Positions 1 through 64,000 of a stretch of 64,000 nt of DNA are shown here, piece by piece (position 1 is the first letter of the stretch; each line of letters starts with the position of its first letter). This DNA is from Thermopolyspora flexuosa (GTDB taxonomy: Bacteria; Actinomycetota; Actinomycetes; Streptosporangiales; Streptosporangiaceae). The notes beneath the pieces were generated by a model that saw only the letters and a list, made by a program, of their open reading frames with translations, did no database searches and was not told the DNA's origin. The stretch spans positions 1 through 64,000 of the forward strand of contig NZ_VFPQ01000001.1 in assembly GCF_006716785.1 (NCBI RefSeq), in the 5' to 3' direction. Both the position numbers and the translations under genes were made by a program.

Positions 1-68
1 CTCGTCGGCCTTCGTCCTATCGCACCGGCTCGGTCCCGTCCGCTCGTGGCATGGGGGAAAATTGAACC

Positions 69-920
69 GTGAGTCGTACCCGCACCCGAACCCCCGTCGC
101 CGACCCGGCCTGCGTGGGACGCCGTCGACCTGGCCCGGAAGGCGGCCGAGGAGATCGCCCGCCGGGTGAGGTGGGCGAGCACCTGGGTTTCGACGTCGAA
201 GGCGATCGCGTCATCACACATTACTTCGCCTGCCTGGACCGGGCCTACCGTGGGTGGCGGTGGGCCGTCACCGTGGCGCGCGCCGCCCGCGCCCGCCACG
301 TCACCGTGAGCGAGACCGTGCTGCTGTCCGGCGAGGGCGCGCTGCTGCCGCCCACCTGGGTGCCGTGGAGCGAGCGGCTGCGCCCGGGGGACCTCGGGGT
401 CGGCGACATCCTGCCCGCCCCGGCCGACGACGACCGGCTCGTGCCGGGCTACACGTCGGCCGACGACGAGTGCGACCACCAGATGATCTGGGAGCTCGGC
501 CTGGGCCGGGCCCGCGTGCTCTCCGCCCACGGCCGTGACCTGGCGGTGCGCCGCTGGTACGGCGGCGACCACGGCCCGCACACCCCGATCGCCTACGCGG
601 CCCCGGCGCAGTGCTCGACCTGCGGCTTCTACTGGCCGCTCGCGGGCTCGCTCGGGCACATGTTCGGCGTGTGCGCCAACGAGTACGCGCCGGACGACGG
701 CCGCGTGGTCTCGGCCGACCACGGCTGCGGCGCCCACTCCGAGGCGGCCGTGCCGTCCCCGGCCACCGAGACCGCCCCGCCGATCCTCGACGACATGGGG
801 TACGACCTCATGGACGAGCCCGACGAGCTGCGCGCGGGCGAGGAGGGCAAGCCCGGCGAGGACGAGGTGCCGCCGGGTTCGGTGGACGAGACCGCCTCCG
901 AGCCGTTCGGCCATTCCTGA
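69..920 (+). CDS. DUF3027 family protein with scrambled N-terminal frame
   Basis: Function unknown; DUF3027 proteins are widespread in actinobacteria and I recognise the family from blocks such as RGWRWAVTVARA, WVPWSERLRPGDLG and QCSTCGFYWPLAGSLG. The 283-aa product is soluble, has a CSTCGFYW pair that could bind metal, and ends in an acidic low-complexity tail (from about residue 240). GTG at 69 is the start in this frame. Residues about 16-33 do not look like the family: that stretch has poor G/C at codon position 3, while the +1 frame over 115-168 reads WDAVDLARKAAEEIARR, as expected for the family. Two compensating indels (or sequencing errors) therefore seem to flank this patch. The next gene, an Hsp90-like ATPase, starts 108 bp downstream on the same strand; the two families also neighbour each other in Streptomyces as far as I recall. 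Confidence 0.85.
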   Translation: MSRTRTRTPVADPACVGRRRPGPEGGRGDRPPGEVGEHLGFDVEGDRVITHYFACLDRAYRGWRWAVTVARAARARHVTVSETVLLSGEGALLPPTWVPWSERLRPGDLGVGDILPAPADDDRLVPGYTSADDECDHQMIWELGLGRARVLSAHGRDLAVRRWYGGDHGPHTPIAYAAPAQCSTCGFYWPLAGSLGHMFGVCANEYAPDDGRVVSADHGCGAHSEAAVPSPATETAPPILDDMGYDLMDEPDELRAGEEGKPGEDEVPPGSVDETASEPFGHS

Positions 921-1028
921 CCCGAGAAGTGACGGCGGCGTCCGGCGGACCGGGCGTCGCCGTGTCGTTTGCCGGGCCGGCCGTACCGCCGGCCCCGTCA
1001 CCAGGACCTTCGACAGGAACGCAGACTC

Positions 1029-4000
1029 ATGAGCGACACCTTCGACACCGCGCGGATCCGGCGGACCGTGCTCGCCGCGTGGGCCGCCTCCCCGGCGCGG
1101 TTTCGCGAGGACGCGAACGCCGAGGAGGACTTCGCGCTCGGCGGCTACCGCGACCGGCTCGTGGTCGAGCTCGCCCAGAACGCGGCCGACGCGGCGGCGC
1201 GGGCCGGCATCTCCGGGCGGCTCCGCCTCACCCTGCGCGACGGGGTGCTCATTGCCGCGAACACCGGCGCGCCGCTCGACGCCGCCGGGGTGGCGAGCCT
1301 CGCCACGCTGCGCGTGTCGGACAAGCGCGGCGAGACGAACGTGGTCGGCCGCTTCGGGGTGGGCTTCGCCGCCGTGGTGTCGGTGTGCGACGAGCCGCTG
1401 ATCTATTCCCGGGCCACCGGGGGCGTGCGCTGGTCCCGCGCCGAGACCGCCGAGCTGGTCGCCGCCGAGCCCGCGCTCGCCGAGGAGCTCGCCGCCCGCG
1501 ACGGGCACGTGCCGCTGCTGCGCCTCCCGTTCCCCGCCGAGGCCGAGGTGCCCGAGGGCTTCGACACCGTCGTGGTGCTGCCGCTGCGCGACGAGGCCGC
1601 CGAGCGCGCGGTACGGCGCATGCTCGAGGAGACCAGCCCGGCGCTGCCGATCGCCATGCCGTCGCTCGGCGCGATCGAGATCGAGCTCGACGGCGAGATC
1701 CGCACGGTCACCGCCGAGGGCTGGCGGGTGGTCGAGGCGTCCGGCCGGTTCACCCCCGAGCAGGTGGCCGAGCTGTTCGCGGACCGGCCCACCGAGGAGC
1801 GCACCCGGCCGTTCTGGCTGGTGCGCTGGGCCGTACCGGTCGGGGACGGCGCCACCGGTACGGCGGGCGAGCCCGGCCCGCTCCCCAAGGACGTGCGGCC
1901 GGTGGTGCACGCGCCCACGCCCAGCGACGAGCCGCTCGACCTGCCCGCGCTGCTCATCGCCACGTTCCCGATGGCGACCGACCGCCGCCACGTCGCGCCC
2001 GGGCCGCTCACCGACTTCCTCGTCGAGCGGGTCGCCGAGACCTACCTCGACCTGCTCGCCGCGCTGCCGCGCACCCCGCGGCTGCTCGACCTCGTGCCGG
2101 GGCCGATCGGCCGGGGCGAGCTCGACGCCGCGATCCGGCGCGCGATCCTGCGCCGCCTGCCCGACACCCCGCTGCTGCCCGCGCTCTCCCCGCCCGCCGA
2201 CGACGAGGACGGCACCTCCGGCTGGTCCGCCGGGGACCGCCCCGCCACCGCCGCCACCCCCGGCGACGGCGCCGAGGCCCCGTGGATCGTGTCCGGGCGG
2301 CAGGCCTCGGTGGTCGCCGGGCCCGCCGAGTTCCTCGCCAAGATCGCCGAGTTCGTGCCGGGGCTGCTGCCCGCGGGCTGGCCGTACCGGAGCCCGGCGC
2401 TGACCGCGCTCGGGGTGAAGCGGGTGGAGCTCGCCGACGTGGTCGACATGCTCTCCGGCGAGGCGGTCGAGGACAAGGACCCGGCCTGGTGGCGGTCGCT
2501 GTACGAGGTGCTGCCCGCCGACGACCTGGAGGCGATCGGCGCGATCCCGGTCCCGCTCGCCGACGGCCGCCTGGTGCGCGGCCCGCGCGGCACCCTGCTC
2601 ATGTCCGAGCCGGGCGCGCGCATCGACCCCGAGGTGCTCGCCCCGCTCGGGCTGCGCATCGTGCACGCCGACGCCGCGCACCCGCTGCTGCTGCGGCTCG
2701 GCGCGGCCGAGGCCACCCCGCGCACCGTGCTGGAGGACCCGCTCACCCACGCCGCGGTGACCGGGTCGCTCGACGCCGACGACCCCGAGCCGGTGGCGCA
2801 GGCCGTGCTCTCCCTCGTCGAGGCCGCCGGGCTCACCCCCGGCGAGGCCCCCTGGCTCGCCGAGCTCGCGCTGCGCGGCGCGGACGGCGAGCTGTACCCG
2901 GCGAGCGAGCTGCTGCTGCCGGACGGCAAACTCAGCAAGATCGTCGCCCCGGACTCGCCGTTCGGGGTGGTCGCCGCCGACCTCGTCGCGCGGTACGGCC
3001 CGCGGGTGCTGGAGGCGGTCGGCGTGCTCGACGGCTTCGCCACGGTCGCCGACGCGGACGTGCTGCTCGACCCGGACGAGTGCGACCACGCGCTCGACCG
3101 CGAGGACGAGTGGCTCGAGGCGATCCGCGAGCTGCTGCCGGACGCCGACGTGCCGCCGATCGGCCGGGAGTTCTACGCGGTGCGCGACCTGGAGTTCGTC
3201 GCCGACTGGCGGGGCGCGCTCGAGCTGCTCACCCGGCCGCCGCTGCGCGCCGCGCTGCAGCCGATGCGGGTGCTCGCCGGCGGCGAGATCGTCGAGGTGC
3301 CCTCCTACACCGCCTGGTGGCTGAGCACCCACCCGGTGCTCGACGGCCGCCGCCCCACCACGCTGCGCGTGCCCGACGGCGACCCGCTGCTGTTCGGCCT
3401 GTACGGCGACGCGCCGGAGGGCATCGACCGCACCGCGCTCGCGCTGATCGGCGTGCGCACCACGCTGGCGGACCTGCTCGCCTCGCACGGCGGGCCGGAC
3501 GAGCTGCTCGGCCTGCTCGCCGACCCGGAGCTCGAGGTCGACCGGGCCCAGCTCCGCGCGCTGTGGACCGCGATCGCGGCGGTCCCGCCGGAGCGGGTGC
3601 GGCCGCCCGCGGCGGTCCGGGCCGTGCTGGGCGGGGAGATCGTGGTCGCGGACGCCGAGGACGGCGCCGTGATCGGCCCGGACGGCACGCCGGAGGGCGC
3701 CGAGCCGCCCGGCTGCCCGGTGGTGGTCGAGGCCCCCGACCTGCTGCCGCTCGTCGCCTCCCGGCCGCTCGTGCTCGCGCCGTTCGACCTCGCCGAGGCG
3801 CTGTCGGAGGTGCTCGACCTGCCGCTCGCCGGGGAGATCGTGCCGGGCGAGGTCACCTCGACCGGCGTGGAACGGCCGGTGCCCCCGCAGGTCCGCTCGC
3901 TGCTGCCGACCGCCCCCGCCACCTATGTCGAGCACGAGCGGCTGCTCGTCGACGGTAAGCCCGCCGCGTGGCGGTTCCACGAGGGCGTCGTGCACGCCTC

Positions 4001-4139
4001 CGGGATCGAGGGGCTCGCCCGCGGCCTGGCCTGGGCGAGCGGCCAGTGGAGCGACCGCCTCGCCGTGGCGGCGTTGCTGCACAACCCCGAGGCGGTCCCG
4101 CTGCTGCTCGCCGAGGCCGACCTCGACGGCTCCGCCTGA
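1029..4139 (+). CDS. sacsin/Hsp90-type GHKL ATPase-domain protein
   Basis: A 1036-aa cytoplasmic protein with an N-terminal Bergerat (GHKL) ATP-binding fold like sacsin and Hsp90. The N-box is ELAQNAADAA (Asn about residue 51) and the glycine lid is GRFGVGFAAV (about 107-116). The remaining roughly 800 residues have no motif I recognise and are rich in Leu, Asp and Glu, consistent with a large alpha/beta scaffold. Often annotated in actinobacteria as a molecular chaperone of the Hsp90 family; substrate unknown. ATG 1029 is chosen because it begins the conserved-looking MSDTFDTARIRRTVLAAW segment; an upstream in-frame start at 969 has no Shine-Dalgarno. It converges with the DUF2530 gene across a shared hairpin. 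Confidence 0.85.
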   Translation: MSDTFDTARIRRTVLAAWAASPARFREDANAEEDFALGGYRDRLVVELAQNAADAAARAGISGRLRLTLRDGVLIAANTGAPLDAAGVASLATLRVSDKRGETNVVGRFGVGFAAVVSVCDEPLIYSRATGGVRWSRAETAELVAAEPALAEELAARDGHVPLLRLPFPAEAEVPEGFDTVVVLPLRDEAAERAVRRMLEETSPALPIAMPSLGAIEIELDGEIRTVTAEGWRVVEASGRFTPEQVAELFADRPTEERTRPFWLVRWAVPVGDGATGTAGEPGPLPKDVRPVVHAPTPSDEPLDLPALLIATFPMATDRRHVAPGPLTDFLVERVAETYLDLLAALPRTPRLLDLVPGPIGRGELDAAIRRAILRRLPDTPLLPALSPPADDEDGTSGWSAGDRPATAATPGDGAEAPWIVSGRQASVVAGPAEFLAKIAEFVPGLLPAGWPYRSPALTALGVKRVELADVVDMLSGEAVEDKDPAWWRSLYEVLPADDLEAIGAIPVPLADGRLVRGPRGTLLMSEPGARIDPEVLAPLGLRIVHADAAHPLLLRLGAAEATPRTVLEDPLTHAAVTGSLDADDPEPVAQAVLSLVEAAGLTPGEAPWLAELALRGADGELYPASELLLPDGKLSKIVAPDSPFGVVAADLVARYGPRVLEAVGVLDGFATVADADVLLDPDECDHALDREDEWLEAIRELLPDADVPPIGREFYAVRDLEFVADWRGALELLTRPPLRAALQPMRVLAGGEIVEVPSYTAWWLSTHPVLDGRRPTTLRVPDGDPLLFGLYGDAPEGIDRTALALIGVRTTLADLLASHGGPDELLGLLADPELEVDRAQLRALWTAIAAVPPERVRPPAAVRAVLGGEIVVADAEDGAVIGPDGTPEGAEPPGCPVVVEAPDLLPLVASRPLVLAPFDLAEALSEVLDLPLAGEIVPGEVTSTGVERPVPPQVRSLLPTAPATYVEHERLLVDGKPAAWRFHEGVVHASGIEGLARGLAWASGQWSDRLAVAALLHNPEAVPLLLAEADLDGSA

Positions 4140-4150
4140 CCGAGCCTGAG

Positions 4151-4180
4151 CCGCCCGGGCGCACGGTCCCGCCTGGGCGG
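4151..4180. terminator. hairpin between convergent genes
   Basis: CCGCCCGGGC (4151-4160) and GCCTGGGCGG (4171-4180) pair over 9 of 10 positions around a 10-nt loop. The hairpin lies between the stop of the Hsp90-like gene (4139) and that of the convergent DUF2530 gene (4192), so it could end both transcripts. There is no U tract, which is common in high-GC actinobacteria. Confidence 0.5.
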
Positions 4181-4191
4181 CGCGGGCCAGG

Positions 4192-4545
4192 TCAGCGGTT
4201 GTGCTCGGCGGGCGGCACCGCGTGCGGCTCGGCCGTACGCGCCTCGCCGGCCGTGCCGTTCGCCGACGTGTGGCCGGTGGCGGGTTCGCCGGTCGGCGCC
4301 CCGGTCCGCTCGTCGGTCGCGGGCCCGATCGGGTTACGGGCCTTGTAGCGGCGGGAGTACCACAGCCCGAACAGGCCGCCGCCGATGCCGGCCACGCAGG
4401 TCCAGACCCACCAGGGCTCCGCCACGGCGGGGCGCGCGATCAGCAGCACGACCAGCGCGATCGCCCACAACGCGGTGCCGACGAGGAACGTCGCCGTGTC
4501 GTTCGTCTTCATCGGCTGCAGGTCCGGGCGCTTCGGCTGGCTCAC
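4192..4545 (-). CDS. DUF2530 small membrane protein
   Basis: A 117-aa protein with two predicted membrane helices, about residues 19-38 (FLVGTALWAIALVVLLIA) and 46-64 (WVWTCVAGIGGGLFGLWYS), followed by a basic YSRRYKARN stop-transfer segment and a disordered Thr/Glu/Ala-rich tail. The TALWA...WTCVAG...GLWYSRR pattern is that of actinobacterial DUF2530 proteins; function unknown. The start is the GTG at 4545; an internal ATG 11 codons further on (MKTNDTATF) is an alternative and neither has a clear Shine-Dalgarno. Divergent from the purine permease. Confidence 0.8.
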   Translation of the reverse strand: MSQPKRPDLQPMKTNDTATFLVGTALWAIALVVLLIARPAVAEPWWVWTCVAGIGGGLFGLWYSRRYKARNPIGPATDERTGAPTGEPATGHTSANGTAGEARTAEPHAVPPAEHNR

Positions 4546-4615
4546 GTCTCAAGACTAAGCGACGGCCTCAGCCGGGGGCCGGAAGCGGGGAGGGCCAAAG
4601 CACCTGGTAAGAGCG

Positions 4616-4626
4616 GTTACGGTAAC
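4616..4626. promoter_or_regulatory. small palindrome in the divergent intergenic region
   Basis: GTTAC-G-GTAAC is a perfect 11-bp palindrome lying between the divergent DUF2530 and purine-permease genes. It could be a repressor half-site pair for either gene. Evidence is limited to symmetry and location. Confidence 0.25.
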
Positions 4627-4812
4627 GTGAGCGTGGTTCGGTGCTGTGCGAAGCAGCGCGGGCCGCGAACGAATTGGTTGCGATCCCGTCACCGTCCTTC
4701 GGCAGGTCTTCCCGCATGTGAAACCGGCTGTCACGCTGCGCGCGTGAGCGTCACACGTGCCGCACCTTCCCCCAAATCCCCCAGTCCCCCAAAAACACCC
4801 TCGAGTAGTTCA

Positions 4813-6243
4813 ATGGACCGTTTCTTCCGCATCAGTGAGCGTGGCTCCACCATCGGCCGCGAGATACGCGGCGGCCTCGCCACGTTCTTCACGATGGCGT
4901 ACATCGTGGTGCTGAACCCCCTGATCATCGGCACCGCGCAGGACGCCGACGGCCAGTACCTCGGCGACGGCTCCGCGCCGAACTTCGCCCTCGTCGCCGC
5001 CGCCACCGCGCTCGTCGCGGGCGTGCTCACCATCGTCATGGGCCTGGTGGCGAACGTCCCGTTCGCCATCGCCGCCGGGCTCGGGATCAACGCGTTCCTC
5101 GCGTACGGCATCGCCTCCCACATGTCGTGGGAGGACGCGATGGGGCTCGTGGTCCTTGAGGGCATCGTCATCACGATCCTCGTGCTCACCGGCTTCCGGG
5201 TCGCGGTGTTCCGCGCGATCCCGACCGAGCTGAAGACCGCGATCAGCGTCGGCATCGGCCTGTTCATCGCCCTGATCGGCTTCGTGGACGCCGGGTTCGT
5301 GCGGTCGGGCAGCGGCGTGCCGGTCGAGCTCGGCATCGGCGGCACGCTCACCAGCTGGCCCGTGCTCGTCTTCGTGATCGGCCTGCTCGTCACCGCGGCC
5401 CTCGTCGCCCGGCGGGTCCGCGGCGCGATCCTCATCGGCATCGTCGGCATGACGATCCTCGCGATCATCGTCGAGGCGATCGTCGGCGCCGGCGGCTCGC
5501 AGACCGCGGACGGGCAGCCCAACCCCGGCGGCTGGCGGCTGAACGTGCCGCAGCTCCCGGAGAACATCATCAGCCTGCCGGACTTCTCGCTGCTCGGCCA
5601 GTTCAGCCTGTTCGGCGCGTTCGGCAAGGTGTCGGTGATCTTCGCGCTGCTGCTCGTCTTCACGCTGCTGATCACCGACTTCTTCGACACCATGGGCACG
5701 ATCGTCGGCGTGGGCCGGCAGGCCGGTCTCGTGCAGCCGGACGGCACGCTGCCGAAGACCCGGGAGATCCTGCTCGTCGACTCGGTCGCCGCGATGGCCG
5801 GCGGCGCCGCGTCCGTCTCGTCGAACACGACCTACGTCGAGTCCGCGGCGGGTGTCGGTGAGGGCGCCCGCACCGGTCTGGCGAGCGTGGTCACCGGTGT
5901 GCTGTTCCTGCTCGCCACCTTCCTGTCGCCGCTGGTCGAGGTCGTGCCGCACGAGGCGGCCGCGCCCGCCCTGGTCGTGGTCGGCTTCCTGATGATGACC
6001 TCGATCAAGGAGATCGACTTCAGCGACTACGAGGTCGCGATCCCGGCGTTCTTCACCATCGTCCTCATGCCGTTCACCTACTCGATCGCGAACGGCATCG
6101 GCGCCGGCTTCGTCTCGTACGCGCTGATCAAGGTCATCAAGGGCAAGGGCCGCGAGGTCCACCCGCTGCTGTGGATCGTCGTCGTGCTGTTCGTCCTCTA
6201 CTTCGCCCGCGGCGCGATCGAGATCCTGTTCGGCGTGTCCTGA
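4813..6243 (+). CDS. NCS2 family purine (guanine/hypoxanthine) permease
   Basis: Integral membrane transporter of 476 aa, probably taking up hypoxanthine, guanine or adenine by proton symport (AzgA/PbuG/GhxP branch of NCS2). The N-terminus ISERGSTIGREIRGGLATFFTMAYIVVLNP, written here across its conserved start, is typical of the branch; PFAIAAGLGINAFLAYG and ITDFFDTMGTIVGVGRQAG (with the substrate-binding acidic residue region) are further signatures, and 12-14 hydrophobic segments span the protein. ATG 4813 matches the usual family start; an in-frame GTG at 4744 would add 23 Ser/Pro-rich residues and neither start has a convincing Shine-Dalgarno. It looks monocistronic: a good terminator follows at 6254. 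No purine riboswitch was recognised upstream. Confidence 0.88.
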   Translation: MDRFFRISERGSTIGREIRGGLATFFTMAYIVVLNPLIIGTAQDADGQYLGDGSAPNFALVAAATALVAGVLTIVMGLVANVPFAIAAGLGINAFLAYGIASHMSWEDAMGLVVLEGIVITILVLTGFRVAVFRAIPTELKTAISVGIGLFIALIGFVDAGFVRSGSGVPVELGIGGTLTSWPVLVFVIGLLVTAALVARRVRGAILIGIVGMTILAIIVEAIVGAGGSQTADGQPNPGGWRLNVPQLPENIISLPDFSLLGQFSLFGAFGKVSVIFALLLVFTLLITDFFDTMGTIVGVGRQAGLVQPDGTLPKTREILLVDSVAAMAGGAASVSSNTTYVESAAGVGEGARTGLASVVTGVLFLLATFLSPLVEVVPHEAAAPALVVVGFLMMTSIKEIDFSDYEVAIPAFFTIVLMPFTYSIANGIGAGFVSYALIKVIKGKGREVHPLLWIVVVLFVLYFARGAIEILFGVS

Positions 6244-6253
6244 CGCCGCATCG

Positions 6254-6295
6254 GGCCGTCCCGGGGCACCCGCTCCGGGGCGGCCTTTCCTCTTT
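6254..6295 (+). terminator. intrinsic terminator after the purine permease
   Basis: GGCCGTCCCGG (6254-6264) pairs with CCGGGGCGGCC (6275-6285), 10 Watson-Crick pairs plus one G-U, followed by TTTCCTCTTT. It sits 10 bp after the permease stop and before the convergent MocR gene, so is a classical Rho-independent terminator. Confidence 0.8.
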
Positions 6296-6330
6296 GCCCG
6301 ATCCGGCCCGGGTACGGCCTGCCGTACCGG

Positions 6331-7824
6331 TCACCCGGCCGCCGCCTCGGCGGCCGTCTCCGCGGTGGCCGCGCGCACGGCGGCCGCGAGGCGGCGCAGG
6401 CCCTCGTCGATGCGCTCGAGCGGGATCGCGCCGTACCCGAGCACGAGCCCGGGCCGGTGCGGGCCGGGCTCGGCGTGGAACGCGGACAGCGACTCCACCC
6501 CCACCCCGAGCTGCCGGGCGCGGGCCACCGCCTCGCCGAGGTCGGCCGCCGCCCCGGGGGCCAGGTGCGCGCACAGGTGCAGCCCGGCCGCGGAGGGGAC
6601 CGGGTCGAGCAGGCCGGCGAGGTCGCGGCGGAGCACGGCGAGGATGCGCCGGTGCCGGGCCGCGTAGACGCGGGTCGCCTTGCGGATGTGCCGGGCGAGC
6701 AGCCCTTCGTCGATGAAGTCCGCCATCGCCGCCTGCTCGTGGTACTGCCCGTGCCAGTCCGCCAGCCGTTTCGCGGCGAGCAGCGCGGGCCGCAGCGAGG
6801 CCGGGGCGACGAGGAAGCCGAGCCGCAGCATCGGCAGCGTCGACTTGGAGAACGAGCCCACGTAGATCACCCGGCCGCCCCGGTCGAGGCTCTGCAGCGG
6901 CTCCAGCGGCCGGTCGGAGAACCGGAACTCGCTGTCGTAGTCGTCCTCGATCACCGCCGCGCCGTGCCGCTGCGCCCACTCCAGCAGCGCCGCCCGCCGC
7001 GCCGCCGACATCGGCGTGCCGAGCGGGAACTGGTGCGACGGCGTCACGTAGACCAGCCGCGTCCCCGGCGGGATCGCGGCCACGTCGATGCCCTCCGCGT
7101 CCACCGGCACCCCGGCCACGCGGGCGCCGAGCGAGCGGAACAGCAGCCGGGCCGGTGGATAGCCCGGCTCCTCGACCGCCACCAGGTCGCCCGGCTCGAT
7201 CAGCACCCGCCCGACGAGGTCGAGGGCCTGCTGCGCGCCCTGGGTGACGATCACGTCGTCCGCGCCCGCGCGCACCGACCGGGAGACCCCGAAGTGCCGC
7301 GCGATCGCCGCCCGCAGCCCGGCATGCCCGGCCGGGTCCGCGTACCGGCCGTCGGCGAGCGTCGCGGCCCGCAGCCTGCGGGCGACCAGCCGTCGCCACG
7401 ACTCCAGCGGGAACAGCGTCGCGTCCGGCACGCCCAGCTTGAAGTCGTACGGCAGGGCTTCCCCGGCGGCGCCGCGCGGCCACACCGGGATCGTCCGCCA
7501 CACCGGCCGCGGCGCGATGTCGCCCGGCGGGGCCTCGCGGGCCGGCGCCCCGGGCGTGCCGCCGCCGGTCCGCTGCGCGGCGGGCGGGCTGAGCGAGACG
7601 AACGTGCCCACGCCCACCCGGCCGGTGACGAACCCTTCGGCGGTGAGCCGGTCGTACGCGGCGGCGACCGTGTTGCGTGAGACTTGGAGCCGTTCGGCCA
7701 GCTCGCGGGTGGGCGGCAGCCGGTCGCCCGCGCGCAGCCGGCCGTCGAGGATCGCCTCGAGCAGCTGCCGGTAGATGCGGGCGGCGAGGTCGCCACGGCC
7801 GGTAAGGGTGACGTGCACCTCCAT
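6331..7824 (-). CDS. MocR-type transcription factor (GntR wHTH plus aminotransferase domain)
   Basis: A 497-aa fusion of a GntR winged helix (residues about 10-75; LPPTRELAERLQVSRNTVAAAYDRL) to a fold-type I aminotransferase domain (about 125-490) that binds PLP. The PLP lysine lies in VGSFSKSTLPMLRLGF, and VIVTQGAQQALDLV and DYDSEFRFS are further aminotransferase signatures. Members act as dimeric regulators rather than enzymes, often of vitamin B6 or amino-acid metabolism; PdxR is the best known. The ATG at 7824 places the HTH at the expected distance from the N-terminus; the longer frame to 7974 would run through the promoter region. The gene is divergent from an AhpD-like gene, its likeliest target, across a spacer containing repeated CCAAT/ATTGG boxes. 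Confidence 0.87.
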   Translation of the reverse strand: MEVHVTLTGRGDLAARIYRQLLEAILDGRLRAGDRLPPTRELAERLQVSRNTVAAAYDRLTAEGFVTGRVGVGTFVSLSPPAAQRTGGGTPGAPAREAPPGDIAPRPVWRTIPVWPRGAAGEALPYDFKLGVPDATLFPLESWRRLVARRLRAATLADGRYADPAGHAGLRAAIARHFGVSRSVRAGADDVIVTQGAQQALDLVGRVLIEPGDLVAVEEPGYPPARLLFRSLGARVAGVPVDAEGIDVAAIPPGTRLVYVTPSHQFPLGTPMSAARRAALLEWAQRHGAAVIEDDYDSEFRFSDRPLEPLQSLDRGGRVIYVGSFSKSTLPMLRLGFLVAPASLRPALLAAKRLADWHGQYHEQAAMADFIDEGLLARHIRKATRVYAARHRRILAVLRRDLAGLLDPVPSAAGLHLCAHLAPGAAADLGEAVARARQLGVGVESLSAFHAEPGPHRPGLVLGYGAIPLERIDEGLRRLAAAVRAATAETAAEAAAG

Positions 7825-7840
7825 CGCCCGCGCCCTCCCG

Positions 7841-7919
7841 ATTGGCCCAATGGACTTCGCTGGAAATTGGATCTTATGTGCGACAAATGACCTCTCTATG
7901 GTGGGGCACGGTCCAATGG
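7841..7919. promoter_or_regulatory. candidate MocR operator with repeated ATTGG/CCAAT boxes
   Basis: The divergent spacer holds a perfect inverted repeat ATTGG-C-CCAAT (7841-7851), a further ATTGG (7866-7870) and a second CCAATGG (7913-7919) that directly repeats 7847-7853 at a 66-bp offset. MocR regulators characteristically bind combinations of direct and inverted repeats in divergent promoters, so this is a reasonable operator candidate. Assignment is by pattern and position only. Confidence 0.5.
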
Positions 7920-7964
7920 GGGGCCGGTACGGCCGTGCCGTACCGGCGACGAGAGGAGACCGGC

Positions 7965-8417
7965 ATGACCGCACGCATGAACATCGCCGAGCTCGAGCCC
8001 GGCGCGTACCAGGCGATGCTCGGCCTGGAGAAGTACCTGAGCCGGTCCACGCTGCCGAAGTCGTTGCGGTACCTGGTGGAGCTGCGGGCCAGCCAGATCA
8101 ACGGCTGCGCCTACTGCGTGGACATGCACAGCCGCCAGGCGAAGGCGGAGGGGGAGAGCGACGCGCGGCTGCACGCGGTCGCGGTGTGGCGCGAGGCGCC
8201 GTTCTTCGACGAGCGGGAGCGCGCGGCCCTGGAGCTCACCGAGGCGGCCACCCGGCTGAGCGACGGCCACGGGGTGCCCGACGACGTGTGGCAGCAGGCC
8301 GCGAAGCACTTCGACGAGCACGAGCTCGCCCAGCTCGTGGTGCTGATCGCCACGATCAACGCGTGGAACCGGATCGGCGTCACCACGCACATGGTGCCCG
8401 AGTCCTACAAGGGCTGA
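7965..8417 (+). CDS. AhpD-like carboxymuconolactone decarboxylase family protein
   Basis: A 150-aa all-alpha protein of the CMD/AhpD family. The CxxC-x3-H active site is visible as GCAYCVDMHS (Cys48, Cys51, His55), which marks the alkylhydroperoxidase branch rather than true decarboxylases, so a thiol-dependent peroxidase or antioxidant role is likely. A Shine-Dalgarno (GAGAGGAG, 7951-7958) precedes ATG 7965 at good spacing, which argues against the longer frame from 7842. Divergent from the MocR gene, which probably controls it, and followed by a strong hairpin at 8440. Confidence 0.87.
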   Translation: MTARMNIAELEPGAYQAMLGLEKYLSRSTLPKSLRYLVELRASQINGCAYCVDMHSRQAKAEGESDARLHAVAVWREAPFFDERERAALELTEAATRLSDGHGVPDDVWQQAAKHFDEHELAQLVVLIATINAWNRIGVTTHMVPESYKG

Positions 8418-8439
8418 GCGAATCCGGCCGGACACGAGG

Positions 8440-8478
8440 GGCGGCGGTGCGTACGGGGACCGCACCGCCGCCTTCGTC
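8440..8478 (+). terminator. hairpin terminator after the AhpD-like gene
   Basis: GGCGGCGGTGCG (8440-8451) and CGCACCGCCGCC (8461-8472) form a perfect 12-bp stem with a 9-nt loop, followed by TTCGTCGT, 23 bp past the stop codon. The remaining bases up to the MarR operator at 8726 hold no gene that I can support. Confidence 0.7.
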
Positions 8479-8725
8479 GTGCCGGGCCGTGGATGGTTTC
8501 GTGCCTCGTGGCGGTTGAAGTGATGGGTGGTTCGTCCGAGCTAATGGCGATACGCGCAGTGTGAGCCGATATCGGGGGCTTGCTTCGCATACGGGCGGAT
8601 GTTCGGGTCATCCTGGAAGGACGGCGCCGAGGCCCGGCGGGTCGTCGGATGGGGGACGGCGGTGCACCGGCGGAGGCTCGGGAGCCGCGCCCTGCCGGAA
8701 GGGGAATAGGATGACGGACCCGATT

Positions 8726-8753
8726 GTTAGCAAAGGTAATGACTTATGCTAAC
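8726..8753. promoter_or_regulatory. candidate MarR autoregulatory operator spanning the start codon
   Basis: GTTAGC (8726-8731) and GCTAAC (8748-8753) form a perfect inverted repeat with a 16-bp centre that includes the ATG of the marR-like gene (8746). MarR proteins bind palindromes of about this size in their own promoters. Overlap with the start codon implies repression at or just after transcription initiation, possibly on a nearly leaderless transcript. Confidence 0.55.
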
Positions 8754-9195
8754 GAATTCACCCAAGACGAGCCTGCGCGGCGATGCGAGGCTGGCCTCGG
8801 CGCTGCGCGTATCCCTGACCAGGCTCAACCGGCGGCTACGAAGGCAGGCCGCCGGGCACTCGCTGACACCCACCCAACTCGCGACGCTTGCCGCCGTGGA
8901 GCGGCATCCCGGAGTGACCCCCGGCGAGCTGGCCGAGCACGAGAAAATGCAGCCGCCGTCGATGACCCGGGTGATCTCCGTGCTCGTCGAACGCGGATTG
9001 GTCGAGCGCACACCGCACCCGACCGATCGTCGCCAGGTGACCGTGACCTGCACCGAGGCAGGGGCCGCGCTGCTGCGCCGGGAACGGCAGATGAAAGAGG
9101 CCTGGCTCGCGCAGCGGCTGAAGGAGCTCTCGCCGGAGGAGCGGGAGGCGCTGCGGGCGGCGGCGCCGGTGCTGGAGAAGCTGTCCCAGATGTAG
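8746..9195 (+). CDS. MarR family transcriptional regulator
   Basis: A 149-aa winged-helix repressor. The recognition region LTPTQLATLAAVERHPGVTP and the wing VERTPHPTDRRQVTVTCTEAG (each quoted only in part of the conserved block) give the standard MarR pattern DRRxxxVxLTxxG. The start ATG 8746 lies inside a palindrome and has only a weak upstream AAAGG. An MFS exporter follows 20 bp downstream, so this is a typical MarR-MFS operon in which the regulator probably senses a toxic compound exported by the transporter. Confidence 0.88.
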   Translation: MLTNSPKTSLRGDARLASALRVSLTRLNRRLRRQAAGHSLTPTQLATLAAVERHPGVTPGELAEHEKMQPPSMTRVISVLVERGLVERTPHPTDRRQVTVTCTEAGAALLRRERQMKEAWLAQRLKELSPEEREALRAAAPVLEKLSQM

Positions 9196-9215
9196 GCGCG
9201 GGCGGTCCACAGGCT

Positions 9216-10673
9216 GTGGACGACCCGGAGGGCGAACCCGAAGCCCGGCCGGTGGACGGCGCGCCCCGGGCGGCGGCGGACGCCACGGCGGCCGGCCGTA
9301 CCGGCGCGGTGCCCGCGCCGCGGCACCCCGGCGACGCGCCGGTCGCGCCCGCCGAGGCCGAGGTACGGCCGGGCCGTACCGGTGCGGACGACGCCGAGGC
9401 CGAGGCCAAGGCCGCCAAGGAGCACGGCGGCATGTTCCGGTCGCTGCGCATCCGCAACTACCGGCTGTACGCCACGGGCGGCGTGGTCTCGAACGTCGGC
9501 ACCTGGATGCAGCGCACCGCCCAGGACTGGCTCGTGCTCGACCTCACCGGGGGCAGCGGCACCGCGCTCGGCCTGACCACCGCACTGCAGTTCCTCCCGG
9601 TGCTGCTGTTCGGCCTGTGGGGCGGCGTGATCGCGGACCGGTACCCGAAGCGGCCGCTGCTCGTGATCGCGCAGACCCTCATGGGCCTGCTCGCGCTCAC
9701 CACCGGCGTGCTCGTGGTGACCGGCACCGCGCAGGTGTGGCACGTCTACCTGATGGCGTTCGCCCTCGGGCTCGTGGCCTGTGTGGAGACCCCGACCCGC
9801 CAGTCGTTCGTGGTGGAGATGGTCGGCCCCGACGACCTCACCAACGCGATCGCGCTCAACAGCTCGAGCTTCAACCTGGCCCGGGTGGTCGGCCCGGCCG
9901 TCGCCGGCATGCTCATCTACTGGCTCGGCGGCACCGGACCGATCTTCCTCATCAACGCGGCCTCGTTCGCCGCGGTGATCGGTGGCCTGCTGCTCATGCG
10001 CCGCTCCGAGCTCCACCCCGCCCCGCCGGTGCCCCGGCGCAAGGGCCAGCTCCGCGAGGGCCTGCGCTACGTACGGCAGAGCCCCGAGCTGCTCATGCCG
10101 GTCATCGTCGTGGCCTTCATGGCGCTGTTCATGCAGAGCTTCTCGACGAGCATCGCGCTCATGGCGCGGCAGGAGTTCGGCCAGGGCGCGTCCTCGTTCG
10201 GCATCGCCTCGAGCGCGTTCGCCATCGGCGCGCTCGCCGGTGGCCTCATGGCCGCGCGGCGGCGGCGCCCCACCCGGCGGCTGCTGCTCGGCGGCGCGGC
10301 GTGCTTCGGGCTGGGCCAGATCGTGGCCGGGCTCGCCCCGGTCTACCTCGCCTTCCTCGTGCTGCTCGTGCCGGTCGGCATGGCGCTCATCACCGCGAAC
10401 ACCACGGCGAACGCCACCCTGCAGCTCGGCGCCTCGCCCGAGATGCGCGGCCGGGTCATGGCCCTGTTCACCCTCGTGTTCACCGGCGGCGCGCCCATCG
10501 GGGCCCCGCTCATCGGCTGGATCGCCGAGATGGCGGGCCCGCGCGTCGGCATGATGGTCGCCGGCCTGCTCTGCCTCGCCGGCATCGCCTCCGCCCCGAT
10601 GCTCACCCGGCTGATCGCCGGCCGGCGGCGCACGTCATCGCGCGTCGCCGTCGCCGCGGGCCACGCCTCCTGA
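9216..10673 (+). CDS. MFS transporter (MFS_3/EntS-like) with disordered N-terminal extension
   Basis: Predicted 12-helix major facilitator, probably a drug or siderophore exporter. The core starts at MFRSLRIRNYRLY (9432) and includes GTWMQRTAQDWLV, GGVIADRYPKRPLL (loop 2-3 motif A) and ETPTRQSFVVEMV, which are typical of the EntS-like MFS_3 group. GTG 9216 is chosen because the 72 codons before 9432 keep strong G/C-ending codon use and the spacing to the MarR stop (9195) is only 20 bp. They encode an Ala/Pro/Glu-rich disordered segment. ATG 9432 has a good Shine-Dalgarno (AAGGAG, 9417-9422), so a shorter 413-aa product from there is quite possible. Confidence 0.82.
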   Translation: MDDPEGEPEARPVDGAPRAAADATAAGRTGAVPAPRHPGDAPVAPAEAEVRPGRTGADDAEAEAKAAKEHGGMFRSLRIRNYRLYATGGVVSNVGTWMQRTAQDWLVLDLTGGSGTALGLTTALQFLPVLLFGLWGGVIADRYPKRPLLVIAQTLMGLLALTTGVLVVTGTAQVWHVYLMAFALGLVACVETPTRQSFVVEMVGPDDLTNAIALNSSSFNLARVVGPAVAGMLIYWLGGTGPIFLINAASFAAVIGGLLLMRRSELHPAPPVPRRKGQLREGLRYVRQSPELLMPVIVVAFMALFMQSFSTSIALMARQEFGQGASSFGIASSAFAIGALAGGLMAARRRRPTRRLLLGGAACFGLGQIVAGLAPVYLAFLVLLVPVGMALITANTTANATLQLGASPEMRGRVMALFTLVFTGGAPIGAPLIGWIAEMAGPRVGMMVAGLLCLAGIASAPMLTRLIAGRRRTSSRVAVAAGHAS

Positions 10674-10704
10674 CCGCCCGGCCCGCGCCGGTCCGTCCCG
10701 CGAC

Positions 10705-10728
10705 CCCCGCGGCCTCCGCGCCGCGGGG
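10705..10728 (+). terminator. hairpin after the MFS gene
   Basis: CCCCGCGGC (10705-10713) and GCCGCGGGG (10720-10728) form a perfect 9-bp stem with a 6-nt loop, 31 bp after the MFS stop. No U tract. Confidence 0.55.
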
Positions 10729-10778
10729 TGCGGGCGGCCCCGATGAAACATCCACGTCGATGCCATGTCGCAGAATCG

Positions 10779-10832
10779 TCACGAGATGAGATCGTGATTT
10801 CCATTGACAGGGAAACGCGGGTGTAACAGGAT
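10779..10832 (+). promoter_or_regulatory. possible promoter with upstream dyad in a 550-bp gene-free stretch
   Basis: The stretch 10674-11228 has no supportable gene. It contains a TCACGA-N7-TCGTGA dyad (10779-10797) followed by a consensus -35 TTGACA (10804-10809) with CAGGAT 17 bp downstream. Whether this drives the DUF574 gene 400 bp away, a small RNA or nothing cannot be told from sequence. Short open frames here have irregular codon use and were not accepted as genes. Confidence 0.3.
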
Positions 10833-11228
10833 TCGCGCAGGCCGGAAAGTCGTGCGCACGCGTATTCGGGTGTGCCGCCTGCACCGTCATCGCTTCCGCG
10901 ACACCCGCCGCCCACTTCCGCGGGGCCTCGGGGCAAAGCGCCCGGGGATCGTGCGGCAAGCGAAATGCGCGGGACGGCGGCGCCGTATTCCGCGTACGAA
11001 AACGGCGTACGACCTTTGGGTACGGCCGCTTGGCGCCCTCGACCGGGCCGCCGGGTCGGGCGGCCCCGTCCGGCAGGTGATCGGGCCGGTCACCGCGCCT
11101 ACCGGGGCGGGGCAGGGCCTGCGCCGCCGTGCCGTACGGCCAGTGCACCATCGTTGCCCTTTTTCGCGACTGTTTTGTGAAGGTGAGCGGCGTATCCTGG
11201 GTGCCCGGCCTTTTATCTAGGGGGATTC

Positions 11229-12032
11229 GTGGGTGAGAGGTCGCTTCCGACGTTCGATCCATCGACACCGGCGGAGCCGCGCATCTACAACTACCTGCTC
11301 GGCGGCAAGGACAACTTCGCGGTCGACCGCGAGGTCGCCGACAAACTGGTCTCGAAGCGGCGGTATATCGGACGCTGGCAGTACCCCGCCATCGAAAACC
11401 GGCGCTTCATGGAGCGTGCCGTCCGCCACCTCGCCGAGGCGGGCGTCCGCCAGTTCATCGACGTCGGCTGCGGCTTCCCCACGGAGAAGGACAACGTCCA
11501 CCAGATCGCCCAGGCCGTCGACCCCTCGGCCCGGGTCGTGTACGTCGACTACGACCCCGAGGTCCACGTGCACTTCCGCACCATGCTCGACGGCGTCCCG
11601 AACACCGTGGCGATCCGCGCGGACGCCCGCGGCCCCAAGGAGATCCTCGCCCACCCCGACCTGACCGCCCTGATCGACCTCGCCGAGCCGGTCGCGATCC
11701 TCCTCATCGCCATCCTCCACCACATCCCCGACGAGGACGACCCCGACGGCGTCGTCGCCTGCTTCCGGGACGCCATGGCCCCCGGCGGCTACCTCGTCAT
11801 CTCCCACCTGACCAGCGACGGCCCACCCCCCATCGCCGCCCGCCGCTTCGAGCAGGCCTTCGAACCCGTCCGCGAGTCGATGACGTTACGCACCCGCGAC
11901 CGCATCCGCTCCTTCTTCGGCGACCTCGAACTGATCGACCCCGGCCTCGTCGACGGCGGCCACTGGCGCCCCGACGAGGACGAAACCCCACCCTCCAACT
12001 GGCTCGCGGTCGGCGTGGCCAAGAAGCCTTAG
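11229..12032 (+). CDS. DUF574 S-adenosyl methyltransferase (Methyltransf_19)
   Basis: A 267-aa protein of the actinobacterial DUF574 family, which has a SAM-dependent methyltransferase fold and is often found in many paralogous copies; substrates are unknown. Visible signatures are ARIYNYLLGGKDNF-like PRIYNYLLGGKDNFAVD at the N-terminus, the SAM-binding loop FIDVGCGFPTE (about residues 77-87), VVYVDYDPEV, and ILHHIPDEDDP. GTG 11229 is preceded by a GGGGG stretch as ribosome site. It stands alone, and the distal end of CRISPR array 1 begins only 57 bp past its stop. Confidence 0.88.
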   Translation: MGERSLPTFDPSTPAEPRIYNYLLGGKDNFAVDREVADKLVSKRRYIGRWQYPAIENRRFMERAVRHLAEAGVRQFIDVGCGFPTEKDNVHQIAQAVDPSARVVYVDYDPEVHVHFRTMLDGVPNTVAIRADARGPKEILAHPDLTALIDLAEPVAILLIAILHHIPDEDDPDGVVACFRDAMAPGGYLVISHLTSDGPPPIAARRFEQAFEPVRESMTLRTRDRIRSFFGDLELIDPGLVDGGHWRPDEDETPPSNWLAVGVAKKP

Positions 12033-12089
12033 CCCGGTCTGCCGAGCGTCCCAGGGCGGAGAGCGCGATAACACCCAGCGTGCCTAAGT

Positions 12090-15000
12090 AACGCACCCCC
12101 ACGTGCGTGGGGAGGACTCAGGAACGAGGCCCGGGATTACGCGTTCCAGCGGCTCACCCCCACGTGCGTGGGGAGGACGTCGGAGGCCGCGTCGGCGGTC
12201 TCCGACGTGCCGGCTCACCCCCACGTGCGTGGGGAGGACCACGTCCCGGATCGCCTCGACGTGCCGGGCGGCGGCTCACCCCCACGTGCGTGGGGAGGAC
12301 TAGACGCTGACGGCATGATCAGGCTCCGGGAAAGGCTCACCCCCACGTGCGTGGGGAGGACCCGAGGTCGAGCGCGATGGTGTCGGCCAGCGCCGGCTCA
12401 CCCCCACGTGCGTGGGGAGGACGCCGGCACCGACCGGGCGAAACTGGTGAACGCCGGCTCACCCCCACGTGCGTGGGGAGGACCGGGCCTTGAGCGGGCC
12501 CGTGGCCAGGTGGACCGGCTCACCCCCACGTGCGTGGGGAGGACGCCCCGCCCTCCCCTCTGGGGTTGGGCGGGGCCGGCTCACCCCCACGTGCGTGGGG
12601 AGGACTCCACCTCGACCCGGGCGCGGACCGTTGCGACCGGCTCACCCCCACGTGCGTGGGGAGGACTCGATCGCAGCCGCGTTTCGCTCGGCCGGGTCCG
12701 GCTCACCCCCACGTGCGTGGGGAGGACGCGAGTTTCCAGCCGCCTGCCTTGTTGATGGCCGGCTCACCCCCACGTGCGTGGGGAGGACGTCACCGTTTGG
12801 CCCGCCTGCGCCGGGCCGTCCGGCTCACCCCCACGTGCGTGGGGAGGACCCCCAGCGGGGCGCTGGGGGCCGTCTGGGGGGCGGCTCACCCCCACGTGCG
12901 TGGGGAGGACGTCGGCTTGGTCGGCGTCGGTCCATGGCCGGTCGGCTCACCCCCACGTGCGTGGGGAGGACGGAAAGATCGTCATCGTGTTCCGGTTCTG
13001 ATCCGGCTCACCCCCACGTGCGTGGGGAGGACGACAACTCGCGCAGCCGCTGCCCGTAGGTCGCCGGCTCACCCCCACGTGCGTGGGGAGGACAGCCGGA
13101 TAGCCTGTCGGGTGTCCTTGCGCGACGGCTCACCCCCACGTGCGTGGGGAGGACGATAGCCCGACGGAAGGTCTCCGCCGCTTCTTCGGCTCACCCCCAC
13201 GTGCGTGGGGAGGACGCAAGTCCCTGGTCACGGGCCTGGTCGCTCACCGGCTCACCCCCACGTGCGTGGGGAGGACAGCACCCCGTCGGCGACCAGCCGA
13301 CCGAGCTGCGGCTCACCCCCACGTGCGTGGGGAGGACTTTCGCCCACCCCCAGCCTCTTGTAATTTCTGCGGCTCACCCCCACGTGCGTGGGGAGGACCG
13401 TGTATGGCTGAACTCGGGACATTGGCCCGCCGGCTCACCCCCACGTGCGTGGGGAGGACGGCCTGCTCGGCGAGCCGGCGCAGCCGGTGCGCGGCTCACC
13501 CCCACGTGCGTGGGGAGGACGGCCGGGGGTGGCTCCTCATCAGCTGGCAGGACGGCTCACCCCCACGTGCGTGGGGAGGACCAGCGCGGACGGCTGGTCA
13601 GCATCCCGCTGATCGGCTCACCCCCACGTGCGTGGGGAGGACTTTCGCGGGCCGTGGCTGTCGCTGGTCGGGCTCGGCTCACCCCCACGTGCGTGGGGAG
13701 GACCGCTGACGCCGAGCCGTGCCGCCGCTGTGTGCGGCTCACCCCCACGTGCGTGGGGAGGACGAAACTTCGCTCAGCCAAGCGCGCTCTGGAGTGGCTC
13801 ACCCCCACGTGCGTGGGGAGGACCGGCGGGGGCGGGGGTCGTGCGCGCGGACCAGCGGCTCACCCCCACGTGCGTGGGGAGGACCGGAACCGGCGCCGGT
13901 AGGTGCGCCAGTGCGCCGGCTCACCCCCACGTGCGTGGGGAGGACGGGCACAACTCCGGGTTGCCCGCCTCCGGAATCGGCTCACCCCCACGTGCGTGGG
14001 GAGGACGGCTTTTTGTCCGCCTCTGGGGCGGAAGTGAACGGCTCACCCCCACGTGCGTGGGGAGGACCTCCCGGATCAGGAGCAGCCCGGCTCCGTACGC
14101 GGCTCACCCCCACGTGCGTGGGGAGGACACTGACTACATCGCGCGTCGCCTGGCCGTCGACGGCTCACCCCCACGTGCGTGGGGAGGACGGCATCTTCAC
14201 CGCGGGTTTCTCGAACAGCGCAGGCTCACCCCCACGTGCGTGGGGAGGACCCCAGCCGACACACACCCCCTCTGACCTGCGGCGGCTCACCCCCACGTGC
14301 GTGGGGAGGACGGCCAGTCCTTGCCGAGCACGCTGCCGGCGTGCGGCTCACCCCCACGTGCGTGGGGAGGACGAAGGCCTTCGGCAGGTCGCCGCCGAAC
14401 CCGGCGGCCTCGGCTCACCCCCACGTGCGTGGGGAGGACGCGGCCGAGGCGGCCTTCCGGGCGGTGGACGACGGCTCACCCCCACGTGCGTGGGGAGGAC
14501 TGGCTGGGCGGAACGTAGGTCGCCTCGTACAGCGGCTCACCCCCACGTGCGTGGGGAGGACGCCGATGTTCTCGGCCGGGGTGGCCGAGAAGATGGCTCA
14601 CCCCCACGTGCGTGGGGAGGACGATCGGTCTTCCATCCGAGGATCCGTCGTACGCGGCTCACCCCCACGTGCGTGGGGAGGACAAGATCGCCAAGGACAA
14701 CGGCATAACCGACGCCGGCTCACCCCCACGTGCGTGGGGAGGACATGGCCGCGATCGACTCGGACGACCGGACAAACGGCTCACCCCCACGTGCGTGGGG
14801 AGGACATCGCGGCGTACCGCGGCGGGCGGCCGGAACGCGGCTCACCCCCACGTGCGTGGGGAGGACTGCACGTACATGCCGATGCGGACGGCCGCCTGCG
14901 GCTCACCCCCACGTGCGTGGGGAGGACGATCCCGGACGACCGCACATTCCCCGAACTCCGGCTCACCCCCACGTGCGTGGGGAGGACGGCTCGCTGCCGG

Positions 15001-15292
15001 TGGCGATGCGCCGGGACACCGGCTCACCCCCACGTGCGTGGGGAGGACACCACCCGGTCGAAGGCGCGGTCCGACACCGACGGCTCACCCCCACGTGCGT
15101 GGGGAGGACTCCCGCACAGCGCGGAGATCCGCGCCAGACGGCGGCTCACCCCCACGTGCGTGGGGAGGACGTGTCCAGCGCGCCGACGATGGCTTTGATC
15201 TGCGGCTCACCCCCACGTGCGTGGGGAGGACTCGATCGGCCTCGGCCAGCGTTCCCGCTCGGCCGGCTCACCCCCACGTGCGTGGGGAGGAC
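12090..15292 (-). CRISPR. CRISPR array 1 (type I-E), 53 repeats and 52 spacers, read leftward
   Basis: Fifty-three copies of a 28-bp repeat at a period of 61 bp; the palindromic core, in crRNA sense, is CCCCACGCACGTGGGG, followed by GTGAGCC. crRNA sense is the minus strand because the only degenerate copy (12090-12117) is at the left end and the other end abuts the cas3-side leader. The base after the repeat, in crRNA sense, is G for 48 of 52 spacers, as expected for type I-E where the last repeat base comes from the PAM. Most spacers are 33 nt; three are 32 nt and one (14373-14411) is 39 nt. Spacer 14068-14100 is identical to one in array 2. Open reading frames through the array encode only a repeat translation and are not genes. 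Confidence 0.98.
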
Positions 15293-15493
15293 CCTTCGCG
15301 ACCTGCGATGTTATCGGAGCGCTGTCGAGTTTTCGAGAGGGCAGCAGGTCTTGGGTCGGCGAATGTTGACATAATCGTGAACGTTGTACACGTCTGGCAA
15401 AACTATGAAATTGTCGCCATCAGGGTCTAGAGTGATTGGCCATCACATGACGTACATGTCGCCTGTAGCTGGGCTTGAGCTGAGGCAGGTGGT
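15293..15493. promoter_or_regulatory. array 1 leader and divergent cas operon promoter region
   Basis: This 201-bp gene-free stretch is distinctly more AT-rich than its surroundings and lies between the newest repeat of array 1 (15265-15292) and the cas3 start. It must contain the leader and promoter of the leftward array and the promoter of the rightward cas operon. TTGACA at 15366-15371 is a possible -35 element. Next to the repeat the leader carries, in crRNA sense, GCAGGTCGCGAAGG, similar at 10 of 14 positions to the bases next to the first repeat of array 2. Confidence 0.7.
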
Positions 15494-18223
15494 ATGGCCG
15501 ACAGTCCAGATGTTGATCTTGAGCTGTGGGGCAAATCCCGAGGGTTACGGGGCAGCAGGTACCCGCTGATCTGCCACCTACTCGACACGGCCGCCGCGGC
15601 AGAGGCGCTGTGGGACGGCTACATCTCCCCCGGCTTGCGGCGGGTTGTGGCCGCCGAGCTTGGCGTGGACGAAGGGCGGGCGCGTGGCCTGTTGGCCTAC
15701 TGGGCCGGGTTGCATGACATCGGTAAGTGCACGGCGGGGTTTCAGAAGCAGGACGAGGATGGATTCGCGCGGCTCAACGGCTATCCGAGCGTAGATGCCG
15801 AGGCGATTAAACATGCGTTCGCCGCTCATGTGTGGCTGGGGCAGGCCTTAGTGGGTGCCGGGTATCGCACCGGCCGCAAATCGGCGCCGGCCTTCCGGGT
15901 CGCTCAGTTGCTCGGCGGGCACCATGGGACATTCGCCCCCTTCAACCACTGGGAGTTCACCGACCCGCTTGGCTCGGTCCCGGCTCTCGGCGAGGGGCGT
16001 TGGGAGGAACAGCGTCAGGCGATCGCCGAAACGGTGTATGAGCTGGTGGGGCGACCGGAGCCGCCGCAGCGGATCTCCGCCGCCGGAGCCGCGCTGGCGT
16101 GTGGTCTGGTGATCCTCGCGGACTGGCTGGTCAGCCAGGACTCCTTCCTGCTCGAGCGAATCGGGGAAGGGCTTCCGAAACGCGGCGACGTCTCCGGTCT
16201 GAAGCGCCACCTGAGTCGTAGTCGGGCGGTGCTCCCGGCGGTGCTGCGCGAGGCCGGACTGGGGCGGCTCGGCTTCAAGCCGGGCGGGTTCACCGACGAC
16301 TTCCCGTTCCAGCCGAATGACCTGCAGAAATCGCTCAGTGAGCGACTGCCCGCCCTCCTCGACGGGGATCCAGGTCTGCTGTTGATCACCGTGCCGATGG
16401 GGGAGGGGAAAACCGAGGCGGCCTTATTCGCGGGCAGGCTCATGGGCGAGGCGGCGGGGATGCCGGGCTACTTCTTCGGCCTGCCCACCATGGCAACCTC
16501 GGATCAGATGTTGCGGCGGGTGGACGAGTTCCGCTCACGCCGGGTCGAAGGGGCCGATTCCCTGACCCTTCTCCACAGCATGGCCTGGCTGAACGCCGCC
16601 TACACGGGTGAGGGCGAGGAATCCGGCGTCCTGACCAGCGATCCGATGGCGGCTCGTTGGTTGATGGGCAGCAAACGCGGGCTGTTGGCCAATCTCGCGG
16701 TAGGCACGATCGACCAGGCGCTGCTGGCCGTACTGCGGGGCAGGCACAACGTACTCCGGATGCTCGGCCTGTCCGGGAAAGTCCTGATCGTCGATGAGGT
16801 GCACGCCTATGACGCGTTCATGCAAGGCCTGCTCAAGCGGCTTCTGGAATGGCTGGGGGCGTTGCGGGTTCCGGTCGTGCTGTTGTCGGCCACGCTCCCG
16901 GCGGGAGTGGGCCGCCGGTTGGCCGAGGCGTACCTCGTAGGGGCGGGCATCCGCGACCCGCAGGTGCCGCAGGTCGTCTATCCGGGCTGGATCTACGCCA
17001 GCCCGAAGCATGCGGCGTCGGTGCCGGTGCGGTGCCCGGAACGGCGCTTGCGGGTTGAGACTCGGGACGTGCCTCTCGATGCCGAGGGGCGGCCCGACCG
17101 GTCCGCAGCTCTTCGGGAAGCCCTCGGCCCATTGGTCCGCGAGGGGGGCTGTGCGGCGGTCATCTGCAACACCGTCGCCGAAGCGCAGCTCACCTATCTG
17201 GCCCTGCGTGAGTGGCTCGACGAGGTCGTGCCGGCCGAGGCGGACGCACCGCAGTTGCGGCTGCTGCACTCGAGGTTCGAGGCTCATCGGCGCGAGAAGA
17301 TCACCCAGGAGGTGGTGAGCTGGTTCGGCAAGGACGCCGCGGACCGCTCCCGCCGGTCGGCGATCCTGGTCGCCACGCAGGTGATCGAGCAATCGCTGGA
17401 TCTGGACTTCGATCTGGTCGTGAGCGATCTGGCGCCGATCGCCCTGCTGCTGCAACGGGCGGGCCGGTGCCACCGGCATGCCAAGTTCGATGCCGAACGG
17501 CCGCAGTGGGCGAGGGACATGCGGCTGGTGGTGCTCAACCCCGTCGACGCCGACGGAAAGCCGGTGGTGCCACGGGCATGGCCGTTCGTCTACCCCGCCG
17601 CGCTGCTTCGCCGTACCCGGGAGGTGCTCGCGCGCCTGCCGGAGGGGCGGGTGATCATTCCCGGCGACGTCCAGGGTTTGGTCGATCAGGTATACGACGA
17701 GTCTTTCGGTGATGCGGACACCCCGATCACCGAGGAGGACCTGGAGCGGCTCGCGGATGAGCAGACCAAGGACCTCTACGCGCAGATGGCGGCGATCCCG
17801 GCCCCGCTCGGTATCGACGACCTGTCGAAGCTGAGCGGCGACGACTTCGTGACGGAGTACTCCACCCGCTTGGGGGCCGACTCCGGGCGCATCGTCTGCT
17901 GCACGAGGGACGCCGACGGCCGGCTCATGCTCGGTGACGAGTCGCTTCCCGTGGACCCGCAGGGCAAGAAGGGCGACCGAACCTGGTTCACGAAAGACCA
18001 GGTACGGCTGGTGCTGAACCACAGCATTCCGGTCCCCGGCACGTGGCTGCGTGGCGCGTCCGACGGTGCGGCGACCCCGCCCACGTGGGCCGCGAGTCCG
18101 CATCTCAGCGAGATCGTGGTGGTCGAGCTGTCCGGAGAGCAGGGTGTGGGTCTACTCGGGGATCGCGAGGTTCGTCTGTGCAAGGACCTCGGATTGTCGG
18201 ACCTGCCCGCTGGCGTCTGCTGA
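15494..18223 (+). CDS. cas3: CRISPR-associated helicase/nuclease Cas3 (type I-E)
   Basis: The 909-aa effector nuclease-helicase that Cascade recruits to degrade target DNA. The N-terminal HD nuclease has CHLLDT (His28), LHDIGK (His74-Asp75) and GGHHG (His143-144). The SF2 helicase follows, with Walker A GEGKTE (303-308), DEVHAYD (434-440), LLSATLP, QVIEQSLDLDFDLVVSD and LLQRAGRCHRH. ATG 15494 follows a weak GGCAGGTGG. It is the first gene of the cas operon, 29 bp before cas8e. All catalytic motifs are present, so it should be active. Confidence 0.97.
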   Translation: MADSPDVDLELWGKSRGLRGSRYPLICHLLDTAAAAEALWDGYISPGLRRVVAAELGVDEGRARGLLAYWAGLHDIGKCTAGFQKQDEDGFARLNGYPSVDAEAIKHAFAAHVWLGQALVGAGYRTGRKSAPAFRVAQLLGGHHGTFAPFNHWEFTDPLGSVPALGEGRWEEQRQAIAETVYELVGRPEPPQRISAAGAALACGLVILADWLVSQDSFLLERIGEGLPKRGDVSGLKRHLSRSRAVLPAVLREAGLGRLGFKPGGFTDDFPFQPNDLQKSLSERLPALLDGDPGLLLITVPMGEGKTEAALFAGRLMGEAAGMPGYFFGLPTMATSDQMLRRVDEFRSRRVEGADSLTLLHSMAWLNAAYTGEGEESGVLTSDPMAARWLMGSKRGLLANLAVGTIDQALLAVLRGRHNVLRMLGLSGKVLIVDEVHAYDAFMQGLLKRLLEWLGALRVPVVLLSATLPAGVGRRLAEAYLVGAGIRDPQVPQVVYPGWIYASPKHAASVPVRCPERRLRVETRDVPLDAEGRPDRSAALREALGPLVREGGCAAVICNTVAEAQLTYLALREWLDEVVPAEADAPQLRLLHSRFEAHRREKITQEVVSWFGKDAADRSRRSAILVATQVIEQSLDLDFDLVVSDLAPIALLLQRAGRCHRHAKFDAERPQWARDMRLVVLNPVDADGKPVVPRAWPFVYPAALLRRTREVLARLPEGRVIIPGDVQGLVDQVYDESFGDADTPITEEDLERLADEQTKDLYAQMAAIPAPLGIDDLSKLSGDDFVTEYSTRLGADSGRIVCCTRDADGRLMLGDESLPVDPQGKKGDRTWFTKDQVRLVLNHSIPVPGTWLRGASDGAATPPTWAASPHLSEIVVVELSGEQGVGLLGDREVRLCKDLGLSDLPAGVC

Positions 18224-18252
18224 CGCCGACCGTCCTTAGGTGCGAGAGTGCG

Positions 18253-19791
18253 ATGTCCTACGACTTACTGACCCGTGCTTGGATCCCGGTACGGGAAGGC
18301 GAGACCCGCTCGAAGATCGGCCTCCGAGAGCTATTCCTGCGTGCGCACGAGCTGACGGACATCGAGGCGTCACCCCCACCTGCCGCGTCCGGGCTGTGGC
18401 GGGCGCTGACGGTGATGGCCGCGCGCATTACCGGCCTGGACGACACGTCCCTGCCCATCGAGGAGTGGGGCGAGCTGCAGGGCGAGGTGTTGGACGCAGG
18501 GCGGTTCGATCCGGCCGCGGTGGAGAAGTACTTCGCCAAATTCGCGGGGCGCTTCGACCTGTTCGACGAGGACAGGCCGTGGCTGCAGGATCCCCGGCTC
18601 CGGGAGCAGTGCAAGACGAGCTCGGGCGTGAACAAGCTGGTCCTCTACCGTCCCGCCGGCAACAACCAGGTGTGGTTCAACCACGTGACCGCCCGGAACC
18701 CGCTCCCGGTTCCGGCCGACGAGGCCGTGTTCCACCTGCTGATTCAGCTCTATTACGGTCCGTCCGGCCAGTGCACGCCGAGGACGGTGAACGGAGTATC
18801 GGAGAGAAACACCAAGGCCGGGCCGCTGCGGAGGACGCTTTCGTTCCACCCGCTCGGCCGTACCGTGTTCGAGTCGCTCGTCGCCGGTATCCCTCCGGCA
18901 CGCGAGCTCGATACGGGAGGTGTGGATCTCGCTCCTTGGGAGGCCGACGAGCTACCGGACCCCCTGGGCGTGCCGCCCAAGCCGAGCGGCATCGCGGGTG
19001 TTCTGACCGGCCGGTTCCAGCACGCCGTGCTGCTGGAGGGTTCTCCGGACGGGGAATCGGTGACCGATGCCTGGATTACATGGGCGTGGCGGAATCGGGA
19101 CCTCCCGGCCAGGGATCCCTACCTCGTCTACCACCAGACCAAGGACGGGGAATACCTGCCGCTCTCGGCCGAGGCGCATCGGGCGCTCTGGCGGGACTTC
19201 GACTCGCTGATCCTGGAGGACGTGGGCGACGACCGTCGGCGTCGCCCCGTGGTGCTGGCAGCGGTCGAGGATCTGCGGGGCACGCTGCTGCCCGTGCTAC
19301 GTGTCCGGGCCTTCGGTGTCGACCAGGACGGCCAGACGCGGGACAAGGAGTGGGTCACAGGTGTGACCCCTGCGCTGCTGGCCTTGGCGCGGGAACCGGA
19401 AGTGGCGCGGGCGGTCAGCGAGATGCGGCAGGCGGCCGAGCGGGTCGAGGTTCACCTCCGGGGCGCGTTGCGTCAGGCCTGGATTGCGATCAACGACCCC
19501 TCCAACGGCGATGGCAAACCCCAACGCAAGGACATCTCCGAGGGGCCATGGCCTGGGAACGCGTCGTTCCGGTACTGGCCGCGCGCCGAGCGGATCTTCT
19601 GGCGGCGGGTGCGCGAGCGGGAGTTCGGCCGGGCGGTGGAGGAGTTCCTGCGGCTGGCGCTTGAGATCTATGACGAGGTGACCGACAGCGCGGGCATGCT
19701 GCCGCGGGCCAAGCGAGCCATCGAGCTTAAACGCGGACTGATCTTCAAAACTCGCAAGCCGGGTGGCAAGACCGGCCGAGGTGACGGGTGA
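18253..19791 (+). CDS. casA: Cascade large subunit Cas8e (Cse1/CasA)
   Basis: The 512-aa large subunit of the type I-E Cascade complex, which recognises the PAM and recruits Cas3. MSYDLLTRAWIPVR at the N-terminus, FDLFDEDRPWLQDP, and a QLYYGPSGQCTPRT-like loop in place of the E. coli L1 region identify the family. The length is normal for Cse1. The start at ATG 18253 gives the standard N-terminus. Its TGA overlaps the cse2 ATG by one base (TGATG), indicating translational coupling. Confidence 0.96.
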   Translation: MSYDLLTRAWIPVREGETRSKIGLRELFLRAHELTDIEASPPPAASGLWRALTVMAARITGLDDTSLPIEEWGELQGEVLDAGRFDPAAVEKYFAKFAGRFDLFDEDRPWLQDPRLREQCKTSSGVNKLVLYRPAGNNQVWFNHVTARNPLPVPADEAVFHLLIQLYYGPSGQCTPRTVNGVSERNTKAGPLRRTLSFHPLGRTVFESLVAGIPPARELDTGGVDLAPWEADELPDPLGVPPKPSGIAGVLTGRFQHAVLLEGSPDGESVTDAWITWAWRNRDLPARDPYLVYHQTKDGEYLPLSAEAHRALWRDFDSLILEDVGDDRRRRPVVLAAVEDLRGTLLPVLRVRAFGVDQDGQTRDKEWVTGVTPALLALAREPEVARAVSEMRQAAERVEVHLRGALRQAWIAINDPSNGDGKPQRKDISEGPWPGNASFRYWPRAERIFWRRVREREFGRAVEEFLRLALEIYDEVTDSAGMLPRAKRAIELKRGLIFKTRKPGGKTGRGDG

Positions 19792-20459
19792 TGGTGAATC
19801 TGAAGGTAGCGGACGCATACGTGGCCCATGTCCGCAGGCAGGTGCGGGAACCGGGACGGCGCGCGGCCCTGCGCCGAAGTCTGGGGCGGCCCGTGGAGGA
19901 CGTCGTCACTCGCCTCGCACACGCCGTGGTCGCTCCGTGGCTGCCCGCCGACCGGACCTGGCATGCGGTGGAGAGGGCCTATTACTCGGTCGCCGCGCTG
20001 ATCGCCGCGCAGCCACGTGACCGACAGAGTGCGAACACGACGGCGGAGCCGGACGAGGAGGAGAGCGTCAGCGAACCGTCGTCCGACGAGAGGGCCGGCG
20101 ACGACAGCGCTAAGGCGGCGACAAAGGCGATCCAGCGGCCAACGGTGAGCCTCGGCGGCACACTCGGCCAGGCCGTACGCGACAAGAAACTCAACGCCGA
20201 CTCGATAGAGGCCCGGCTCCACCTGCTGTGCCGGCAGGACGTCGCCGGGCTGCACCGGATGCTGCCCGGTCTGTTCCACCAGATGGCCGCCAAGGAGGTC
20301 ACCCCCGACTGGGGGCGGCTCCTGGTCGATCTGGCCCGGTGGGAGCGTGATCGCGACCACGTGACCAAGCGGTGGCTACAGGACTACTACCGGGCGATCC
20401 ACAGAGACGACGAGCACGAGCAGACCGACGACAACGACTCAGAGAGCGAGGACCGGTGA
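19791..20459 (+). CDS. casB: Cascade small subunit Cse2 (CasB) with acidic insert
   Basis: Small subunit of type I-E Cascade; it forms the belly dimer that stabilises the R-loop. The 222-aa product has Cse2 signatures ERAYYSVAALIAA and RLHLLCRQDVAGLHRMLP, and LLVDLARWERDRDHVTKRWLQDYY near the end (quoted in part). A roughly 35-residue Glu/Ser/Asp-rich stretch (about residues 76-108) separates the two helical halves and makes it longer than the 160-190 aa usual for the family. ATG 19791 overlaps the casA stop; GTG 19788 is an equivalent alternative, with GAGGTGA upstream. Confidence 0.95.
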   Translation: MVNLKVADAYVAHVRRQVREPGRRAALRRSLGRPVEDVVTRLAHAVVAPWLPADRTWHAVERAYYSVAALIAAQPRDRQSANTTAEPDEEESVSEPSSDERAGDDSAKAATKAIQRPTVSLGGTLGQAVRDKKLNADSIEARLHLLCRQDVAGLHRMLPGLFHQMAAKEVTPDWGRLLVDLARWERDRDHVTKRWLQDYYRAIHRDDEHEQTDDNDSESEDR

Positions 20460-21577
20460 CCACCCCGCGATTCTTGGACGTGCATGCCCTGCAGACCGTG
20501 CCGTTCGCGAACCTCAACCGCGACGATCTGGGCTCGCCGAAGAGCCTGGTGTACGGCGGGGCCACCCGGACCCGGGTGTCGAGCCAGTGCTGGAAGCGCG
20601 CCATTCGGCTGGAAGTCGAGCGGGCCATCGGGGACCCGGCGGTCAGGACGCGCCGGGTACCGGCCGAGATCGCGGCGCGGCTGCGGGCCCGCGGCTGGTC
20701 CGAGGAAGCGGCGCAGGCCGCGGGGAATCAGGTCGTGCTGTCGGCCAACAAGAAGGAAGGGCTGAAGCTGGAGGACAACGGCGGCACATCGGTGCTGCTG
20801 TACCTGCCCAAGGCGGCGCTCGACGCCCTGGCCGATCTGGCCGAGGAGCATCGGGAGGCGATCGAGACGACCATCGGGCAGAAGAAGCCGAAGCCGGTGC
20901 TGCCGGTGGACAGGGTCGGTGAGCTGCTGTCGGAACGCAACGGCGTCATCAACCTGTTCGGGCGGATGCTGGCCGAGCTGCCCGGGGCGGGGGTGGACGG
21001 TGCGGTACAGGTCGCGCACGCGTTCACCACGCACGAGGTGGCGCCGGAGATCGACTTCTTCACCGCGGTGGATGACTGCCTGCCCGAGGACGCTGTCGGC
21101 AGCGGCCACATGAACAGCGCGGAGTTCAGCGCCGGCGTGTTCTATCGGTACGCCAGCGTGGACCTTGCGGGGCTGCTGGCCAACCTGGGCGGGGACGCTT
21201 GCATGGCCAAGGAGCTGTCCTCCGAGTTCTTGCGTGCGTTCATCTCCTCGCTGCCGACCGGCAAGCAGACGGCCACGGCCGCCAACACACTGCCCGATCT
21301 GGTGCACGTGGTGGTGCGTACGGACCGGCCGATCTCGTACGCGGCCGCGTTCGAAGCGCCGGTCCGCCCGGAGAACGGCATCGCCGAGCCGTCCCGGGCC
21401 CAGCTCGCCCGGCATGCCGCGCGGCTGGAGCGGCTGTGGGGCACGAAGGGCGTCGTGTATCGCGGCTACGCGTGCATCGACGAGAAGCCGCTGAGCGGGC
21501 TGGGGGACCCGGTGGAGTCCTTCGACGAGCTGGTCGAGGGGGCCGTGACGGCCGCGTACGGAGGTTCCGCGCAGTGA
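20456..21577 (+). CDS. casC: Cascade backbone subunit Cas7e (CasC/Cse4)
   Basis: The 373-aa RAMP protein that forms the helical backbone along the crRNA. FLDVHALQTVPFANLNRDD, TRTRVSSQCWKRAIR and DFFTAVDDCLPEDAVGSGHMNSAEFS (in part) are hallmark Cas7e blocks. GTG 20456 overlaps the cse2 stop by 4 bp (GTGA). Length and motifs are normal. Confidence 0.96.
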   Translation: MTTPRFLDVHALQTVPFANLNRDDLGSPKSLVYGGATRTRVSSQCWKRAIRLEVERAIGDPAVRTRRVPAEIAARLRARGWSEEAAQAAGNQVVLSANKKEGLKLEDNGGTSVLLYLPKAALDALADLAEEHREAIETTIGQKKPKPVLPVDRVGELLSERNGVINLFGRMLAELPGAGVDGAVQVAHAFTTHEVAPEIDFFTAVDDCLPEDAVGSGHMNSAEFSAGVFYRYASVDLAGLLANLGGDACMAKELSSEFLRAFISSLPTGKQTATAANTLPDLVHVVVRTDRPISYAAAFEAPVRPENGIAEPSRAQLARHAARLERLWGTKGVVYRGYACIDEKPLSGLGDPVESFDELVEGAVTAAYGGSAQ

Positions 21578-22314
21578 GCGGCCTGGTGCTGCGGCTGGCC
21601 GGGCCGCTGCAGTCCTGGGGCGAACACAGCGTGTTCGCCCAGCGCGACAGCCTGCGCTTCCCGACCCGATCGGGGCTCATCGGCCTGCTGGCCTGCGCCG
21701 AAGGGCTGCCGCGTGGCGCGCCTCTGGCCCGTTACGATGCGCTGCGGTTCACCGTGCGGATCGACCGTCCCGGCGTGCGGATGGTGGACTTCCACACCAT
21801 CGGAGGCGGCATGCCGAAGGGCGTACCCCGGCCCGACGGCAACCAGCGCCCGGGTGGGCCCAACGCTATGGTGACTCGGCGCCAGTATCTGGCGGACGCC
21901 GTGTTCACCGTGGCCGTGGAGGGCCCGACGGATCGGCTGGCCGAGATCGCCGAGGCGCTGCGCAACCCCCGCTGGCACCCGTACCTGGGGCGACGCTCCT
22001 GCCCGCCGGACCAACCGCTGCTGCTGCGGGCGGACGTGGCCGATCCCGTGGGCGAGCTGCACACCCGGGTGCCGGTTGCGCGGCGACTGCGTGAGCAGGA
22101 ACCGCCTGAGGCGGAGTTCGTGGTCGAGGATCACCCGGACGCCGCCGGCGCGGTCACCGAAGTTGCCGACGTCCCGCTGAGCTTCAACCGGTACGACCGG
22201 CGGTATCGCACGCGGACGGTGAGCATCGTCAGCCGATCGCTGCCGAAGGAGCTGTTCGTGACCGGCGAGCGGTTCTGGGAGCGGCTCGTTGCCTACATGG
22301 AGGAGGAGCGGTGA
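21574..22314 (+). CDS. casD: Cascade subunit Cas5e (CasD)
   Basis: A 246-aa RAMP that caps the 5' handle of the crRNA. The N-terminal LVLRLAGPLQSWGEHSVF is diagnostic, followed by PTRSGLIGLLACAEG. GTG 21574 overlaps the cas7 stop by 4 bp (GTGA). Normal length. Confidence 0.96.
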   Translation: MSGLVLRLAGPLQSWGEHSVFAQRDSLRFPTRSGLIGLLACAEGLPRGAPLARYDALRFTVRIDRPGVRMVDFHTIGGGMPKGVPRPDGNQRPGGPNAMVTRRQYLADAVFTVAVEGPTDRLAEIAEALRNPRWHPYLGRRSCPPDQPLLLRADVADPVGELHTRVPVARRLREQEPPEAEFVVEDHPDAAGAVTEVADVPLSFNRYDRRYRTRTVSIVSRSLPKELFVTGERFWERLVAYMEEER

Positions 22315-22937
22315 CGGCCTGGCTGATGCGCATCCTGCCCGACCTGCGCCGCCGGGACGTCAACGACGACCTGGCCGACCTCGACCGGCTGCACAAGCGG
22401 TTGATGTCGCTCGTCCCCGACGGCCTGGGGGAGAACGCCAGGGCCAAGGCCGGGGTGCTGTTCCGCCTCGAGGAGACCCGGCAAGGCATGCAGCTGCTGG
22501 TGCAAAGCACGGTGAAGCCCGACATCGGGCGGCTGCCGGACGGTTATGGGGAGATCGCGGTACGCGAACTGGGAGCGCTGCTGGATCGGCTGCGGCCCGG
22601 TGCGCGGGTGCATTACCGCATCGCCGCCAATCCCTCCAAGCGGCTCGGCAAGAGCGCGGGCAAGGACGCCGGCAAGGTGAAGCCGCTGCGGGGCGCCGCG
22701 GCCGAGGAGTGGTGGGTGACCAAGGCGGCATCGCACGGCCTGGCCGTCGCTACGGTGACCTCGCAGCCACGCCCGGACATCCGCGCCAAGGGCACCGCCG
22801 TGCGACACGCCGTGGTCCGGTTCGACGGAATCGGCGTGGTCACCGACCCCGACGCGCTGCGCGCAGCCGTACTGACCGGGATCGGCCGTGGCAAGTCCTA
22901 CGGCTGCGGGCTGCTGAGCCTGGCCTGGGCGCGATGA
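22311..22937 (+). CDS. casE: crRNA endoribonuclease Cas6e (CasE)
   Basis: A 208-aa two-ferredoxin-fold RNase that cuts the repeat hairpin and stays bound to the 3' handle. The C-terminal glycine-rich loop GIGRGKSYGCGLLSLA is intact and a candidate catalytic histidine lies in LDRLHKRL (His28). It presumably recognises the CCCCACGCACGTGGGG hairpin of both arrays. GTG 22311 overlaps the cas5 stop by 4 bp. Confidence 0.96.
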   Translation: MTAWLMRILPDLRRRDVNDDLADLDRLHKRLMSLVPDGLGENARAKAGVLFRLEETRQGMQLLVQSTVKPDIGRLPDGYGEIAVRELGALLDRLRPGARVHYRIAANPSKRLGKSAGKDAGKVKPLRGAAAEEWWVTKAASHGLAVATVTSQPRPDIRAKGTAVRHAVVRFDGIGVVTDPDALRAAVLTGIGRGKSYGCGLLSLAWAR

Positions 22938-23932
22938 CCGGAACCGCGCGGCGTAGACTCGCCGCCCCCACCCTGGCCATGCTGCCCAGGATCGCCGATT
23001 CGCTGTCGTTCCTGTACGCCGAGGCCGTGCGCATCGTGCAGGACGACACGGGAGTCTGCGCCCAGGTCGAGTCGCCCAAGGGGGTGGACCGGGTGAACCT
23101 GCCGACCGCCGCACTGGCCTGCATCCTGCTCGGCCCCGGCACCTCGATCACCCAGCCCGCGATGGCCACGATCGCCCGGCACGGCACCTCGCTGGTATGC
23201 GTCGGCGCCGGTGGGGTGCGCAGCTACGCGGGGATCATGCCGGCGTCGCTCACCACGCACTGGCTGGAAAAGCAGGTGCGCGCCTGGGCCGACGACCAAA
23301 CCCGCCTCCAGGTGGCGATCCGGATGTACGAGATGCGGTTCGGCGTCGGCACCGCACCCGCGGGCGCCACCCTCGCCAAGCTTCGCGGCCTGGAGGGCCA
23401 ACGAATCAAGGCCCTCTACCGGATGCTGGCGACCAAGCACGGCATCAAACGTTTCAAACGCAACTACGACCCGGACTCGTGGGACAGCCAGGACTCGATC
23501 AACAAGGCCATGTCGGGTGCCAACTCCTGCATGTACGGCGTCGTTCACGCTGCCGTGCTGGCGCTGGGCTGCTCCCCTGCACTGGGCTTCATCCACAACG
23601 GCACACAGATGTCCTTCGTCTACGACGTCGCCGACCTGTACAAGGCCCGGGTCACCATCCCACTCGCGTTCTCGTTGCACGCATCCGCCGATCCGGAGCG
23701 TGAGGCTCGGCGGCGGCTCCGGGAGGAGTTCCGCGCGCTGAAGTTACTGCCGCAGATCGTGGCCGACATCCAGACGCTGCTCGACCCCGAGAGTACTCCC
23801 GCAACGGCGGGCGACCGCAGCGTCGATGTGGTCCACCTCTGGGATCCGCATCTCGGCCCGCTTCCCGCCGGTGTGAACTATGGCGTTGATTCCTTTGACG
23901 CATACGACTCGTTCGACCTGCAGGTGGAGTGA
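22934..23932 (+). CDS. cas1: adaptation integrase Cas1e
   Basis: A 332-aa metal-dependent integrase that, with Cas2, inserts new spacers at the leader end. The catalytic residues are present: Glu154 (RGLEGQRIKALY), His221 (GFIHNGTQMSF) and Asp231/Asp234 (VYDVADLYK). ATG 22934 overlaps the cas6e stop by 4 bp (ATGA). Intact adaptation genes fit the length of the arrays and their uniform repeats. Confidence 0.97.
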   Translation: MTGTARRRLAAPTLAMLPRIADSLSFLYAEAVRIVQDDTGVCAQVESPKGVDRVNLPTAALACILLGPGTSITQPAMATIARHGTSLVCVGAGGVRSYAGIMPASLTTHWLEKQVRAWADDQTRLQVAIRMYEMRFGVGTAPAGATLAKLRGLEGQRIKALYRMLATKHGIKRFKRNYDPDSWDSQDSINKAMSGANSCMYGVVHAAVLALGCSPALGFIHNGTQMSFVYDVADLYKARVTIPLAFSLHASADPEREARRRLREEFRALKLLPQIVADIQTLLDPESTPATAGDRSVDVVHLWDPHLGPLPAGVNYGVDSFDAYDSFDLQVE

Positions 23933-23935
23933 GCG

Positions 23936-24268
23936 ATGGCATCGATGGTCGTGATCTCCACTACGGCGGTCCCAGATCACGTAAACGGAGCGTTATCACG
24001 CTGGCTAATCGAGCCGTGTCCCGGGCTTTTCGTGGGCACGGTATCCGCCCGTGTGCGCGACGAACTCTGGTCGGCGGTCAGTGCGAGCGTGGGCGACGGC
24101 ATGGCCGTCCTCATCCACCCGGCCGACAACGAGCAGGGTTTCGCGCTACGCACGTCGGGTCAACGTCGTCGACACGTAGTCGACTTCGACGGCCTCCAGT
24201 TGATCAAGTTCGCCGCCGAGACAACTGACACCTCATCTGATCAAGAAAAACCTCAAGTGAAAATGTGA
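23936..24268 (+). CDS. cas2: adaptation protein Cas2e with a C-terminal tail encoded by leader DNA
   Basis: A 110-aa Cas2e ferredoxin-like protein, the partner of Cas1. MVVISTTAVPDHVNGALSRW and FVGTVSARVRDELW (in part) are typical. The conserved part ends near DFDGLQLIKF; the last 17 or so residues (AETTDTSSDQEKPQVKM) are polar and look unlike the family, and their codons lie in the AT-rich DNA immediately upstream of array 2. The stop is only 18 bp from the first repeat. Confidence 0.95.
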   Translation: MASMVVISTTAVPDHVNGALSRWLIEPCPGLFVGTVSARVRDELWSAVSASVGDGMAVLIHPADNEQGFALRTSGQRRRHVVDFDGLQLIKFAAETTDTSSDQEKPQVKM

Positions 24269-24286
24269 AACCGCAGTTCAGGAAGT
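24200..24286 (+). promoter_or_regulatory. array 2 leader, largely inside the cas2 coding sequence
   Basis: Only 18 bp separate the cas2 stop from the first repeat of array 2, so any leader of ordinary length must overlap the 3' end of cas2. The stretch is AT-rich (GATCAAGAAAAACC, GTGAAAATGTGAAACC). Bases adjoining the repeat (GCAGTTCAGGAAGT) match those next to the first repeat of array 1 at 10 of 14 positions, which suggests a shared adaptation signal. Confidence 0.55.
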
Positions 24287-26383
24287 GTCCTCCCCACGCA
24301 CGTGGGGGTGAGCCGACGGTGACGTCGAGGAAACGGCCAGCGTTTTCGTCCTCCCCACGCACGTGGGGGTGAGCCGCCGGCCCATTCGATCTGTCCATCC
24401 CGGTCGATGTCCTCCCCACGCACGTGGGGGTGAGCCGCACTATGTTCCAGCATCACGGCTCTGACTGACGTCCTCCCCACGCACGTGGGGGTGAGCCGCC
24501 CAAGAAGGCCCAGCAGTACTCCCCTGAGGAGTCCTCCCCACGCACGTGGGGGTGAGCCGGCCCGCGCGGCGCGGGCCGCGAGCAAGGGAGGGTCCTCCCC
24601 ACGCACGTGGGGGTGAGCCGTAGATGCGGACACGGTGGTCGGTGCCGCGGCAGTCCTCCCCACGCACGTGGGGGTGAGCCGGCCGTGGGCCTGGCCGCCT
24701 CGTCGAGGCCTGCGTCCTCCCCACGCACGTGGGGGTGAGCCTGCACTCTGGACCGCGCCGATCACTTGATTCGTGTCCTCCCCACGCACGTGGGGGTGAG
24801 CCGGTAGCCAATCGCATCGGCGGAGAGACTACGTAGTCCTCCCCACGCACGTGGGGGTGAGCCGGGTGACGCACCCACCCCCGAGAGCGTCACCCCGTCC
24901 TCCCCACGCACGTGGGGGTGAGCCGCGCGTCATCGAGCTCGTGATCAAGGGTGACGCGTCCTCCCCACGCACGTGGGGGTGAGCCGCCGTCCTCTTGTCG
25001 GCACCGGTGACCTGGCCGGTCCTCCCCACGCACGTGGGGGTGAGCCGGTGGCGGCACCCTTAGGCGGGTAGAGGTTGATGTCCTCCCCACGCACGTGGGG
25101 GTGAGCCGTATGAGGGCGACCACAGATGGTTCCGGTGTGTGTCCTCCCCACGCACGTGGGGGTGAGCCGCCGCGCACAACGCCGGCGCTCAACGTCCGGT
25201 AGTCCTCCCCACGCACGTGGGGGTGAGCCTCGACCACATCCGCTACCTACAGCAGGTCGGCCGTCCTCCCCACGCACGTGGGGGTGAGCCGGTGTTGTGC
25301 AGCACCTGGATCAGCGGCACACCGTCCTCCCCACGCACGTGGGGGTGAGCCGGACCCGCTGGTCGCGACGCTGGCGGCGACGGAGTCCTCCCCACGCACG
25401 TGGGGGTGAGCCGCGTCCGGTGCCCTTGCAGTTGCCGCACTTGACGTCCTCCCCACGCACGTGGGGGTGAGCCGCGGACGGCGTCCATCGTGCGATCCTT
25501 TCTGTAGTCCTCCCCACGCACGTGGGGGTGAGCCGAGGACCTACCACTGCCCGAACCCCGACTGCCGGTCCTCCCCACGCACGTGGGGGTGAGCCTTCAA
25601 CGGGCAGCGCGTCAACACGCGCGTCATCGTCCTCCCCACGCACGTGGGGGTGAGCCGCGTACGGAGCCGGGCTGCTCCTGATCCGGGAGGTCCTCCCCAC
25701 GCACGTGGGGGTGAGCCGATGGAGCGGCGCAACACCGGCCCGGCACGGCTGTCCTCCCCACGCACGTGGGGGTGAGCCGGCCGGCCTGCGCCCCACCGAC
25801 GTCGTCGCCCAGTCCTCCCCACGCACGTGGGGGTGAGCCGGCCCGGGACATCGGCCCCGGGCCTTCGTGCTGGTCCTCCCCACGCACGTGGGGGTGAGCC
25901 GGTGGCTCATCGGAGAGACCTTTCTTGGTCAGGGTCCTCCCCACGCACGTGGGGGTGAGCCGCCGCCCTCACCCGCCCAAACCCGAGAGAGAGGGTCCTC
26001 CCCACGCACGTGGGGGTGAGCCGACCAGGTGGGTGGCGTCGCCCACTCGGCTGATGTCCTCCCCACGCACGTGGGGGTGAGCCGCCTTCGCATGAGCTGA
26101 GCCAGCTCATCGTGACGTCCTCCCCACGCACGTGGGGGTGAGCCGTCGGTCAGACCGAGCAGCTCGCGGACGCGGGGGTCCTCCCCACGCACGTGGGGGT
26201 GAGCCGCACATCGACGCCGTCGCGCAGGCCGCCCGGGAGTCCTCCCCACGCACGTGGGGGTGAGCCGACGCGCCCGAGCGCGGCCTGGAGGCCGCTACGG
26301 TCCTCCCCACGCACGTGGGGGTGAGCCGTCGATTCCGCAGACCAGCGGTTTGCTGGGGCTCCCAATACACGTGGGGGTGAGCC
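24287..26383 (+). CRISPR. CRISPR array 2 (type I-E), 34 intact repeats and one mutated repeat, read rightward
   Basis: Thirty-four intact copies of the same 28-bp repeat as array 1, on the plus strand, with starts every 61 bp from 24287 to 26300 and 33-nt spacers, followed by a copy with several mismatches at 26356-26383 after a shortened 28-nt spacer. The base after the repeat is G in 31 of 34 cases. The leader end is at cas2 and the right end decays, so the array grows at its cas-proximal end like array 1. Spacer 25657-25689 (number 23 from the leader) is identical to spacer 20 of array 1. Confidence 0.98.
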
Positions 26384-26672
26384 GGTGACGGTCACGGTCC
26401 CGTCCACTGCACTGATGTCCTCCCCAGGTGCGTGGGGGGCAATCAGCGGGTGTCCACTGCTCCGGCCGGGGCATCCTCCCCCATGCGTGTTGGGGTGAGT
26501 CGCGGCGGCGTATGTGCTGGCAGGCCGTCCTGCCTCCCCACGTAAGTGGGTGGGCTGCGTTCTCAGTAGCCCTCGATAACGTGATTTCGTCATCAAGAAC
26601 GTGGGCGGGCCGTCGTAGGGACGGACGGGACTAGGGTGCCGTCGTCGCCCTCCCGCACGTGCGGGGTGAGCC
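26384..26672 (+). repeat. eroded trailer of array 2: about five decayed repeats
   Basis: Beyond the last good repeats, sequences resembling the repeat continue at roughly the same phase: 26417-26444, about 26473-26501, about 26527-26557, about 26589-26614 and 26644-26672. The last still carries CGCACGTG-like CCCGCACGTGCGGGGTGAGCC over its 3' part. They differ by substitutions and small indels, and the intervening former spacers can no longer be delimited. No gene overlaps this stretch. Confidence 0.75.
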
Positions 26673-26801
26673 ATACGACGTTGTCGAGGTTCGGATTCGA
26701 GGCCTCGTTTTTCTCATTCCATGCGTGAGTTTTCGCCGGCGCCCGGCCCGGCTGACGTCGTCTTGCTCCGCGAGCTGCGCCGGCCGTGCCTGGGGATCGG
26801 G

Positions 26802-26838
26802 CCGCCGCCCGGCGCCCCGCGACGGCGCCGGGCGGCGG
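26802..26838 (-). terminator. strong hairpin ending the HerA operon
   Basis: A perfect 14-bp inverted repeat, CCGCCGCCCGGCGC (26802-26815) and GCGCCGGGCGGCGG (26825-26838), with a 9-nt loop, begins 6 bp past the stop of the leftward ATPase gene (26845). No U tract. It also isolates the operon from transcription out of CRISPR array 2. Confidence 0.65.
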
Positions 26839-26844
26839 TGGGCG

Positions 26845-29800
26845 TCAGGGGCGCTTGGCCCGGTCGATGACCTCCTCGGCGGTGAGGGGGGACGGGGGGT
26901 GGTAGGTGAGGCACAGCGGGGTGCGGATCTTGACCATGGGGCGGCCCTCGGTCGCGACGTAGAACTCGCCGCCCTTGAGGCGGGCGATGTCGGAGACGGT
27001 GCCGCCTTTGGCGCGGGCCATCTCCTGGGCGGCGGTGATCTGCACCGGGGCGTTCAGCCGGCCGTAGAACTGGGTCGTGGCGTTGCCGGGGATCTGGTTG
27101 TGCAGGCCCTTCGGGGCCTGGGTGGCGAACACCAGGCCGAGGCCGTACTTGCGGGCCTGGGAGGCGAGGGCGAGGGTGCTCCGCGTGCAGGGGGTCATCG
27201 CGCCGGAGGGGGCGAACGTCTGGGCCTCGTCCATCACCAGCAGGCCGCCGAGCGGGCGGTCGCTGGGGTGCTTCTTCACCCAGGCGAACAGCGACATCTG
27301 GAGCTGGTTGACGAAGCTCTGCCGCTGCTCGTCCTGGGCCAGCCCGATGAAGTTGATCACCGAGACCCTGGCCCGCTTGCCGGGCGGCGGGGTGAGCAGG
27401 ACGCCCGGGTCCATGGGGGTGCCCTCGCCGTCGAACAGCGGGTCGTTCACCCTGGCGGCCTTGAGGGTCTGCGCGATGTCCGACGCGATCTTCTCCGCGC
27501 CGTCGAGGGTGCTGACCCCGTCCGGCAGGGAGTCGAGCAGGTCGATGAGCCCCTGCAGGCCGGCGCCGCCTCGGCGGGCGTAGAACGTGATCGCCTCGCG
27601 CAGTACGGCCTGGCCGTGCAGGGCCTTGGGAGAGGCCCCGGTGAGTTTCGCCCGGGGGACGAGCGACTCGACGGCGACGTCCACCGCCTCCCGGAACTCG
27701 TCCGGGTCGTCGCGGACGCTCGAGAAGTCGGGCAGCGGCTGGAACGTGAGCGGCCGCCCGGCGGTACGCCCCGGGGTCCAGACCGTCACGTCGACGTCGG
27801 CGAGGTACTCGGCCGCCTTCGCCTCATCGCCCGGCCCCCACGCCTCCGGCGGGGCCGGCCACGGGTCGCCGAGCCGTGCCAGGTCGTTGTTGGGGTCGAG
27901 CACGATCGCGGACACGCCGCGCAGCGCGCACTCCTCCACGAGGCGGCGGATGAGCACGGTCTTGCCCGAGCCCGAGCCGGCGAAGATCACCACGTGCTTG
28001 CGCAGCGCCTCCAGCGGCACGGTGACCTCGGCATCGGTGGCCATGACCCGGCCCACGGTCACCGGCGCCGCGGCCGGGTGCGTCGGCCCACCGGTTGCCC
28101 CGCCCGTGGCGCTCTCGTCGCGGTCCGGCAGGGGGACGTCGTCCTTGGACCGGGCGGGGACGTGGTCGTCGCGGGGTTCCGTACCGCCGGCGGGGGCGGT
28201 GCCCATGCCGCTCGGCCGCCAGTCGTCTCCCGGGACGAAACCGCCCGCGCCCCGGGCCAGGGGTGAGATTCCACCACCGTTCGACGGGCCGGGCTTGGCG
28301 TCGGCGAGCAGATCGCCGACCTTGGCGAGCGCGCTCTGGCCGTTGGGGCCGAGGCCACCGGGCGGCTTGCCGGGCGAGGGCGGCGGCAGCTGGTTGCCGG
28401 GGACGGGCGAGTCTGGATCGCTCCAGGAGGCGAGCGCCTCGCGGAGGAAGCTCACCTGCTCGGCGGGCCTGCGGGCGGCGAGCCACTGGCCCAGGTGCGG
28501 CGGGTTCTCGTTGATCAGCGTGCGGAGCGCGGTGAGGATCCGCAGGTCGTCCTCGGTGAAGCGGAGCACGCGGCCGCCGGCGTCGAGGAACCTGGCGACG
28601 GCCTCCTGCGTCTTCGGCCCGGTCGGCCAGTCGGCGTTGCGGAGGATGAAGAGGCGGCGCTTCGGCACGTCCGCGGCGAGGCCGGCCTCGACCACCGCCT
28701 TGCGCAGGCGGGTGATGACCGCCCGGGCGTTCGTCGCGGAGATCGCGCGGAACGCCCAGTGGAACTGGTCCTCGGTGGACTCGTCGAGGGCACGGCGCAG
28801 CCGGGCGTGCAGGGCGGGGTTCGCGCTCGGCTCGGAGTCCTGGCTGAAGCTCGCGCCCGCCTCGCCGAGGCCCGTCACCCACGCCTCCAGACCGGCCGCG
28901 AGCAGCGACGGCATGACCTGGTCCTCGGTCGCGGGCTTGGTGGCCATGCTCACGTCCGCCGACGCGCGCAGCGACTCGAACCGGTCGTCGAGGGCGCGCA
29001 GCCTCTGCTCCTCCGGGTCGGGCTGGATCGGCCCCGGCTCGGGAATCCGCTCCTCGAGGCTCTCCATCTCCCGGATCTCGCCGTTGAGCAGGCACGAGCG
29101 GATGTGCTCGTCGATCCGGATGAGCAGGTCGCGCGGGGTCCGGTTCACGGCCTCGGCGAACACGCTCGGCTTCACCGGCCAGGTCGGGTACGGCGGGGTG
29201 TAGTCGAGTGCCTCGTACCGGGCGGCGAACCGCTTCTCCACCAGCAGCCGGGCGGTCTCGGGGTCGGTCAGCACGCCGAGCTGGGTGGCGAGCTGGAACC
29301 GGTCCTGCACGGTGTCGGTGGCGTGCGTGGCGATCAGCTCCCAGGTGTCGGGCAGGCAGGAGACGATCGTCAACGTACGGCGGGTGTGCTCGCGCAGCGA
29401 CATCAGGCCGTGGGCGACGTGTTCGATGAGCAGCACCCCTCGCCAGTCCTGATCCGCGTGCATGGACCTGATGCCGCACTGGGCGACGAGCATGTCGATC
29501 TGGTCGACCGCGATCACCGACGGCCCGGTGAGGGCGAGCAGCCGGGAGATGTCCCGGACGATCTCCTGCGGTGACTTGTTCACCTGCCGGATGCCCCAGC
29601 TCGCCCACTCGCCCGGGGTCTCCTCGATGCCGCTGGTGAGGTACGCCTCGCCGATGTCCTGGGCGGTGAAGTCCGCGGAGGCGCGGAGGACGAGGGCGCG
29701 CAGGGTGTCGCGGCACTGCCGCATCACCAGGTTGTCGATGCGGGCGACGGACTGGACGAACCTGTCCAGCGTCTCCCGGGTGATCGGCGTCTTGCCGCAG

Positions 29801-30225
29801 ATCGCCGCCCAGTCGTCGGACGGCAGCTCGGCGAGGACCGAGAGCCGGGTGAGGAAGGTCTCCAGCTGCGATTTGCCGTCGTCGCCGATCCGGCAGAGCC
29901 CGTCGAGCATCGCCACGACGACGCTCTCCCAGAAGCTCCGCGCGTCGAGCAGGCCGACGAGGAAGAAGTACCCGTCCCGCAGCTGCACCTGCTCGCGCGC
30001 CCAGCCGAGTAAGTGCGTCTTTCCGGTGCCGCGTCGCCCCTTCACCACGACGCCGATGGGGCTCGCGTCGCTGCTGTCCCGTGCCTCTTCGATGCCGCGG
30101 AGCACGAGGTCGGCGGTCCGCTGGTGCAGCGTGTCGACGTGGTACGGCGAGCGTCGCCACACGTGGTCGGGCGCCTGCGTGTAGTCGAGCCGCAGGCCGG
30201 CGAGGATCGATCTCGGGTCTGCCAT
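26845..30225 (-). CDS. fusion of a STAND/AAA-like NTPase and a HerA-like ATPase
   Basis: A 1126-aa protein with two P-loop NTPases. The N-terminal module has Walker A GRRGTGKT (63-70) and Walker B SVIAVDQID (236-244), like AAA_16/STAND ATPases. Residues about 520-590 form a separate alpha/beta unit (KRRLFILRNADWP, GGRVLRFTEDDLRILTAL). A Pro/Gly-rich linker (about 605-720) leads to a HerA/DUF87-type ATPase with Walker A GSGSGKT (750-756), LDPNNDLARLGD, Walker B GLLVMDEAQTFAP (994-1006) and ATQAPKGLHNQIPGN. HerA proteins are hexameric DNA translocases that partner with nucleases. ATG 30225 overlaps the upstream stop by one base (TGATG). It is last in a nuclease-wHTH-ATPase operon beside the CRISPR locus, so a role in phage or plasmid defence is my inference. 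Confidence 0.88.
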   Translation of the reverse strand: MADPRSILAGLRLDYTQAPDHVWRRSPYHVDTLHQRTADLVLRGIEEARDSSDASPIGVVVKGRRGTGKTHLLGWAREQVQLRDGYFFLVGLLDARSFWESVVVAMLDGLCRIGDDGKSQLETFLTRLSVLAELPSDDWAAICGKTPITRETLDRFVQSVARIDNLVMRQCRDTLRALVLRASADFTAQDIGEAYLTSGIEETPGEWASWGIRQVNKSPQEIVRDISRLLALTGPSVIAVDQIDMLVAQCGIRSMHADQDWRGVLLIEHVAHGLMSLREHTRRTLTIVSCLPDTWELIATHATDTVQDRFQLATQLGVLTDPETARLLVEKRFAARYEALDYTPPYPTWPVKPSVFAEAVNRTPRDLLIRIDEHIRSCLLNGEIREMESLEERIPEPGPIQPDPEEQRLRALDDRFESLRASADVSMATKPATEDQVMPSLLAAGLEAWVTGLGEAGASFSQDSEPSANPALHARLRRALDESTEDQFHWAFRAISATNARAVITRLRKAVVEAGLAADVPKRRLFILRNADWPTGPKTQEAVARFLDAGGRVLRFTEDDLRILTALRTLINENPPHLGQWLAARRPAEQVSFLREALASWSDPDSPVPGNQLPPPSPGKPPGGLGPNGQSALAKVGDLLADAKPGPSNGGGISPLARGAGGFVPGDDWRPSGMGTAPAGGTEPRDDHVPARSKDDVPLPDRDESATGGATGGPTHPAAAPVTVGRVMATDAEVTVPLEALRKHVVIFAGSGSGKTVLIRRLVEECALRGVSAIVLDPNNDLARLGDPWPAPPEAWGPGDEAKAAEYLADVDVTVWTPGRTAGRPLTFQPLPDFSSVRDDPDEFREAVDVAVESLVPRAKLTGASPKALHGQAVLREAITFYARRGGAGLQGLIDLLDSLPDGVSTLDGAEKIASDIAQTLKAARVNDPLFDGEGTPMDPGVLLTPPPGKRARVSVINFIGLAQDEQRQSFVNQLQMSLFAWVKKHPSDRPLGGLLVMDEAQTFAPSGAMTPCTRSTLALASQARKYGLGLVFATQAPKGLHNQIPGNATTQFYGRLNAPVQITAAQEMARAKGGTVSDIARLKGGEFYVATEGRPMVKIRTPLCLTYHPPSPLTAEEVIDRAKRP

Positions 30226-30950
30226 CACATCACCTCGATGGAGATCAGATGGCTGTCCTGGCCGCCGATGCGCACGGCCGCGGCGCGCTCCTCCGGGGTG
30301 AGCGCCTTCTGGTTGGACTGCGGGTCCACGAACACGTCCGGCTGCAGGTTCATCCTGATCAGCGCGGCGTCGACGTCCTCGCGCGGCAGGTCGGCGAGGA
30401 GCTTGCGGAGCCGGACGAGCGGCACGTGGCGGCCCGGGCTCTCCGCGAGTTCGAAGTAGGCGGCGCGGATGCGCTTCTCCACCTCCTCAGGCGACGGCGG
30501 CATCGCGGCCGCGGGCTCCTGGGAGGCCGCCGGGGCGGTGGAGCTCGGGGCGGGCGCCGCGGTCGCGTCGTCCTCGGGGGCGGGCGTGTCGGCGACCGTG
30601 TCGGGCTGGAACACCTCGGCCAGGCTCTGACCGGTGCGGTTCAGGTAGCGCCGCAGGCCGCGCAGCAGGGCGAGGCAGGTGGCGGCGGCCGCACCCGTCC
30701 CCAGCCGGAGGTCGTCCCGCTCGATCTCGGCCATCGCGCGCGCCCAGCCGCGGTCCGTGAGCGTGTGCGCAAGGGCGCGCCCCTGCTTCCGGCTGTCCAC
30801 CAGCCCCAGCTTGTTGAGCCGCCTCCGCGGCCTGCCGGTGAGCGTGTAGCCGTACCGCTCAGCGAGATCGACGTTGGAGACCTCGTCGGCCTCCGCCATC
30901 AGGATGAAGAGCGCCCGGAGCTCTTCTGCGGACAGTTCCGTCTCGGACAT
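30225..30950 (-). CDS. winged-helix protein of the HerA operon
   Basis: A 241-aa protein with no family name I can assign. Residues about 5-70 look like a MarR-type winged helix (ELRALFILMAEADEVSNVDL, LNKLGLVDSRKQGRALAHTLTDRGW in part). A central helical part and an Ala/Pro-rich linker follow. The C-terminal part, about 160-241, reads like a second winged helix ending ALTPEERAAAVRIGGQDSHL. It may be a DNA-binding or adaptor subunit linking nuclease and ATPase, or the operon's regulator. ATG 30950 starts one base after the nuclease stop, and its own stop overlaps the ATPase ATG, so all three genes are translationally linked. Confidence 0.8.
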   Translation of the reverse strand: MSETELSAEELRALFILMAEADEVSNVDLAERYGYTLTGRPRRRLNKLGLVDSRKQGRALAHTLTDRGWARAMAEIERDDLRLGTGAAAATCLALLRGLRRYLNRTGQSLAEVFQPDTVADTPAPEDDATAAPAPSSTAPAASQEPAAAMPPSPEEVEKRIRAAYFELAESPGRHVPLVRLRKLLADLPREDVDAALIRMNLQPDVFVDPQSNQKALTPEERAAAVRIGGQDSHLISIEVM

Positions 30951-30951
30951 G

Positions 30952-32028
30952 TCATCCTTCCAACGTTCCACGATGGCGAGCACGCCGGCGCTTCTCGATG
31001 AAGCGCCCGATCTGGTGGACCACCGCCTGGACGTCGTCGAGCACCTGGTCGTCGGTGAAGCGCAGGACCGCGTAGCCGTCCAGCTGGAGCTGGACGTCGC
31101 GGCGTCGGTCGGCGCGGAACTTGAGCGGGCGGCGGTGGTCGTCGCCGTCGACCTCGACCACGCAGCGCTCGGCGCGCCAGATGAGGTCGACGCGGATCGG
31201 CGGGGTGAGGGGATCGGACTGGTAGGTCTGGTTCCAGGCCCGGCCGGTCGCCCAGGGGCACTTGGCGAGCGCGGTCTCGAGCAGCTGTTCCGCCCGGCTG
31301 GCCGGGTGCGGTTTCCCGGCCACGGCCGGGAAGGTGACGGTGGGTTCGTCGTCGACGGGCGGCCAGGGGGCGGCCCCGCCGGTGTCGTGCGCTCCGCCGT
31401 ACGGGAGGAGCACGGGTACCGTCTCGAGCCGGTCGACGGCGGTCAGCGGGGCGCCGGTGAGCCAGACGCCGAAGCCGCCCGCGTGCGCGAGCCATTCGGC
31501 GCCGGCGACGAGTAACTCCTCCTCGGACGGGGTGAGCCCGTCGGGGACCTCGAGGAGGATCGCGGTGTGCGTGCGGCCGTAGCTCGCCGCGAGCACCCGG
31601 GCGAGCCCGGCGGCGCGCACCTCGCGGGGGAACCTGCGTAACGATCGGCTCGTGGCCGCGTCCCCGTCGTCGCAGAGCGCGGTCTCGGCCAGCTCGGCGA
31701 GGAAGGGGCCGAAGTGCGGGCTGCGCGCGGCGAGGCGTAACGCGAGCATCCGTACGGCTCGCGCGGCCGGTCCGCCGCGGCGTGCCGGGCGGGTCAGGCC
31801 CGCGGCGTCGGGCAGCCAGGCCGGGAACAGGTCGACGGCCGCCCGTTCCAGCGTGTCGAGGGCCACGCCGACCATCTCGGGCAGCGAGCGCGGATGGCCG
31901 AGGGAGTACGCGATGATCGCGGGCGCGTCCTCGGGCAGCACCTCCAGGTCGGCGGCGAGGGCGGCCCGATCGGCTCCGTCGAGGCACACGACACGGCCCG
32001 TCGGCAGCTGCGCCCACCACCGTGTCAT
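30952..32028 (-). CDS. DUF559 (Vsr-like PD-(D/E)XK) nuclease of the HerA operon
   Basis: A 358-aa protein. The C-terminal domain (about 243-345) is a DUF559/Vsr-like nuclease: SRAEQLLETAL, then RVDLIW (Asp281), VVEVDGDDHR (Glu292, Asp294, His298), and RADRRRDVQLQLDGYAVLRF. This matches the D...ExDG..H...DRRRD..L...G pattern of the family, so the active site looks intact. The N-terminal 240 residues are Leu/Ala-rich alpha/beta sequence without a recognised domain and may provide the target or partner interface. ATG 32028 is preceded by GGCGAGGG. It is the promoter-proximal gene of the three-gene operon; a dyad lies about 120 bp upstream. Confidence 0.87.
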   Translation of the reverse strand: MTRWWAQLPTGRVVCLDGADRAALAADLEVLPEDAPAIIAYSLGHPRSLPEMVGVALDTLERAAVDLFPAWLPDAAGLTRPARRGGPAARAVRMLALRLAARSPHFGPFLAELAETALCDDGDAATSRSLRRFPREVRAAGLARVLAASYGRTHTAILLEVPDGLTPSEEELLVAGAEWLAHAGGFGVWLTGAPLTAVDRLETVPVLLPYGGAHDTGGAAPWPPVDDEPTVTFPAVAGKPHPASRAEQLLETALAKCPWATGRAWNQTYQSDPLTPPIRVDLIWRAERCVVEVDGDDHRRPLKFRADRRRDVQLQLDGYAVLRFTDDQVLDDVQAVVHQIGRFIEKRRRARHRGTLEG

Positions 32029-32146
32029 GATCCCTCGCCTTCCTCCCGTGCCTTTGGAGGTTATCGGGACGTCATTGGTCAGGAGTGGCAATTGGAAAGA
32101 GTTCCGATAACGGTTCGAAAAGGGGCTGATCAGTCAGAAAACTGTC

Positions 32147-32181
32147 AAGATCGCGGTAATCCCGATGTCGTCCGCGATCTT
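32147..32181. promoter_or_regulatory. perfect 10-bp inverted repeat upstream of the HerA operon
   Basis: AAGATCGCGG (32147-32156) and CCGCGATCTT (32172-32181) are perfect reverse complements around a 15-bp centre, 119 bp upstream of the nuclease start. It may be an operator for the operon's winged-helix protein. The remaining 32182-32660 holds no gene I can support; the AT-rich part at about 32385-32450 probably includes the xylanase promoter. Confidence 0.4.
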
Positions 32182-32660
32182 CTTGGGTCGGGCGGGTCCG
32201 CGACGTGCGCGCCCGGTTCCGCCGTGCTTCGGGGCGGCCGGGCCGGGGGTTTTCGGTCGGCCGTTCCGGGGCCGGGTTCGCCAAGGTGGCATCGTTCCAA
32301 TCGGACGCCCCGCCGCGCCGCCGGGGGCCGCGCCGCGGGCCGGGCGCCGGAAATTCGGAACGCGCCCTGTTTACGTTCGCCGTTCCCTGATTTTTAATGT
32401 CAGTGATTAAGATTCGTGTGCGGCCCGGATAATCAGAATAATCATCATAAGCAATTCGGCTGCTTTCCCCGGACTTCGACCCGGGTTCGCCGCCCGGGGC
32501 GAATCCGCAGCTCACGGCGGTGGGTTTCGGACCCGCCGATCAGGGCTTGACGACCATTGACCGGATACGTAATCTTCCCCGGGAAATCTGCAAGGCCATT
32601 GGTTGTTGCCGGCGACCGCCGATGGGTCTCCCCGTCTCCGTCCACAGGAGTGACACAAAA

Positions 32661-33809
32661 ATGAGGGTGGGCCGATACATCGCCATCACGGTTGGGGCCT
32701 CCGCGCTGCTCGTCTCCGGGGTGGCGCCGGCGGCGGCGGGTACGCTGCCGACGTCCGGGACGGCCGCCGGCGCGGCGTCGCAGGCCGGGCACGATCAGAA
32801 GCAGGTACCGCTCCGCAAGGTGGCGCCGAAGGGCTTCGCGATCGGCGTGGCCGTCGCGGGTGGTGGCCACCATCTGGACCAGGAGTACCCGGACCCCTTC
32901 AAGTACGACGAGGAGTACCGGGGGGTGCTCGCCAAGCACTTCAACTCGGTCACTCCCGAGAACCACTTGAAGTGGGACTTCGTGCACCCGGAGCGGAACA
33001 AGTACCGGTTCGGGCCCGCGGACGCCATCGTGCGGTTCGCCCAGCAGAACGGGCAGAAGGTCCGCGGCCACACGCTGCTCTGGCACAGCCAGAACCCCGA
33101 CTGGCTCACCAAGGGCAAGTTCAGCCGTAAGGAGCTCCGCAACATCCTCAAGGAGCACATCACCAAGGTCGTCGGCCGCTACCGCGGCAAGATCGACCAG
33201 TGGGACGTGGCCAACGAGATCTTCGACGACAACGGCAAGCTGCGGACGAAGGAGAACATCTGGCTGAAGACCTTCGGTCCGAGCATCATCGCCGACGCGT
33301 TCCGCTGGGCGCACCAGGCCGACCCGAAGGCGAAGCTGTTCTTCAACGACTACGGCGCCGAGGGCATCAACAAGCGCAGCGACGCCTACCTCAAGCTCAT
33401 GAAGAAGCTGCGCAAGCAGGGCGTCCCGGTCCACGGCTTCGGCGTCCAGGGCCACCTGAGCCTGAACTACCCGTTCCCGAGCGACATGGCCAAGAACCTC
33501 AAGCGGTTCTCGGACGCCGGGTTCGAGGTCGCGGTCACCGAGGTCGACGTCCGCATTCCGCTCAACGGCGGTGACGCGAGCGAGGGCCACCTGAAGAAGC
33601 AGGCCGACTACTACCGCCGCGCCCTGGAGGCGTGCCTGAGCGTCAAGCGCTGCAACTCCTTCACGCTCTGGGGGACCACGGACAAGTACTCGTGGGTGCC
33701 CGTGTTCTTCCCGGACGAGGGCGAGGCGACGATCTTCAACGACGACTTCAGCCCGAAGCCCGCGTACTTCGCCCTGCAGGAGACCCTGGCGAAGGCCCGC
33801 CGTCGCTGA
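32661..33809 (+). CDS. secreted GH10 endo-1,4-beta-xylanase
   Basis: Hydrolyses internal beta-1,4-xylosidic bonds of xylan with retention. A signal peptide (MRVGRYIAITVGASALLVSG, cleavage likely after VAPAAA near residue 26) precedes a short Ala/Gly linker and the (beta/alpha)8 domain (about 55-378). The acid/base is Glu186 (WDVANEIFDD) and the nucleophile Glu294 (VTEVDVRIP). TPENHLKWD, RGHTLLWHSQ, FFNDYG, GVQGHL and TLWGTTDKYSW are further GH10 landmarks. No carbohydrate-binding module is attached, so this is a 382-aa single-domain enzyme. ATG 32661 is preceded by CAGGAG (32645-32650). It is monocistronic and lacks a visible LacI-type operator upstream. Confidence 0.96.
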   Translation: MRVGRYIAITVGASALLVSGVAPAAAGTLPTSGTAAGAASQAGHDQKQVPLRKVAPKGFAIGVAVAGGGHHLDQEYPDPFKYDEEYRGVLAKHFNSVTPENHLKWDFVHPERNKYRFGPADAIVRFAQQNGQKVRGHTLLWHSQNPDWLTKGKFSRKELRNILKEHITKVVGRYRGKIDQWDVANEIFDDNGKLRTKENIWLKTFGPSIIADAFRWAHQADPKAKLFFNDYGAEGINKRSDAYLKLMKKLRKQGVPVHGFGVQGHLSLNYPFPSDMAKNLKRFSDAGFEVAVTEVDVRIPLNGGDASEGHLKKQADYYRRALEACLSVKRCNSFTLWGTTDKYSWVPVFFPDEGEATIFNDDFSPKPAYFALQETLAKARRR

Positions 33810-33844
33810 CCGGCGCGGCGAGCCCGCCCGCCCCGTGAGCACGC

Positions 33845-33876
33845 GGCCCGGCCCCCGGAACATGGGTGGCCGGGCC
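33845..33876 (+). terminator. hairpin after the xylanase
   Basis: GGCCCGGCC (33845-33853) pairs perfectly with GGCCGGGCC (33868-33876) across a 14-nt loop, 36 bp past the xylanase stop. Confidence 0.6.
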
Positions 33877-33991
33877 GTCGTGTGCGGTACGGCACCGCCG
33901 GCCGTGCCGTACCCGGCCGGGATGCCCGTCCGGGGCACGGTGACACGCGGGGGCGTGGCAAGGTGAGGGGGAGGACCGAGGGGAGGACGTC

Positions 33992-34591
33992 GTGCGGTTG
34001 TTCGTCGCCCTGCTGCCGCCCGATGACGTGCTCGCGGAGATCGAGGAGGCCGTCCGTGGCCCGCGGGCGAAGTGGCCGGAGCTGCGTTGGGTGCCCGAGG
34101 AGCTGTGGCACGTGACGCTCGCGTTCCTCGGCAACGTGGACGAGGAGCTCCTCCCCGGCCTGCAGGACCGGCTGGAGCGGGCCGCGGCCCGCCACCCGGT
34201 GCAGCAGGTGGCGTTCGCGGGCGCGGGCGCGTTCCCGTCGGCGGGGCGGGCGAGCGTGTTCTGGGTGGGCATGCGCGGCGCCGCCGAGGAGGAGCGGGAG
34301 CGGCCGGTGCTCGGCCGGCTCGCCCGGTCGATCGCCGCCGGGGCGGAGCGGGCCGGGGCGGCGCCGGACCGCAAGCGGTTCCACCCGCACCTCACGCTCG
34401 CCCGGTGCCGGGAACGCACCGACCTGAGCCGCCTGGTCGCGGCGATGGAGTCGTTCGCCGGGCGGCGGTGGGAGGCGACCACCGTGTACCTGATGCGCAG
34501 CCACCTGGGCCGGTCGGTGTGGTACGAGCCGATCGCCTCGTGGCCGCTCCGGGGCGACCTGGCGGACCGACCCGCCGCCGGGGCCGACTAG
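33992..34591 (+). CDS. thpR: RNA 2',3'-cyclic phosphodiesterase (ThpR/LigT family)
   Basis: A 199-aa 2H phosphoesterase that opens RNA 2',3'-cyclic phosphates (historically 2'-5' RNA ligase). Both HxT/S-type motifs are present: WHVTLAF (His40) and HPHLTLAR (His133). MRLFVALLPPDD at the N-terminus is typical. GTG 33992 has GGGGAGG upstream. A possible 27-codon reading frame follows 10 bp downstream. Confidence 0.93.
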   Translation: MRLFVALLPPDDVLAEIEEAVRGPRAKWPELRWVPEELWHVTLAFLGNVDEELLPGLQDRLERAAARHPVQQVAFAGAGAFPSAGRASVFWVGMRGAAEEERERPVLGRLARSIAAGAERAGAAPDRKRFHPHLTLARCRERTDLSRLVAAMESFAGRRWEATTVYLMRSHLGRSVWYEPIASWPLRGDLADRPAAGAD

Positions 34592-34601
34592 GCTCCATCG
34601 C

Positions 34602-34685
34602 GTGGACCGTCCCCGTCGCTGGCTGCTTCCCACGGTGCTCGCGCTGCTCGTGCTCATCGTGGTGATCGGCGCGCTCGTCTCCTGA
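34602..34685 (+). CDS. possible 27-aa single-helix membrane peptide
   Basis: GTG 34602 opens a 27-codon frame reading VDRPRRWLLPTVLAL then LVLIVVIGALVS and a stop. It has a basic N-terminus followed by one uninterrupted hydrophobic helix, and every codon ends in G, C or T with strong G/C preference, as in real genes here. There is no clear Shine-Dalgarno. It lies just after thpR on the same strand. No known family is recognised; chance cannot be excluded at this length. Confidence 0.4.
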   Translation: MDRPRRWLLPTVLALLVLIVVIGALVS

Positions 34686-35190
34686 GCGCGCGCCGCCGCT
34701 CCGGCACGAGAAGGGCGTGACCGTTGTTCCGGCGTGCGCTCGTGCGCCATTCCCGGGCGATGCCGTCGGCTGCTTACGGCGCGACGCCGTATTGAACGCC
34801 GTATTGGACATCCGCTGTCGAAGTGGAGCCCGGCCTACCGATTCGCTGAAGCGGTCCGGCGGCTCCGGGCCGAGCCGCCGGCGGCGATAGGGGAGGGCGA
34901 GGACAGAGCCTCCACAGTCACCGTCGGCGAGGACCGGCGGCGACGTGCTCCTCGTCAGCGACTGCCTCAAACAAATGCGGGAGTGCGCGGGCGGCCGGCT
35001 TGCCGAGCAGGGGGACGAGCCGTACCCGCAGGCGCTGCGGGAGGCCGTCGGCCGCCACGACCGGCTCCGGGGCGGCGACGCGGGCGCCGCCGTACCGGAG
35101 CCGGAGGCGGCGGACACCGGCCCGGCGACGGGGTACGGCACGGCCGACGCGGGCCGGCCGCGCCGCACCTCCGGACTCCGCCGGTGTGGC
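34686..35190. other. 500-bp gap with no supportable gene
   Basis: Frames through this stretch have irregular codon use except one plus-strand part, about 34945-35160, which shows G/C-biased third positions (LLVSDCLKQMRECAGGRLAE) but then runs on antisense into the aldo/keto reductase. It may be a fragment of a lost gene. No RNA gene or repeat was recognised. Confidence 0.4.
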
Positions 35191-36161
35191 CTACCAGGCG
35201 TACGCCTCGGGGGCGGGGCCGCCGGGGCCGGGGAAGATCTCGTCGAGGGTGGCGAGCGCCTTCTCGTCGAGCTCGATCTCGAGCGCCCGGATCGCGCCGT
35301 CGAGCTGGTCGATCGTGCGCGGGCCGATGATCGGGGCGGTGACCGCCTGCCAGCGCAGCAGCCAGGCGAGGGCGACGTTCGCCGGGTGCTCGCCGAGCTC
35401 GTCGCAGAACGCCTCGTAGCGTTCGATCTTCGGGCGGTGCTTGGTCAGCTCCTCGGTGATCCGTGGCGTGGCGGACCGGCCCTTCTCGATCTTGCGGAGC
35501 ACGCCGCCGAGCAGGCCGCCGGCGAGCGGCTCCACGGGATCACGCCGATGCCGTAGTCGGCGCAGGCGGGCAGCACCTCCAGCTCGACGGTGCGGGTGAG
35601 CAGGTTGTAGTGCGACTGCTCGGACACCAGGCCGGTGAAGTTGCGCCGCCGCGCGGTCTCCTGGGCCTTGGCGATGTGCCACCCGGCGAAGTTCGACGAT
35701 CCGACGTAGAGGATCTTGCCCTGGGTGCGCAGGACCTCCATCGCCTCCCAGATCTCATCGAACGGCGTGTTCCGGTCGATGTGGTGCATCTGGTAGAGGT
35801 CGATGTAGTCGGTCTGCAGCCGCTTGAGCGAGGCGTCGCAGGCGCGCCGGATGTTGAGCGCCGACAGCCGGTCGGTGTTCGGCCAGTCGCCCATCGGGCC
35901 GTACAGCTTGGTGGCGATCACCGTGCGCTCGCGGCGGCCGCCGCCCTTGGCGAACCAGCGGCCGATGATCTGCTCGGTGACCCCCTCACCCCGCTTGGCG
36001 CCGTACGTGTTGGCCGTGTCGAAGAAGTTGATCCCGAGCTCGTGGGCCCGGTCCATGATGGCGTGCGCGTCCTCCTCCGAGGTCTGCGGGCCGAAGTTCA
36101 TCGTGCCGAGACAGAGCCGGCTCACCTTGAGGCCGCTGCGTCCGAGCTGTGCGTACTCCAT
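35191..36161 (-). pseudogene. aldo/keto reductase interrupted by a single-base frameshift
   Basis: An NADPH-dependent aldo/keto reductase (YajO/Kv-beta-like branch) read leftward from ATG 36161, which has GAGGGG just upstream. The first part (MEYAQLGRSGLKVSRLCLGTMNFG... to GIGVIPWS) has the expected Asp/Tyr/Lys/His landmarks FFDTANTYG, IATKLYGPMG and DLYQMHHID. At 35528-35529 one G/C pair seems missing: the frame then reads nonsense, whereas the neighbouring frame continues with PLAGGLLGGVLRK, NVALAWLLRWQ and APIIGPRTIDQLDGAI to the stop at 35191. The two pieces make one normal-length protein of about 323 aa. This is either a real inactivating lesion or a sequencing error in a C run. Confidence 0.85.
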
Positions 36162-36289
36162 GCCCCTCACCCTACGGAGAAGGGGCCTTCATCCTGCGGA
36201 TGAGACGCGCACGCCCGGCGGTGGGCGATGGTGATCCATTGCACGAAACTGAGCGGCGGAATGTCGGTCAGGCAGGGCATTATGGCGGA

Positions 36290-37462
36290 ATGGGGTGCAG
36301 AACGGGGGCCATCCTGGTACGCCTGCTCGCCGTCCTCGGCGTGATCGCCGTCTGGACGGGGTTATCGGCACCCGGGGCGTACGGCGCGGGCGGTACGGCA
36401 CGGGCCGCGGACGGGGCGGCCGGCGGCGCCGCGGCGCAGGCCGGCCCGCCGAACGGGTGGGCGAAGCAGCGGACGCGCGAGCGGAATGGCGAGGAGATCC
36501 TCTTCCACTTCACCGACCCGCGGATCACCGAGTCGAGCGGGCTCGCCGTCTCCCCGACGCACAAGGGCATCTACTACACCCACAACGACAGCTCCGACGA
36601 GCCGCGGTTCTTCGCGGTCGGCGCGGACGGGCGGACGCGCGCGACGTTCACGCTGGCGAACGCCACCGCCCGCGACTGGGAGGGCATGGCGGCCTCGGTG
36701 GACCGCGCGACCGGCAAGGGCGTGCTGTGGTTCGCCGACATCGGCGACAACCTCAACGGGGCCTGGCCGGACATCTCCGTCTACAAGGTGATCGAGCCGG
36801 AGCGCATGGCCGACGCCACGCTGCGCGCCGTCCGCTACCGGTTCCGGTACGAGGACGGGCCGCGCAACGCCGAGGGCATCATGGTGCACCCCGGCACCGG
36901 GCGGCTGTACGTGGTGAGCAAGGAGTTCTCCGGGTCGATCTACGCGGCCCCGACCAAACTGCGCACCGACCGCGTCAACATCCTGCGCCGGGTCGGCCCG
37001 GCGCCGATCATGGCGACCGACGCGGCGTACTCGCCGGACGGGTCGAGCTTCGTCATCCGCACATACTTCTCCGCGTCGATCTACCGCGCGCCGGGCGAGC
37101 TGATCGCCCGGATCCCGATGCCCGCGCTCGACCAGGCCGAGTCGATCGCCTACACCCCGGACGGCATGGCCCTGCTCACCGGGAGCGAGGGCAAAAACAG
37201 CCCGGTCTACCGGGTGCCGCTCCCCGAGGATGTGTTCAGCAAGGTGGCGGCCGAGGCCACGCCGGAGCCGACGGCCACGTCGCGCGGCGAGACCGCGGTG
37301 CAGCCGGAGGCGACCCGCCCGGCCGGGACGACGGGCACGGCCGCGGCCGCCGCGGACGAGGGGCGCGAGGAGGGCGTCCCGGTGCAGATGATCCTGCTGT
37401 GGCTCGCGGTCGCCGCGGGCGCGACCGGCGTCATCGCGCTCATCGCCCGCGCCGCCCGCTGA
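36290..37462 (+). CDS. secreted or membrane-anchored beta-propeller-like protein
   Basis: A 390-aa exported protein. An N-terminal hydrophobic segment (about 7-27) acts as signal peptide; a globular part (about 65-330) has repeated blade-like blocks (ESSGLAVSPTHKGIYYTHND, NAEGIMVHPGTGRLYVVSK, DAAYSPDGSSFVIRTY, QAESIAYTPDGMALL) suggesting an esterase-like or WD40-type beta propeller. A Thr/Ala-rich linker and a C-terminal membrane helix (about 363-387, followed by RAAR) would anchor it outside the cell. Function unknown. ATG 36290 has a weak GGCGGA. It converges with the next gene, overlapping its 3' end by 23 bp. Confidence 0.78.
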   Translation: MGCRTGAILVRLLAVLGVIAVWTGLSAPGAYGAGGTARAADGAAGGAAAQAGPPNGWAKQRTRERNGEEILFHFTDPRITESSGLAVSPTHKGIYYTHNDSSDEPRFFAVGADGRTRATFTLANATARDWEGMAASVDRATGKGVLWFADIGDNLNGAWPDISVYKVIEPERMADATLRAVRYRFRYEDGPRNAEGIMVHPGTGRLYVVSKEFSGSIYAAPTKLRTDRVNILRRVGPAPIMATDAAYSPDGSSFVIRTYFSASIYRAPGELIARIPMPALDQAESIAYTPDGMALLTGSEGKNSPVYRVPLPEDVFSKVAAEATPEPTATSRGETAVQPEATRPAGTTGTAAAAADEGREEGVPVQMILLWLAVAAGATGVIALIARAAR

Positions 37463-37820
37463 CCGGGTCGCGCGGGGCCGGCGGACCGCCGCGCAGCGCG
37501 TTCTCCACGAGCTCGATCGCCTTGGCGAGACGGACGAGCCGCGGGCCCTCGCGGCGGTAGACGTCGTGCACCGCGTCGATCGCGTGCGGCGGCAGGTGGT
37601 CCTTCAAATCGACGGCGGCCCGGCGGTAGCCGGTGCGGGCGGCCTCGATCGCCGAGTGCACGTGGTAGCGGGCCATCCGCGCGAGCGCGAGCGGGTAGCG
37701 GCGCAGCACGCCGTACGCGCGGTAGTCGGGTGGCACGGCGTCGAGGAGCCAGTCCACCGCCGACAGCTCCCAGTCGGGGGCGCCGGGCGGCCGGACCTCG
37801 GGCGGCCATCCTGGAGGCAC
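37440..37820 (-). CDS. conserved actinobacterial protein of unknown function
   Basis: About 126 aa, helical and basic towards the C-terminus, with PDWELSAVDWLLDAVPPDYR, YGVLRRYPLALARMARYHV and EAARTGYRRAAVDLKDHLPP. I recognise the type as a hypothetical protein common in actinomycetes but know no function. The GTG at 37820 is chosen because GGAGGG lies 8 nt upstream; a GTG two codons earlier (37826) would leave only 2 nt of spacing. It overlaps the preceding convergent gene by 23 bp. Confidence 0.75.
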   Translation of the reverse strand: MPPGWPPEVRPPGAPDWELSAVDWLLDAVPPDYRAYGVLRRYPLALARMARYHVHSAIEAARTGYRRAAVDLKDHLPPHAIDAVHDVYRREGPRLVRLAKAIELVENALRGGPPAPRDPVSGRRGR

Positions 37821-37958
37821 GTACACGGCCCTCCAGTGTATCGATGATCTGTTCGAATTGTGGTCGTTTGTCCCGTTCACCGATGGATCGGGCGTGTCCA
37901 CCGACGGGATCGCCGGGCCGGTAGCGCAAGGCGCGCAAAGCTAGAACAATGACGCACT

Positions 37959-39239
37959 GTGAGTGACCAGAGCGAGCAGGCCGCCGGGCGTCCCGGCGCG
38001 CCGCGCGGCGACGCCGTACGGCGCCGGGCCGGCGCCCCCGCCCGGGGAAGCGAGAAGATCGCGGTCGTCGGGGCCGGGATCCTCGGGCTCGCGGTCGCGC
38101 GCGAGCTGGCGCGCACCCGGGGCGCCGAGGTGACGGTGCTCGACAAGGAGGACCGCGTCGCCGCCCACCAGACCGGGCGCAACAGCGGGGTGGTGCACGC
38201 CGGGATCTACTACACGCCCGGCTCGCTCAAGGCCCGCCTCTGCCGGGACGGCGTGGCGATGCTGCGCGAGTACTGCGCCGAGCACCGCATCCCGTACGAG
38301 GAGGTCGGCAAGCTGGTGATCGCCGCCACCTCGGCGGAGCGCGCCGGGCTGCGCCGCATCGCCGAGCGGGCCCGCGCCAACGGCGTGCCCGGCATCGCCG
38401 AGCTCGACGCGCTCGGCCTGCGCGAGGTCGAGCCGAACGCGGTCGGCGTCGGCGCGGTGCACTCCCCGCACACCGCGATCGTCGACTTCCCCGCCGTCGC
38501 CCGCCGCCTCGCCGCCGACGTGGCCGAACTCGGCGGCACGGTACGGCTCGGCCACCCGGTGCGCGGGCTGCGCGAGCGCGCGGGCGGCGTCGAGGTGCTC
38601 GCCGGTTCCTGGCGGCAGCGGTTCGACCGGGTGGTCTGCTGCGCCGGGCTCGGCACCGACGCGGTCGCCGCGCTCGCCGGACGGCCCGGGGACGTACGCA
38701 TCTTGCCGTTCCGCGGCGAGTACTACCGGCTCGCCGGGGCCGCCAAGGACCTGGTGCGCGGCCTCATCTACCCGGTGCCCGACCCCCGCTTCCCGTTCCT
38801 CGGGGTGCACCTCACCCGCCGCATCGACGGCGAGGTGCTCGTCGGCCCGAACGCGGTGATGGCCCTCGCCTACGAGGGCTACACCTGGCGCACGGTACGG
38901 CTCCGCGACCTGCGCGCCATCCTCGGCTGGGAGGGCACCTGGCGGCTCGCCGCCCGCCACTGGCGCACCGGCCTGCGCGAGGTGTACGGCTCGCTCGCCA
39001 AGAAGGCGTTCCTCAACGCGGCCCGCCGGTACGTGCCCGCGATCGGCGAGGCCGACCTGGTCCGCGCCCCGGGCGGGGTGCGCGCCCAGGCGGTCGCCCG
39101 CGACGGCACGCTCGTGGACGACTTCGCGATCGACGTGTACGGCCGGATCGTGCTGGTGCGCAACGCGCCCTCGCCGGCGGCCACCTCGAGCCTGGCGATC
39201 GCGCGGCACATCGCCTCGGTGGTCGCTGAGAGAACCTGA
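37959..39239 (+). CDS. lhgO: L-2-hydroxyglutarate oxidase (FAD-dependent)
   Basis: A 426-aa FAD-dependent oxidoreductase that oxidises L-2-hydroxyglutarate to 2-oxoglutarate and passes electrons to the respiratory chain or oxygen. The FAD-binding VVGAGILGLAVARELA (GAGILG at 38-43) and QTGRNSGVVHAGIYYTPGSLKA (in part) are diagnostic for LhgO/YgaF. RGEYYRL, PVPDPRFPFLGVHLTRRIDG and VGPNAVMALAYEGY are also family blocks. A Ser/Arg/Gly-rich tail of about 32 residues precedes the core, so translation could begin later, but GTG 37959 is the only obvious start. Confidence 0.92.
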   Translation: MSDQSEQAAGRPGAPRGDAVRRRAGAPARGSEKIAVVGAGILGLAVARELARTRGAEVTVLDKEDRVAAHQTGRNSGVVHAGIYYTPGSLKARLCRDGVAMLREYCAEHRIPYEEVGKLVIAATSAERAGLRRIAERARANGVPGIAELDALGLREVEPNAVGVGAVHSPHTAIVDFPAVARRLAADVAELGGTVRLGHPVRGLRERAGGVEVLAGSWRQRFDRVVCCAGLGTDAVAALAGRPGDVRILPFRGEYYRLAGAAKDLVRGLIYPVPDPRFPFLGVHLTRRIDGEVLVGPNAVMALAYEGYTWRTVRLRDLRAILGWEGTWRLAARHWRTGLREVYGSLAKKAFLNAARRYVPAIGEADLVRAPGGVRAQAVARDGTLVDDFAIDVYGRIVLVRNAPSPAATSSLAIARHIASVVAERT

Positions 39240-39273
39240 ATGTTTCCGGCCACCTTATGCCCCAACCGCCACT

Positions 39274-39987
39274 ATGGGGGGCGTGACCGAATCGCCTGAA
39301 GCACGCCTGCTCGTCGTCGAGGACGAGCCCAACATCCTGGAGCTGCTCGCCGCGAGCCTGCGATTCGCCGGATTCGACGTGAAGACGGCCGCCGGCGGGC
39401 GGGACGCGGTCGCCGCCACGCAGCGTCACCGGCCGGATCTCATCGTCCTCGACGTGATGTTGCCCGACATGGACGGATTCGACGTGGTGCGCCGCCTGCG
39501 CTCCGGTGGCGCGTACACGCCGGTGGTCTTCCTCACCGCCCGGGACGCCACCGAGGACAAGATCAAAGGGCTCACCCTCGGCGGTGACGACTACGTGACC
39601 AAGCCGTTCAGCCTGGAGGAGGTGATCGCCCGCATCCGCGCGGTGCTGCGCCGTACCGCCGGGGACCCGATGACCCCGCCGCCCCGGCTCACCTTCCACG
39701 ACATCGAGCTGGACGAGGAGACCCACGAGGTGTGGCGCGGCGGCGAGCCGGTCGCGCTCTCGCCCACCGAGTTCAAGCTGCTCCGCTACTTCATGGCGAA
39801 CGCGGGCCGGGTGCTGTCGAAGGCCCAGATCCTCGATCACGTGTGGAACTACGACTTCCGCGGCGACGCGGGTATCGTCGAGTCGTACGTCTCGGTGCTG
39901 CGCCGCAAGATCGACAACCGCGAGCCGCGGCTCATCCACACCCTGCGCGGCGTCGGCTACGTGCTGCGCCGTCCCCCGCAGTCCTGA
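39274..39987 (+). CDS. OmpR/PhoB-type response regulator
   Basis: A 237-aa two-component regulator: receiver domain (about 10-122; acidic pair in VVEDE, phosphoacceptor Asp60 in LIVLDVMLPD, Lys in YVTKPFS) and winged-helix DNA-binding domain (about 137-233; LSPTEFKLLRYFMANAGRVL, ending HTLRGVGYVLR). The cognate kinase starts 21 bp downstream. ATG 39274 lacks a Shine-Dalgarno, and GTG 39283 (VTESPEARLL) is an alternative start. Very similar to a second regulator at 47849. Its likely targets are the nearby export genes. Confidence 0.92.
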   Translation: MGGVTESPEARLLVVEDEPNILELLAASLRFAGFDVKTAAGGRDAVAATQRHRPDLIVLDVMLPDMDGFDVVRRLRSGGAYTPVVFLTARDATEDKIKGLTLGGDDYVTKPFSLEEVIARIRAVLRRTAGDPMTPPPRLTFHDIELDEETHEVWRGGEPVALSPTEFKLLRYFMANAGRVLSKAQILDHVWNYDFRGDAGIVESYVSVLRRKIDNREPRLIHTLRGVGYVLRRPPQS

Positions 39988-40008
39988 TCGTCCCCTCTCC
40001 CCGTCCCC

Positions 40009-41553
40009 GTGAAGGTCCTCTCCCAGCGCACTCCGCTCCGGATCAAGCTGATCGCGGTGATGCTCGCGCTCGTCGCCGTGGCGCTCACCGTGTTCGGCGC
40101 GGCGAGCGTCTGGATGCTCAACGATCACCTGATCGCGCGCCACGACCGCACGCTCGTGGCGTTCTCCATGGAGCTGGAGCGCAACCTGTCCCGGTTGCCC
40201 GGGCCGCCGCCCCGGCAGCCGCGGATCCCGCCGGAGATGGTGGCCCGGGTACGGGACCCGAACGGGCAGATCACCACGACGCTGATCGGCGCCGCCGTGG
40301 AGAACGCGTCCTGGCCGGTCGCCTTCCCGGATCGGCCGCGGGTGATCGAGACGGCCGCCGCGGAGAACGGCGAGCTGCGCTGGCGGACCCGGACGGCGAC
40401 GATCCAGGGCGTGGGCACGCTGGAGACCGCGATCGGCCTCACCTCGGTCGACCAGATCATCTTCCGGTTCGCGCTGATCGAGCTCACCGTGGGCGGCGTG
40501 GTGCTCGCCGCCCTCGCCGTCGTCGGCGTGGTGACGGTACGGCACAGCCTGCGCCCGCTGCGGCAGATCGAACAGACCGCCGAGGCGATCGCCGCGGGGC
40601 GGCTGGGCCTGCGGGTGCCGGACCACGACCCGCGCACCGAGGTCGGGCGGCTCGCCCGGTCGCTCAACACGATGCTCACCCAGATCGAGACCGCGCTGCG
40701 GGACCGCGCCGCCTCCGAGGCCGCGGCGCGCCGGTCCGAGGAGCGCATGCGCCGCTTCATCGCGGACGCCTCGCACGAGCTGCGCACCCCGCTCACCTCG
40801 ATCCGCGGGTTCGCCGAGTACTTCCGGCAGAACCCGGAGGCCGACCCGGCCGAGCTGCTCGCCCGGGTGGAGGCCCAGGCCTCCCGGATGGGGCTGCTCG
40901 TCGACGACCTGCTGCTGCTCGCCCGGCTCGACCAGCAGCGGCCGCTGCGCACCGGGCCGGTGGACCTGCTCGCGATCGCCGCGGACGCGGTGCACGACGC
41001 CCAGGTGCTCGCCCCCGACCGGAGGATCTCGCTGTCCGTGGCGGGCGGCGCCGCGCTCATCGTCACCGGGGACGAGGCGCGGCTGCGGCAGGTGCTCGGC
41101 AACCTCGTCAACAACGCGCTCACCCACACCCCGGCGGGCACGCCGGTGACGATCCGGGTCGGCACCCGGTACCGCGACGGCCGTACCGGGCCGCCCGGCC
41201 CGGTCGGGGAGGTCGCGTTCATCGAGGTCAGCGACGCCGGCCCGGGGCTCACCCCGGAGGAGGCCGAGCGCGTCTTCGAGCGCTTCTACCGCTCCGACCC
41301 CTCCCGGGCCCGGCGCGGCCCCGACGGCCCCGCCTCCTCGGGCTCGGGCCTCGGCCTGTCGATCGTGGCCGCGCTCGTCCGGGCGCACGGCGGCATCGTC
41401 TCGGTGGAGACCGCCCCGGGCGAGGGGGCGACGTTCCGGGTGGTCCTGCCGCTCGCGCCGGAGGCGCTCAACGGCGGGCTCGACGATGCCGAGCCTGACG
41501 CTTCCGAGCCCGAGGACACCGAGCCGGAGCGCTCCGGGCCGTCCCCGGCGTAG
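40009..41553 (+). CDS. membrane sensor histidine kinase
   Basis: A 514-aa kinase partner of the preceding regulator. TM1 (13-36), an extracytoplasmic sensor loop of about 115 residues with Pro-rich LPGPPPRQPRIPP, TM2 (152-176), HAMP (about 177-232), HisKA with the phosphorylated His256 in ADASHELRTPLTSIRGF, and HATPase with N-box NLVNNALTHTPAG, EVSDAGPGL and GSGLGLSIV. The C-terminal 40 residues are acidic and disordered. GTG 40009. The substrate sensed is unknown; envelope stress is plausible from the neighbouring efflux genes. Confidence 0.92.
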   Translation: MKVLSQRTPLRIKLIAVMLALVAVALTVFGAASVWMLNDHLIARHDRTLVAFSMELERNLSRLPGPPPRQPRIPPEMVARVRDPNGQITTTLIGAAVENASWPVAFPDRPRVIETAAAENGELRWRTRTATIQGVGTLETAIGLTSVDQIIFRFALIELTVGGVVLAALAVVGVVTVRHSLRPLRQIEQTAEAIAAGRLGLRVPDHDPRTEVGRLARSLNTMLTQIETALRDRAASEAAARRSEERMRRFIADASHELRTPLTSIRGFAEYFRQNPEADPAELLARVEAQASRMGLLVDDLLLLARLDQQRPLRTGPVDLLAIAADAVHDAQVLAPDRRISLSVAGGAALIVTGDEARLRQVLGNLVNNALTHTPAGTPVTIRVGTRYRDGRTGPPGPVGEVAFIEVSDAGPGLTPEEAERVFERFYRSDPSRARRGPDGPASSGSGLGLSIVAALVRAHGGIVSVETAPGEGATFRVVLPLAPEALNGGLDDAEPDASEPEDTEPERSGPSPA

Positions 41554-41614
41554 CGCGCCCCTCGGCCGACCGGGATCCCGTGGACTTCCCGCGCGCGGCC
41601 GCCCCGGCCCGGGG

Positions 41615-43507
41615 TCAGGACGGGGTGGCCGAGGGGGTCGCGTCCAGGCCGGGGAAGGAGCCGTCGGGGAACTCGCCGGAGGAGGCGGAGGCGGGGAGGA
41701 CCACCTTGTCGCCCTCCTGCAGCCCTTCGACGATCTCGACGTACTGGTCGCCGCGCACCCCGGTGCGCACCGTGCGCTCGGCGGTGCCGTCGCCGGTCGC
41801 CACCGTGACGACGGCGGTGCCGTCGGAGCGCAGCCGGGCGGCCTGCGCGGGCACGTAGACCGCGTCGACGCTCTCGCCGGTGGTCACGGTGATCGTGGCG
41901 TTCTGGCCGAGCAGGAGGTCCTTCGGCCGCCGGGTGAACGCGATGAGCACGCCGTACCGGACGAGGTCGCCCGAGGTGGTCGCGGTCGGGTCGATGTGCA
42001 CCACCCTGCCGGCGTGGCGCTCGCCGGGCCGGGTGGCGAGGATGACCTCGGCCTTCTGGCCCACCTTGAGCTTCTCCACGTCCGACTGGGTGACCATCGC
42101 CTTCACCTGGAGCTCGTCGAGGTCGCCGAGGGTGATGAAGGCGGTGTTCGCGGAGACGGAGTCGCCGGCCGCGCCGGCGATCGAGAGGATCGTGCCCTTG
42201 CGCGGGGCCCGGATCACCACGCCGGCGAGGGCCTCCTTCGCCGCCTGCAGCTCGCTCTTCGCCTGGGTCACCGCGGCCTCGGCCTGCGCCTCGCTCTGGC
42301 CGCCGCCCCCGGTACGGCTCCCGCCCGCGCCGCCTGCGCCGCCGGACCCGGGGTTGCCGATCGCGCCGCGGCCCTGGCCCTGCCCCCGCGCCTGGCCGTT
42401 CGCGCCGCCCTGGCCCTGGCCGCCCTGGCCCTGGTCCGTGCCCTGGCCGCCGCCGGCCGTGCCGCAGGACGGGGTCGTGCTCGGGGTGGCCGAGGGCGTG
42501 CCGGGCACGGAGCCGCCGTCACCGCGGGCCTGCGTGCTCGCCGGGGGAGAGGTGACGAGGCCGCCGCCCGGGCTCGTCGGCGTGGGCTCCACCGCTGGCG
42601 GCCGCGTCGCGGTCGGGGCGGGGGCCGGGGTGGCCGTCACGGTCTGGGTCACCGTCGCGGTGACGGTGACCGTCGGCCGCACGGTCACGGTCTGGGTGAC
42701 GGTGACCGTCGGGGTGGCGGTGACGGTCACGGTGACGGTGGGGGCGGGCTGCGCCGTCGGCGTCGCGGTCACGCTCTGCGTCGCGGTGACCGTGGCCGTC
42801 GGCTGGGGCGTCGCCGTCTTGCCGGAGGCCGGGTCGGGGGCCGTGCCGTACCCGGTGAGGGTGTAGGCGGCGGGCCGCACCACGAGGCCGCCGGTGGCCG
42901 CCTCGGCCCGCCCGTCCCGGGACGTGGTGCCGCGCGACCGCGTGGCGGAGGGCAGGCAGGACGGGTCGGCCGTGGGGGAGGAGGTCGCCGTGGGCCGCCC
43001 GGCCGTACCCGAGGAGCCTCGGCCGCTCGCCGTGGCGCCCCGTCCGGCGGCCGAGGCGCCGCCACCCGCCGCCGCGGTGCCGCCGGAGCGCCCGGCAGCC
43101 GCCGAGCCCGCGCCGCCGGTGCCGTTCCGGATGTTCTCCAGCGTCTCCTCGGCGGCGGCGAGCCTCGCCTTGGCCTCCTCGTACCGTTCGCGCGCCCGGG
43201 TGCCGTCGATCTTGGCGAGGAGTTGGCCCTCGTCCACCTTGTCGCCGACCTTGACGTACACCTTCTCGACGGTGCCGTCCGCGCCGAACGCGAGCTCGCG
43301 CGTGTTCGCGTCCACCGTGGTGCCCGCCGCGGACACCACGGACGTGACCGTCCCGCGCGCCGCCGCGACGAGCGTGGCCCGCGCCTCGGGGGAGGTGTCC
43401 CCGCCCCCGAGGGAGAGCAGCGCCGCGCCCAGCACGACGACACCGGCGAGCACGATGGCGCCGATCTTGACGACCGTGGACGAACCTGGCGACCTCATGG
43501 GGGCCAT
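41615..43507 (-). CDS. HlyD/RND-type adaptor with a 300-residue low-complexity insert
   Basis: A 630-aa membrane-fusion-like adaptor. A signal anchor (about 12-33) and first lipoyl half (EKVYVKVGDKVDEGQLLAKIDG) begin a helical hairpin ERYEEAKARLAAAEETLENIR. Instead of a short turn there is a stretch of about 300 residues, first Ser/Gly/Ala-rich, then Thr/Val/Pro repeats (TVTATPTVTVTQTVTV), then Gly/Gln-rich. The returning helix SEAQAEAAVTQAKSELQAAKEALA (in part), second lipoyl half VVIRAPRKGTILSI and beta-barrel follow. It converges with the kinase gene and is divergent from a second adaptor. Start at 43507; ATG 43498 is equally possible. Confidence 0.85.
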   Translation of the reverse strand: MAPMRSPGSSTVVKIGAIVLAGVVVLGAALLSLGGGDTSPEARATLVAAARGTVTSVVSAAGTTVDANTRELAFGADGTVEKVYVKVGDKVDEGQLLAKIDGTRARERYEEAKARLAAAEETLENIRNGTGGAGSAAAGRSGGTAAAGGGASAAGRGATASGRGSSGTAGRPTATSSPTADPSCLPSATRSRGTTSRDGRAEAATGGLVVRPAAYTLTGYGTAPDPASGKTATPQPTATVTATQSVTATPTAQPAPTVTVTVTATPTVTVTQTVTVRPTVTVTATVTQTVTATPAPAPTATRPPAVEPTPTSPGGGLVTSPPASTQARGDGGSVPGTPSATPSTTPSCGTAGGGQGTDQGQGGQGQGGANGQARGQGQGRGAIGNPGSGGAGGAGGSRTGGGGQSEAQAEAAVTQAKSELQAAKEALAGVVIRAPRKGTILSIAGAAGDSVSANTAFITLGDLDELQVKAMVTQSDVEKLKVGQKAEVILATRPGERHAGRVVHIDPTATTSGDLVRYGVLIAFTRRPKDLLLGQNATITVTTGESVDAVYVPAQAARLRSDGTAVVTVATGDGTAERTVRTGVRGDQYVEIVEGLQEGDKVVLPASASSGEFPDGSFPGLDATPSATPS

Positions 43508-43691
43508 GCTGCCGTGGCCATGTGACCCCAGCCTGCGGCGACGCTGAAGGTTTCCTGAGAATCCCGCCCTCGGACGTTTACGGCATCGGCCCGGGGTGGA
43601 AGGCCGGATGTGGCCGGTGCCGAAGAGTTATCAGGAAACGTTCAGGAACGGCCCAGCCGGGTTCCAGCGCGGTGTAGCAGAGTCGAGGCTC

Positions 43692-44857
43692 GTGAAGCTG
43701 TCGACGAAGCGCAGAGCGCTGTTGCTCAACGGGGCGCTCGCGGTGCTCCTCGTGGCCGGGGCCGGGGTGGCGTACGCGTCCCTCAACGGCGGGGGACGGG
43801 AGGCGCCCGCCGTGTCCGCGCCGACCGCGCGGGTGACCCGGGCCACGGTGACGGCCACGGTGTCGGCGTCCGGGTCGGTGGAGAGCGCGAAGACCCGGTC
43901 GCTGAGCTTCGGCGTCAGCGGCACGGTGTCGAAGATCCACGTCAAGCCGGGCGACAAGGTCCGCAAGGGCCAGGTGCTGGCCCGGCTCGACGACAGCGCG
44001 GCGCGGGAGAACCTGGAGGCCGCGGCGGCGGCGCTGGAGGCGGCGCGGGACGCGGGCACCGACACCGCGTCCGGGTACGCGCAGTACGTCAGCGCCCGCA
44101 ACACCTACCGGGAGGCCAGGCGCGCCCTCGCCGGAACCGTGCTCAAGGCCCCGTTCGCGGGCACGGTCACCGCGGTGAACGGCACCGTGGGCGGCTCCGC
44201 GAGCGGCACCTCGTCGTCCGCCGGCTCGTCCGGCTCCTCGGGTTCCTCGCGGGGCGGCGGCGGGGCGACCGGCAGCGCGCAGGGCTCCTCGGGCGGGTCC
44301 GGCGGCGGGTTCATCGAGCTCGCCGACACGAGCAAGCTGCAGATCGTCGGCAACTTCACCGAGGCCGACGTCACCAGGATCAAGGTGGGGCAGCCCGCCA
44401 CGTTCACCTTCGACGCGCTCACCGGCGTCACCGCGCAGGGCAAGGTGACCCTCATCGACCCGGTCGCCCGCACCGGCGACAACGTGGTGCAGTACGCGGT
44501 GACGATCGCGATGACCGAGGTGCCCGAGGAGGTACGGCTCGGCCAGACCGCGACCGTGCAGGTCGTCGTCGACGAGGCCGAGGACGTGCTCGCCGTACCC
44601 GCCTCGGCGGTGACCACGGCCGGTGGCCGGTCCACGGTGACCGTGCTGGAGAACGGCGTCGAGGTGCGCCGGACCGTCGAGGTCGGGGTGAGGGGCGACA
44701 CGCTCGTCGAGATCAGGTCCGGCCTCGACGAGGGCGACGAGGTGGTCCGGCGGGCCACCACCGGCACGAACGGCACCACCGGCGGAAGGATGCCCGGGTT
44801 CGGCGGCCGCGGCGGCTTCGGCGGCGGTCCCGGCGGCGGCTTCGGCGGAGGCCCCCG

Positions 44858-44861
<4 letters not shown>
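43692..44861 (+). CDS. HlyD/MacA-like adaptor of the ABC export operon
   Basis: A 389-aa periplasmic-adaptor-like protein (residues 12-30 form a signal anchor). The first lipoyl half is VSKIHVKPGDKVRKGQVLARLDDS, in part, the hairpin DSAARENLEAAAAALEAARDAG is short, and the second half VLKAPFAGTVTAVNG is interrupted by a Ser/Gly-rich loop (about 175-207) before FIELADTSKLQIVGNFTEADV. The C-terminal tail is Gly/Phe-rich. GTG 43692 is the likely start. It overlaps the ATPase gene by 4 bp (GTGA), forming a MacA-MacB-like exporter with the next two genes. Confidence 0.88.
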
Positions 44862-45654
<793 letters not shown>

Positions 45655-45658
<4 letters not shown>

Positions 45659-46911
45659 GCGCGGTCGAGATCCTCCGGTTCGCGCTGCGCGGCCTGCTCG
45701 CCAACAAGCTGCGCAGCGCGCTCACCATGCTCGGCATCATGATCGGCGTCGCCGCGGTGATCCTGCTCGTCGCGGTGGGCCAGGGCACCTCGGACGCGAT
45801 CACGTCGAACATCGCCCGCCTCGGCTCGAACACGCTCACCGTCACCCCGTCGTTCACCGGCGGCATGCGCGGCCCGGGCGGCTTCGGCGGCGCCGGGCGG
45901 GCGGGCGCCACCGGCCCGCGTACCCAGGCCAAGCGGCTCAGCCTCGCCGACGCGCGGGCGCTCGCCGACGCCTCGGCCGCGCCGTCGGTGAAGACCGTGT
46001 CCCCGGTGGTGACCGCGGCCGCGCTCACCGCCACCTACGAGGGGGCGAGCCACACCATCGGCCGCCTCGTCGGGACGTACCCGAGCTACTTCGAGGCGTC
46101 GAACCGGCCGGTGGCGAGGGGCTCGTACTTCGTCAACGACGACGTGCTCGCCTCCCGCAAGCTCGCCGTGATCGGCACCACCGTGGCCGGGGCGCTGTTC
46201 GGCGAGGTGGATCCGGTCGGCAGGCAGATCACGATCAGCGGCGTGCCGTTCACCGTGGTCGGGGTGCTGAAGGAGACCGGCACCCAGGGCGTGCAGGACG
46301 CCGACGACATCGTGATCGCGCCGCTGCCCGCGGTGCAGCAGAGCCTCACCGGGTTCGGCCCGCTCGACCAGATCGTGGTGCAGGCGAAGAGCGCCGACGT
46401 GGTGGACGACGCCGAGGCGGAGATCACCGCGATCCTCAACGAGCGCCACGGCATCACCGGTACGGCGAGCCCCGACTACCGCATCCAGAACCAGGCGGCC
46501 CTGCAGGAGACGGTGAGCACCGCGGCCGGCACCTTCACCGTGCTGCTCGCCGCGATCGCCGGGATCAGCCTCGTGGTCGGCGGCATCGGCATCACGAACA
46601 TCATGCTCGTCACCGTGACCGAGCGGACCCGGGAGATCGGCATCCGCAAGGCGATCGGCGCGACCCGGGGCGCGATCCTCGGCCAGTTCCTCGCCGAGGC
46701 GACCATGCTCAGCCTCGCCGGCGGCCTGCTCGGCGTCGCCATCGGCGTGCTCGGCAGCCGGTTCACCATCGCCGGGATCCAGCCGGTGATCGTGCCGGGC
46801 TCGATCGTGGCGGCGCTCGGCGTGTCCGTGGCGATCGGCCTGTTCTTCGGCGTGTTCCCGGCGAACCGGGCGGCCAAGCTGCGCCCGATCGAGGCGCTGC
46901 GCCACGACTGA
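45655..46911 (+). CDS. ABC transporter permease (MacB/FtsX family)
   Basis: A 418-aa permease with the MacB topology: one N-terminal helix (LRSALTMLGIMIGVAAVILLVAVG, in part), a large extracytoplasmic MacB_PCD domain (about 50-270; GTYPSYFEASNRPV, GRQITISGVPFTVVGVL), then three C-terminal helices with ITNIMLVTVTERTREIGIRKAIGA, ending KLRPIEALRHD. A Gly/Arg-rich loop near residues 68-90 is unusual. Completes the adaptor-ATPase-permease exporter. Confidence 0.93.
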
Positions 46912-46971
46912 GCCACCACCGGCCGGTACGGCCCGGCGGCGCCCCCGCCGCGAAGGGAGAGGACCAGACAG

Positions 46972-47667
46972 ATGACCGCGACCAGACCCACACCCGACAG
47001 GCAGACCGGCGCCCGCCGGCCGGGGGAGGACCCGCTCGCCACCTCCCCGTTCGGCTCCGACGTCGACGCCGAGCTCGCCGCCGCCCCGCGCCGGGGCGTG
47101 TCGAAGGTGACGGTCGCGCTCGGCGCGGGCGTGATCTTCGTGGCGGGCGTGATCGTCGGCATCCAGGCGCACAAGGCGTTCGGCGGCGACGACGCCCGGG
47201 GTGGCGGGCAGGTCGCCGCGGGCGGGGGCGCGGCCCAGCGGCCCGGGGCGGCCGGCCAGGCGGCCCAGGGGCAGGGCGGCGGCTTCGGGCGCGGGCAGGG
47301 CGGCCGGGGCGGCGGCTTCGGCGGCGGCCCCGGCGGCGGGGCCACCATCGGCACGGTGAGCCGGGTCGACGGCGACACGATCTACCTGGAGACGATGCAG
47401 GGCACCACGGTCACCGTGCGCACCGGCGAGGACACCCGGATCCGGGTGACCAAGGACGGCACGGTCTCCGACCTGGAGCAGGGCACCACCGTGATCGTGC
47501 GCGGCACGCAGGCCGACGACGGCAGCGTCGACGCCACCGAGGTGAGCCAGGCCTCCGGGCGCGGCGGCGGCCCCGGGTTCGGCGGCGGGCCCGGGTTCGG
47601 CGGCGGGCCCGGCGGTGCGCCGGGCGGCGGCCGAGGCCGTGACGGTGGCCAGGGCGGCGCCGGATGA
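46972..47667 (+). CDS. membrane-anchored DUF5666-like protein
   Basis: A 231-aa protein with a cytoplasmic N-terminus, one membrane helix (about 44-66), a Gly/Gln-rich linker, a small beta domain (about 124-190; IGTVSRVDGDTIYLETMQG, TTVIVRGTQADDGSV) that looks like the OB-like DUF5666 fold, and a Gly/Pro/Phe-rich tail. ATG 46972 is preceded by GGGAGAGG. It follows the exporter permease by 60 bp and probably belongs to the same operon, perhaps as an accessory envelope component. Confidence 0.8.
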   Translation: MTATRPTPDRQTGARRPGEDPLATSPFGSDVDAELAAAPRRGVSKVTVALGAGVIFVAGVIVGIQAHKAFGGDDARGGGQVAAGGGAAQRPGAAGQAAQGQGGGFGRGQGGRGGGFGGGPGGGATIGTVSRVDGDTIYLETMQGTTVTVRTGEDTRIRVTKDGTVSDLEQGTTVIVRGTQADDGSVDATEVSQASGRGGGPGFGGGPGFGGGPGGAPGGGRGRDGGQGGAG

Positions 47668-47852
47668 CGGTGCGACCGCCCGACCAGGGCCGCCGGCCGT
47701 ACGGGACCGGCCGGGCGTGGGAGGGGATCCGCCGCCCGCCGGACACCCGCCCGGCCCCGGCCCCGCCGCGGCCGTGGTGGCCCGGCACCGGCGAGGCGCC
47801 CGGCCGCGACCCCGGGAAAGGATCAGGACCGGCGGACGGAGCGGAACGATGA
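47664..47852 (+). CDS. possible 62-aa Pro/Arg-rich peptide coupled at both ends
   Basis: ATG 47664 overlaps the preceding stop by 4 bp (ATGA), and its own stop overlaps the ATG of the next regulator gene by 4 bp (ATGA). The product is Pro/Gly/Arg-rich and low complexity, with no known family. Codon bias is good for about 50 codons and poor for the last 10. It may be a true coupling cistron that keeps ribosomes moving between genes, or a fortuitous frame. Confidence 0.35.
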   Translation: MTVRPPDQGRRPYGTGRAWEGIRRPPDTRPAPAPPRPWWPGTGEAPGRDPGKGSGPADGAER

Positions 47853-48580
47853 CCAGCGCGAACGCCACCATCAGGCGGCCCGAGGGCCTCCTGCTCGTGG
47901 TCGACGACGAGCCGAACATCCGGGAGCTGCTCTCGGCGAGCCTGCGCCACGCCGGGTTCGACGTGGTCACCGCGGCGGACGGGCGCGAGGCGCTGCAGCT
48001 CGCCGAGCGCTGCCGCCCCGACCTCGTCGTGCTCGACGTGATGCTCCCCGACCTCGACGGGTTCGCGGTGGCGAACCGGCTGCGCGCGAGCGTGCGATGG
48101 CTCCCGGTGGTGTTCCTCACCGCCCGGGACGCCACCGAGGACAAGATCCTCGGCCTCGGCCTCGGGGACGACTACGTGACCAAGCCGTTCAGCCTCGAGG
48201 AGATGCTCGCCCGCATCCGCGCGGTGCTGCGCCGCAGCCGGGGCGAGCACACCCTTCCGGCCCGGCTCCAGGTCGCCGACCTCGAGCTCGACGAGGAGAC
48301 CCGCCGGGTGTGGCGGGCGGGCAGGCAGGTACGGCTCTCGCCGACCGAGTTCAAGCTGCTCCGCTACTTCATGCGCAACGCGGGCCGGGCGCTGTCGAAG
48401 GCGCAGATCCTCGAGCACGTCTGGCACTACGACTTCGGCGGCGACCACAACGTGGTCGAGTCCTACGTCTCCTACCTCCGCCGCAAGGTCGACAACCGGG
48501 AGCCGCGCCTCATCCACACCCTGCGCGGCGTCGGCTACGTGCTGCGCGCCCCCCGCGAGCCGGAGCCCTGCTCGGACTAG
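47849..48580 (+). CDS. kinase-less OmpR-type response regulator
   Basis: A 243-aa regulator close to the one at 39274, with VVDDEPNIRELLSASLRHAGF, phosphoacceptor Asp63 (VVLDVMLPD) and C-terminal winged helix (LSPTEFKLLRYFMRNAGRAL, HTLRGVGYVLRAP). No kinase gene follows. In the conserved segment before the active-site lysine it reads GLGLGDDYVTKPF where its paralogue has GLTLGGDDYVTKPF, so one residue is missing. It may be phosphorylated by the kinase at 40009 and is placed to regulate the exporter operon. Confidence 0.9.
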   Translation: MTSANATIRRPEGLLLVVDDEPNIRELLSASLRHAGFDVVTAADGREALQLAERCRPDLVVLDVMLPDLDGFAVANRLRASVRWLPVVFLTARDATEDKILGLGLGDDYVTKPFSLEEMLARIRAVLRRSRGEHTLPARLQVADLELDEETRRVWRAGRQVRLSPTEFKLLRYFMRNAGRALSKAQILEHVWHYDFGGDHNVVESYVSYLRRKVDNREPRLIHTLRGVGYVLRAPREPEPCSD

Positions 48581-48682
48581 GCGACCCGGCGGCATCGGAC
48601 ACCGGTACGGCCGGCCGTACCGGTGTCCGGCACCGTGCCGTGCGGTGCGCCCGGCGTGGCATCGATCCCGCGGGCGGGCCGG

Positions 48683-49774
48683 TCACTCAGCGGGCTTGGC
48701 GGGGTCCTTCGCCGGCTCGGCGGCCAGGTCCTGGATCGGGTCCGGGGTGGCGGCGCGGGCGGAGATCTGGCGCGGGCCCGCGCTCTCCTCGGCCTCGGCC
48801 TTCGCCTGCGCGGCGGCCTGCTCGGCCTGGCGGGCGGCCTCGACCGCGGCGGCGGCCGACGCGGCGGTGGCGGCGTTCTGCTGCTCGGTGGTGGCGGCGC
48901 GCGGCAGCGACTCGGTGAACGCCTTCGACACGCTCTGCAGCGCGGCGGTCACCTCGCTCGGGATGACCCAGAACGTGTTGCCCTGGCCCTGCGCGAGCTG
49001 CGGCAGGATCTGCAGGTACTGGTAGGCGAGCAGCTTGGGGTCCGGGTCGTTGCGGTGCACGGCCTGGAAGACCTGGTCGATCGCCTTCGCCTGGCCGTCC
49101 GCCCGGAGGATGAGGGCGGACCGCTCACCCTCGGCGCGCAGGATCGCGCTCTGCTTCTCACCCTCGGCGGTGAGGATCTGCGACTGACGCTGGCCCTCGG
49201 CGGTGAGGATCGCGGCGCGCTTGTCCCGCTCGGCGCGCATCTGCTTCTCCATCGCCTCTTTGATCGTCTTCGGCGGGTCGATCGCCTTGATCTCGACGCG
49301 GTTGACCCGGATGCCCCACTTGCCGGTCGCCTCGTCGAGCACGCCGCGCAGCTGGCTGTTGATCGTGTCCCGGGAGGTGAGCGTCTTCTCCAGGTCCATG
49401 CCGCCGATGACGTTCCGCAGCGTGGTCACGGTGAGCTGCTCGATCGCCTGGATGTAGTTGGCGATCTCGTACTCGGCGGCGCGCGGGTCGGTGACCTGGA
49501 AGTACAGGACGGTGTCGATGTCGACGACGAGGTTGTCCTCGGTGATGACCGGCTGCGGCCGGAACGACACGACCTGCTCGCGAAGGTCGATCAGCGGCCG
49601 GACCCGGTCCACGTAGGGGATGACGAAGTTGAGGCCGGGTTCGAGGGTGCGGAAGTACCGGCCGAGCCGTTCCACGTTCGCGGCGCGGGCCTGCGGAACG
49701 ATGCGCACCGCCTTCAGCACGGTGACGATGGCGAGGAACGCGACGACGATACCGGCGATCAGGGCGGCGTCCAT
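48683..49774 (-). CDS. SPFH/band-7 (stomatin-like, QmcA family) membrane protein
   Basis: A 363-aa scaffold protein: short N-terminal membrane helix (about 5-22), SPFH domain (IVPQARAANVERLGRYFRTL, then DIDTVLYFQVTDPRAAEYEI), a coiled coil of Ala/Glu heptads with repeats QRQSQILTAEGEKQSAILRAEGER, quoted here in short form, and an Ala/Glu/Pro-rich tail. Such proteins form large membrane microdomain assemblies. An NfeD gene lies 5 bp upstream, the usual partner. Confidence 0.92.
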   Translation of the reverse strand: MDAALIAGIVVAFLAIVTVLKAVRIVPQARAANVERLGRYFRTLEPGLNFVIPYVDRVRPLIDLREQVVSFRPQPVITEDNLVVDIDTVLYFQVTDPRAAEYEIANYIQAIEQLTVTTLRNVIGGMDLEKTLTSRDTINSQLRGVLDEATGKWGIRVNRVEIKAIDPPKTIKEAMEKQMRAERDKRAAILTAEGQRQSQILTAEGEKQSAILRAEGERSALILRADGQAKAIDQVFQAVHRNDPDPKLLAYQYLQILPQLAQGQGNTFWVIPSEVTAALQSVSKAFTESLPRAATTEQQNAATAASAAAAVEAARQAEQAAAQAKAEAEESAGPRQISARAATPDPIQDLAAEPAKDPAKPAE

Positions 49775-49778
49775 CGAA

Positions 49779-50210
49779 TCACTCCCTGGGGTAGACGAGG
49801 GCGGTGGCTCCCTCGATCTCCATCACGTCCACGGTGGTGCCGACGGGGATGACGATCGACTCGTCGTAGGAGCGGGCCGACCACTCCTCCCCGTCGATCC
49901 GCACCCTGCCGTCGCGGGCGGTCACCTCACGGACGACGTACGCCGGTTTGCCGACGAGGGCCGAGACGCCGAAGCGCCGCGGCGGCGGCTGGATCATGTG
50001 CCGCCGGGCGATCGGCCGGACGACCCACAGTCCCGCGATCGACGCGACCACGAACACGATCAGCTGAACGGGCACCGGCACCCCGAGGGCCGCGGTCACG
50101 GCGGTCAATGTGGCCGCCAGGCCGAGCAGTCCCAGGGCCGCCGTCAACGTGAAGACCTCGGCGATGCCCAGCACCGCCGCGAGAATCAGCCACAAGACCC
50201 ACGAGTCCAC
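49779..50210 (-). CDS. NfeD family membrane protein
   Basis: A 143-aa protein with about three N-terminal membrane helices (VLWLILAAVLGIAEVF, GLLGLAATLTAVTAAL, VQLIVFVVASIAGLWVV) and a C-terminal OB fold (about 80-143; LVGKPAYVVREV, RVRIDGEEWSARS). GTG 50210 start. It is first in a two-gene operon with the SPFH gene, which is the conserved partnership of short NfeD proteins. Confidence 0.92.
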   Translation of the reverse strand: MDSWVLWLILAAVLGIAEVFTLTAALGLLGLAATLTAVTAALGVPVPVQLIVFVVASIAGLWVVRPIARRHMIQPPPRRFGVSALVGKPAYVVREVTARDGRVRIDGEEWSARSYDESIVIPVGTTVDVMEIEGATALVYPRE

Positions 50211-50647
50211 TGTCCCGGCCTCCTAGACGGAGAACGTCTCGCGACACCGGATGGTTCCGCTCTCCCCCTGACCACCGTAACTCCACCGGAGAGCGTTATC
50301 ACGATGGGAAAAGAGGTTCAAGGGTCAAACCTCCCCGCCCTCGGGCCCGCGAAACGGAGGCGGGGGTGCGCGCGGCCGGAAAACGCCCTGCCGAGGTGCC
50401 GACCGCCTGGCCGAATGCCCAGGTCAGCGGCTGGTATGGCAGGTTCGCGAGGGAAAATTCCCGATGCCTGTTGAAAAAATTGGGACGAGGTGCGGCGCGG
50501 TACCCGGGGGACGGCCGCCCGGCCATTTCGGCGCGCCGCCACGGCCGTGCCCGGCCGGGGAAATGATCGTTTCCATGGGCGCCCGTTTCCGGTCCGGGCC
50601 CGGGCGGGCCGGACGGCGATTTCCCGCGGCCCGGGGCCGTGCGGCGC
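50211..50647. other. intergenic stretch with no recognised feature
   Basis: About 440 bp between the NfeD start and the EF-hand stop, both leftward. Open frames here have no consistent codon bias. It presumably contains the NfeD promoter. Confidence 0.4.
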
Positions 50648-50854
50648 TCAGCGGGCCGAGGCGAGGTACGCGGAGAACTCGTCGAGGTTGATCCGGCCGT
50701 CGCCGTCCGCGTCGATGGTGGCGATCGCCGCCTGGGCGGCCTCCAGGGTGATCGGCTGCCCGAGGACCTCCATGAGCCGCGCGAACTCCTGCGCCGAGAT
50801 CAGGCCGTCGCCGTCGGCGTCCACGAGGTCGAAGGTCGCCGCGTACTCGCTCAC
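50648..50854 (-). CDS. 68-aa EF-hand calcium-binding protein
   Basis: A small soluble calmodulin-like protein with two canonical EF-hand loops, DADGDGLISAQEF (about residues 12-24) and DADGDGRINLDEF (about 48-60), both with acidic residues at loop positions 1, 3, 5 and 12, so both should bind calcium. GTG 50854 has GAGGAA upstream. Similar mini-calmodulins occur in Streptomyces, where they act as calcium buffers or sensors; the role here is unknown. Confidence 0.9.
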   Translation of the reverse strand: MSEYAATFDLVDADGDGLISAQEFARLMEVLGQPITLEAAQAAIATIDADGDGRINLDEFSAYLASAR

Positions 50855-50975
50855 TGTGGTTCCTCGCTTTCGCCGGGGCCGGTGGTGCGCAGGTGGATCT
50901 GTAGCGTAGCGAGGACAAAGCGGTGGTTTCCGGTGTTTTCCGGGAATCGCCGCCGGTCCGGTACGGCCCGCCGGG

Positions 50976-51428
50976 TCAGCCCGCGGGCGAGCCCGCCGCG
51001 CCGTCCGCCGCGGCCGCGTGCGGCGGGGCCGCGGGGCGCCGCATGCGCAGCCGTACCACCGAGCCCCGGTCGTCGGTGGCGATCTCCACGGTGTCGCACA
51101 GCTCGCGCATGAGCCACAGGCCGTACCCGCGCGGCGCGCCGGGCGGGGGCGGGGACATGCCCGCGTCCGGATCGGTGAGCAGCCCGGCGGTGTCGCTGAT
51201 CTCCGCGACGACGTGCTCGGCGTCGCACCCGAGCGCGAGCGTGCCCGGGCCGTCGGTGTGGTCGAGCACGTTGCCGAGCGCCTCGTTCACCGCGAGCACG
51301 AAGTCCATGCGCCGCCGCTCGTCGAAGCCGAGCGAGGCGAGGTAGTCGTCCACCTGCCGGCGGAGGAAGGAGAGGTCCTCGTTGATCGGATAGCGGAGGA
51401 ACGCGCCTCGCTCGGGTGGTCCGGACAT
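50976..51428 (-). CDS. RsbW/SpoIIAB-like ATP-binding regulator
   Basis: A 150-aa HATPase_c_2 protein of the anti-sigma-factor kinase type. N-box AVNEALGNVLDHTDG and G-box RGYGLWLMRELCDTVEI are clear; YPINEDLSFLRRQVDDYLASL is the usual N-terminal strand-helix. The tail is Ala/Pro-rich. ATG 51428 has TGAGGTG five bases upstream. No sigma factor or anti-anti-sigma gene is adjacent, so its partner is unknown. Confidence 0.88.
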   Translation of the reverse strand: MSGPPERGAFLRYPINEDLSFLRRQVDDYLASLGFDERRRMDFVLAVNEALGNVLDHTDGPGTLALGCDAEHVVAEISDTAGLLTDPDAGMSPPPPGAPRGYGLWLMRELCDTVEIATDDRGSVVRLRMRRPAAPPHAAAADGAAGSPAG

Positions 51429-51581
51429 GGGCACCTCACGGCGACGGCCGTCCGCGGCGAAGCGGCGGCGGCTTCGGGGGCGGCGATGGGGGCATGGCGC
51501 CCGCGCGTATTCACCTTAGGACACCGCGGTTGTACGGCGCGTGCCCGGGGTGCCGGCGGATCCGGCGTGGCGGTGGGCGGC

Positions 51582-53162
<1,581 letters not shown>

Positions 53163-53356
53163 GGCTAGATACTCACCCGACAACACGGGATCCGGCGATG
53201 ATTTCCCGCCCGAGTCGCGCGAACGGCCGATCGCGCCGCCGGCTCCGCCCGGGCCGGGGAAGCACCGCGCCGGCCCTCGCGCGAGGGCCGGCGGGCAGAG
53301 GCGCCGGGGCCGGGCCGCGGGGGCCATCCCGGCCGCAGGCGCCCGGGAACGCGGCG

Positions 53357-54358
53357 TCACGCCGACTCACGCACCACCAGTTCCGCCGGGAGGATCGGGT
53401 TCTGGTCCGGGGTGGAGCCGGAGATGCCGGAGAGCAGCAGGCGGACGCCGACCGCCGCGAGGTCCTCGATCGGCTGACGCACGGTGGTGAGCGGGGGCCG
53501 GGTGTGCCGGGCGAGCGGCACGTCGTCGAAGCCGATCACGGCGACGTCGTCGGGCACCTTGCGGCCGGTCTCCCGCAGCACGTTGATCGCCGCGGCCGCC
53601 ATCGTGTCCGAGGCGGCGAAGATGGCGTCGAGGTTCGGCATGCGCTGGAGCAGCCAGCGGGTGGCGTGCACGCCCGAGGCGTGGGTGAAGTCCCCGTACG
53701 CCACGGGCACGTCGTGGACGCCCGCCTCGTTGAGCCGGGTGCGGAAGCCGTCGATGCGCTGGCGGGCGGCGGGCAGGTTCGCCGAGCCGCCGATCATGGT
53801 GATGTGCCTGCGACCCTGCAGCAGCAGGTGCTCGGCCGCCTGGCGCGCTCCGTCCGCGTTGTCGACGTCGATGAAGGGCATCTCGAGGCCGTCCGGCGGC
53901 CGGCCGATGCACCGCACCGGGACGCCGGAGGCGGCGAGGGTGACCGCGAGCGGGTGCCCCGACCGGGCACCCACGAGGAGGACGCCGCTCACCGCGCCGG
54001 CGACGAGCGGCGTGGCCACGGTGGACACCGTGGTGGCGGCGGCGCTCATCACCATCGTCGCGATTCCGTTCTTGCCCAGGGCGTCCTCGATGGCGGCGAG
54101 TAGGCGTGCGTAGAAGGGTTCGGCGAACACGCGATGGATGGGATCGCAGACCACGGCGGCGACCAGGCGGTCGGAGCGCCGGGGGGAGGAGCCGCGCGGC
54201 GCCCTGCGCCGCACGTAACCGAGCCGTGAGATGGCCTCGTGGACCTGCCGGCGTGCCGAAGTGCTCACCCGTACCGAGCCGGTGAGCACCCGGGAGGCCG
54301 TAGCCGGCGAAACCCCCGCCGCTGCCGCAACCTGCGCGAGGGTGGGCTGTTCTGCCAT
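53357..54358 (-). CDS. LacI family transcriptional repressor
   Basis: A 333-aa repressor: HTH and hinge (PTLAQVAAAAGVSPATASRV, about residues 5-60), then a periplasmic-binding-protein-like sensor domain (VVCDPIHRVFAEPFYARLL to the C-terminus) with HITMIGGSANLPAARQRIDGF and DAIFAASDTMAAAAI. ATG 54358 is preceded by GAGGAGAG. A perfect 14-bp LacI-type operator lies 22 bp upstream, so it probably represses itself. No sugar transporter or glycosidase is adjacent; the ligand is likely a sugar or oligosaccharide. The HTH differs from what I remember of CelR/CebR (GRGTVSRVING), so I do not assign that name. Confidence 0.92.
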   Translation of the reverse strand: MAEQPTLAQVAAAAGVSPATASRVLTGSVRVSTSARRQVHEAISRLGYVRRRAPRGSSPRRSDRLVAAVVCDPIHRVFAEPFYARLLAAIEDALGKNGIATMVMSAAATTVSTVATPLVAGAVSGVLLVGARSGHPLAVTLAASGVPVRCIGRPPDGLEMPFIDVDNADGARQAAEHLLLQGRRHITMIGGSANLPAARQRIDGFRTRLNEAGVHDVPVAYGDFTHASGVHATRWLLQRMPNLDAIFAASDTMAAAAINVLRETGRKVPDDVAVIGFDDVPLARHTRPPLTTVRQPIEDLAAVGVRLLLSGISGSTPDQNPILPAELVVRESA

Positions 54359-54379
54359 GGACTCTCCTCGACGAAGGCG

Positions 54380-54393
54380 TGGGAGCGCTCCCA
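54380..54393. promoter_or_regulatory. LacI-type operator TGGGAGCGCTCCCA
   Basis: A perfect 14-bp palindrome identical to the CebR/CelR box known from Streptomyces and Thermobifida cellulase regulation. It lies 22 bp upstream of the repressor start, where it would block its own promoter. Confidence 0.85.
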
Positions 54394-54957
54394 AGACAGT
54401 AGCACTGATTGCGGCCCGTTTACAGACATTGCGTTAAGAGGAATGTTCTAGGACCTTTTAGCGACCTTTCCAAACATTGCCGGGCAAGTTCGCGAAAAGC
54501 TTCTTGTCAAGAAGTGGAATGTAAGATCACGATGGGGATCCGGGAGGTCCCCATGATCAAACTCGTCCACCGCCGCCGCCGCGCGGCGTTCCGGTGCGGC
54601 GCGGGCCGCCGCCCGCGTGCGTCCGGACCCGGCCCGCCGGCCACCCGATCACGTGGCCGGTCACGGGCGCGCCGTACGGCAGGCCACCGGGCGACGGGCG
54701 GCGCGGACCTGCGGCGCGGCCGGCGCCGGGCCGGTACGGGCCACGCCCCGGATTATCCTCCCCGCCCCGTCGTGCCGATCGCCCGCCTGGGCCGTATCGC
54801 ACGGTGGCACGCGGAGCCGTACCGCGCCGCGCGATCCGGCGCGCTGTGCGGGGCGGCCGTGAAAGTGCCTGGTGGGACGCTGAAATCCGGCGCGAGTTTG
54901 ACCATTATTAGTCACTTCCCACACCATTTGACGCTCACGGGTGATGGAGGTGAGGCA
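54394..54957. other. 560-bp gap between divergent regulator genes
   Basis: No gene is supported; frames here lack codon bias. The right end is AT-rich (about 54895-54935) with TTGACC at 54898-54903, which may belong to the promoter of the HxlR-type gene at 54958. Confidence 0.4.
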
Positions 54958-55971
54958 GTGGGAACGGGGGCGGCCCTCCCCAGCGCGATCGGCCAGGCGT
55001 TACTCGCCCTCGGCGATCAGTGGACGCTGCTGATCCTGCAGCGCGGGCTCACCAAGCAGGTGCGGCGGTTCGCCGACTGGCGGGACGAGCTGGGCATGTC
55101 CGAGTCGGTGCTGTCCGCCCGGCTCAAGGAGATGGTGGCCGGAGGGCTGCTCGAGCAGGTCGCGTACACCAGCGGCGGCACCCGTCACGAGTACCGGCTC
55201 ACCCCGCGCGCGGCCGAGCTGTGGCCGATGCTCGTCGCGATCTGGTCGTGGGAGCGCACCTGGGTCCACCATCCCGATCCGCCGCCCGACCTCATCCACC
55301 AGGTGTGCGGGGCCCGGGCCGACGCGGTGCTCGGCTGCGGGGCCTGCGGCACCGCGTTCGTCACCGCCCGCGACACCGCGACCGAGCGCGGCAGGGAGGC
55401 CACGTTCGCCCAGGTCGCGGTCGCCCGCCACCACCGCAGGACGGTGCGCGAGCGGCTGCCCGACGACGCGCTGTCCTACCTGCCGGAGACGATGGCGATC
55501 CTCGGCGACCGGTGGAGCACGGTGGTGCTCGCCGCCGCCTTCCTCGGCATCCGGCGGTTCGCCGACTTCCAGGCCGAGCTGGGCATCGCCCCCTCGGTGC
55601 TCAGCGACCGGCTGCGCCGGTTCGTCGAGGCCGACGTGCTCGCCCGGGTGCCGACCCCGAGCGCGCGGCCGCAGTACCGGCTGACCGACAAGGGGCTGTC
55701 GTTCTTCCCGGTGTTCGCGTTCCTCGTCGACTGGGCCCGGCGCTGGTACACCGGCGCGCCCGGCACCGAGCTGACCATCCGGCACACAGGCTGCGGGTCG
55801 GTGCTCGTGCCGGTGCTGCGCTGCACCGCGTGCGGCCGGGTCATGGAGCGCGACGCCGTGCGCTTCGACATCCCGACGCCGGGGCACGACGCGGCGGCGG
55901 AGCCCTGCCCGGCGATGCGGGAGGCGGGCCGGCGCCGGTGCCGGCGCAGCCGCGCCGCCTGCCGCATCTGA
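54958..55971 (+). CDS. tandem HxlR-type transcriptional regulator
   Basis: A 337-aa protein made of two HxlR winged-helix units in one chain. Unit 1 (about 8-125): ALGDQWTLLILQRGLTKQVR, RRFADWRDELGMSESVLSAR, YRLTPRAAELWPMLVAIW, then CGACG. Unit 2 (about 175-305): ILGDRWSTVVLAAAFLGIRR, RRFADFQAELGIAPSVLSDR, YRLTDKGLSFFPVFAFLVDW, then CTACG. Each unit ends in a CxxC that may bind zinc. GTG 54958 has an excellent GGAGGTGAGG upstream. A single chain could bind a two-fold operator without dimerising. Target unknown. Confidence 0.9.
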   Translation: MGTGAALPSAIGQALLALGDQWTLLILQRGLTKQVRRFADWRDELGMSESVLSARLKEMVAGGLLEQVAYTSGGTRHEYRLTPRAAELWPMLVAIWSWERTWVHHPDPPPDLIHQVCGARADAVLGCGACGTAFVTARDTATERGREATFAQVAVARHHRRTVRERLPDDALSYLPETMAILGDRWSTVVLAAAFLGIRRFADFQAELGIAPSVLSDRLRRFVEADVLARVPTPSARPQYRLTDKGLSFFPVFAFLVDWARRWYTGAPGTELTIRHTGCGSVLVPVLRCTACGRVMERDAVRFDIPTPGHDAAAEPCPAMREAGRRRCRRSRAACRI

Positions 55972-56010
55972 CGGCCGCGGCGGCCGGTGCTCACAAGCAG
56001 GCCTTGCCGG

Positions 56011-57177
56011 TCAGGCGTCCTCGCCCCGGGTGTGCACGGGGCCGTGCGGCCGGGCGCAGTGCGGTTCCTCCGCCTGGTCGCCGATCCGGCCGATGGTGAG
56101 CAGCCGCGCCGGGGCGTGGTCCACCTGCAGGGTGGTGTGCTCGATGCCGTACTCGTCGTGCACCATGCGCTCGGCGGCGAGCCGTACGGCGTGGCAGTCC
56201 GCGCCGGGCTCCACGAGGATGTGCGCGGACAGCGCGGGGTAGCCCGAGGTGACCTCCCAGATGTGCAGGTCGTGCACCTCGACCACGTGCTCGAGCGCGG
56301 CGGTGCGGCGGCCGATCTCGGCCGGGTTCATCCCGGCGGGCGCGGCCTCCATGATGATCCGGGCGGCGTCGCGGACGAGGCCCCAGCCCGCCTTGAGCAT
56401 GAGGGCGGCGACGACGAGCGCGGCGATCGCGTCGGCCCGGGTCCACCCGGTGAGCCAGATGACCACGCCGGCGGCGGTGGTGCCGATGAACGCGTACAGG
56501 TCGTTGAGGATGTGCTGGAACGCGCCCTCGACGTTGAGGCTGGCGCGGTTCGCCCGGTTGAGCAGCATCGTGGCGGCGATGTTCACCACGATCCCGGCCG
56601 CGCCGGCGGCGACCACGAGCGGCGCGTCCACGTCGGGCGGCTCGACGAGGCGGTGCACGCCCTCGTAGACGAAGTAGCCGCCGAGCAGCAGCAGCGTGGC
56701 GCCGTTGAGCTGGGCCGAGATGATCTCGGCGCGCTTGAGCCCGTAGGTGAAGCCGCCCTGCGGGGGCCGGGCGGCGATCCGCATCGCGACGAGGGCGAAG
56801 ACGATCGCGGCGGCGTCGGTGAGCATGTGCCCGGCGTCGGTGATGAGCGCGAGCGACCGGGCGATGACGCCGACGACCACCTCGACCACCATGTAGCCGA
56901 CGATCAGGATCAGCGCGGCGGTGAGGTAGCGGCGGTCGGCGTCGGCGCCGATCGCGTGCCCGTGGCCGTGTCCATGGCCGTGTCCATGGCCATGACCATG
57001 GCCGTGGCCGTGTCCGTGGCCGTGCGCGCGCCTGCGGCCGCGCCCGAGCCGGAGACCGAGGCGGCGGCCGGCCGCTGGCCCGTGCGGGCGGTCGTGACCG
57101 GCGCCGCGATCGTGCTCGGGGCCGTGGCCGCTGTCCGGGTCCCGGCGCGGGTGCGCCAGGGGGGACCGCTCACCCAT
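56011..57177 (-). CDS. cation diffusion facilitator with His-Gly repeat N-terminus
   Basis: A 388-aa CDF (CzcD/ZitB-like) proton-coupled exporter of zinc, cobalt or cadmium. Six helices span about 83-275, with the metal-site motifs DAGHMLTDAAAIV and AFQHILNDLYAF; the cytoplasmic C-terminal domain contains EVHDLHIWEVTSGYPALSAHI. The N-terminus is basic and His-rich and includes a run of 12 His alternating with Gly (residues 52-74). ATG 57177 overlaps the arsR-like stop by 8 bp, so the pair is a metal-responsive operon. Confidence 0.93.
   Translation of the reverse strand: MGERSPLAHPRRDPDSGHGPEHDRGAGHDRPHGPAAGRRLGLRLGRGRRRAHGHGHGHGHGHGHGHGHGHGHGHAIGADADRRYLTAALILIVGYMVVEVVVGVIARSLALITDAGHMLTDAAAIVFALVAMRIAARPPQGGFTYGLKRAEIISAQLNGATLLLLGGYFVYEGVHRLVEPPDVDAPLVVAAGAAGIVVNIAATMLLNRANRASLNVEGAFQHILNDLYAFIGTTAAGVVIWLTGWTRADAIAALVVAALMLKAGWGLVRDAARIIMEAAPAGMNPAEIGRRTAALEHVVEVHDLHIWEVTSGYPALSAHILVEPGADCHAVRLAAERMVHDEYGIEHTTLQVDHAPARLLTIGRIGDQAEEPHCARPHGPVHTRGEDA
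56956..57024 (-). repeat. hexanucleotide tandem repeat encoding (His-Gly)n
   Basis: Twelve His codons separated by Gly codons (69 bp) from an imperfect GGCCATG/GGCCGTG-like 6-bp repeat within the CDF gene. Both CAC/CAT and GGC/GGA/GGT/GGG variants occur, so the repeat is old enough to have diversified while keeping the protein pattern. Confidence 0.9.
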
Positions 57178-57586
57178 CGCCCTGCCCCCCGGCCTCCCCG
57201 TCGCCGTGGCGCATGTGGGTGATGGCGAGGTCGAAGAGCATGCGCACGTGGGAGTCGGCGAGCCGGTAGTACGCCATGCGGCCGGCCCGCCGTACCTTCA
57301 CCACCCGGTGCATGCGCAGCAGGCGCAGGGCGTGGGAGGCGGCGGACATGCTCTGGCCGGTCGCCGCGGCGAGGTCGCACACGCACATCTCGCCACCCTC
57401 GAGCAGCGCGGTGAGCAGCCGCAGCCGGCCCGGGTCGGCGAGCAGCCCGAACACCTGGGCCAGCTCCTGCACCGCCTCGTCCGACGGCATCACCCTGCGC
57501 ACCGCCGCCACCCGGTCGGCGTCGACGACCGAGGTGGCACAGGAGTCGGTGGGGAGCGAGACCACGACGTTTGAACGATCATTCAC
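57170..57586 (-). CDS. ArsR/SmtB family metal-sensing repressor
   Basis: A 138-aa winged-helix repressor. Core: VFGLLADPGRLRLLTALLEG, DLAAATGQSMSAASHALRLL, VVKVRRAGRMAYYRLAD. Two possible metal sites are visible: Cys68/Cys70 in EMCVCDL (alpha3N-type) and Asp111, His113, His124, His127 in the last helix (alpha5-type, as in CzrA and NmtR). It probably senses zinc, cobalt or cadmium and controls the downstream CDF exporter. The GTG at 57586 is chosen because a TATACT -10 box lies 7 bp upstream, implying a leaderless transcript; a longer frame to 57646 would include the promoter. Confidence 0.87.
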   Translation of the reverse strand: MNDRSNVVVSLPTDSCATSVVDADRVAAVRRVMPSDEAVQELAQVFGLLADPGRLRLLTALLEGGEMCVCDLAAATGQSMSAASHALRLLRMHRVVKVRRAGRMAYYRLADSHVRMLFDLAITHMRHGDGEAGGQGDG

Positions 57587-57600
57587 ATGTTCGAGTATAG
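57572..57600 (-). promoter_or_regulatory. ArsR promoter and operator
   Basis: On the minus strand TATACT (57599-57594) is a strong -10 box. Directly downstream TGAACGATCATTCA (57572-57585, plus-strand reading) is a palindrome with two mismatched bases that resembles the TGAA...TTCA operators of SmtB/CzrA/NmtR. It covers the predicted transcription and translation start. Confidence 0.65.
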
Positions 57601-57742
57601 GAACGTCGTTCGGGGCAGTACAAGATGTCGGATATGTAGCTGTCATAGCTGGTTAGTGACTATTTGTGAAGTTTTCTGCCCGCGAAACCCCCGGAGCCCG
57701 GATGTGAGGAGGGTCATGCGGCGGGGCGGTGATCGGGGGGAA

Positions 57743-57757
57743 TACCCTAGGGGGGTA
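57743..57757. promoter_or_regulatory. CsoR operator
   Basis: TACCC-N5-GGGTA, within AATACCCTAGGGGGGTAG, closely fits the GC-rich copper operator of actinobacterial CsoR. It lies 115 bp upstream of the csoR gene and should control the csoR-copZ-copA cluster. Confidence 0.75.
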
Positions 57758-57871
57758 GGGTGTTCTGGCCAAGGTACCGCGGCCCGGGCGGGGCGGTATC
57801 GGGGGCCCGCCTCGCCCGGTTCCCGCGAGGAGGCGTGGTGCCGAGGGCGACGGGAACGGGGGAGCAGGCGG

Positions 57872-58153
57872 ATGGTTGGATACACGAAGGCGAAGGAAGA
57901 CCACCTCAGGCGGTTGCGGCGCATCGAGGGCCAGGTCCGCGGCCTGCAGCGGATGGTGGAGAACGACGCGTACTGCATCGACGTTCTCACCCAGGTGTCG
58001 GCCGCGAGCCGGGCGCTGCAGGCGTTCGCCCTCGAGCTGCTCGAACGGCACATGGCGCACTGCGTCGCCGAGGCCGCGGCCAAGGGCGGCGCCGAGGCCG
58101 ACGCGAAGATCAGGGAGGCGTCCGCCGCCATCGCCCGTCTGGTCCGCTCCTGA
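57872..58153 (+). CDS. csoR: copper-sensing repressor CsoR
   Basis: A 93-aa all-helical DUF156 repressor that releases DNA on binding Cu(I). The ligands are present: Cys35 (NDAYCIDVLTQ), His60 and Cys64 (LLERHMAHC), the C-H-C pattern of true CsoR rather than FrmR or RcnR. HLRRLRRIEGQVRGLQRMVE is the basic helix. ATG 57872 gives the normal length. A CsoR box lies upstream and copZ-copA follow. Confidence 0.93.
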   Translation: MVGYTKAKEDHLRRLRRIEGQVRGLQRMVENDAYCIDVLTQVSAASRALQAFALELLERHMAHCVAEAAAKGGAEADAKIREASAAIARLVRS

Positions 58154-58237
58154 CCGGCCGGACGCCAGGACCACGGCGAACGACGGGGCGGGAACCGACC
58201 CCCGTCCCGCCCCGGAACACATAGGAGGTTGACCGTC

Positions 58238-58450
58238 ATGGCGATCACCAGCACCTACACCGTCAAGGGCATGACCTGCGGCCACTGCGTGCGCTCGGTC
58301 GAGGAGGAGGTCGGCGAGGTCCCCGGCGTCACCGGCGTCGAGGTCGAGCTGGAGACCGGCCGGCTCACCGTGCACAGCGAGGCCCCCATCGCCGCCGACC
58401 GGATCGAGGCCGCCGTCAAGGAGGCCGGATACGAGCTGGTGACCGGCTGA
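58238..58450 (+). CDS. copZ: copper chaperone CopZ
   Basis: A 70-aa heavy-metal-associated domain with the Cu(I) loop GMTCGHC (Cys14, Cys17), which hands copper to CopA. ATG 58238 has a perfect AGGAGG nine bases upstream. Lies between csoR and copA. Confidence 0.94.
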
Positions 58451-58655
58451 CCGCGACCCCGCAGGCCGTACCGGTGTCCGCGGGCCGGCGGGCACCGGCG
58501 GCCGCGGGCCGCGGGAGGCGGCCTTGAGGAGGTGCGATGACAACCGGCACAACGCCCGGGGACCCGGCGCCGGCCCGGCACCGGGCCACCGGCGACCACG
58601 CGACCGGTACGCACGACGGCACCGGCCATGGCCGTCCATCCGGAGAGGAGGAGTG

Positions 58656-60995
<2,340 letters not shown>

Positions 60996-61043
60996 CCGCC
61001 GCGAGAACGGTGGTCCATATCGAGAGCACTGCTCTTGCATTCC

Positions 61044-61103
61044 GAGGCCACCTCGTGAGATCGTCGCTCTGAAAAGAGAGCACCGATCTCGCGAGGTGGC
61101 CTC
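61044..61103 (+). promoter_or_regulatory. near-perfect 20-bp hairpin ending at the SRPBCC start codon
   Basis: 61044-61063 and 61084-61103 are inverted repeats matching at 19 of 20 positions, and the stem continues inside with GCTCT (61066-61070) and AGAGC (61077-61081). The right arm contains the GCGAGGTGG ribosome site and ends one base before ATG 61104. An upstream TGCTCT (61030-61035) could pair instead with AGAGCA (61077-61082). It may be an RNA switch, a copA terminator or a protein-binding palindrome. Confidence 0.6.
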
Positions 61104-61637
61104 ATGCCGTCCCGGCTCCGCTACTCCGGCCCGCCGCCGGAGGTCCTCTACCGCGACTACGCCGCCCGGGGGCGGGTGGACCGCGACGCCCAGCTGGTGT
61201 CCTCCTCCAGCCGGATCGTCGGGCATCCGGCCGAACGCGTGTGGGAGACGCTCACCGACGTGCCCGGCTGGCCGTCCTGGGCGGCGAACGTGCGCGTCAC
61301 CGCGTTCGACGGGGTGCGCCCCGGCGCCCGCTTCCGGTGGCGGCTGAACGGCGTGGCGATCCGGTCCCGGTTCGCCGTGGTGCGGCCGGGCCGCGAGCTC
61401 ACCTGGACCGGCGCGTTCCTGTGGTTCCGCGCGGTGGACCGGCACGTGCTCGAGCCGGTGGGGGAGCACGCCACCCGGGTGACGATCACCGAGTCGCTCG
61501 CCGGCCCGCTGCTCCCGCTGCTCTACAGCGCCGAACGCCTGCGCGCGAACCACGAGCGCTGGCTCGCCGACCTCGCCGCCGCCCTCGACGCCCGGCCGGT
61601 ACGGCGGGCCGGGGACGGCCCGTCGCGCGGCGGTTGA
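61104..61637 (+). CDS. SRPBCC (START/polyketide cyclase-like) family protein
   Basis: A 177-aa protein with a helix-grip ligand-binding fold: SSRIVGHPAERVWETLTDVP, GWPSWAANVRVTAFDG, TWTGAFLWFRAVDRHVLEP, and a long C-terminal helix (SAERLRANHERWLADLAAAL). Such proteins bind hydrophobic ligands or act as cyclases or stress proteins; the ligand is unknown. ATG 61104 lies at the foot of a long hairpin that would hide its ribosome site. Its stop codon lies inside the first of three dyads upstream of a MerR gene. Confidence 0.85.
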   Translation: MPSRLRYSGPPPEVLYRDYAARGRVDRDAQLVSSSSRIVGHPAERVWETLTDVPGWPSWAANVRVTAFDGVRPGARFRWRLNGVAIRSRFAVVRPGRELTWTGAFLWFRAVDRHVLEPVGEHATRVTITESLAGPLLPLLYSAERLRANHERWLADLAAALDARPVRRAGDGPSRGG

Positions 61638-61719
61638 CCCTGTCTCATGGTCAACCGCGAGGCGGTTGACCCTGTCTCATGGTCAACCGCGAGGCGGTTG
61701 ACCATGACGCAACGTCAAC
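61630..61719. repeat. three tandem dyads upstream of the MerR gene
   Basis: A 32-bp unit occurs twice exactly (61630-61661 and 61662-61693), each holding a perfect GCGGTTGACC-N9-GGTCAACCGC inverted repeat. A third, diverged copy gives GTTGAC-N11-GTCAAC (61697-61719) and includes the probable -35 TTGACC (61698-61703). The spacing suits MerR-type operators, so this is probably a triplicated operator for the gene at 61735. Confidence 0.75.
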
Positions 61720-61734
61720 GTTCTTACTGCCCGC

Positions 61735-62523
61735 ATGAGGATCGGCGAACTCGCCGCACTGGTCGGGGTGACCACCCGTACCGTGCGCCACTACCACCAT
61801 CTGGGCCTGCTCCCCGAGCCCGCGCGCCGGGCGAACGGCTACCGCGAGTACCGGCTGCGGGACGCGGTCGTCCTCGCCCGCATCCGGCGGCTGGCGGAGC
61901 TGGGCCTCTCCCTCGACGAGATCCGTGACGTGCTCGCCGACGACCAGGGCCGGGAGCTGCGCGAGGTGCTCGCCGAGCTCGACGCCGACCTCGCCCGGCA
62001 GCAGGAGGCGATCGCGGCCCGGCGGGCCCGGCTCGCCGCGCTGCTGCGCGAGGAGGAGCTCGACCCCGACGCGCCGATCTCGCCGGACATGGCGGAGGTG
62101 CTGCGCCACCTGCCCGCCGAGGGGTCCCGGCTCGCCGCCGTCGACCGCGGGCTGCTCACCCTGCTCGACACGGTGACCGAACCGGCGGCCCGCGAGCGCG
62201 TGCTCACCCTGCTGCGCCCGCTCACCACGCCCGAGGCGGTCGCCCGCGGGCGCGAGCTCTACCGGCGGCTGGAGGAGCTCGCCGACGCCGACCCCGGCGA
62301 CCCCCGGGTGGCCGAGCTCGCCGCCGACTTCGCCGCGAGCATCCCCGCCGAGCTGACCGGGTTCGCCGGGACCGCCGAGCCGGCCGACGGCCCGGGCGGC
62401 GACGTCGGGAACGACGCCGCCGTCTGGCTGGACGCGATCACCGCCGAGCTCTCCCCGGCCCAGGCCGAGGTGGTCCGGCTCACCGTACGCAGGCTCGCCG
62501 AGCGCCGGGAGGAGGGCCGCTGA
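61735..62523 (+). CDS. MerR family transcriptional regulator
   Basis: A 262-aa MerR regulator: HTH (MRIGELAALVGVTTRTVRHY, HLGLLPEPARRANGYREYRL), long dimerisation coiled coil (about 75-112) and a C-terminal helical ligand domain of about 150 residues, as in TipAL/BltR-type multidrug sensors. No Cys pair, so it is not a metal sensor. ATG 61735 lacks a Shine-Dalgarno and lies where transcription should begin, so the mRNA may be leaderless. Its stop overlaps the next ATG by one base (TGATG). Confidence 0.9.
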   Translation: MRIGELAALVGVTTRTVRHYHHLGLLPEPARRANGYREYRLRDAVVLARIRRLAELGLSLDEIRDVLADDQGRELREVLAELDADLARQQEAIAARRARLAALLREEELDPDAPISPDMAEVLRHLPAEGSRLAAVDRGLLTLLDTVTEPAARERVLTLLRPLTTPEAVARGRELYRRLEELADADPGDPRVAELAADFAASIPAELTGFAGTAEPADGPGGDVGNDAAVWLDAITAELSPAQAEVVRLTVRRLAERREEGR

Positions 62524-63371
62524 TGGTACGGCTCGCGCGCCTGCTGGCGCTCCTCGTGCCCCCGGCCGAGGTGCTCGTCGTGGTGCTGCTGCTCACCGGG
62601 GTGGAGCTGCCCATGCCGGTGATCGTCGCCGCCGAGTCGGCCGTCGCCACGGTCATCGTGGTGGAGGTGACGACCGCGTACCGCCTGTTCCGGGAGGAAC
62701 GGCGGGCCGGGGCGGGCCGCCGGGCCGCCGCGGCGGCGGTGTGGCGCCGCCTGGTGCCCGAGCCGGCGCGCCGGGCCCTGGCGTTCGAGATGAAGGGCAC
62801 GGCGAGCGTCGCGCTGTGGCTGCTGCGCCGCCGCGACGGGGTGCCGCCGGGCGCCACCGCCCTGCCGTACGCGGGGGAGCAGTGGCCGATGCTGCTCATC
62901 CTCATCGGCGCGATGGCCGTCGAGGGGGTGGTGGTCGAGGTGCTGCTCGCCGCGTTCGACGTGGCCACGGCCATCCGGGTGGTGGTGATCGTGCTGCACG
63001 TCTACACGATCTGGCTGCTGCTCGCGGCCGGCGCGTCCTGCGCGGTGCGCCCGCACGTGGTGACCGGGGACACCCTGCGGATCCGGTACGGGGTCTTCCT
63101 CGACGTGTCCGTGCCCCGCGCGCTCATCACCTCGGTACGGCTCGCGCGGCGGCACGACGAGCCGCGGGTGGTGGCCGTCGCGGACGGCGGGCTCGCCGTC
63201 GCCGTCTCCTCGCGGACCAACGTGGAGCTGGAGCTCGCCGAGCCGATCACGGTGGCCCGTCCGCTCGGGGCCCGGGCCGAGGTCACCTCGATCCGCTTCT
63301 TCACCGCCGACCCGGCCCTCGCCGTCACCGCGCTCAGCGCGGGAAAGGCGCCATCTGACACCTACGAGTAA
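62523..63371 (+). CDS. membrane protein of unknown function coupled to MerR
   Basis: A 282-aa protein with about four membrane helices (LARLLALLVPPAEVLVVVLL, MPVIVAAESAVATVIVV, WPMLLILIGAMAVEGVVV, AIRVVVIVLHVYTIWLLLAA) and a C-terminal beta-rich domain (about 185-270) resembling a PH-like bPH fold (TLRIRYGVFLDVSVPRALIT). I do not recognise a named family. The one-base overlap with the MerR gene indicates an operon and a likely common response. Confidence 0.75.
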   Translation: MVRLARLLALLVPPAEVLVVVLLLTGVELPMPVIVAAESAVATVIVVEVTTAYRLFREERRAGAGRRAAAAAVWRRLVPEPARRALAFEMKGTASVALWLLRRRDGVPPGATALPYAGEQWPMLLILIGAMAVEGVVVEVLLAAFDVATAIRVVVIVLHVYTIWLLLAAGASCAVRPHVVTGDTLRIRYGVFLDVSVPRALITSVRLARRHDEPRVVAVADGGLAVAVSSRTNVELELAEPITVARPLGARAEVTSIRFFTADPALAVTALSAGKAPSDTYE

Positions 63372-63529
63372 AGATTGTTAAGGGCGTATGCGGGCGGTGA
63401 CAAAGGTGCCTCAAGGGTCTTAGAGTCAACATTCACCACACTAACCGACTTTTGACCCTTGATCACTGTGCGATCTCTCACAGGGAGATCACGGACCCGA
63501 CGGCCTGTGCGACTAGGCGGGAGGCGAGC

Positions 63530-64000
63530 ATGCTGCCCGGTTGGATGATGCCGATCGACGAGCTCATCAACAACGTCCTCAGCGCCCCGCGTCACGAGGC
63601 AGCCCGCGTCCTCGTCGCCTTGCCTCCCGATCGGTTCGAGCCGGTGCTCCAGGCGATGCGGCTCGAGGACCTGATCCACGTGGCGATCGCCGCCCGGCCG
63701 AAGGAGCAGGCCGAGCTCATGTCACGGCTGTCCATCACCAAGATCCAGGACATGGTGCACGCGATGGCGCCGTCGTACGCGGCGACGTTGCTGTCGTCGC
63801 TGCCGCCCAAGCGCCTGGTGGCCGTGATGGAGGGCGTGTCCCCGCAGCACACCTCCGAGCTGCTGCGGGTCATGCCGGAGGAGCAGCGGGCGATCCTGCT
63901 CAGCTCGATGGACCGGCAGAACGCGGGCTCGCTGCTCGCCTCCAGCTACGAGCTCGACGTCGCACAGGTCCTGGCACGTACCAACGTCACCGTCTCCTCG
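63530..64000 (+). CDS. MgtE N-terminal-like domain protein, truncated by the window end
   Basis: The frame opens at ATG 63530 with GGGAGG upstream and runs to the last base, giving 157 residues of an incomplete protein. It consists of repeated helical hairpins (EAARVLVALPPDRFEPVLQA, YAATLLSSLPPKRLVAVMEG, HTSELLRVMPEEQRAILLSS) like the superhelical MgtE N domain that senses magnesium. Whether a transporter or another domain follows cannot be seen. TTGACC at 63452-63457 may be part of its promoter. Confidence 0.8.
   Translation, partial: MLPGWMMPIDELINNVLSAPRHEAARVLVALPPDRFEPVLQAMRLEDLIHVAIAARPKEQAELMSRLSITKIQDMVHAMAPSYAATLLSSLPPKRLVAVMEGVSPQHTSELLRVMPEEQRAILLSSMDRQNAGSLLASSYELDVAQVLARTNVTVSS

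Follow-up and report, generated by a model that had tools for sequence, protein, structure and literature searches.

Two arrays of one genome that use the same repeat can have spacers in common, and in a survey of such arrays 11.9% of those with a common consensus repeat in one genome showed some spacer overlap (PMC12814883). During primed adaptation by the type I-E system of E. coli, one protospacer is captured repeatedly with fixed boundaries, and single hot-spot protospacers each make up 5–8% of the acquired spacers (PMC6568314), so that the same site should be picked more than once. In P. atrosepticum one type I-F system feeds three arrays (PMC5059440). Independently acquired spacers of Sulfolobus islandicus resample the same viral site within unrelated array contexts (PMC2946923).

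The window considered here is the whole analysed stretch of 64,000 nucleotides from Thermopolyspora flexuosa, in which two arrays with a common repeat share a spacer. Unlike the overlaps of PMC12814883, the two have a single internal spacer in common, neither the last spacer nor a block. In S. islandicus the resampled sites are mostly found between strains and are mostly offset, whereas the match in the window is exact and lies within one genome. Compared with E. coli, a hot-spot reading of the window is made by analogy, the site being known here from the spacers alone.

Organisation of the locus

The cas genes lie on the forward strand. They comprise cas3 (15494–18223; HD and helicase, Pfam PF18019, PF22590 and PF18395), a probable cas8e/cse1 (18240–19664) assigned by position and size only to a 474-aa ORF without a Pfam match, cse2/cas11 (19788–20459; PF09485), a CT1975-like cas7e (20372–21577; PF09344, 368 bits), cas5e (21199–22314; PF09704), cas6e (22311–22937; PF08798), a cas1e domain match (22976–23782; TIGR03638, 347 bits, and PF01867) in a frame that extends to 23932, and cas2e (23936–24268; PF09707). 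The listed cas5e ORF begins upstream of its domain and its true start is uncertain. The predicted cas3, cse2, cas7e, cas5e, cas6e, cas1e and cas2e stand together in one operon, which identifies it as type I-E. A second type I-E cas1 is found at 2.89 Mb (L079, G000:C1:2878325-2898225), accompanied by arrays of its own that use a different repeat and in which some adjacent or nearby spacers are duplicated.

Both arrays of the window were parsed with the repeat GTCCTCCCCACGCACGTGGGGGTGAGCC. Array 1 (12090–15292, reverse strand) has 53 repeats, of which the last (12090–12117) is degenerate, and 52 spacers. Array 2 (24287–26444, forward strand) has 35 spacers between 36 repeats, and its last two repeats are degenerate. 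The arrays lie outside the operon, point outward from it and are mutually inverted. They are the only arrays in the genome that use this repeat, and their interior repeats are all identical. The parsed spacers number 87, of which 86 are distinct; the figure of 86 given in the initial annotation agrees with the distinct count. Of these spacers 82 measure 33 nt after a 28-nt repeat, giving a period of 61 nt, and the first base is G in 80 of the 87. By convention, type I-E repeats are counted as 29 nt with this PAM-derived G as their last base, which leaves 32 nt for the spacer proper. The 28/29-nt hairpin repeat, the 61-nt period and the PAM-derived first base are those of type I-E arrays.

The leader region of array 1 (15293–15493, reverse strand) occupies the interval between cas3 and the first repeat, while that of array 2 (24180–24286, forward strand) overlaps the 3' end of cas2. 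The second leader is only weakly like the first, with weak similarity near the repeat and none to speak of elsewhere.

Several irregularities were seen in the arrays. Spacer A1_15 (14373–14411) is 39 nt long, 6 nt over the standard 33. Beyond the recognised repeats of array 2, between 26445 and 26680, more decayed repeat-like stretches can be made out by eye, for example near 26475 and 26530. Spacers A2_10 (24864–24896), A2_11 (24925–24957) and A2_22 (25596–25628) overlap at their ends, by 9 and 10 nt with the first G counted and by 8 and 9 nt if it is left out; joined, they would cover 80 nt readable as one open frame (FNGQRVNTRVIELVIKGDAPTPESVT). These overlaps suggest that one site may have been sampled repeatedly, with the caution that in the family as a whole 9-nt overlaps are no commoner than expected by chance; a search for the source of the tiled stretch found none.

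The shared spacer

The spacer A1_20 (14068–14100, reverse strand; GCGTACGGAGCCGGGCTGCTCCTGATCCGGGAG) and the spacer A2_23 (25657–25689, forward strand) match at 33 of 33 nt in crRNA orientation, both boundaries included, as the initial annotation had stated. Parsing also bears out the ranks it gave, 20th and 23rd when counted from the leader, with 19 spacers on the leader side of the shared one in array 1 and 22 in array 2. The two copies are about 11.6 kb apart. They are the only occurrences of the sequence in the whole genome, and it was absent from the 99 relatives searched with it, allowing up to 3 mismatches.

When all 87 spacers were compared with one another on both strands, an alignment the initial annotation had proposed, the runner-up match between any two was 11 nt and no further pair exceeded that length. 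In 20 composition-preserving shuffles of the spacers the longest match was at most 15 nt. Chance identity of the pair was rejected on these figures. The spacers within two positions on either side of A1_20 and A2_23 agree at no more than 14 of about 32 positions, which is chance level and confirms the earlier impression that the adjoining spacers are not common to both arrays.

The common repeat would be expected if a whole array had long ago been duplicated and the pair were all that is left of it, the other common spacers having since been lost. However, the shared spacer is mid-array in both, and the oldest, trailer-end spacers differ between the arrays although they should be the last to be lost. 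The leaders, dissimilar apart from the weak similarity near the repeat, also speak against it. Such a duplication was rejected because no trailer-end spacers are common and the only pair longer than 11 nt is mid-array; we regard it as scarcely credible.

Comparison with a near relative

The same-genus genome G001 is 99.86% identical to the window at cas1-cas2 and at the covered part of cas3, and both of its leaders are identical to those of the window. In the assembled parts of its arrays the only spacers in common with the window are the leader-distal A1_52 (12118–12150, reverse strand) and A2_34 and A2_35 (26328–26416, forward strand), all at the trailer end. As the locus is nearly identical and yet only trailer-end spacers are common, both arrays must have turned over strongly. 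Comparing arrays in relatives had been put forward as a way to order the events; it yielded these trailer-end spacers, but the arrays of G001, split over several contigs and broken at contig ends inside the arrays, are too fragmented for ordering.

The four G001 pieces (L171, L169, L168 and L170) were aligned to window positions 8037–12088, 15293–18112, 20792–24286 and 26602–32001. Identity is 99.86–99.96% at cas3, cas1-cas2 and the flank to the right of array 2, and 86.7% to the left of array 1. A recent exchange between the two species may have involved the cas locus and the right flank.

Short reads make arrays difficult to assemble, and the broken arrays of G001 lend some weight to the thought that one copy of the shared spacer is an assembly artefact of the repetitive arrays. 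Against this, the 5.2-Mb contig that contains the window belongs to an assembly with 3 contigs and 99.99% completeness. A mis-join at a repeat would swap the tails of the arrays and would not make a second copy amid unrelated neighbours. Comparable pairs are moreover present in other genomes, including the single-contig G370. An artefact is for these reasons very improbable.

Frequency of shared spacers in the family

A cas1e search was carried out over 341 genomes of the family, from which 112 regions (up to 20 kb around cas1) and the four pieces of G001 were taken for parsing. In 113 sequences, 231 arrays with 5,379 spacers were recognised, and the base rate was calculated over the 88 sequences in which two or more arrays had at least three spacers each. 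At 6 of the 88 loci (about 7%, or roughly one in fifteen), the window counted, two arrays had at least one identical or near-identical spacer in common. The loci are those of G366, G000 (the window), G038, G224, G055 and G370; there are two such pairs in G370, and at all six loci only single units are shared, without shared neighbours in register. Between-array matches amount to about 8 per 100,000 spacer pairs across arrays. At the rate in the other loci 0.14 pairs would be expected for arrays of the size found in the window, and one pair is therefore unremarkable. For CRISPR adaptation with two arrays, the shared spacer is nothing out of the ordinary.

The G370 locus (L077), with arrays of 61 and 100 spacers, has two near-identical between-array spacers, several offset overlaps and distant within-array repeats, a pattern suggesting that the same elements were sampled more than once.

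A further pair was found in G050 (L145 and L164), where an identical 32-nt spacer occurs in arrays of two different type I-E systems on different contigs. The repeats of these arrays differ (CTGCTCCCCGCGCACGCGGGGATGGTCCC and GAACTCCCCGCCTGCGCGGGGGTGAGTCC), which makes a repeat-mediated exchange implausible; the simple reading of these sequences is that two systems captured one protospacer with the same PAM-set boundaries.

Origin of the shared spacer

We consider it probable that each of the two arrays received its copy from the same protospacer of one invader, in two separate captures. A single Cas1-Cas2 machinery would serve both leaders, and fragments from one infected cell or run of infections could enter either array. 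Capture is PAM-anchored and of fixed length, and a favoured protospacer taken twice would therefore have the same boundaries. Both arrays would later have gained about 20 spacers (19 and 22). That there was such a protospacer, that it was favoured and that both captures fell in one episode is what we infer from the pair. Given hot-spot picks in the I-E system of E. coli and one machinery feeding several arrays in the I-F system, double capture needs no special mechanism.

The exact identity including boundaries and the unrelated neighbours support double capture, as do the common repeat and the single I-E operon flanked by both arrays, the turnover of both arrays relative to the assembled parts of those in G001, the similar isolated pairs in G366, G038, G224, G055 and G370, and the identical spacer between different repeats in G050. 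Ranks as close as 20 and 23 give P = 0.13 for the window alone; combined over the same-locus pairs of the family, P is 0.34 with G370 and 0.12 without it. The ranks lean towards a common episode, not significantly, and rank concordance was for this reason rejected as proof of one episode.

What counts against double capture is in part that the identical interior repeats leave no marker that would speak against the copying of a single unit. In addition, SpacerPlacer assigned about 1% of the duplicate-type events in its data set to independent insertions and 86% to duplications, although its analysis is confined to array groups and does not compare the arrays of one genome with each other (PMC11472070).

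Instead, gene conversion or a double crossover at identical repeats could have carried a copy of one repeat-spacer unit from one array into its counterpart. The interior repeats are indeed all identical, the arrays are near each other and inverted, and within-array duplication is frequent in the family, although mostly of adjacent or near units. However, a single unit is common and not a block, and G050 has the same pattern despite its different repeats. Close ranks would not be favoured by random conversion, though their closeness is not significant, and a passage of PMC11472070, citing Kupczok et al., calls recombination between arrays rare. The initial annotation had named double capture, as a hotspot or primed event, and recombination between arrays as its two candidates, and had thought a simple block exchange unlikely; double capture is the better supported, and copying of the unit is unlikely.

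The protospacer was searched for in several ways. With blastn, the 33-nt sequence gave chance-level matches only against phages and plasmids. The best reading frame of the shared spacer is, as a guess from its codon composition only, AYGAGLLLIRE, and peptide-degenerate patterns for it had no match in IMG/VR or GTDB genomes. A relaxed 5' pattern hit 9 IMG/VR contigs, none above 26/33 identity, and exact 18-mers of the spacer hit 0 contigs and 1 contig (23/33). All spacers concatenated had no match to phages, and against the 341 family genomes they matched the array spacers of G001 and gave short partial matches judged to be chance. Thus no credible protospacer or PAM for the shared spacer turned up in phages, plasmids, IMG/VR, GTDB or the family genomes, a negative result that weighs against double capture.

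Conclusions

For telling capture from recombination, the pair in G050 is a more informative example than that of the window. That short-tract gene conversion copies single units between outward-facing I-E arrays is decidedly doubtful; if true, each array could serve as a backup for what the other has recorded. On the favoured reading of double capture, the pair in the window adds another natural case of a two-array I-E system that recorded one invader site twice, and it matters little alone. The survey of the family gives a usable base rate for such pairs, six among 88 loci with at least two arrays.

What the first reader, a model, noticed from the sequence alone, without database searches (positions are those of the whole stretch)
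26845..32028. Three-gene DUF559 nuclease / winged-helix / STAND-HerA operon beside the CRISPR locus
The sequence shows a promoter-proximal DUF559 nuclease with its catalytic pattern (Asp281, Glu292, Asp294, His298), a protein with one or two winged helices, and a giant ATPase with both a STAND/AAA P-loop and a HerA P-loop. Gene spacing is +1 bp and a 1-bp overlap, so the three are obligately co-translated, and a strong hairpin closes the unit. HerA-family ATPases are known to pair with nucleases or other effectors in defence (Sir2-HerA, DUF4297-HerA, Dpt). I know of no named system with DUF559 plus a STAND-HerA fusion plus this wHTH protein. The location directly after the CRISPR trailer supports a defence island.
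Basis: partly seen in the sequence, partly recalled or inferred. Interest (0 to 1): 0.88.

Follow-up and report, generated by a model that had tools for sequence, protein, structure and literature searches.

The report
Mobile nuclease–translocase cassette with swappable nuclease
Three tightly linked bacterial genes encode a DNA-cutting enzyme, a likely DNA-binding adaptor and a double-motor protein that travel between bacteria as one unit, probably to destroy invading DNA; relatives have replaced the cutting enzyme with an unrelated one, so the motor half looks like a reusable defence chassis.

Summary
The order is kept in 51 examined loci, from Streptosporangiaceae to Mycobacteriales, Acidobacteriota and Alphaproteobacteria. 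The three proteins diverge in step with each other but not with rpoB. One congener has a clean empty site.

(1) The AAA+ domain is ORC/Cdc6-like rather than STAND; its Walker-B glutamate is an invariant glutamine (76/76 loci), while the HerA motor keeps intact motifs. (2) In one clade of 20 loci the DUF559 nuclease is replaced by an unrelated DUF4365 nuclease plus partner, which match PADLOC's defence-candidate pair PDC-M02A/B. (3) The nuclease carries an N-terminal domain resembling a degenerate P-loop NTPase.

CRISPR adjacency looks incidental: no array lies near the trio in 24 other loci. Most likely this is a stand-alone, modification-independent anti-invader nuclease-translocase, a new variant of the predicted 'HerA/FtsK capture' systems (PMC10853773), in an arrangement for which I found no name. 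Defence itself is untested.

The parts
30952..32028 (-). DUF559 nuclease gene, 358 aa (ATG 32028)
   Evidence: DUF559 E 9e-11; D281/E292/D294/H298 invariant in 51/51; homologous order in 51 loci
31399..32028 (-). nuclease residues 1-210: alpha/beta domain resembling a degenerate P-loop/AAA+ NTPase without Walker motifs
   Evidence: AlphaFold2 pLDDT mostly 85-95; RdrA Z 7.8, TnsC 6.7, CED-4 6.7, ORC 6.6: suggestive only
30982..31317 (-). nuclease residues 238-349: PD-(D/E)XK catalytic domain (DUF559/Vsr-like)
   Evidence: NGO0050 3hrl Z 13.3, I-Bth0305I Z 12.0, Vsr Z 10.6; hmmsearch 3hrl E 3e-11
30225..30950 (-). predicted double winged-helix protein, 241 aa
   Evidence: conserved in 20 aligned members, two conserved helix/wing-like blocks joined by a variable linker; fold not confirmed; weak DUF6293_C winged-helix hit in a relative
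26845..30225 (-). AAA+-HerA fusion, 1126 aa
29041..30225 (-). residues 1-395: ORC/Cdc6-like AAA+ with Walker A G63-T70, Walker B D241-Q242-x-D244, R309 (candidate arginine finger)
   Evidence: best fold matches Cdc6 Z 14.5, TnsC 13.9, ORC2 13.9; K69, D241, Q242, D244 and R309 invariant in 76/76
28432..29013 (-). residues 405-598: middle alpha/beta domain, no fold match; possible counterpart of the inactive REase of the published class
   Evidence: AlphaFold2 pLDDT mostly 83-97 over residues 411-598; not tested alone
28066..28428 (-). residues ~600-720: low-complexity hypervariable linker
   Evidence: alignment columns 701-900; DNA identity falls to 0.64-0.65 between congeners at 95% background
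26848..28062 (-). residues 722-1126: HerA/FtsK motor core with GSGSGKT, MDEAQ, R1025 and sensor FATQ
   Evidence: mean column identity 76% over 19 members; DUF87; mad8 75 bits
32058..32066 (-). promoter-like element GATAACCTC, 38 nt before the nuclease ATG
   Evidence: TATAACCTC-like (7/9 or better) at -38 to -57 in 13 of 16 loci versus 5% in shuffles; only background frequency elsewhere in the genomes
26802..26838 (-). 15-bp hairpin after the HerA stop codon
   Evidence: -44 kcal/mol, z -1.1, no T-run
24286..26310 (.). CRISPR array next to the cassette (context only, not part of the system)

Best explanation
It is a self-contained, horizontally mobile anti-invader system. Predicted mechanism: the ORC/Cdc6-like AAA+ domain, helped by the winged-helix protein, binds ATP and assembles on invading DNA as a stable clamp or loader; its Walker-B glutamine suggests it binds ATP with little hydrolysis. 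It loads the fused HerA motor, which pumps the DNA. The DUF559 nuclease docks on the assembly through its pseudo-NTPase domain and cuts DNA only when assembled. With no conserved modification gene, self/non-self must be read from DNA state (ends, topology, replication or transfer) or from an invader-encoded trigger. Shown here: gene unit, domain identities by sequence or predicted fold, invariant catalytic residues, mobility and empty site, joint divergence, effector exchange. Inferred: complex formation, loader role, DNA pumping, nuclease activation, and defence itself.
For: Trio order kept in Actinomycetota, Acidobacteriota and Alphaproteobacteria. The proteins' pairwise distances correlate with each other (rho 0.80-0.88, p 0.002 or less) but not significantly with rpoB (rho 0.14-0.27, p 0.05-0.17); a tree constraint taken from rpoB is rejected, p-AU 5e-6. 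Clean empty site between the same two flanking genes in one Sphaerisporangium-group genome, occupied in eight congeners. Between close congeners, trio dS is 0.16-0.48 against 0.09-0.10 in flanks, concentrated in the nuclease N-terminus, wh/AAA+ and linker, not in the HerA core. A single-origin swap of the nuclease for DUF4365 plus partner, which are PADLOC PDC-M02A (E 2e-70) and PDC-M02B (E 5e-140). Invariant catalytic residues in the HerA motor and the nuclease, and invariant ATP-binding residues in the AAA+ domain.
Against: No defence assay exists. Neighbourhoods are mostly not defence islands. In some genera the AAA+-HerA protein is near-universal (10/11 and 5/5 genomes), which is unusual for an accessory defence gene. 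dN/dS is 0.2-0.3, i.e. purifying. No trace in phage or viral-contig collections. The wh protein's fold is unconfirmed.
Confidence: 0.62

Rival explanations
1. Abortive-infection device: the complex is a promiscuous nuclease held inactive until a phage trigger, then destroys host and phage DNA, like DUF4297-HerA.
For: DUF4297-HerA is a promiscuous dsDNA nuclease acting by abortive infection (PMC11291478). No modification gene protects the host here. The exchangeable nuclease module is typical of toxic effectors.
Against: The ORC/Cdc6 domain and wh protein suggest a DNA-loading step that DUF4297-HerA lacks; no data on toxicity.
Confidence: 0.4
2. Housekeeping DNA-repair or end-resection machine, analogous to archaeal HerA-NurA, or a chromosome-segregation helper.
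For: HerA plus nuclease; near-universal in two genera, at a conserved locus in one of them.
Against: 105 of 299 genomes and 27 of 68 genera in the family, about 1 in 296 phylum-wide, empty site, incongruence with rpoB, replaced nuclease.
Confidence: 0.1
3. Part of a transposon: a TnsC-like AAA+ with an endonuclease that mobilises the cassette itself.
For: TnsC and MuB are among the best fold matches of the AAA+ domain; the cassette moves.
Against: No conserved transposase or integrase gene in the cassette; a HerA motor has no role in Tn7-like transposition; the nuclease is exchanged for an unrelated one.
Confidence: 0.05
4. Conjugation or plasmid interference: HerA engages DNA during transfer or segregation and the nuclease destroys plasmids or ICEs rather than phages.
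For: Proposed for HerA/FtsK capture systems (PMC10853773); the HerA core also matches conjugative coupling proteins weakly.
Against: Not tested; overlaps with the main explanation in mechanism.
Confidence: 0.25

Closest known systems
HerA/FtsK capture systems, ORC/Cdc6 class (Nucleic Acids Res. 2024, PMC10853773; computational prediction)
   Same: ORC/Cdc6 AAA+, active REase, HerA/FtsK and wHTH combined in a mobile operon; HerA core has Gln sensor-1 and an arginine just upstream
   Different: The paper does not mention DUF559; here AAA+ and HerA are fused with a hypervariable linker, the nuclease has a pseudo-NTPase domain, the AAA+ has a fixed Walker-B Gln, and one clade uses the PDC-M02 pair. 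The paper's example loci could not be opened, so exact overlap is unknown.
DUF4297-HerA and Sir2-HerA
   Same: HerA-family ATPase paired with a separate effector gene
   Different: Two genes, HAS-barrel HerA, no AAA+ loader, no wh protein, different effectors
DndFGH / Dpt
   Same: Three genes combining a P-loop protein, a multi-wHTH protein and a HerA/FtsK-nuclease protein
   Different: Domain order differs; no NCBIfam Dnd model matches; PADLOC DndH only at E 0.024 in one relative
MADS (mad8)
   Same: Best PADLOC match of the HerA core (75 bits)
   Different: Only the HerA core matches; no companion mad genes except generic-kinase hits to mad6 among neighbours
PADLOC candidate PDC-M02 (A+B)
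   Same: Supplies the effector position in 20 related loci
   Different: Absent from the window; in Streptomycetaceae-like genomes the pair sits beside a gene I recognise as thrS with no HerA

Membership tests
HerA/FtsK capture, ORC/Cdc6 class | ORC/Cdc6-family AAA+ ATPase | tested here: met
   Cdc6 Z 14.5 over 245 residues, ORC2 13.9, TnsC 13.9
HerA/FtsK capture, ORC/Cdc6 class | HerA/FtsK domain with Gln sensor-1 and arginine just upstream of strand 4 | tested here: met
   FATQ and R1025 invariant in 19
HerA/FtsK capture, ORC/Cdc6 class | active REase | tested here: met
   PD-(D/E)XK fold Z 13.3; catalytic residues invariant 51/51; activity not assayed. That it is one of the paper's two REase families could not be checked
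HerA/FtsK capture, ORC/Cdc6 class | wHTH component | tested here: inconclusive
   sequence pattern only; Pfam silent for 20 members, weak hit in one relative
HerA/FtsK capture, ORC/Cdc6 class | inactive REase inserted between AAA+ core and C-terminal wHTH | tested here: inconclusive
   alpha/beta domain at 405-598, not matched to a REase; fold list dominated by the AAA+ part
HerA/FtsK capture, ORC/Cdc6 class | mobile gene neighbourhood | tested here: met
   empty site, rpoB incongruence
DUF4297-HerA / Sir2-HerA | two-gene system with DUF4297 or Sir2 effector | tested here: not met
   effector is DUF559 or DUF4365; a third gene (wh) is present in all of the loci tabulated
DUF4297-HerA / Sir2-HerA | HerA with N-terminal HAS barrel | tested here: inconclusive
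   no HAS-barrel hit at E up to 1; the HerA half was not modelled
DndFGH | matches to DndF, DndG and DndH models | tested here: not met
   none in NCBIfam or PADLOC at E up to 1 for the window proteins
MADS | eight-gene mad1-8 operon | tested here: not met
   only the HerA core resembles mad8; three-gene unit
PDC-M02 | PDC-M02A and PDC-M02B genes | tested here: not met
   absent from the window trio; present in the sister clade
any defence system | protects a host from phage or plasmid | not testable with these tools
   needs an experiment

The most novel reading that the evidence does not exclude
A defence chassis in which an ATP-locked ORC/Cdc6-like loader (Walker-B glutamate permanently replaced by glutamine) is fused to the HerA pump it loads and accepts interchangeable nuclease cassettes, so that foreign DNA is recognised by loading or topology rather than by base modification: a loader-translocase-nuclease logic that I know of in no demonstrated immune system.
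Probability: 0.33. Interest if true: 0.82.

Novelty: new variant of a known kind. Interest (0 to 1): 0.64.

Why it matters
HerA-linked systems are a growing class of anti-phage machines whose activation is poorly understood. This family supplies natural experiments: a constant AAA+-HerA plus adaptor with two unrelated nuclease modules, an invariant Walker-B substitution that predicts a division of labour between two motors in one chain, and an exact empty site for isogenic tests. It links a published computational prediction (HerA/FtsK capture) and an uncharacterised PADLOC candidate pair (PDC-M02) to one testable architecture.

Tried and rejected
Defence-island support: 132 neighbours in 16 loci scanned against PADLOC and Pfam; the 25 most frequent PADLOC families shown are generic kinases. 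CRISPR association: none in 24 other loci. Methylobacterium and Acidobacteriota neighbours: no PADLOC hits; Tsukamurella has a BrxHI/DpdF-like helicase next to the trio. Calmodulin hits of the wh profile in the PDB are compositional and rejected. Phage records and viral contigs: no relatives. Profile-profile comparison of the two effector sets and of the pseudo-NTPase with the AAA+ domain: no similarity, so the pseudo-NTPase reading rests on fold comparison alone (Z 6-8, within the range the tool warns may be a common arrangement). Middle domain 405-598: not identified. One search with 400 genomes failed and was repeated with 300. Supplementary tables of PMC10853773 could not be opened. First rpoB extraction picked wrong frames and was redone.
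Full report
Observation. The three genes lie on the minus strand: nuclease 32028-30952, second gene 30950-30225, large ATPase 30225-26845. Junctions are +1 bp and a 1-bp overlap; relatives are mostly within -11 to +5 bp. DUF559 (E 9e-11), DUF87/HerA (E 8.5e-10) and an N-terminal AAA domain (AAA_16, E 4e-5, below its curated cut-off) are found by Pfam. The second protein is not recognised in any of 20 members. No PADLOC model matches the nuclease, the second protein has only a marginal CARF3 hit (E 0.017), and the HerA core matches mad8 best (75 bits). NCBIfam gives only sub-threshold hits, of which the relevant ones are HerA-type and DUF559.

Conservation of the unit. In a sample of 100 relatives, every genome with a full-length nuclease also has the winged-helix candidate and AAA+-HerA genes next to it in the same order. 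The same trio occurs in three Acidobacteriota contigs, in Tsukamurella, where it sits with VapBC and a helicase inside the ribosomal-protein gene cluster between rplN and rpsQ, and on a Methylobacterium aquaticum megaplasmid. In Streptosporangiaceae, 105 of 299 genomes and 27 of 68 genera carry the AAA+ protein. Across the phylum the nuclease is rare: one further full-length hit among 296 genomes, and that locus shows the start of the same trio.

Domains. The DUF559 part models as a PD-(D/E)XK nuclease close to NGO0050 (Z 13.3), I-Bth0305I (12.0) and Vsr (10.6). D281, E292, D294 and H298 are invariant in all 51 DUF559 loci. Residues 1-210 model as an alpha/beta domain aligning to AAA+/P-loop proteins (RdrA 7.8, TnsC 6.7, CED-4 6.7, ORC 6.6) but without Walker motifs; this is suggestive only. 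The N-terminal module of the large protein is an ORC/Cdc6-like AAA+ (Cdc6 Z 14.5, TnsC 13.9, ORC2 13.9). Its Walker A Lys, Walker B Asp and R309 are invariant, and the residue after the Walker-B Asp, normally Glu, is Gln in all 76 loci from three phyla. By established AAA+ knowledge this predicts ATP binding with impaired hydrolysis; that is inference. The HerA core (722-1126) is the most conserved part (mean column identity 76%) and has an intact Walker A, MDEAQ, the Gln sensor and an arginine just before it. An alpha/beta domain (405-598) and a hypervariable linker separate the two motors.

Mobility and turnover. Among ten Streptosporangiaceae genomes the pairwise identities of the three proteins correlate with each other (rho 0.80-0.88, p 0.002 or less) and not significantly with rpoB (rho 0.14-0.27, p 0.05-0.17). 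Grouping G032 with G058, as rpoB does, is rejected for the trio (p-AU 5e-6). In the genus of G032 (which includes Sphaerisporangium corydalis and S. fuscum by identical loci), eight genomes carry a DUF559 trio at one site. In G032 the two flanking genes are adjacent, about 150 bp apart, an empty site. Between two close members of that genus, flanking genes have dS 0.09-0.10, the nuclease and wh genes 0.22-0.23, the AAA+ half 0.48 and the HerA core 0.16. DNA identity is 93-98% in most flank windows, 0.79-0.87 in the AAA+ domain, 0.64-0.65 in the linker and 0.94-0.99 in most of the HerA core. High synonymous divergence at dN/dS of 0.2-0.3 points to imported or recombined alleles rather than simple relaxation. 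A promoter-like element (consensus CCTATAxCCTCxGC) precedes the nuclease at -38 to -57 in 13 of 16 loci, against 5% in shuffles, and occurs at background frequency elsewhere in those genomes, so it belongs to the cassette. The wh gene's distances within that genus do not follow those of the nuclease or the flanks, which may mean separate exchange of that gene or short-alignment noise.

Effector exchange. In 20 of 76 AAA+-HerA loci the DUF559 gene is replaced by a DUF4365 nuclease (E 4.6e-10) and a ~400-aa partner, which match PADLOC's candidate defence pair PDC-M02A (2e-70) and PDC-M02B (5e-140). The two effector sets share no detectable similarity. On the AAA+ tree the DUF4365 loci fall in one clade (support 95), and DUF559 is present in all the most distant branches, so one swap away from DUF559 is the simplest history. 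The tree is a quick one and two rows have long branches. Five loci have other arrangements: one has an HTH-P-loop-repeat protein in the nuclease position, four have no recognised nuclease. In at least five of six Streptomycetaceae-like genomes examined the DUF4365/PDC-M02 genes occur without AAA+-HerA, beside a gene I recognise as thrS. The wh + AAA+-HerA pair is therefore the constant chassis and the nuclease the exchangeable part.

Context. The window's cassette abuts a complete type I-E CRISPR-Cas locus, but none of 24 other loci has a CRISPR array nearby. The 132 neighbours in 16 loci show no defence enrichment beyond generic kinase hits among the families listed.

Mechanism. Best reading: AAA+ and the winged-helix protein form an ATP-dependent loader or clamp on invader DNA, HerA translocates, and the nuclease cuts on assembly. 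HerA complexes that activate a nuclease on assembly are established for DUF4297-HerA, which acts by abortive infection (PMC11291478), so an abortive mode is a serious rival. No modification gene is conserved, so a classical restriction-modification logic is unlikely.

Comparison and novelty. A 2024 analysis predicted mobile 'HerA/FtsK capture' operons combining ORC/Cdc6 AAA+, inactive and active REases, HerA/FtsK and wHTH (PMC10853773); a 2026 paper adds a BREX-related capture system (PMC12839542). The present trio meets the tested features of that class; two features remain inconclusive. DUF559 is not mentioned in either paper. I therefore file it as a new variant of a known, so far only predicted, kind, and not as a new category.

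Noticed in passing
L111 and 19 further loci (L119-L124, L127-L139): Sister clade in which the nuclease position is taken by a DUF4365 nuclease plus PDC-M02B protein.
   Followed up: yes
L118 (reverse-complement coordinates 4409-6583): A ~725-aa protein with an HTH-like N-terminus, a P-loop (GASSTGKT) and repeats sits directly before the winged-helix gene in place of the nuclease.
   Followed up: partly
L125, L126: Winged-helix + AAA+-HerA without a nuclease gene, preceded by a gene that looks like a Y-family DNA polymerase (DinB).
   Followed up: no
L157-L162: In Streptomycetaceae-like genomes the PDC-M02A/B pair lies directly upstream of a gene that looks like thrS, without HerA; a fixed position for a candidate defence pair.
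   Followed up: partly
L048:11925-21988: Tsukamurella tyrosinosolvens carries the trio, VapBC and a BrxHI/DpdF-like helicase inserted between ribosomal protein genes rplN and rpsQ on a 224-kb replicon listed as a plasmid.
   Followed up: partly
G000:C1:4454-4457 kb and 4357-4361 kb: The window's own genome has two full-length rpoB open frames (1168 aa each); G013 and G032 also have two.
   Followed up: no
window:12093-15274 and 24286-26310: Two CRISPR arrays of the same repeat family, in opposite orientation, flank one type I-E cas operon (15494-24268).
   Followed up: partly
L037:9536-13152: The AAA+-HerA gene is split into two overlapping frames near residue 800: a frameshift or a sequencing error.
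   Followed up: no
L049 (Methylobacterium megaplasmid): The most divergent full trio found, in Alphaproteobacteria, with the same gene order; its record carries no gene annotation there.
   Followed up: yes
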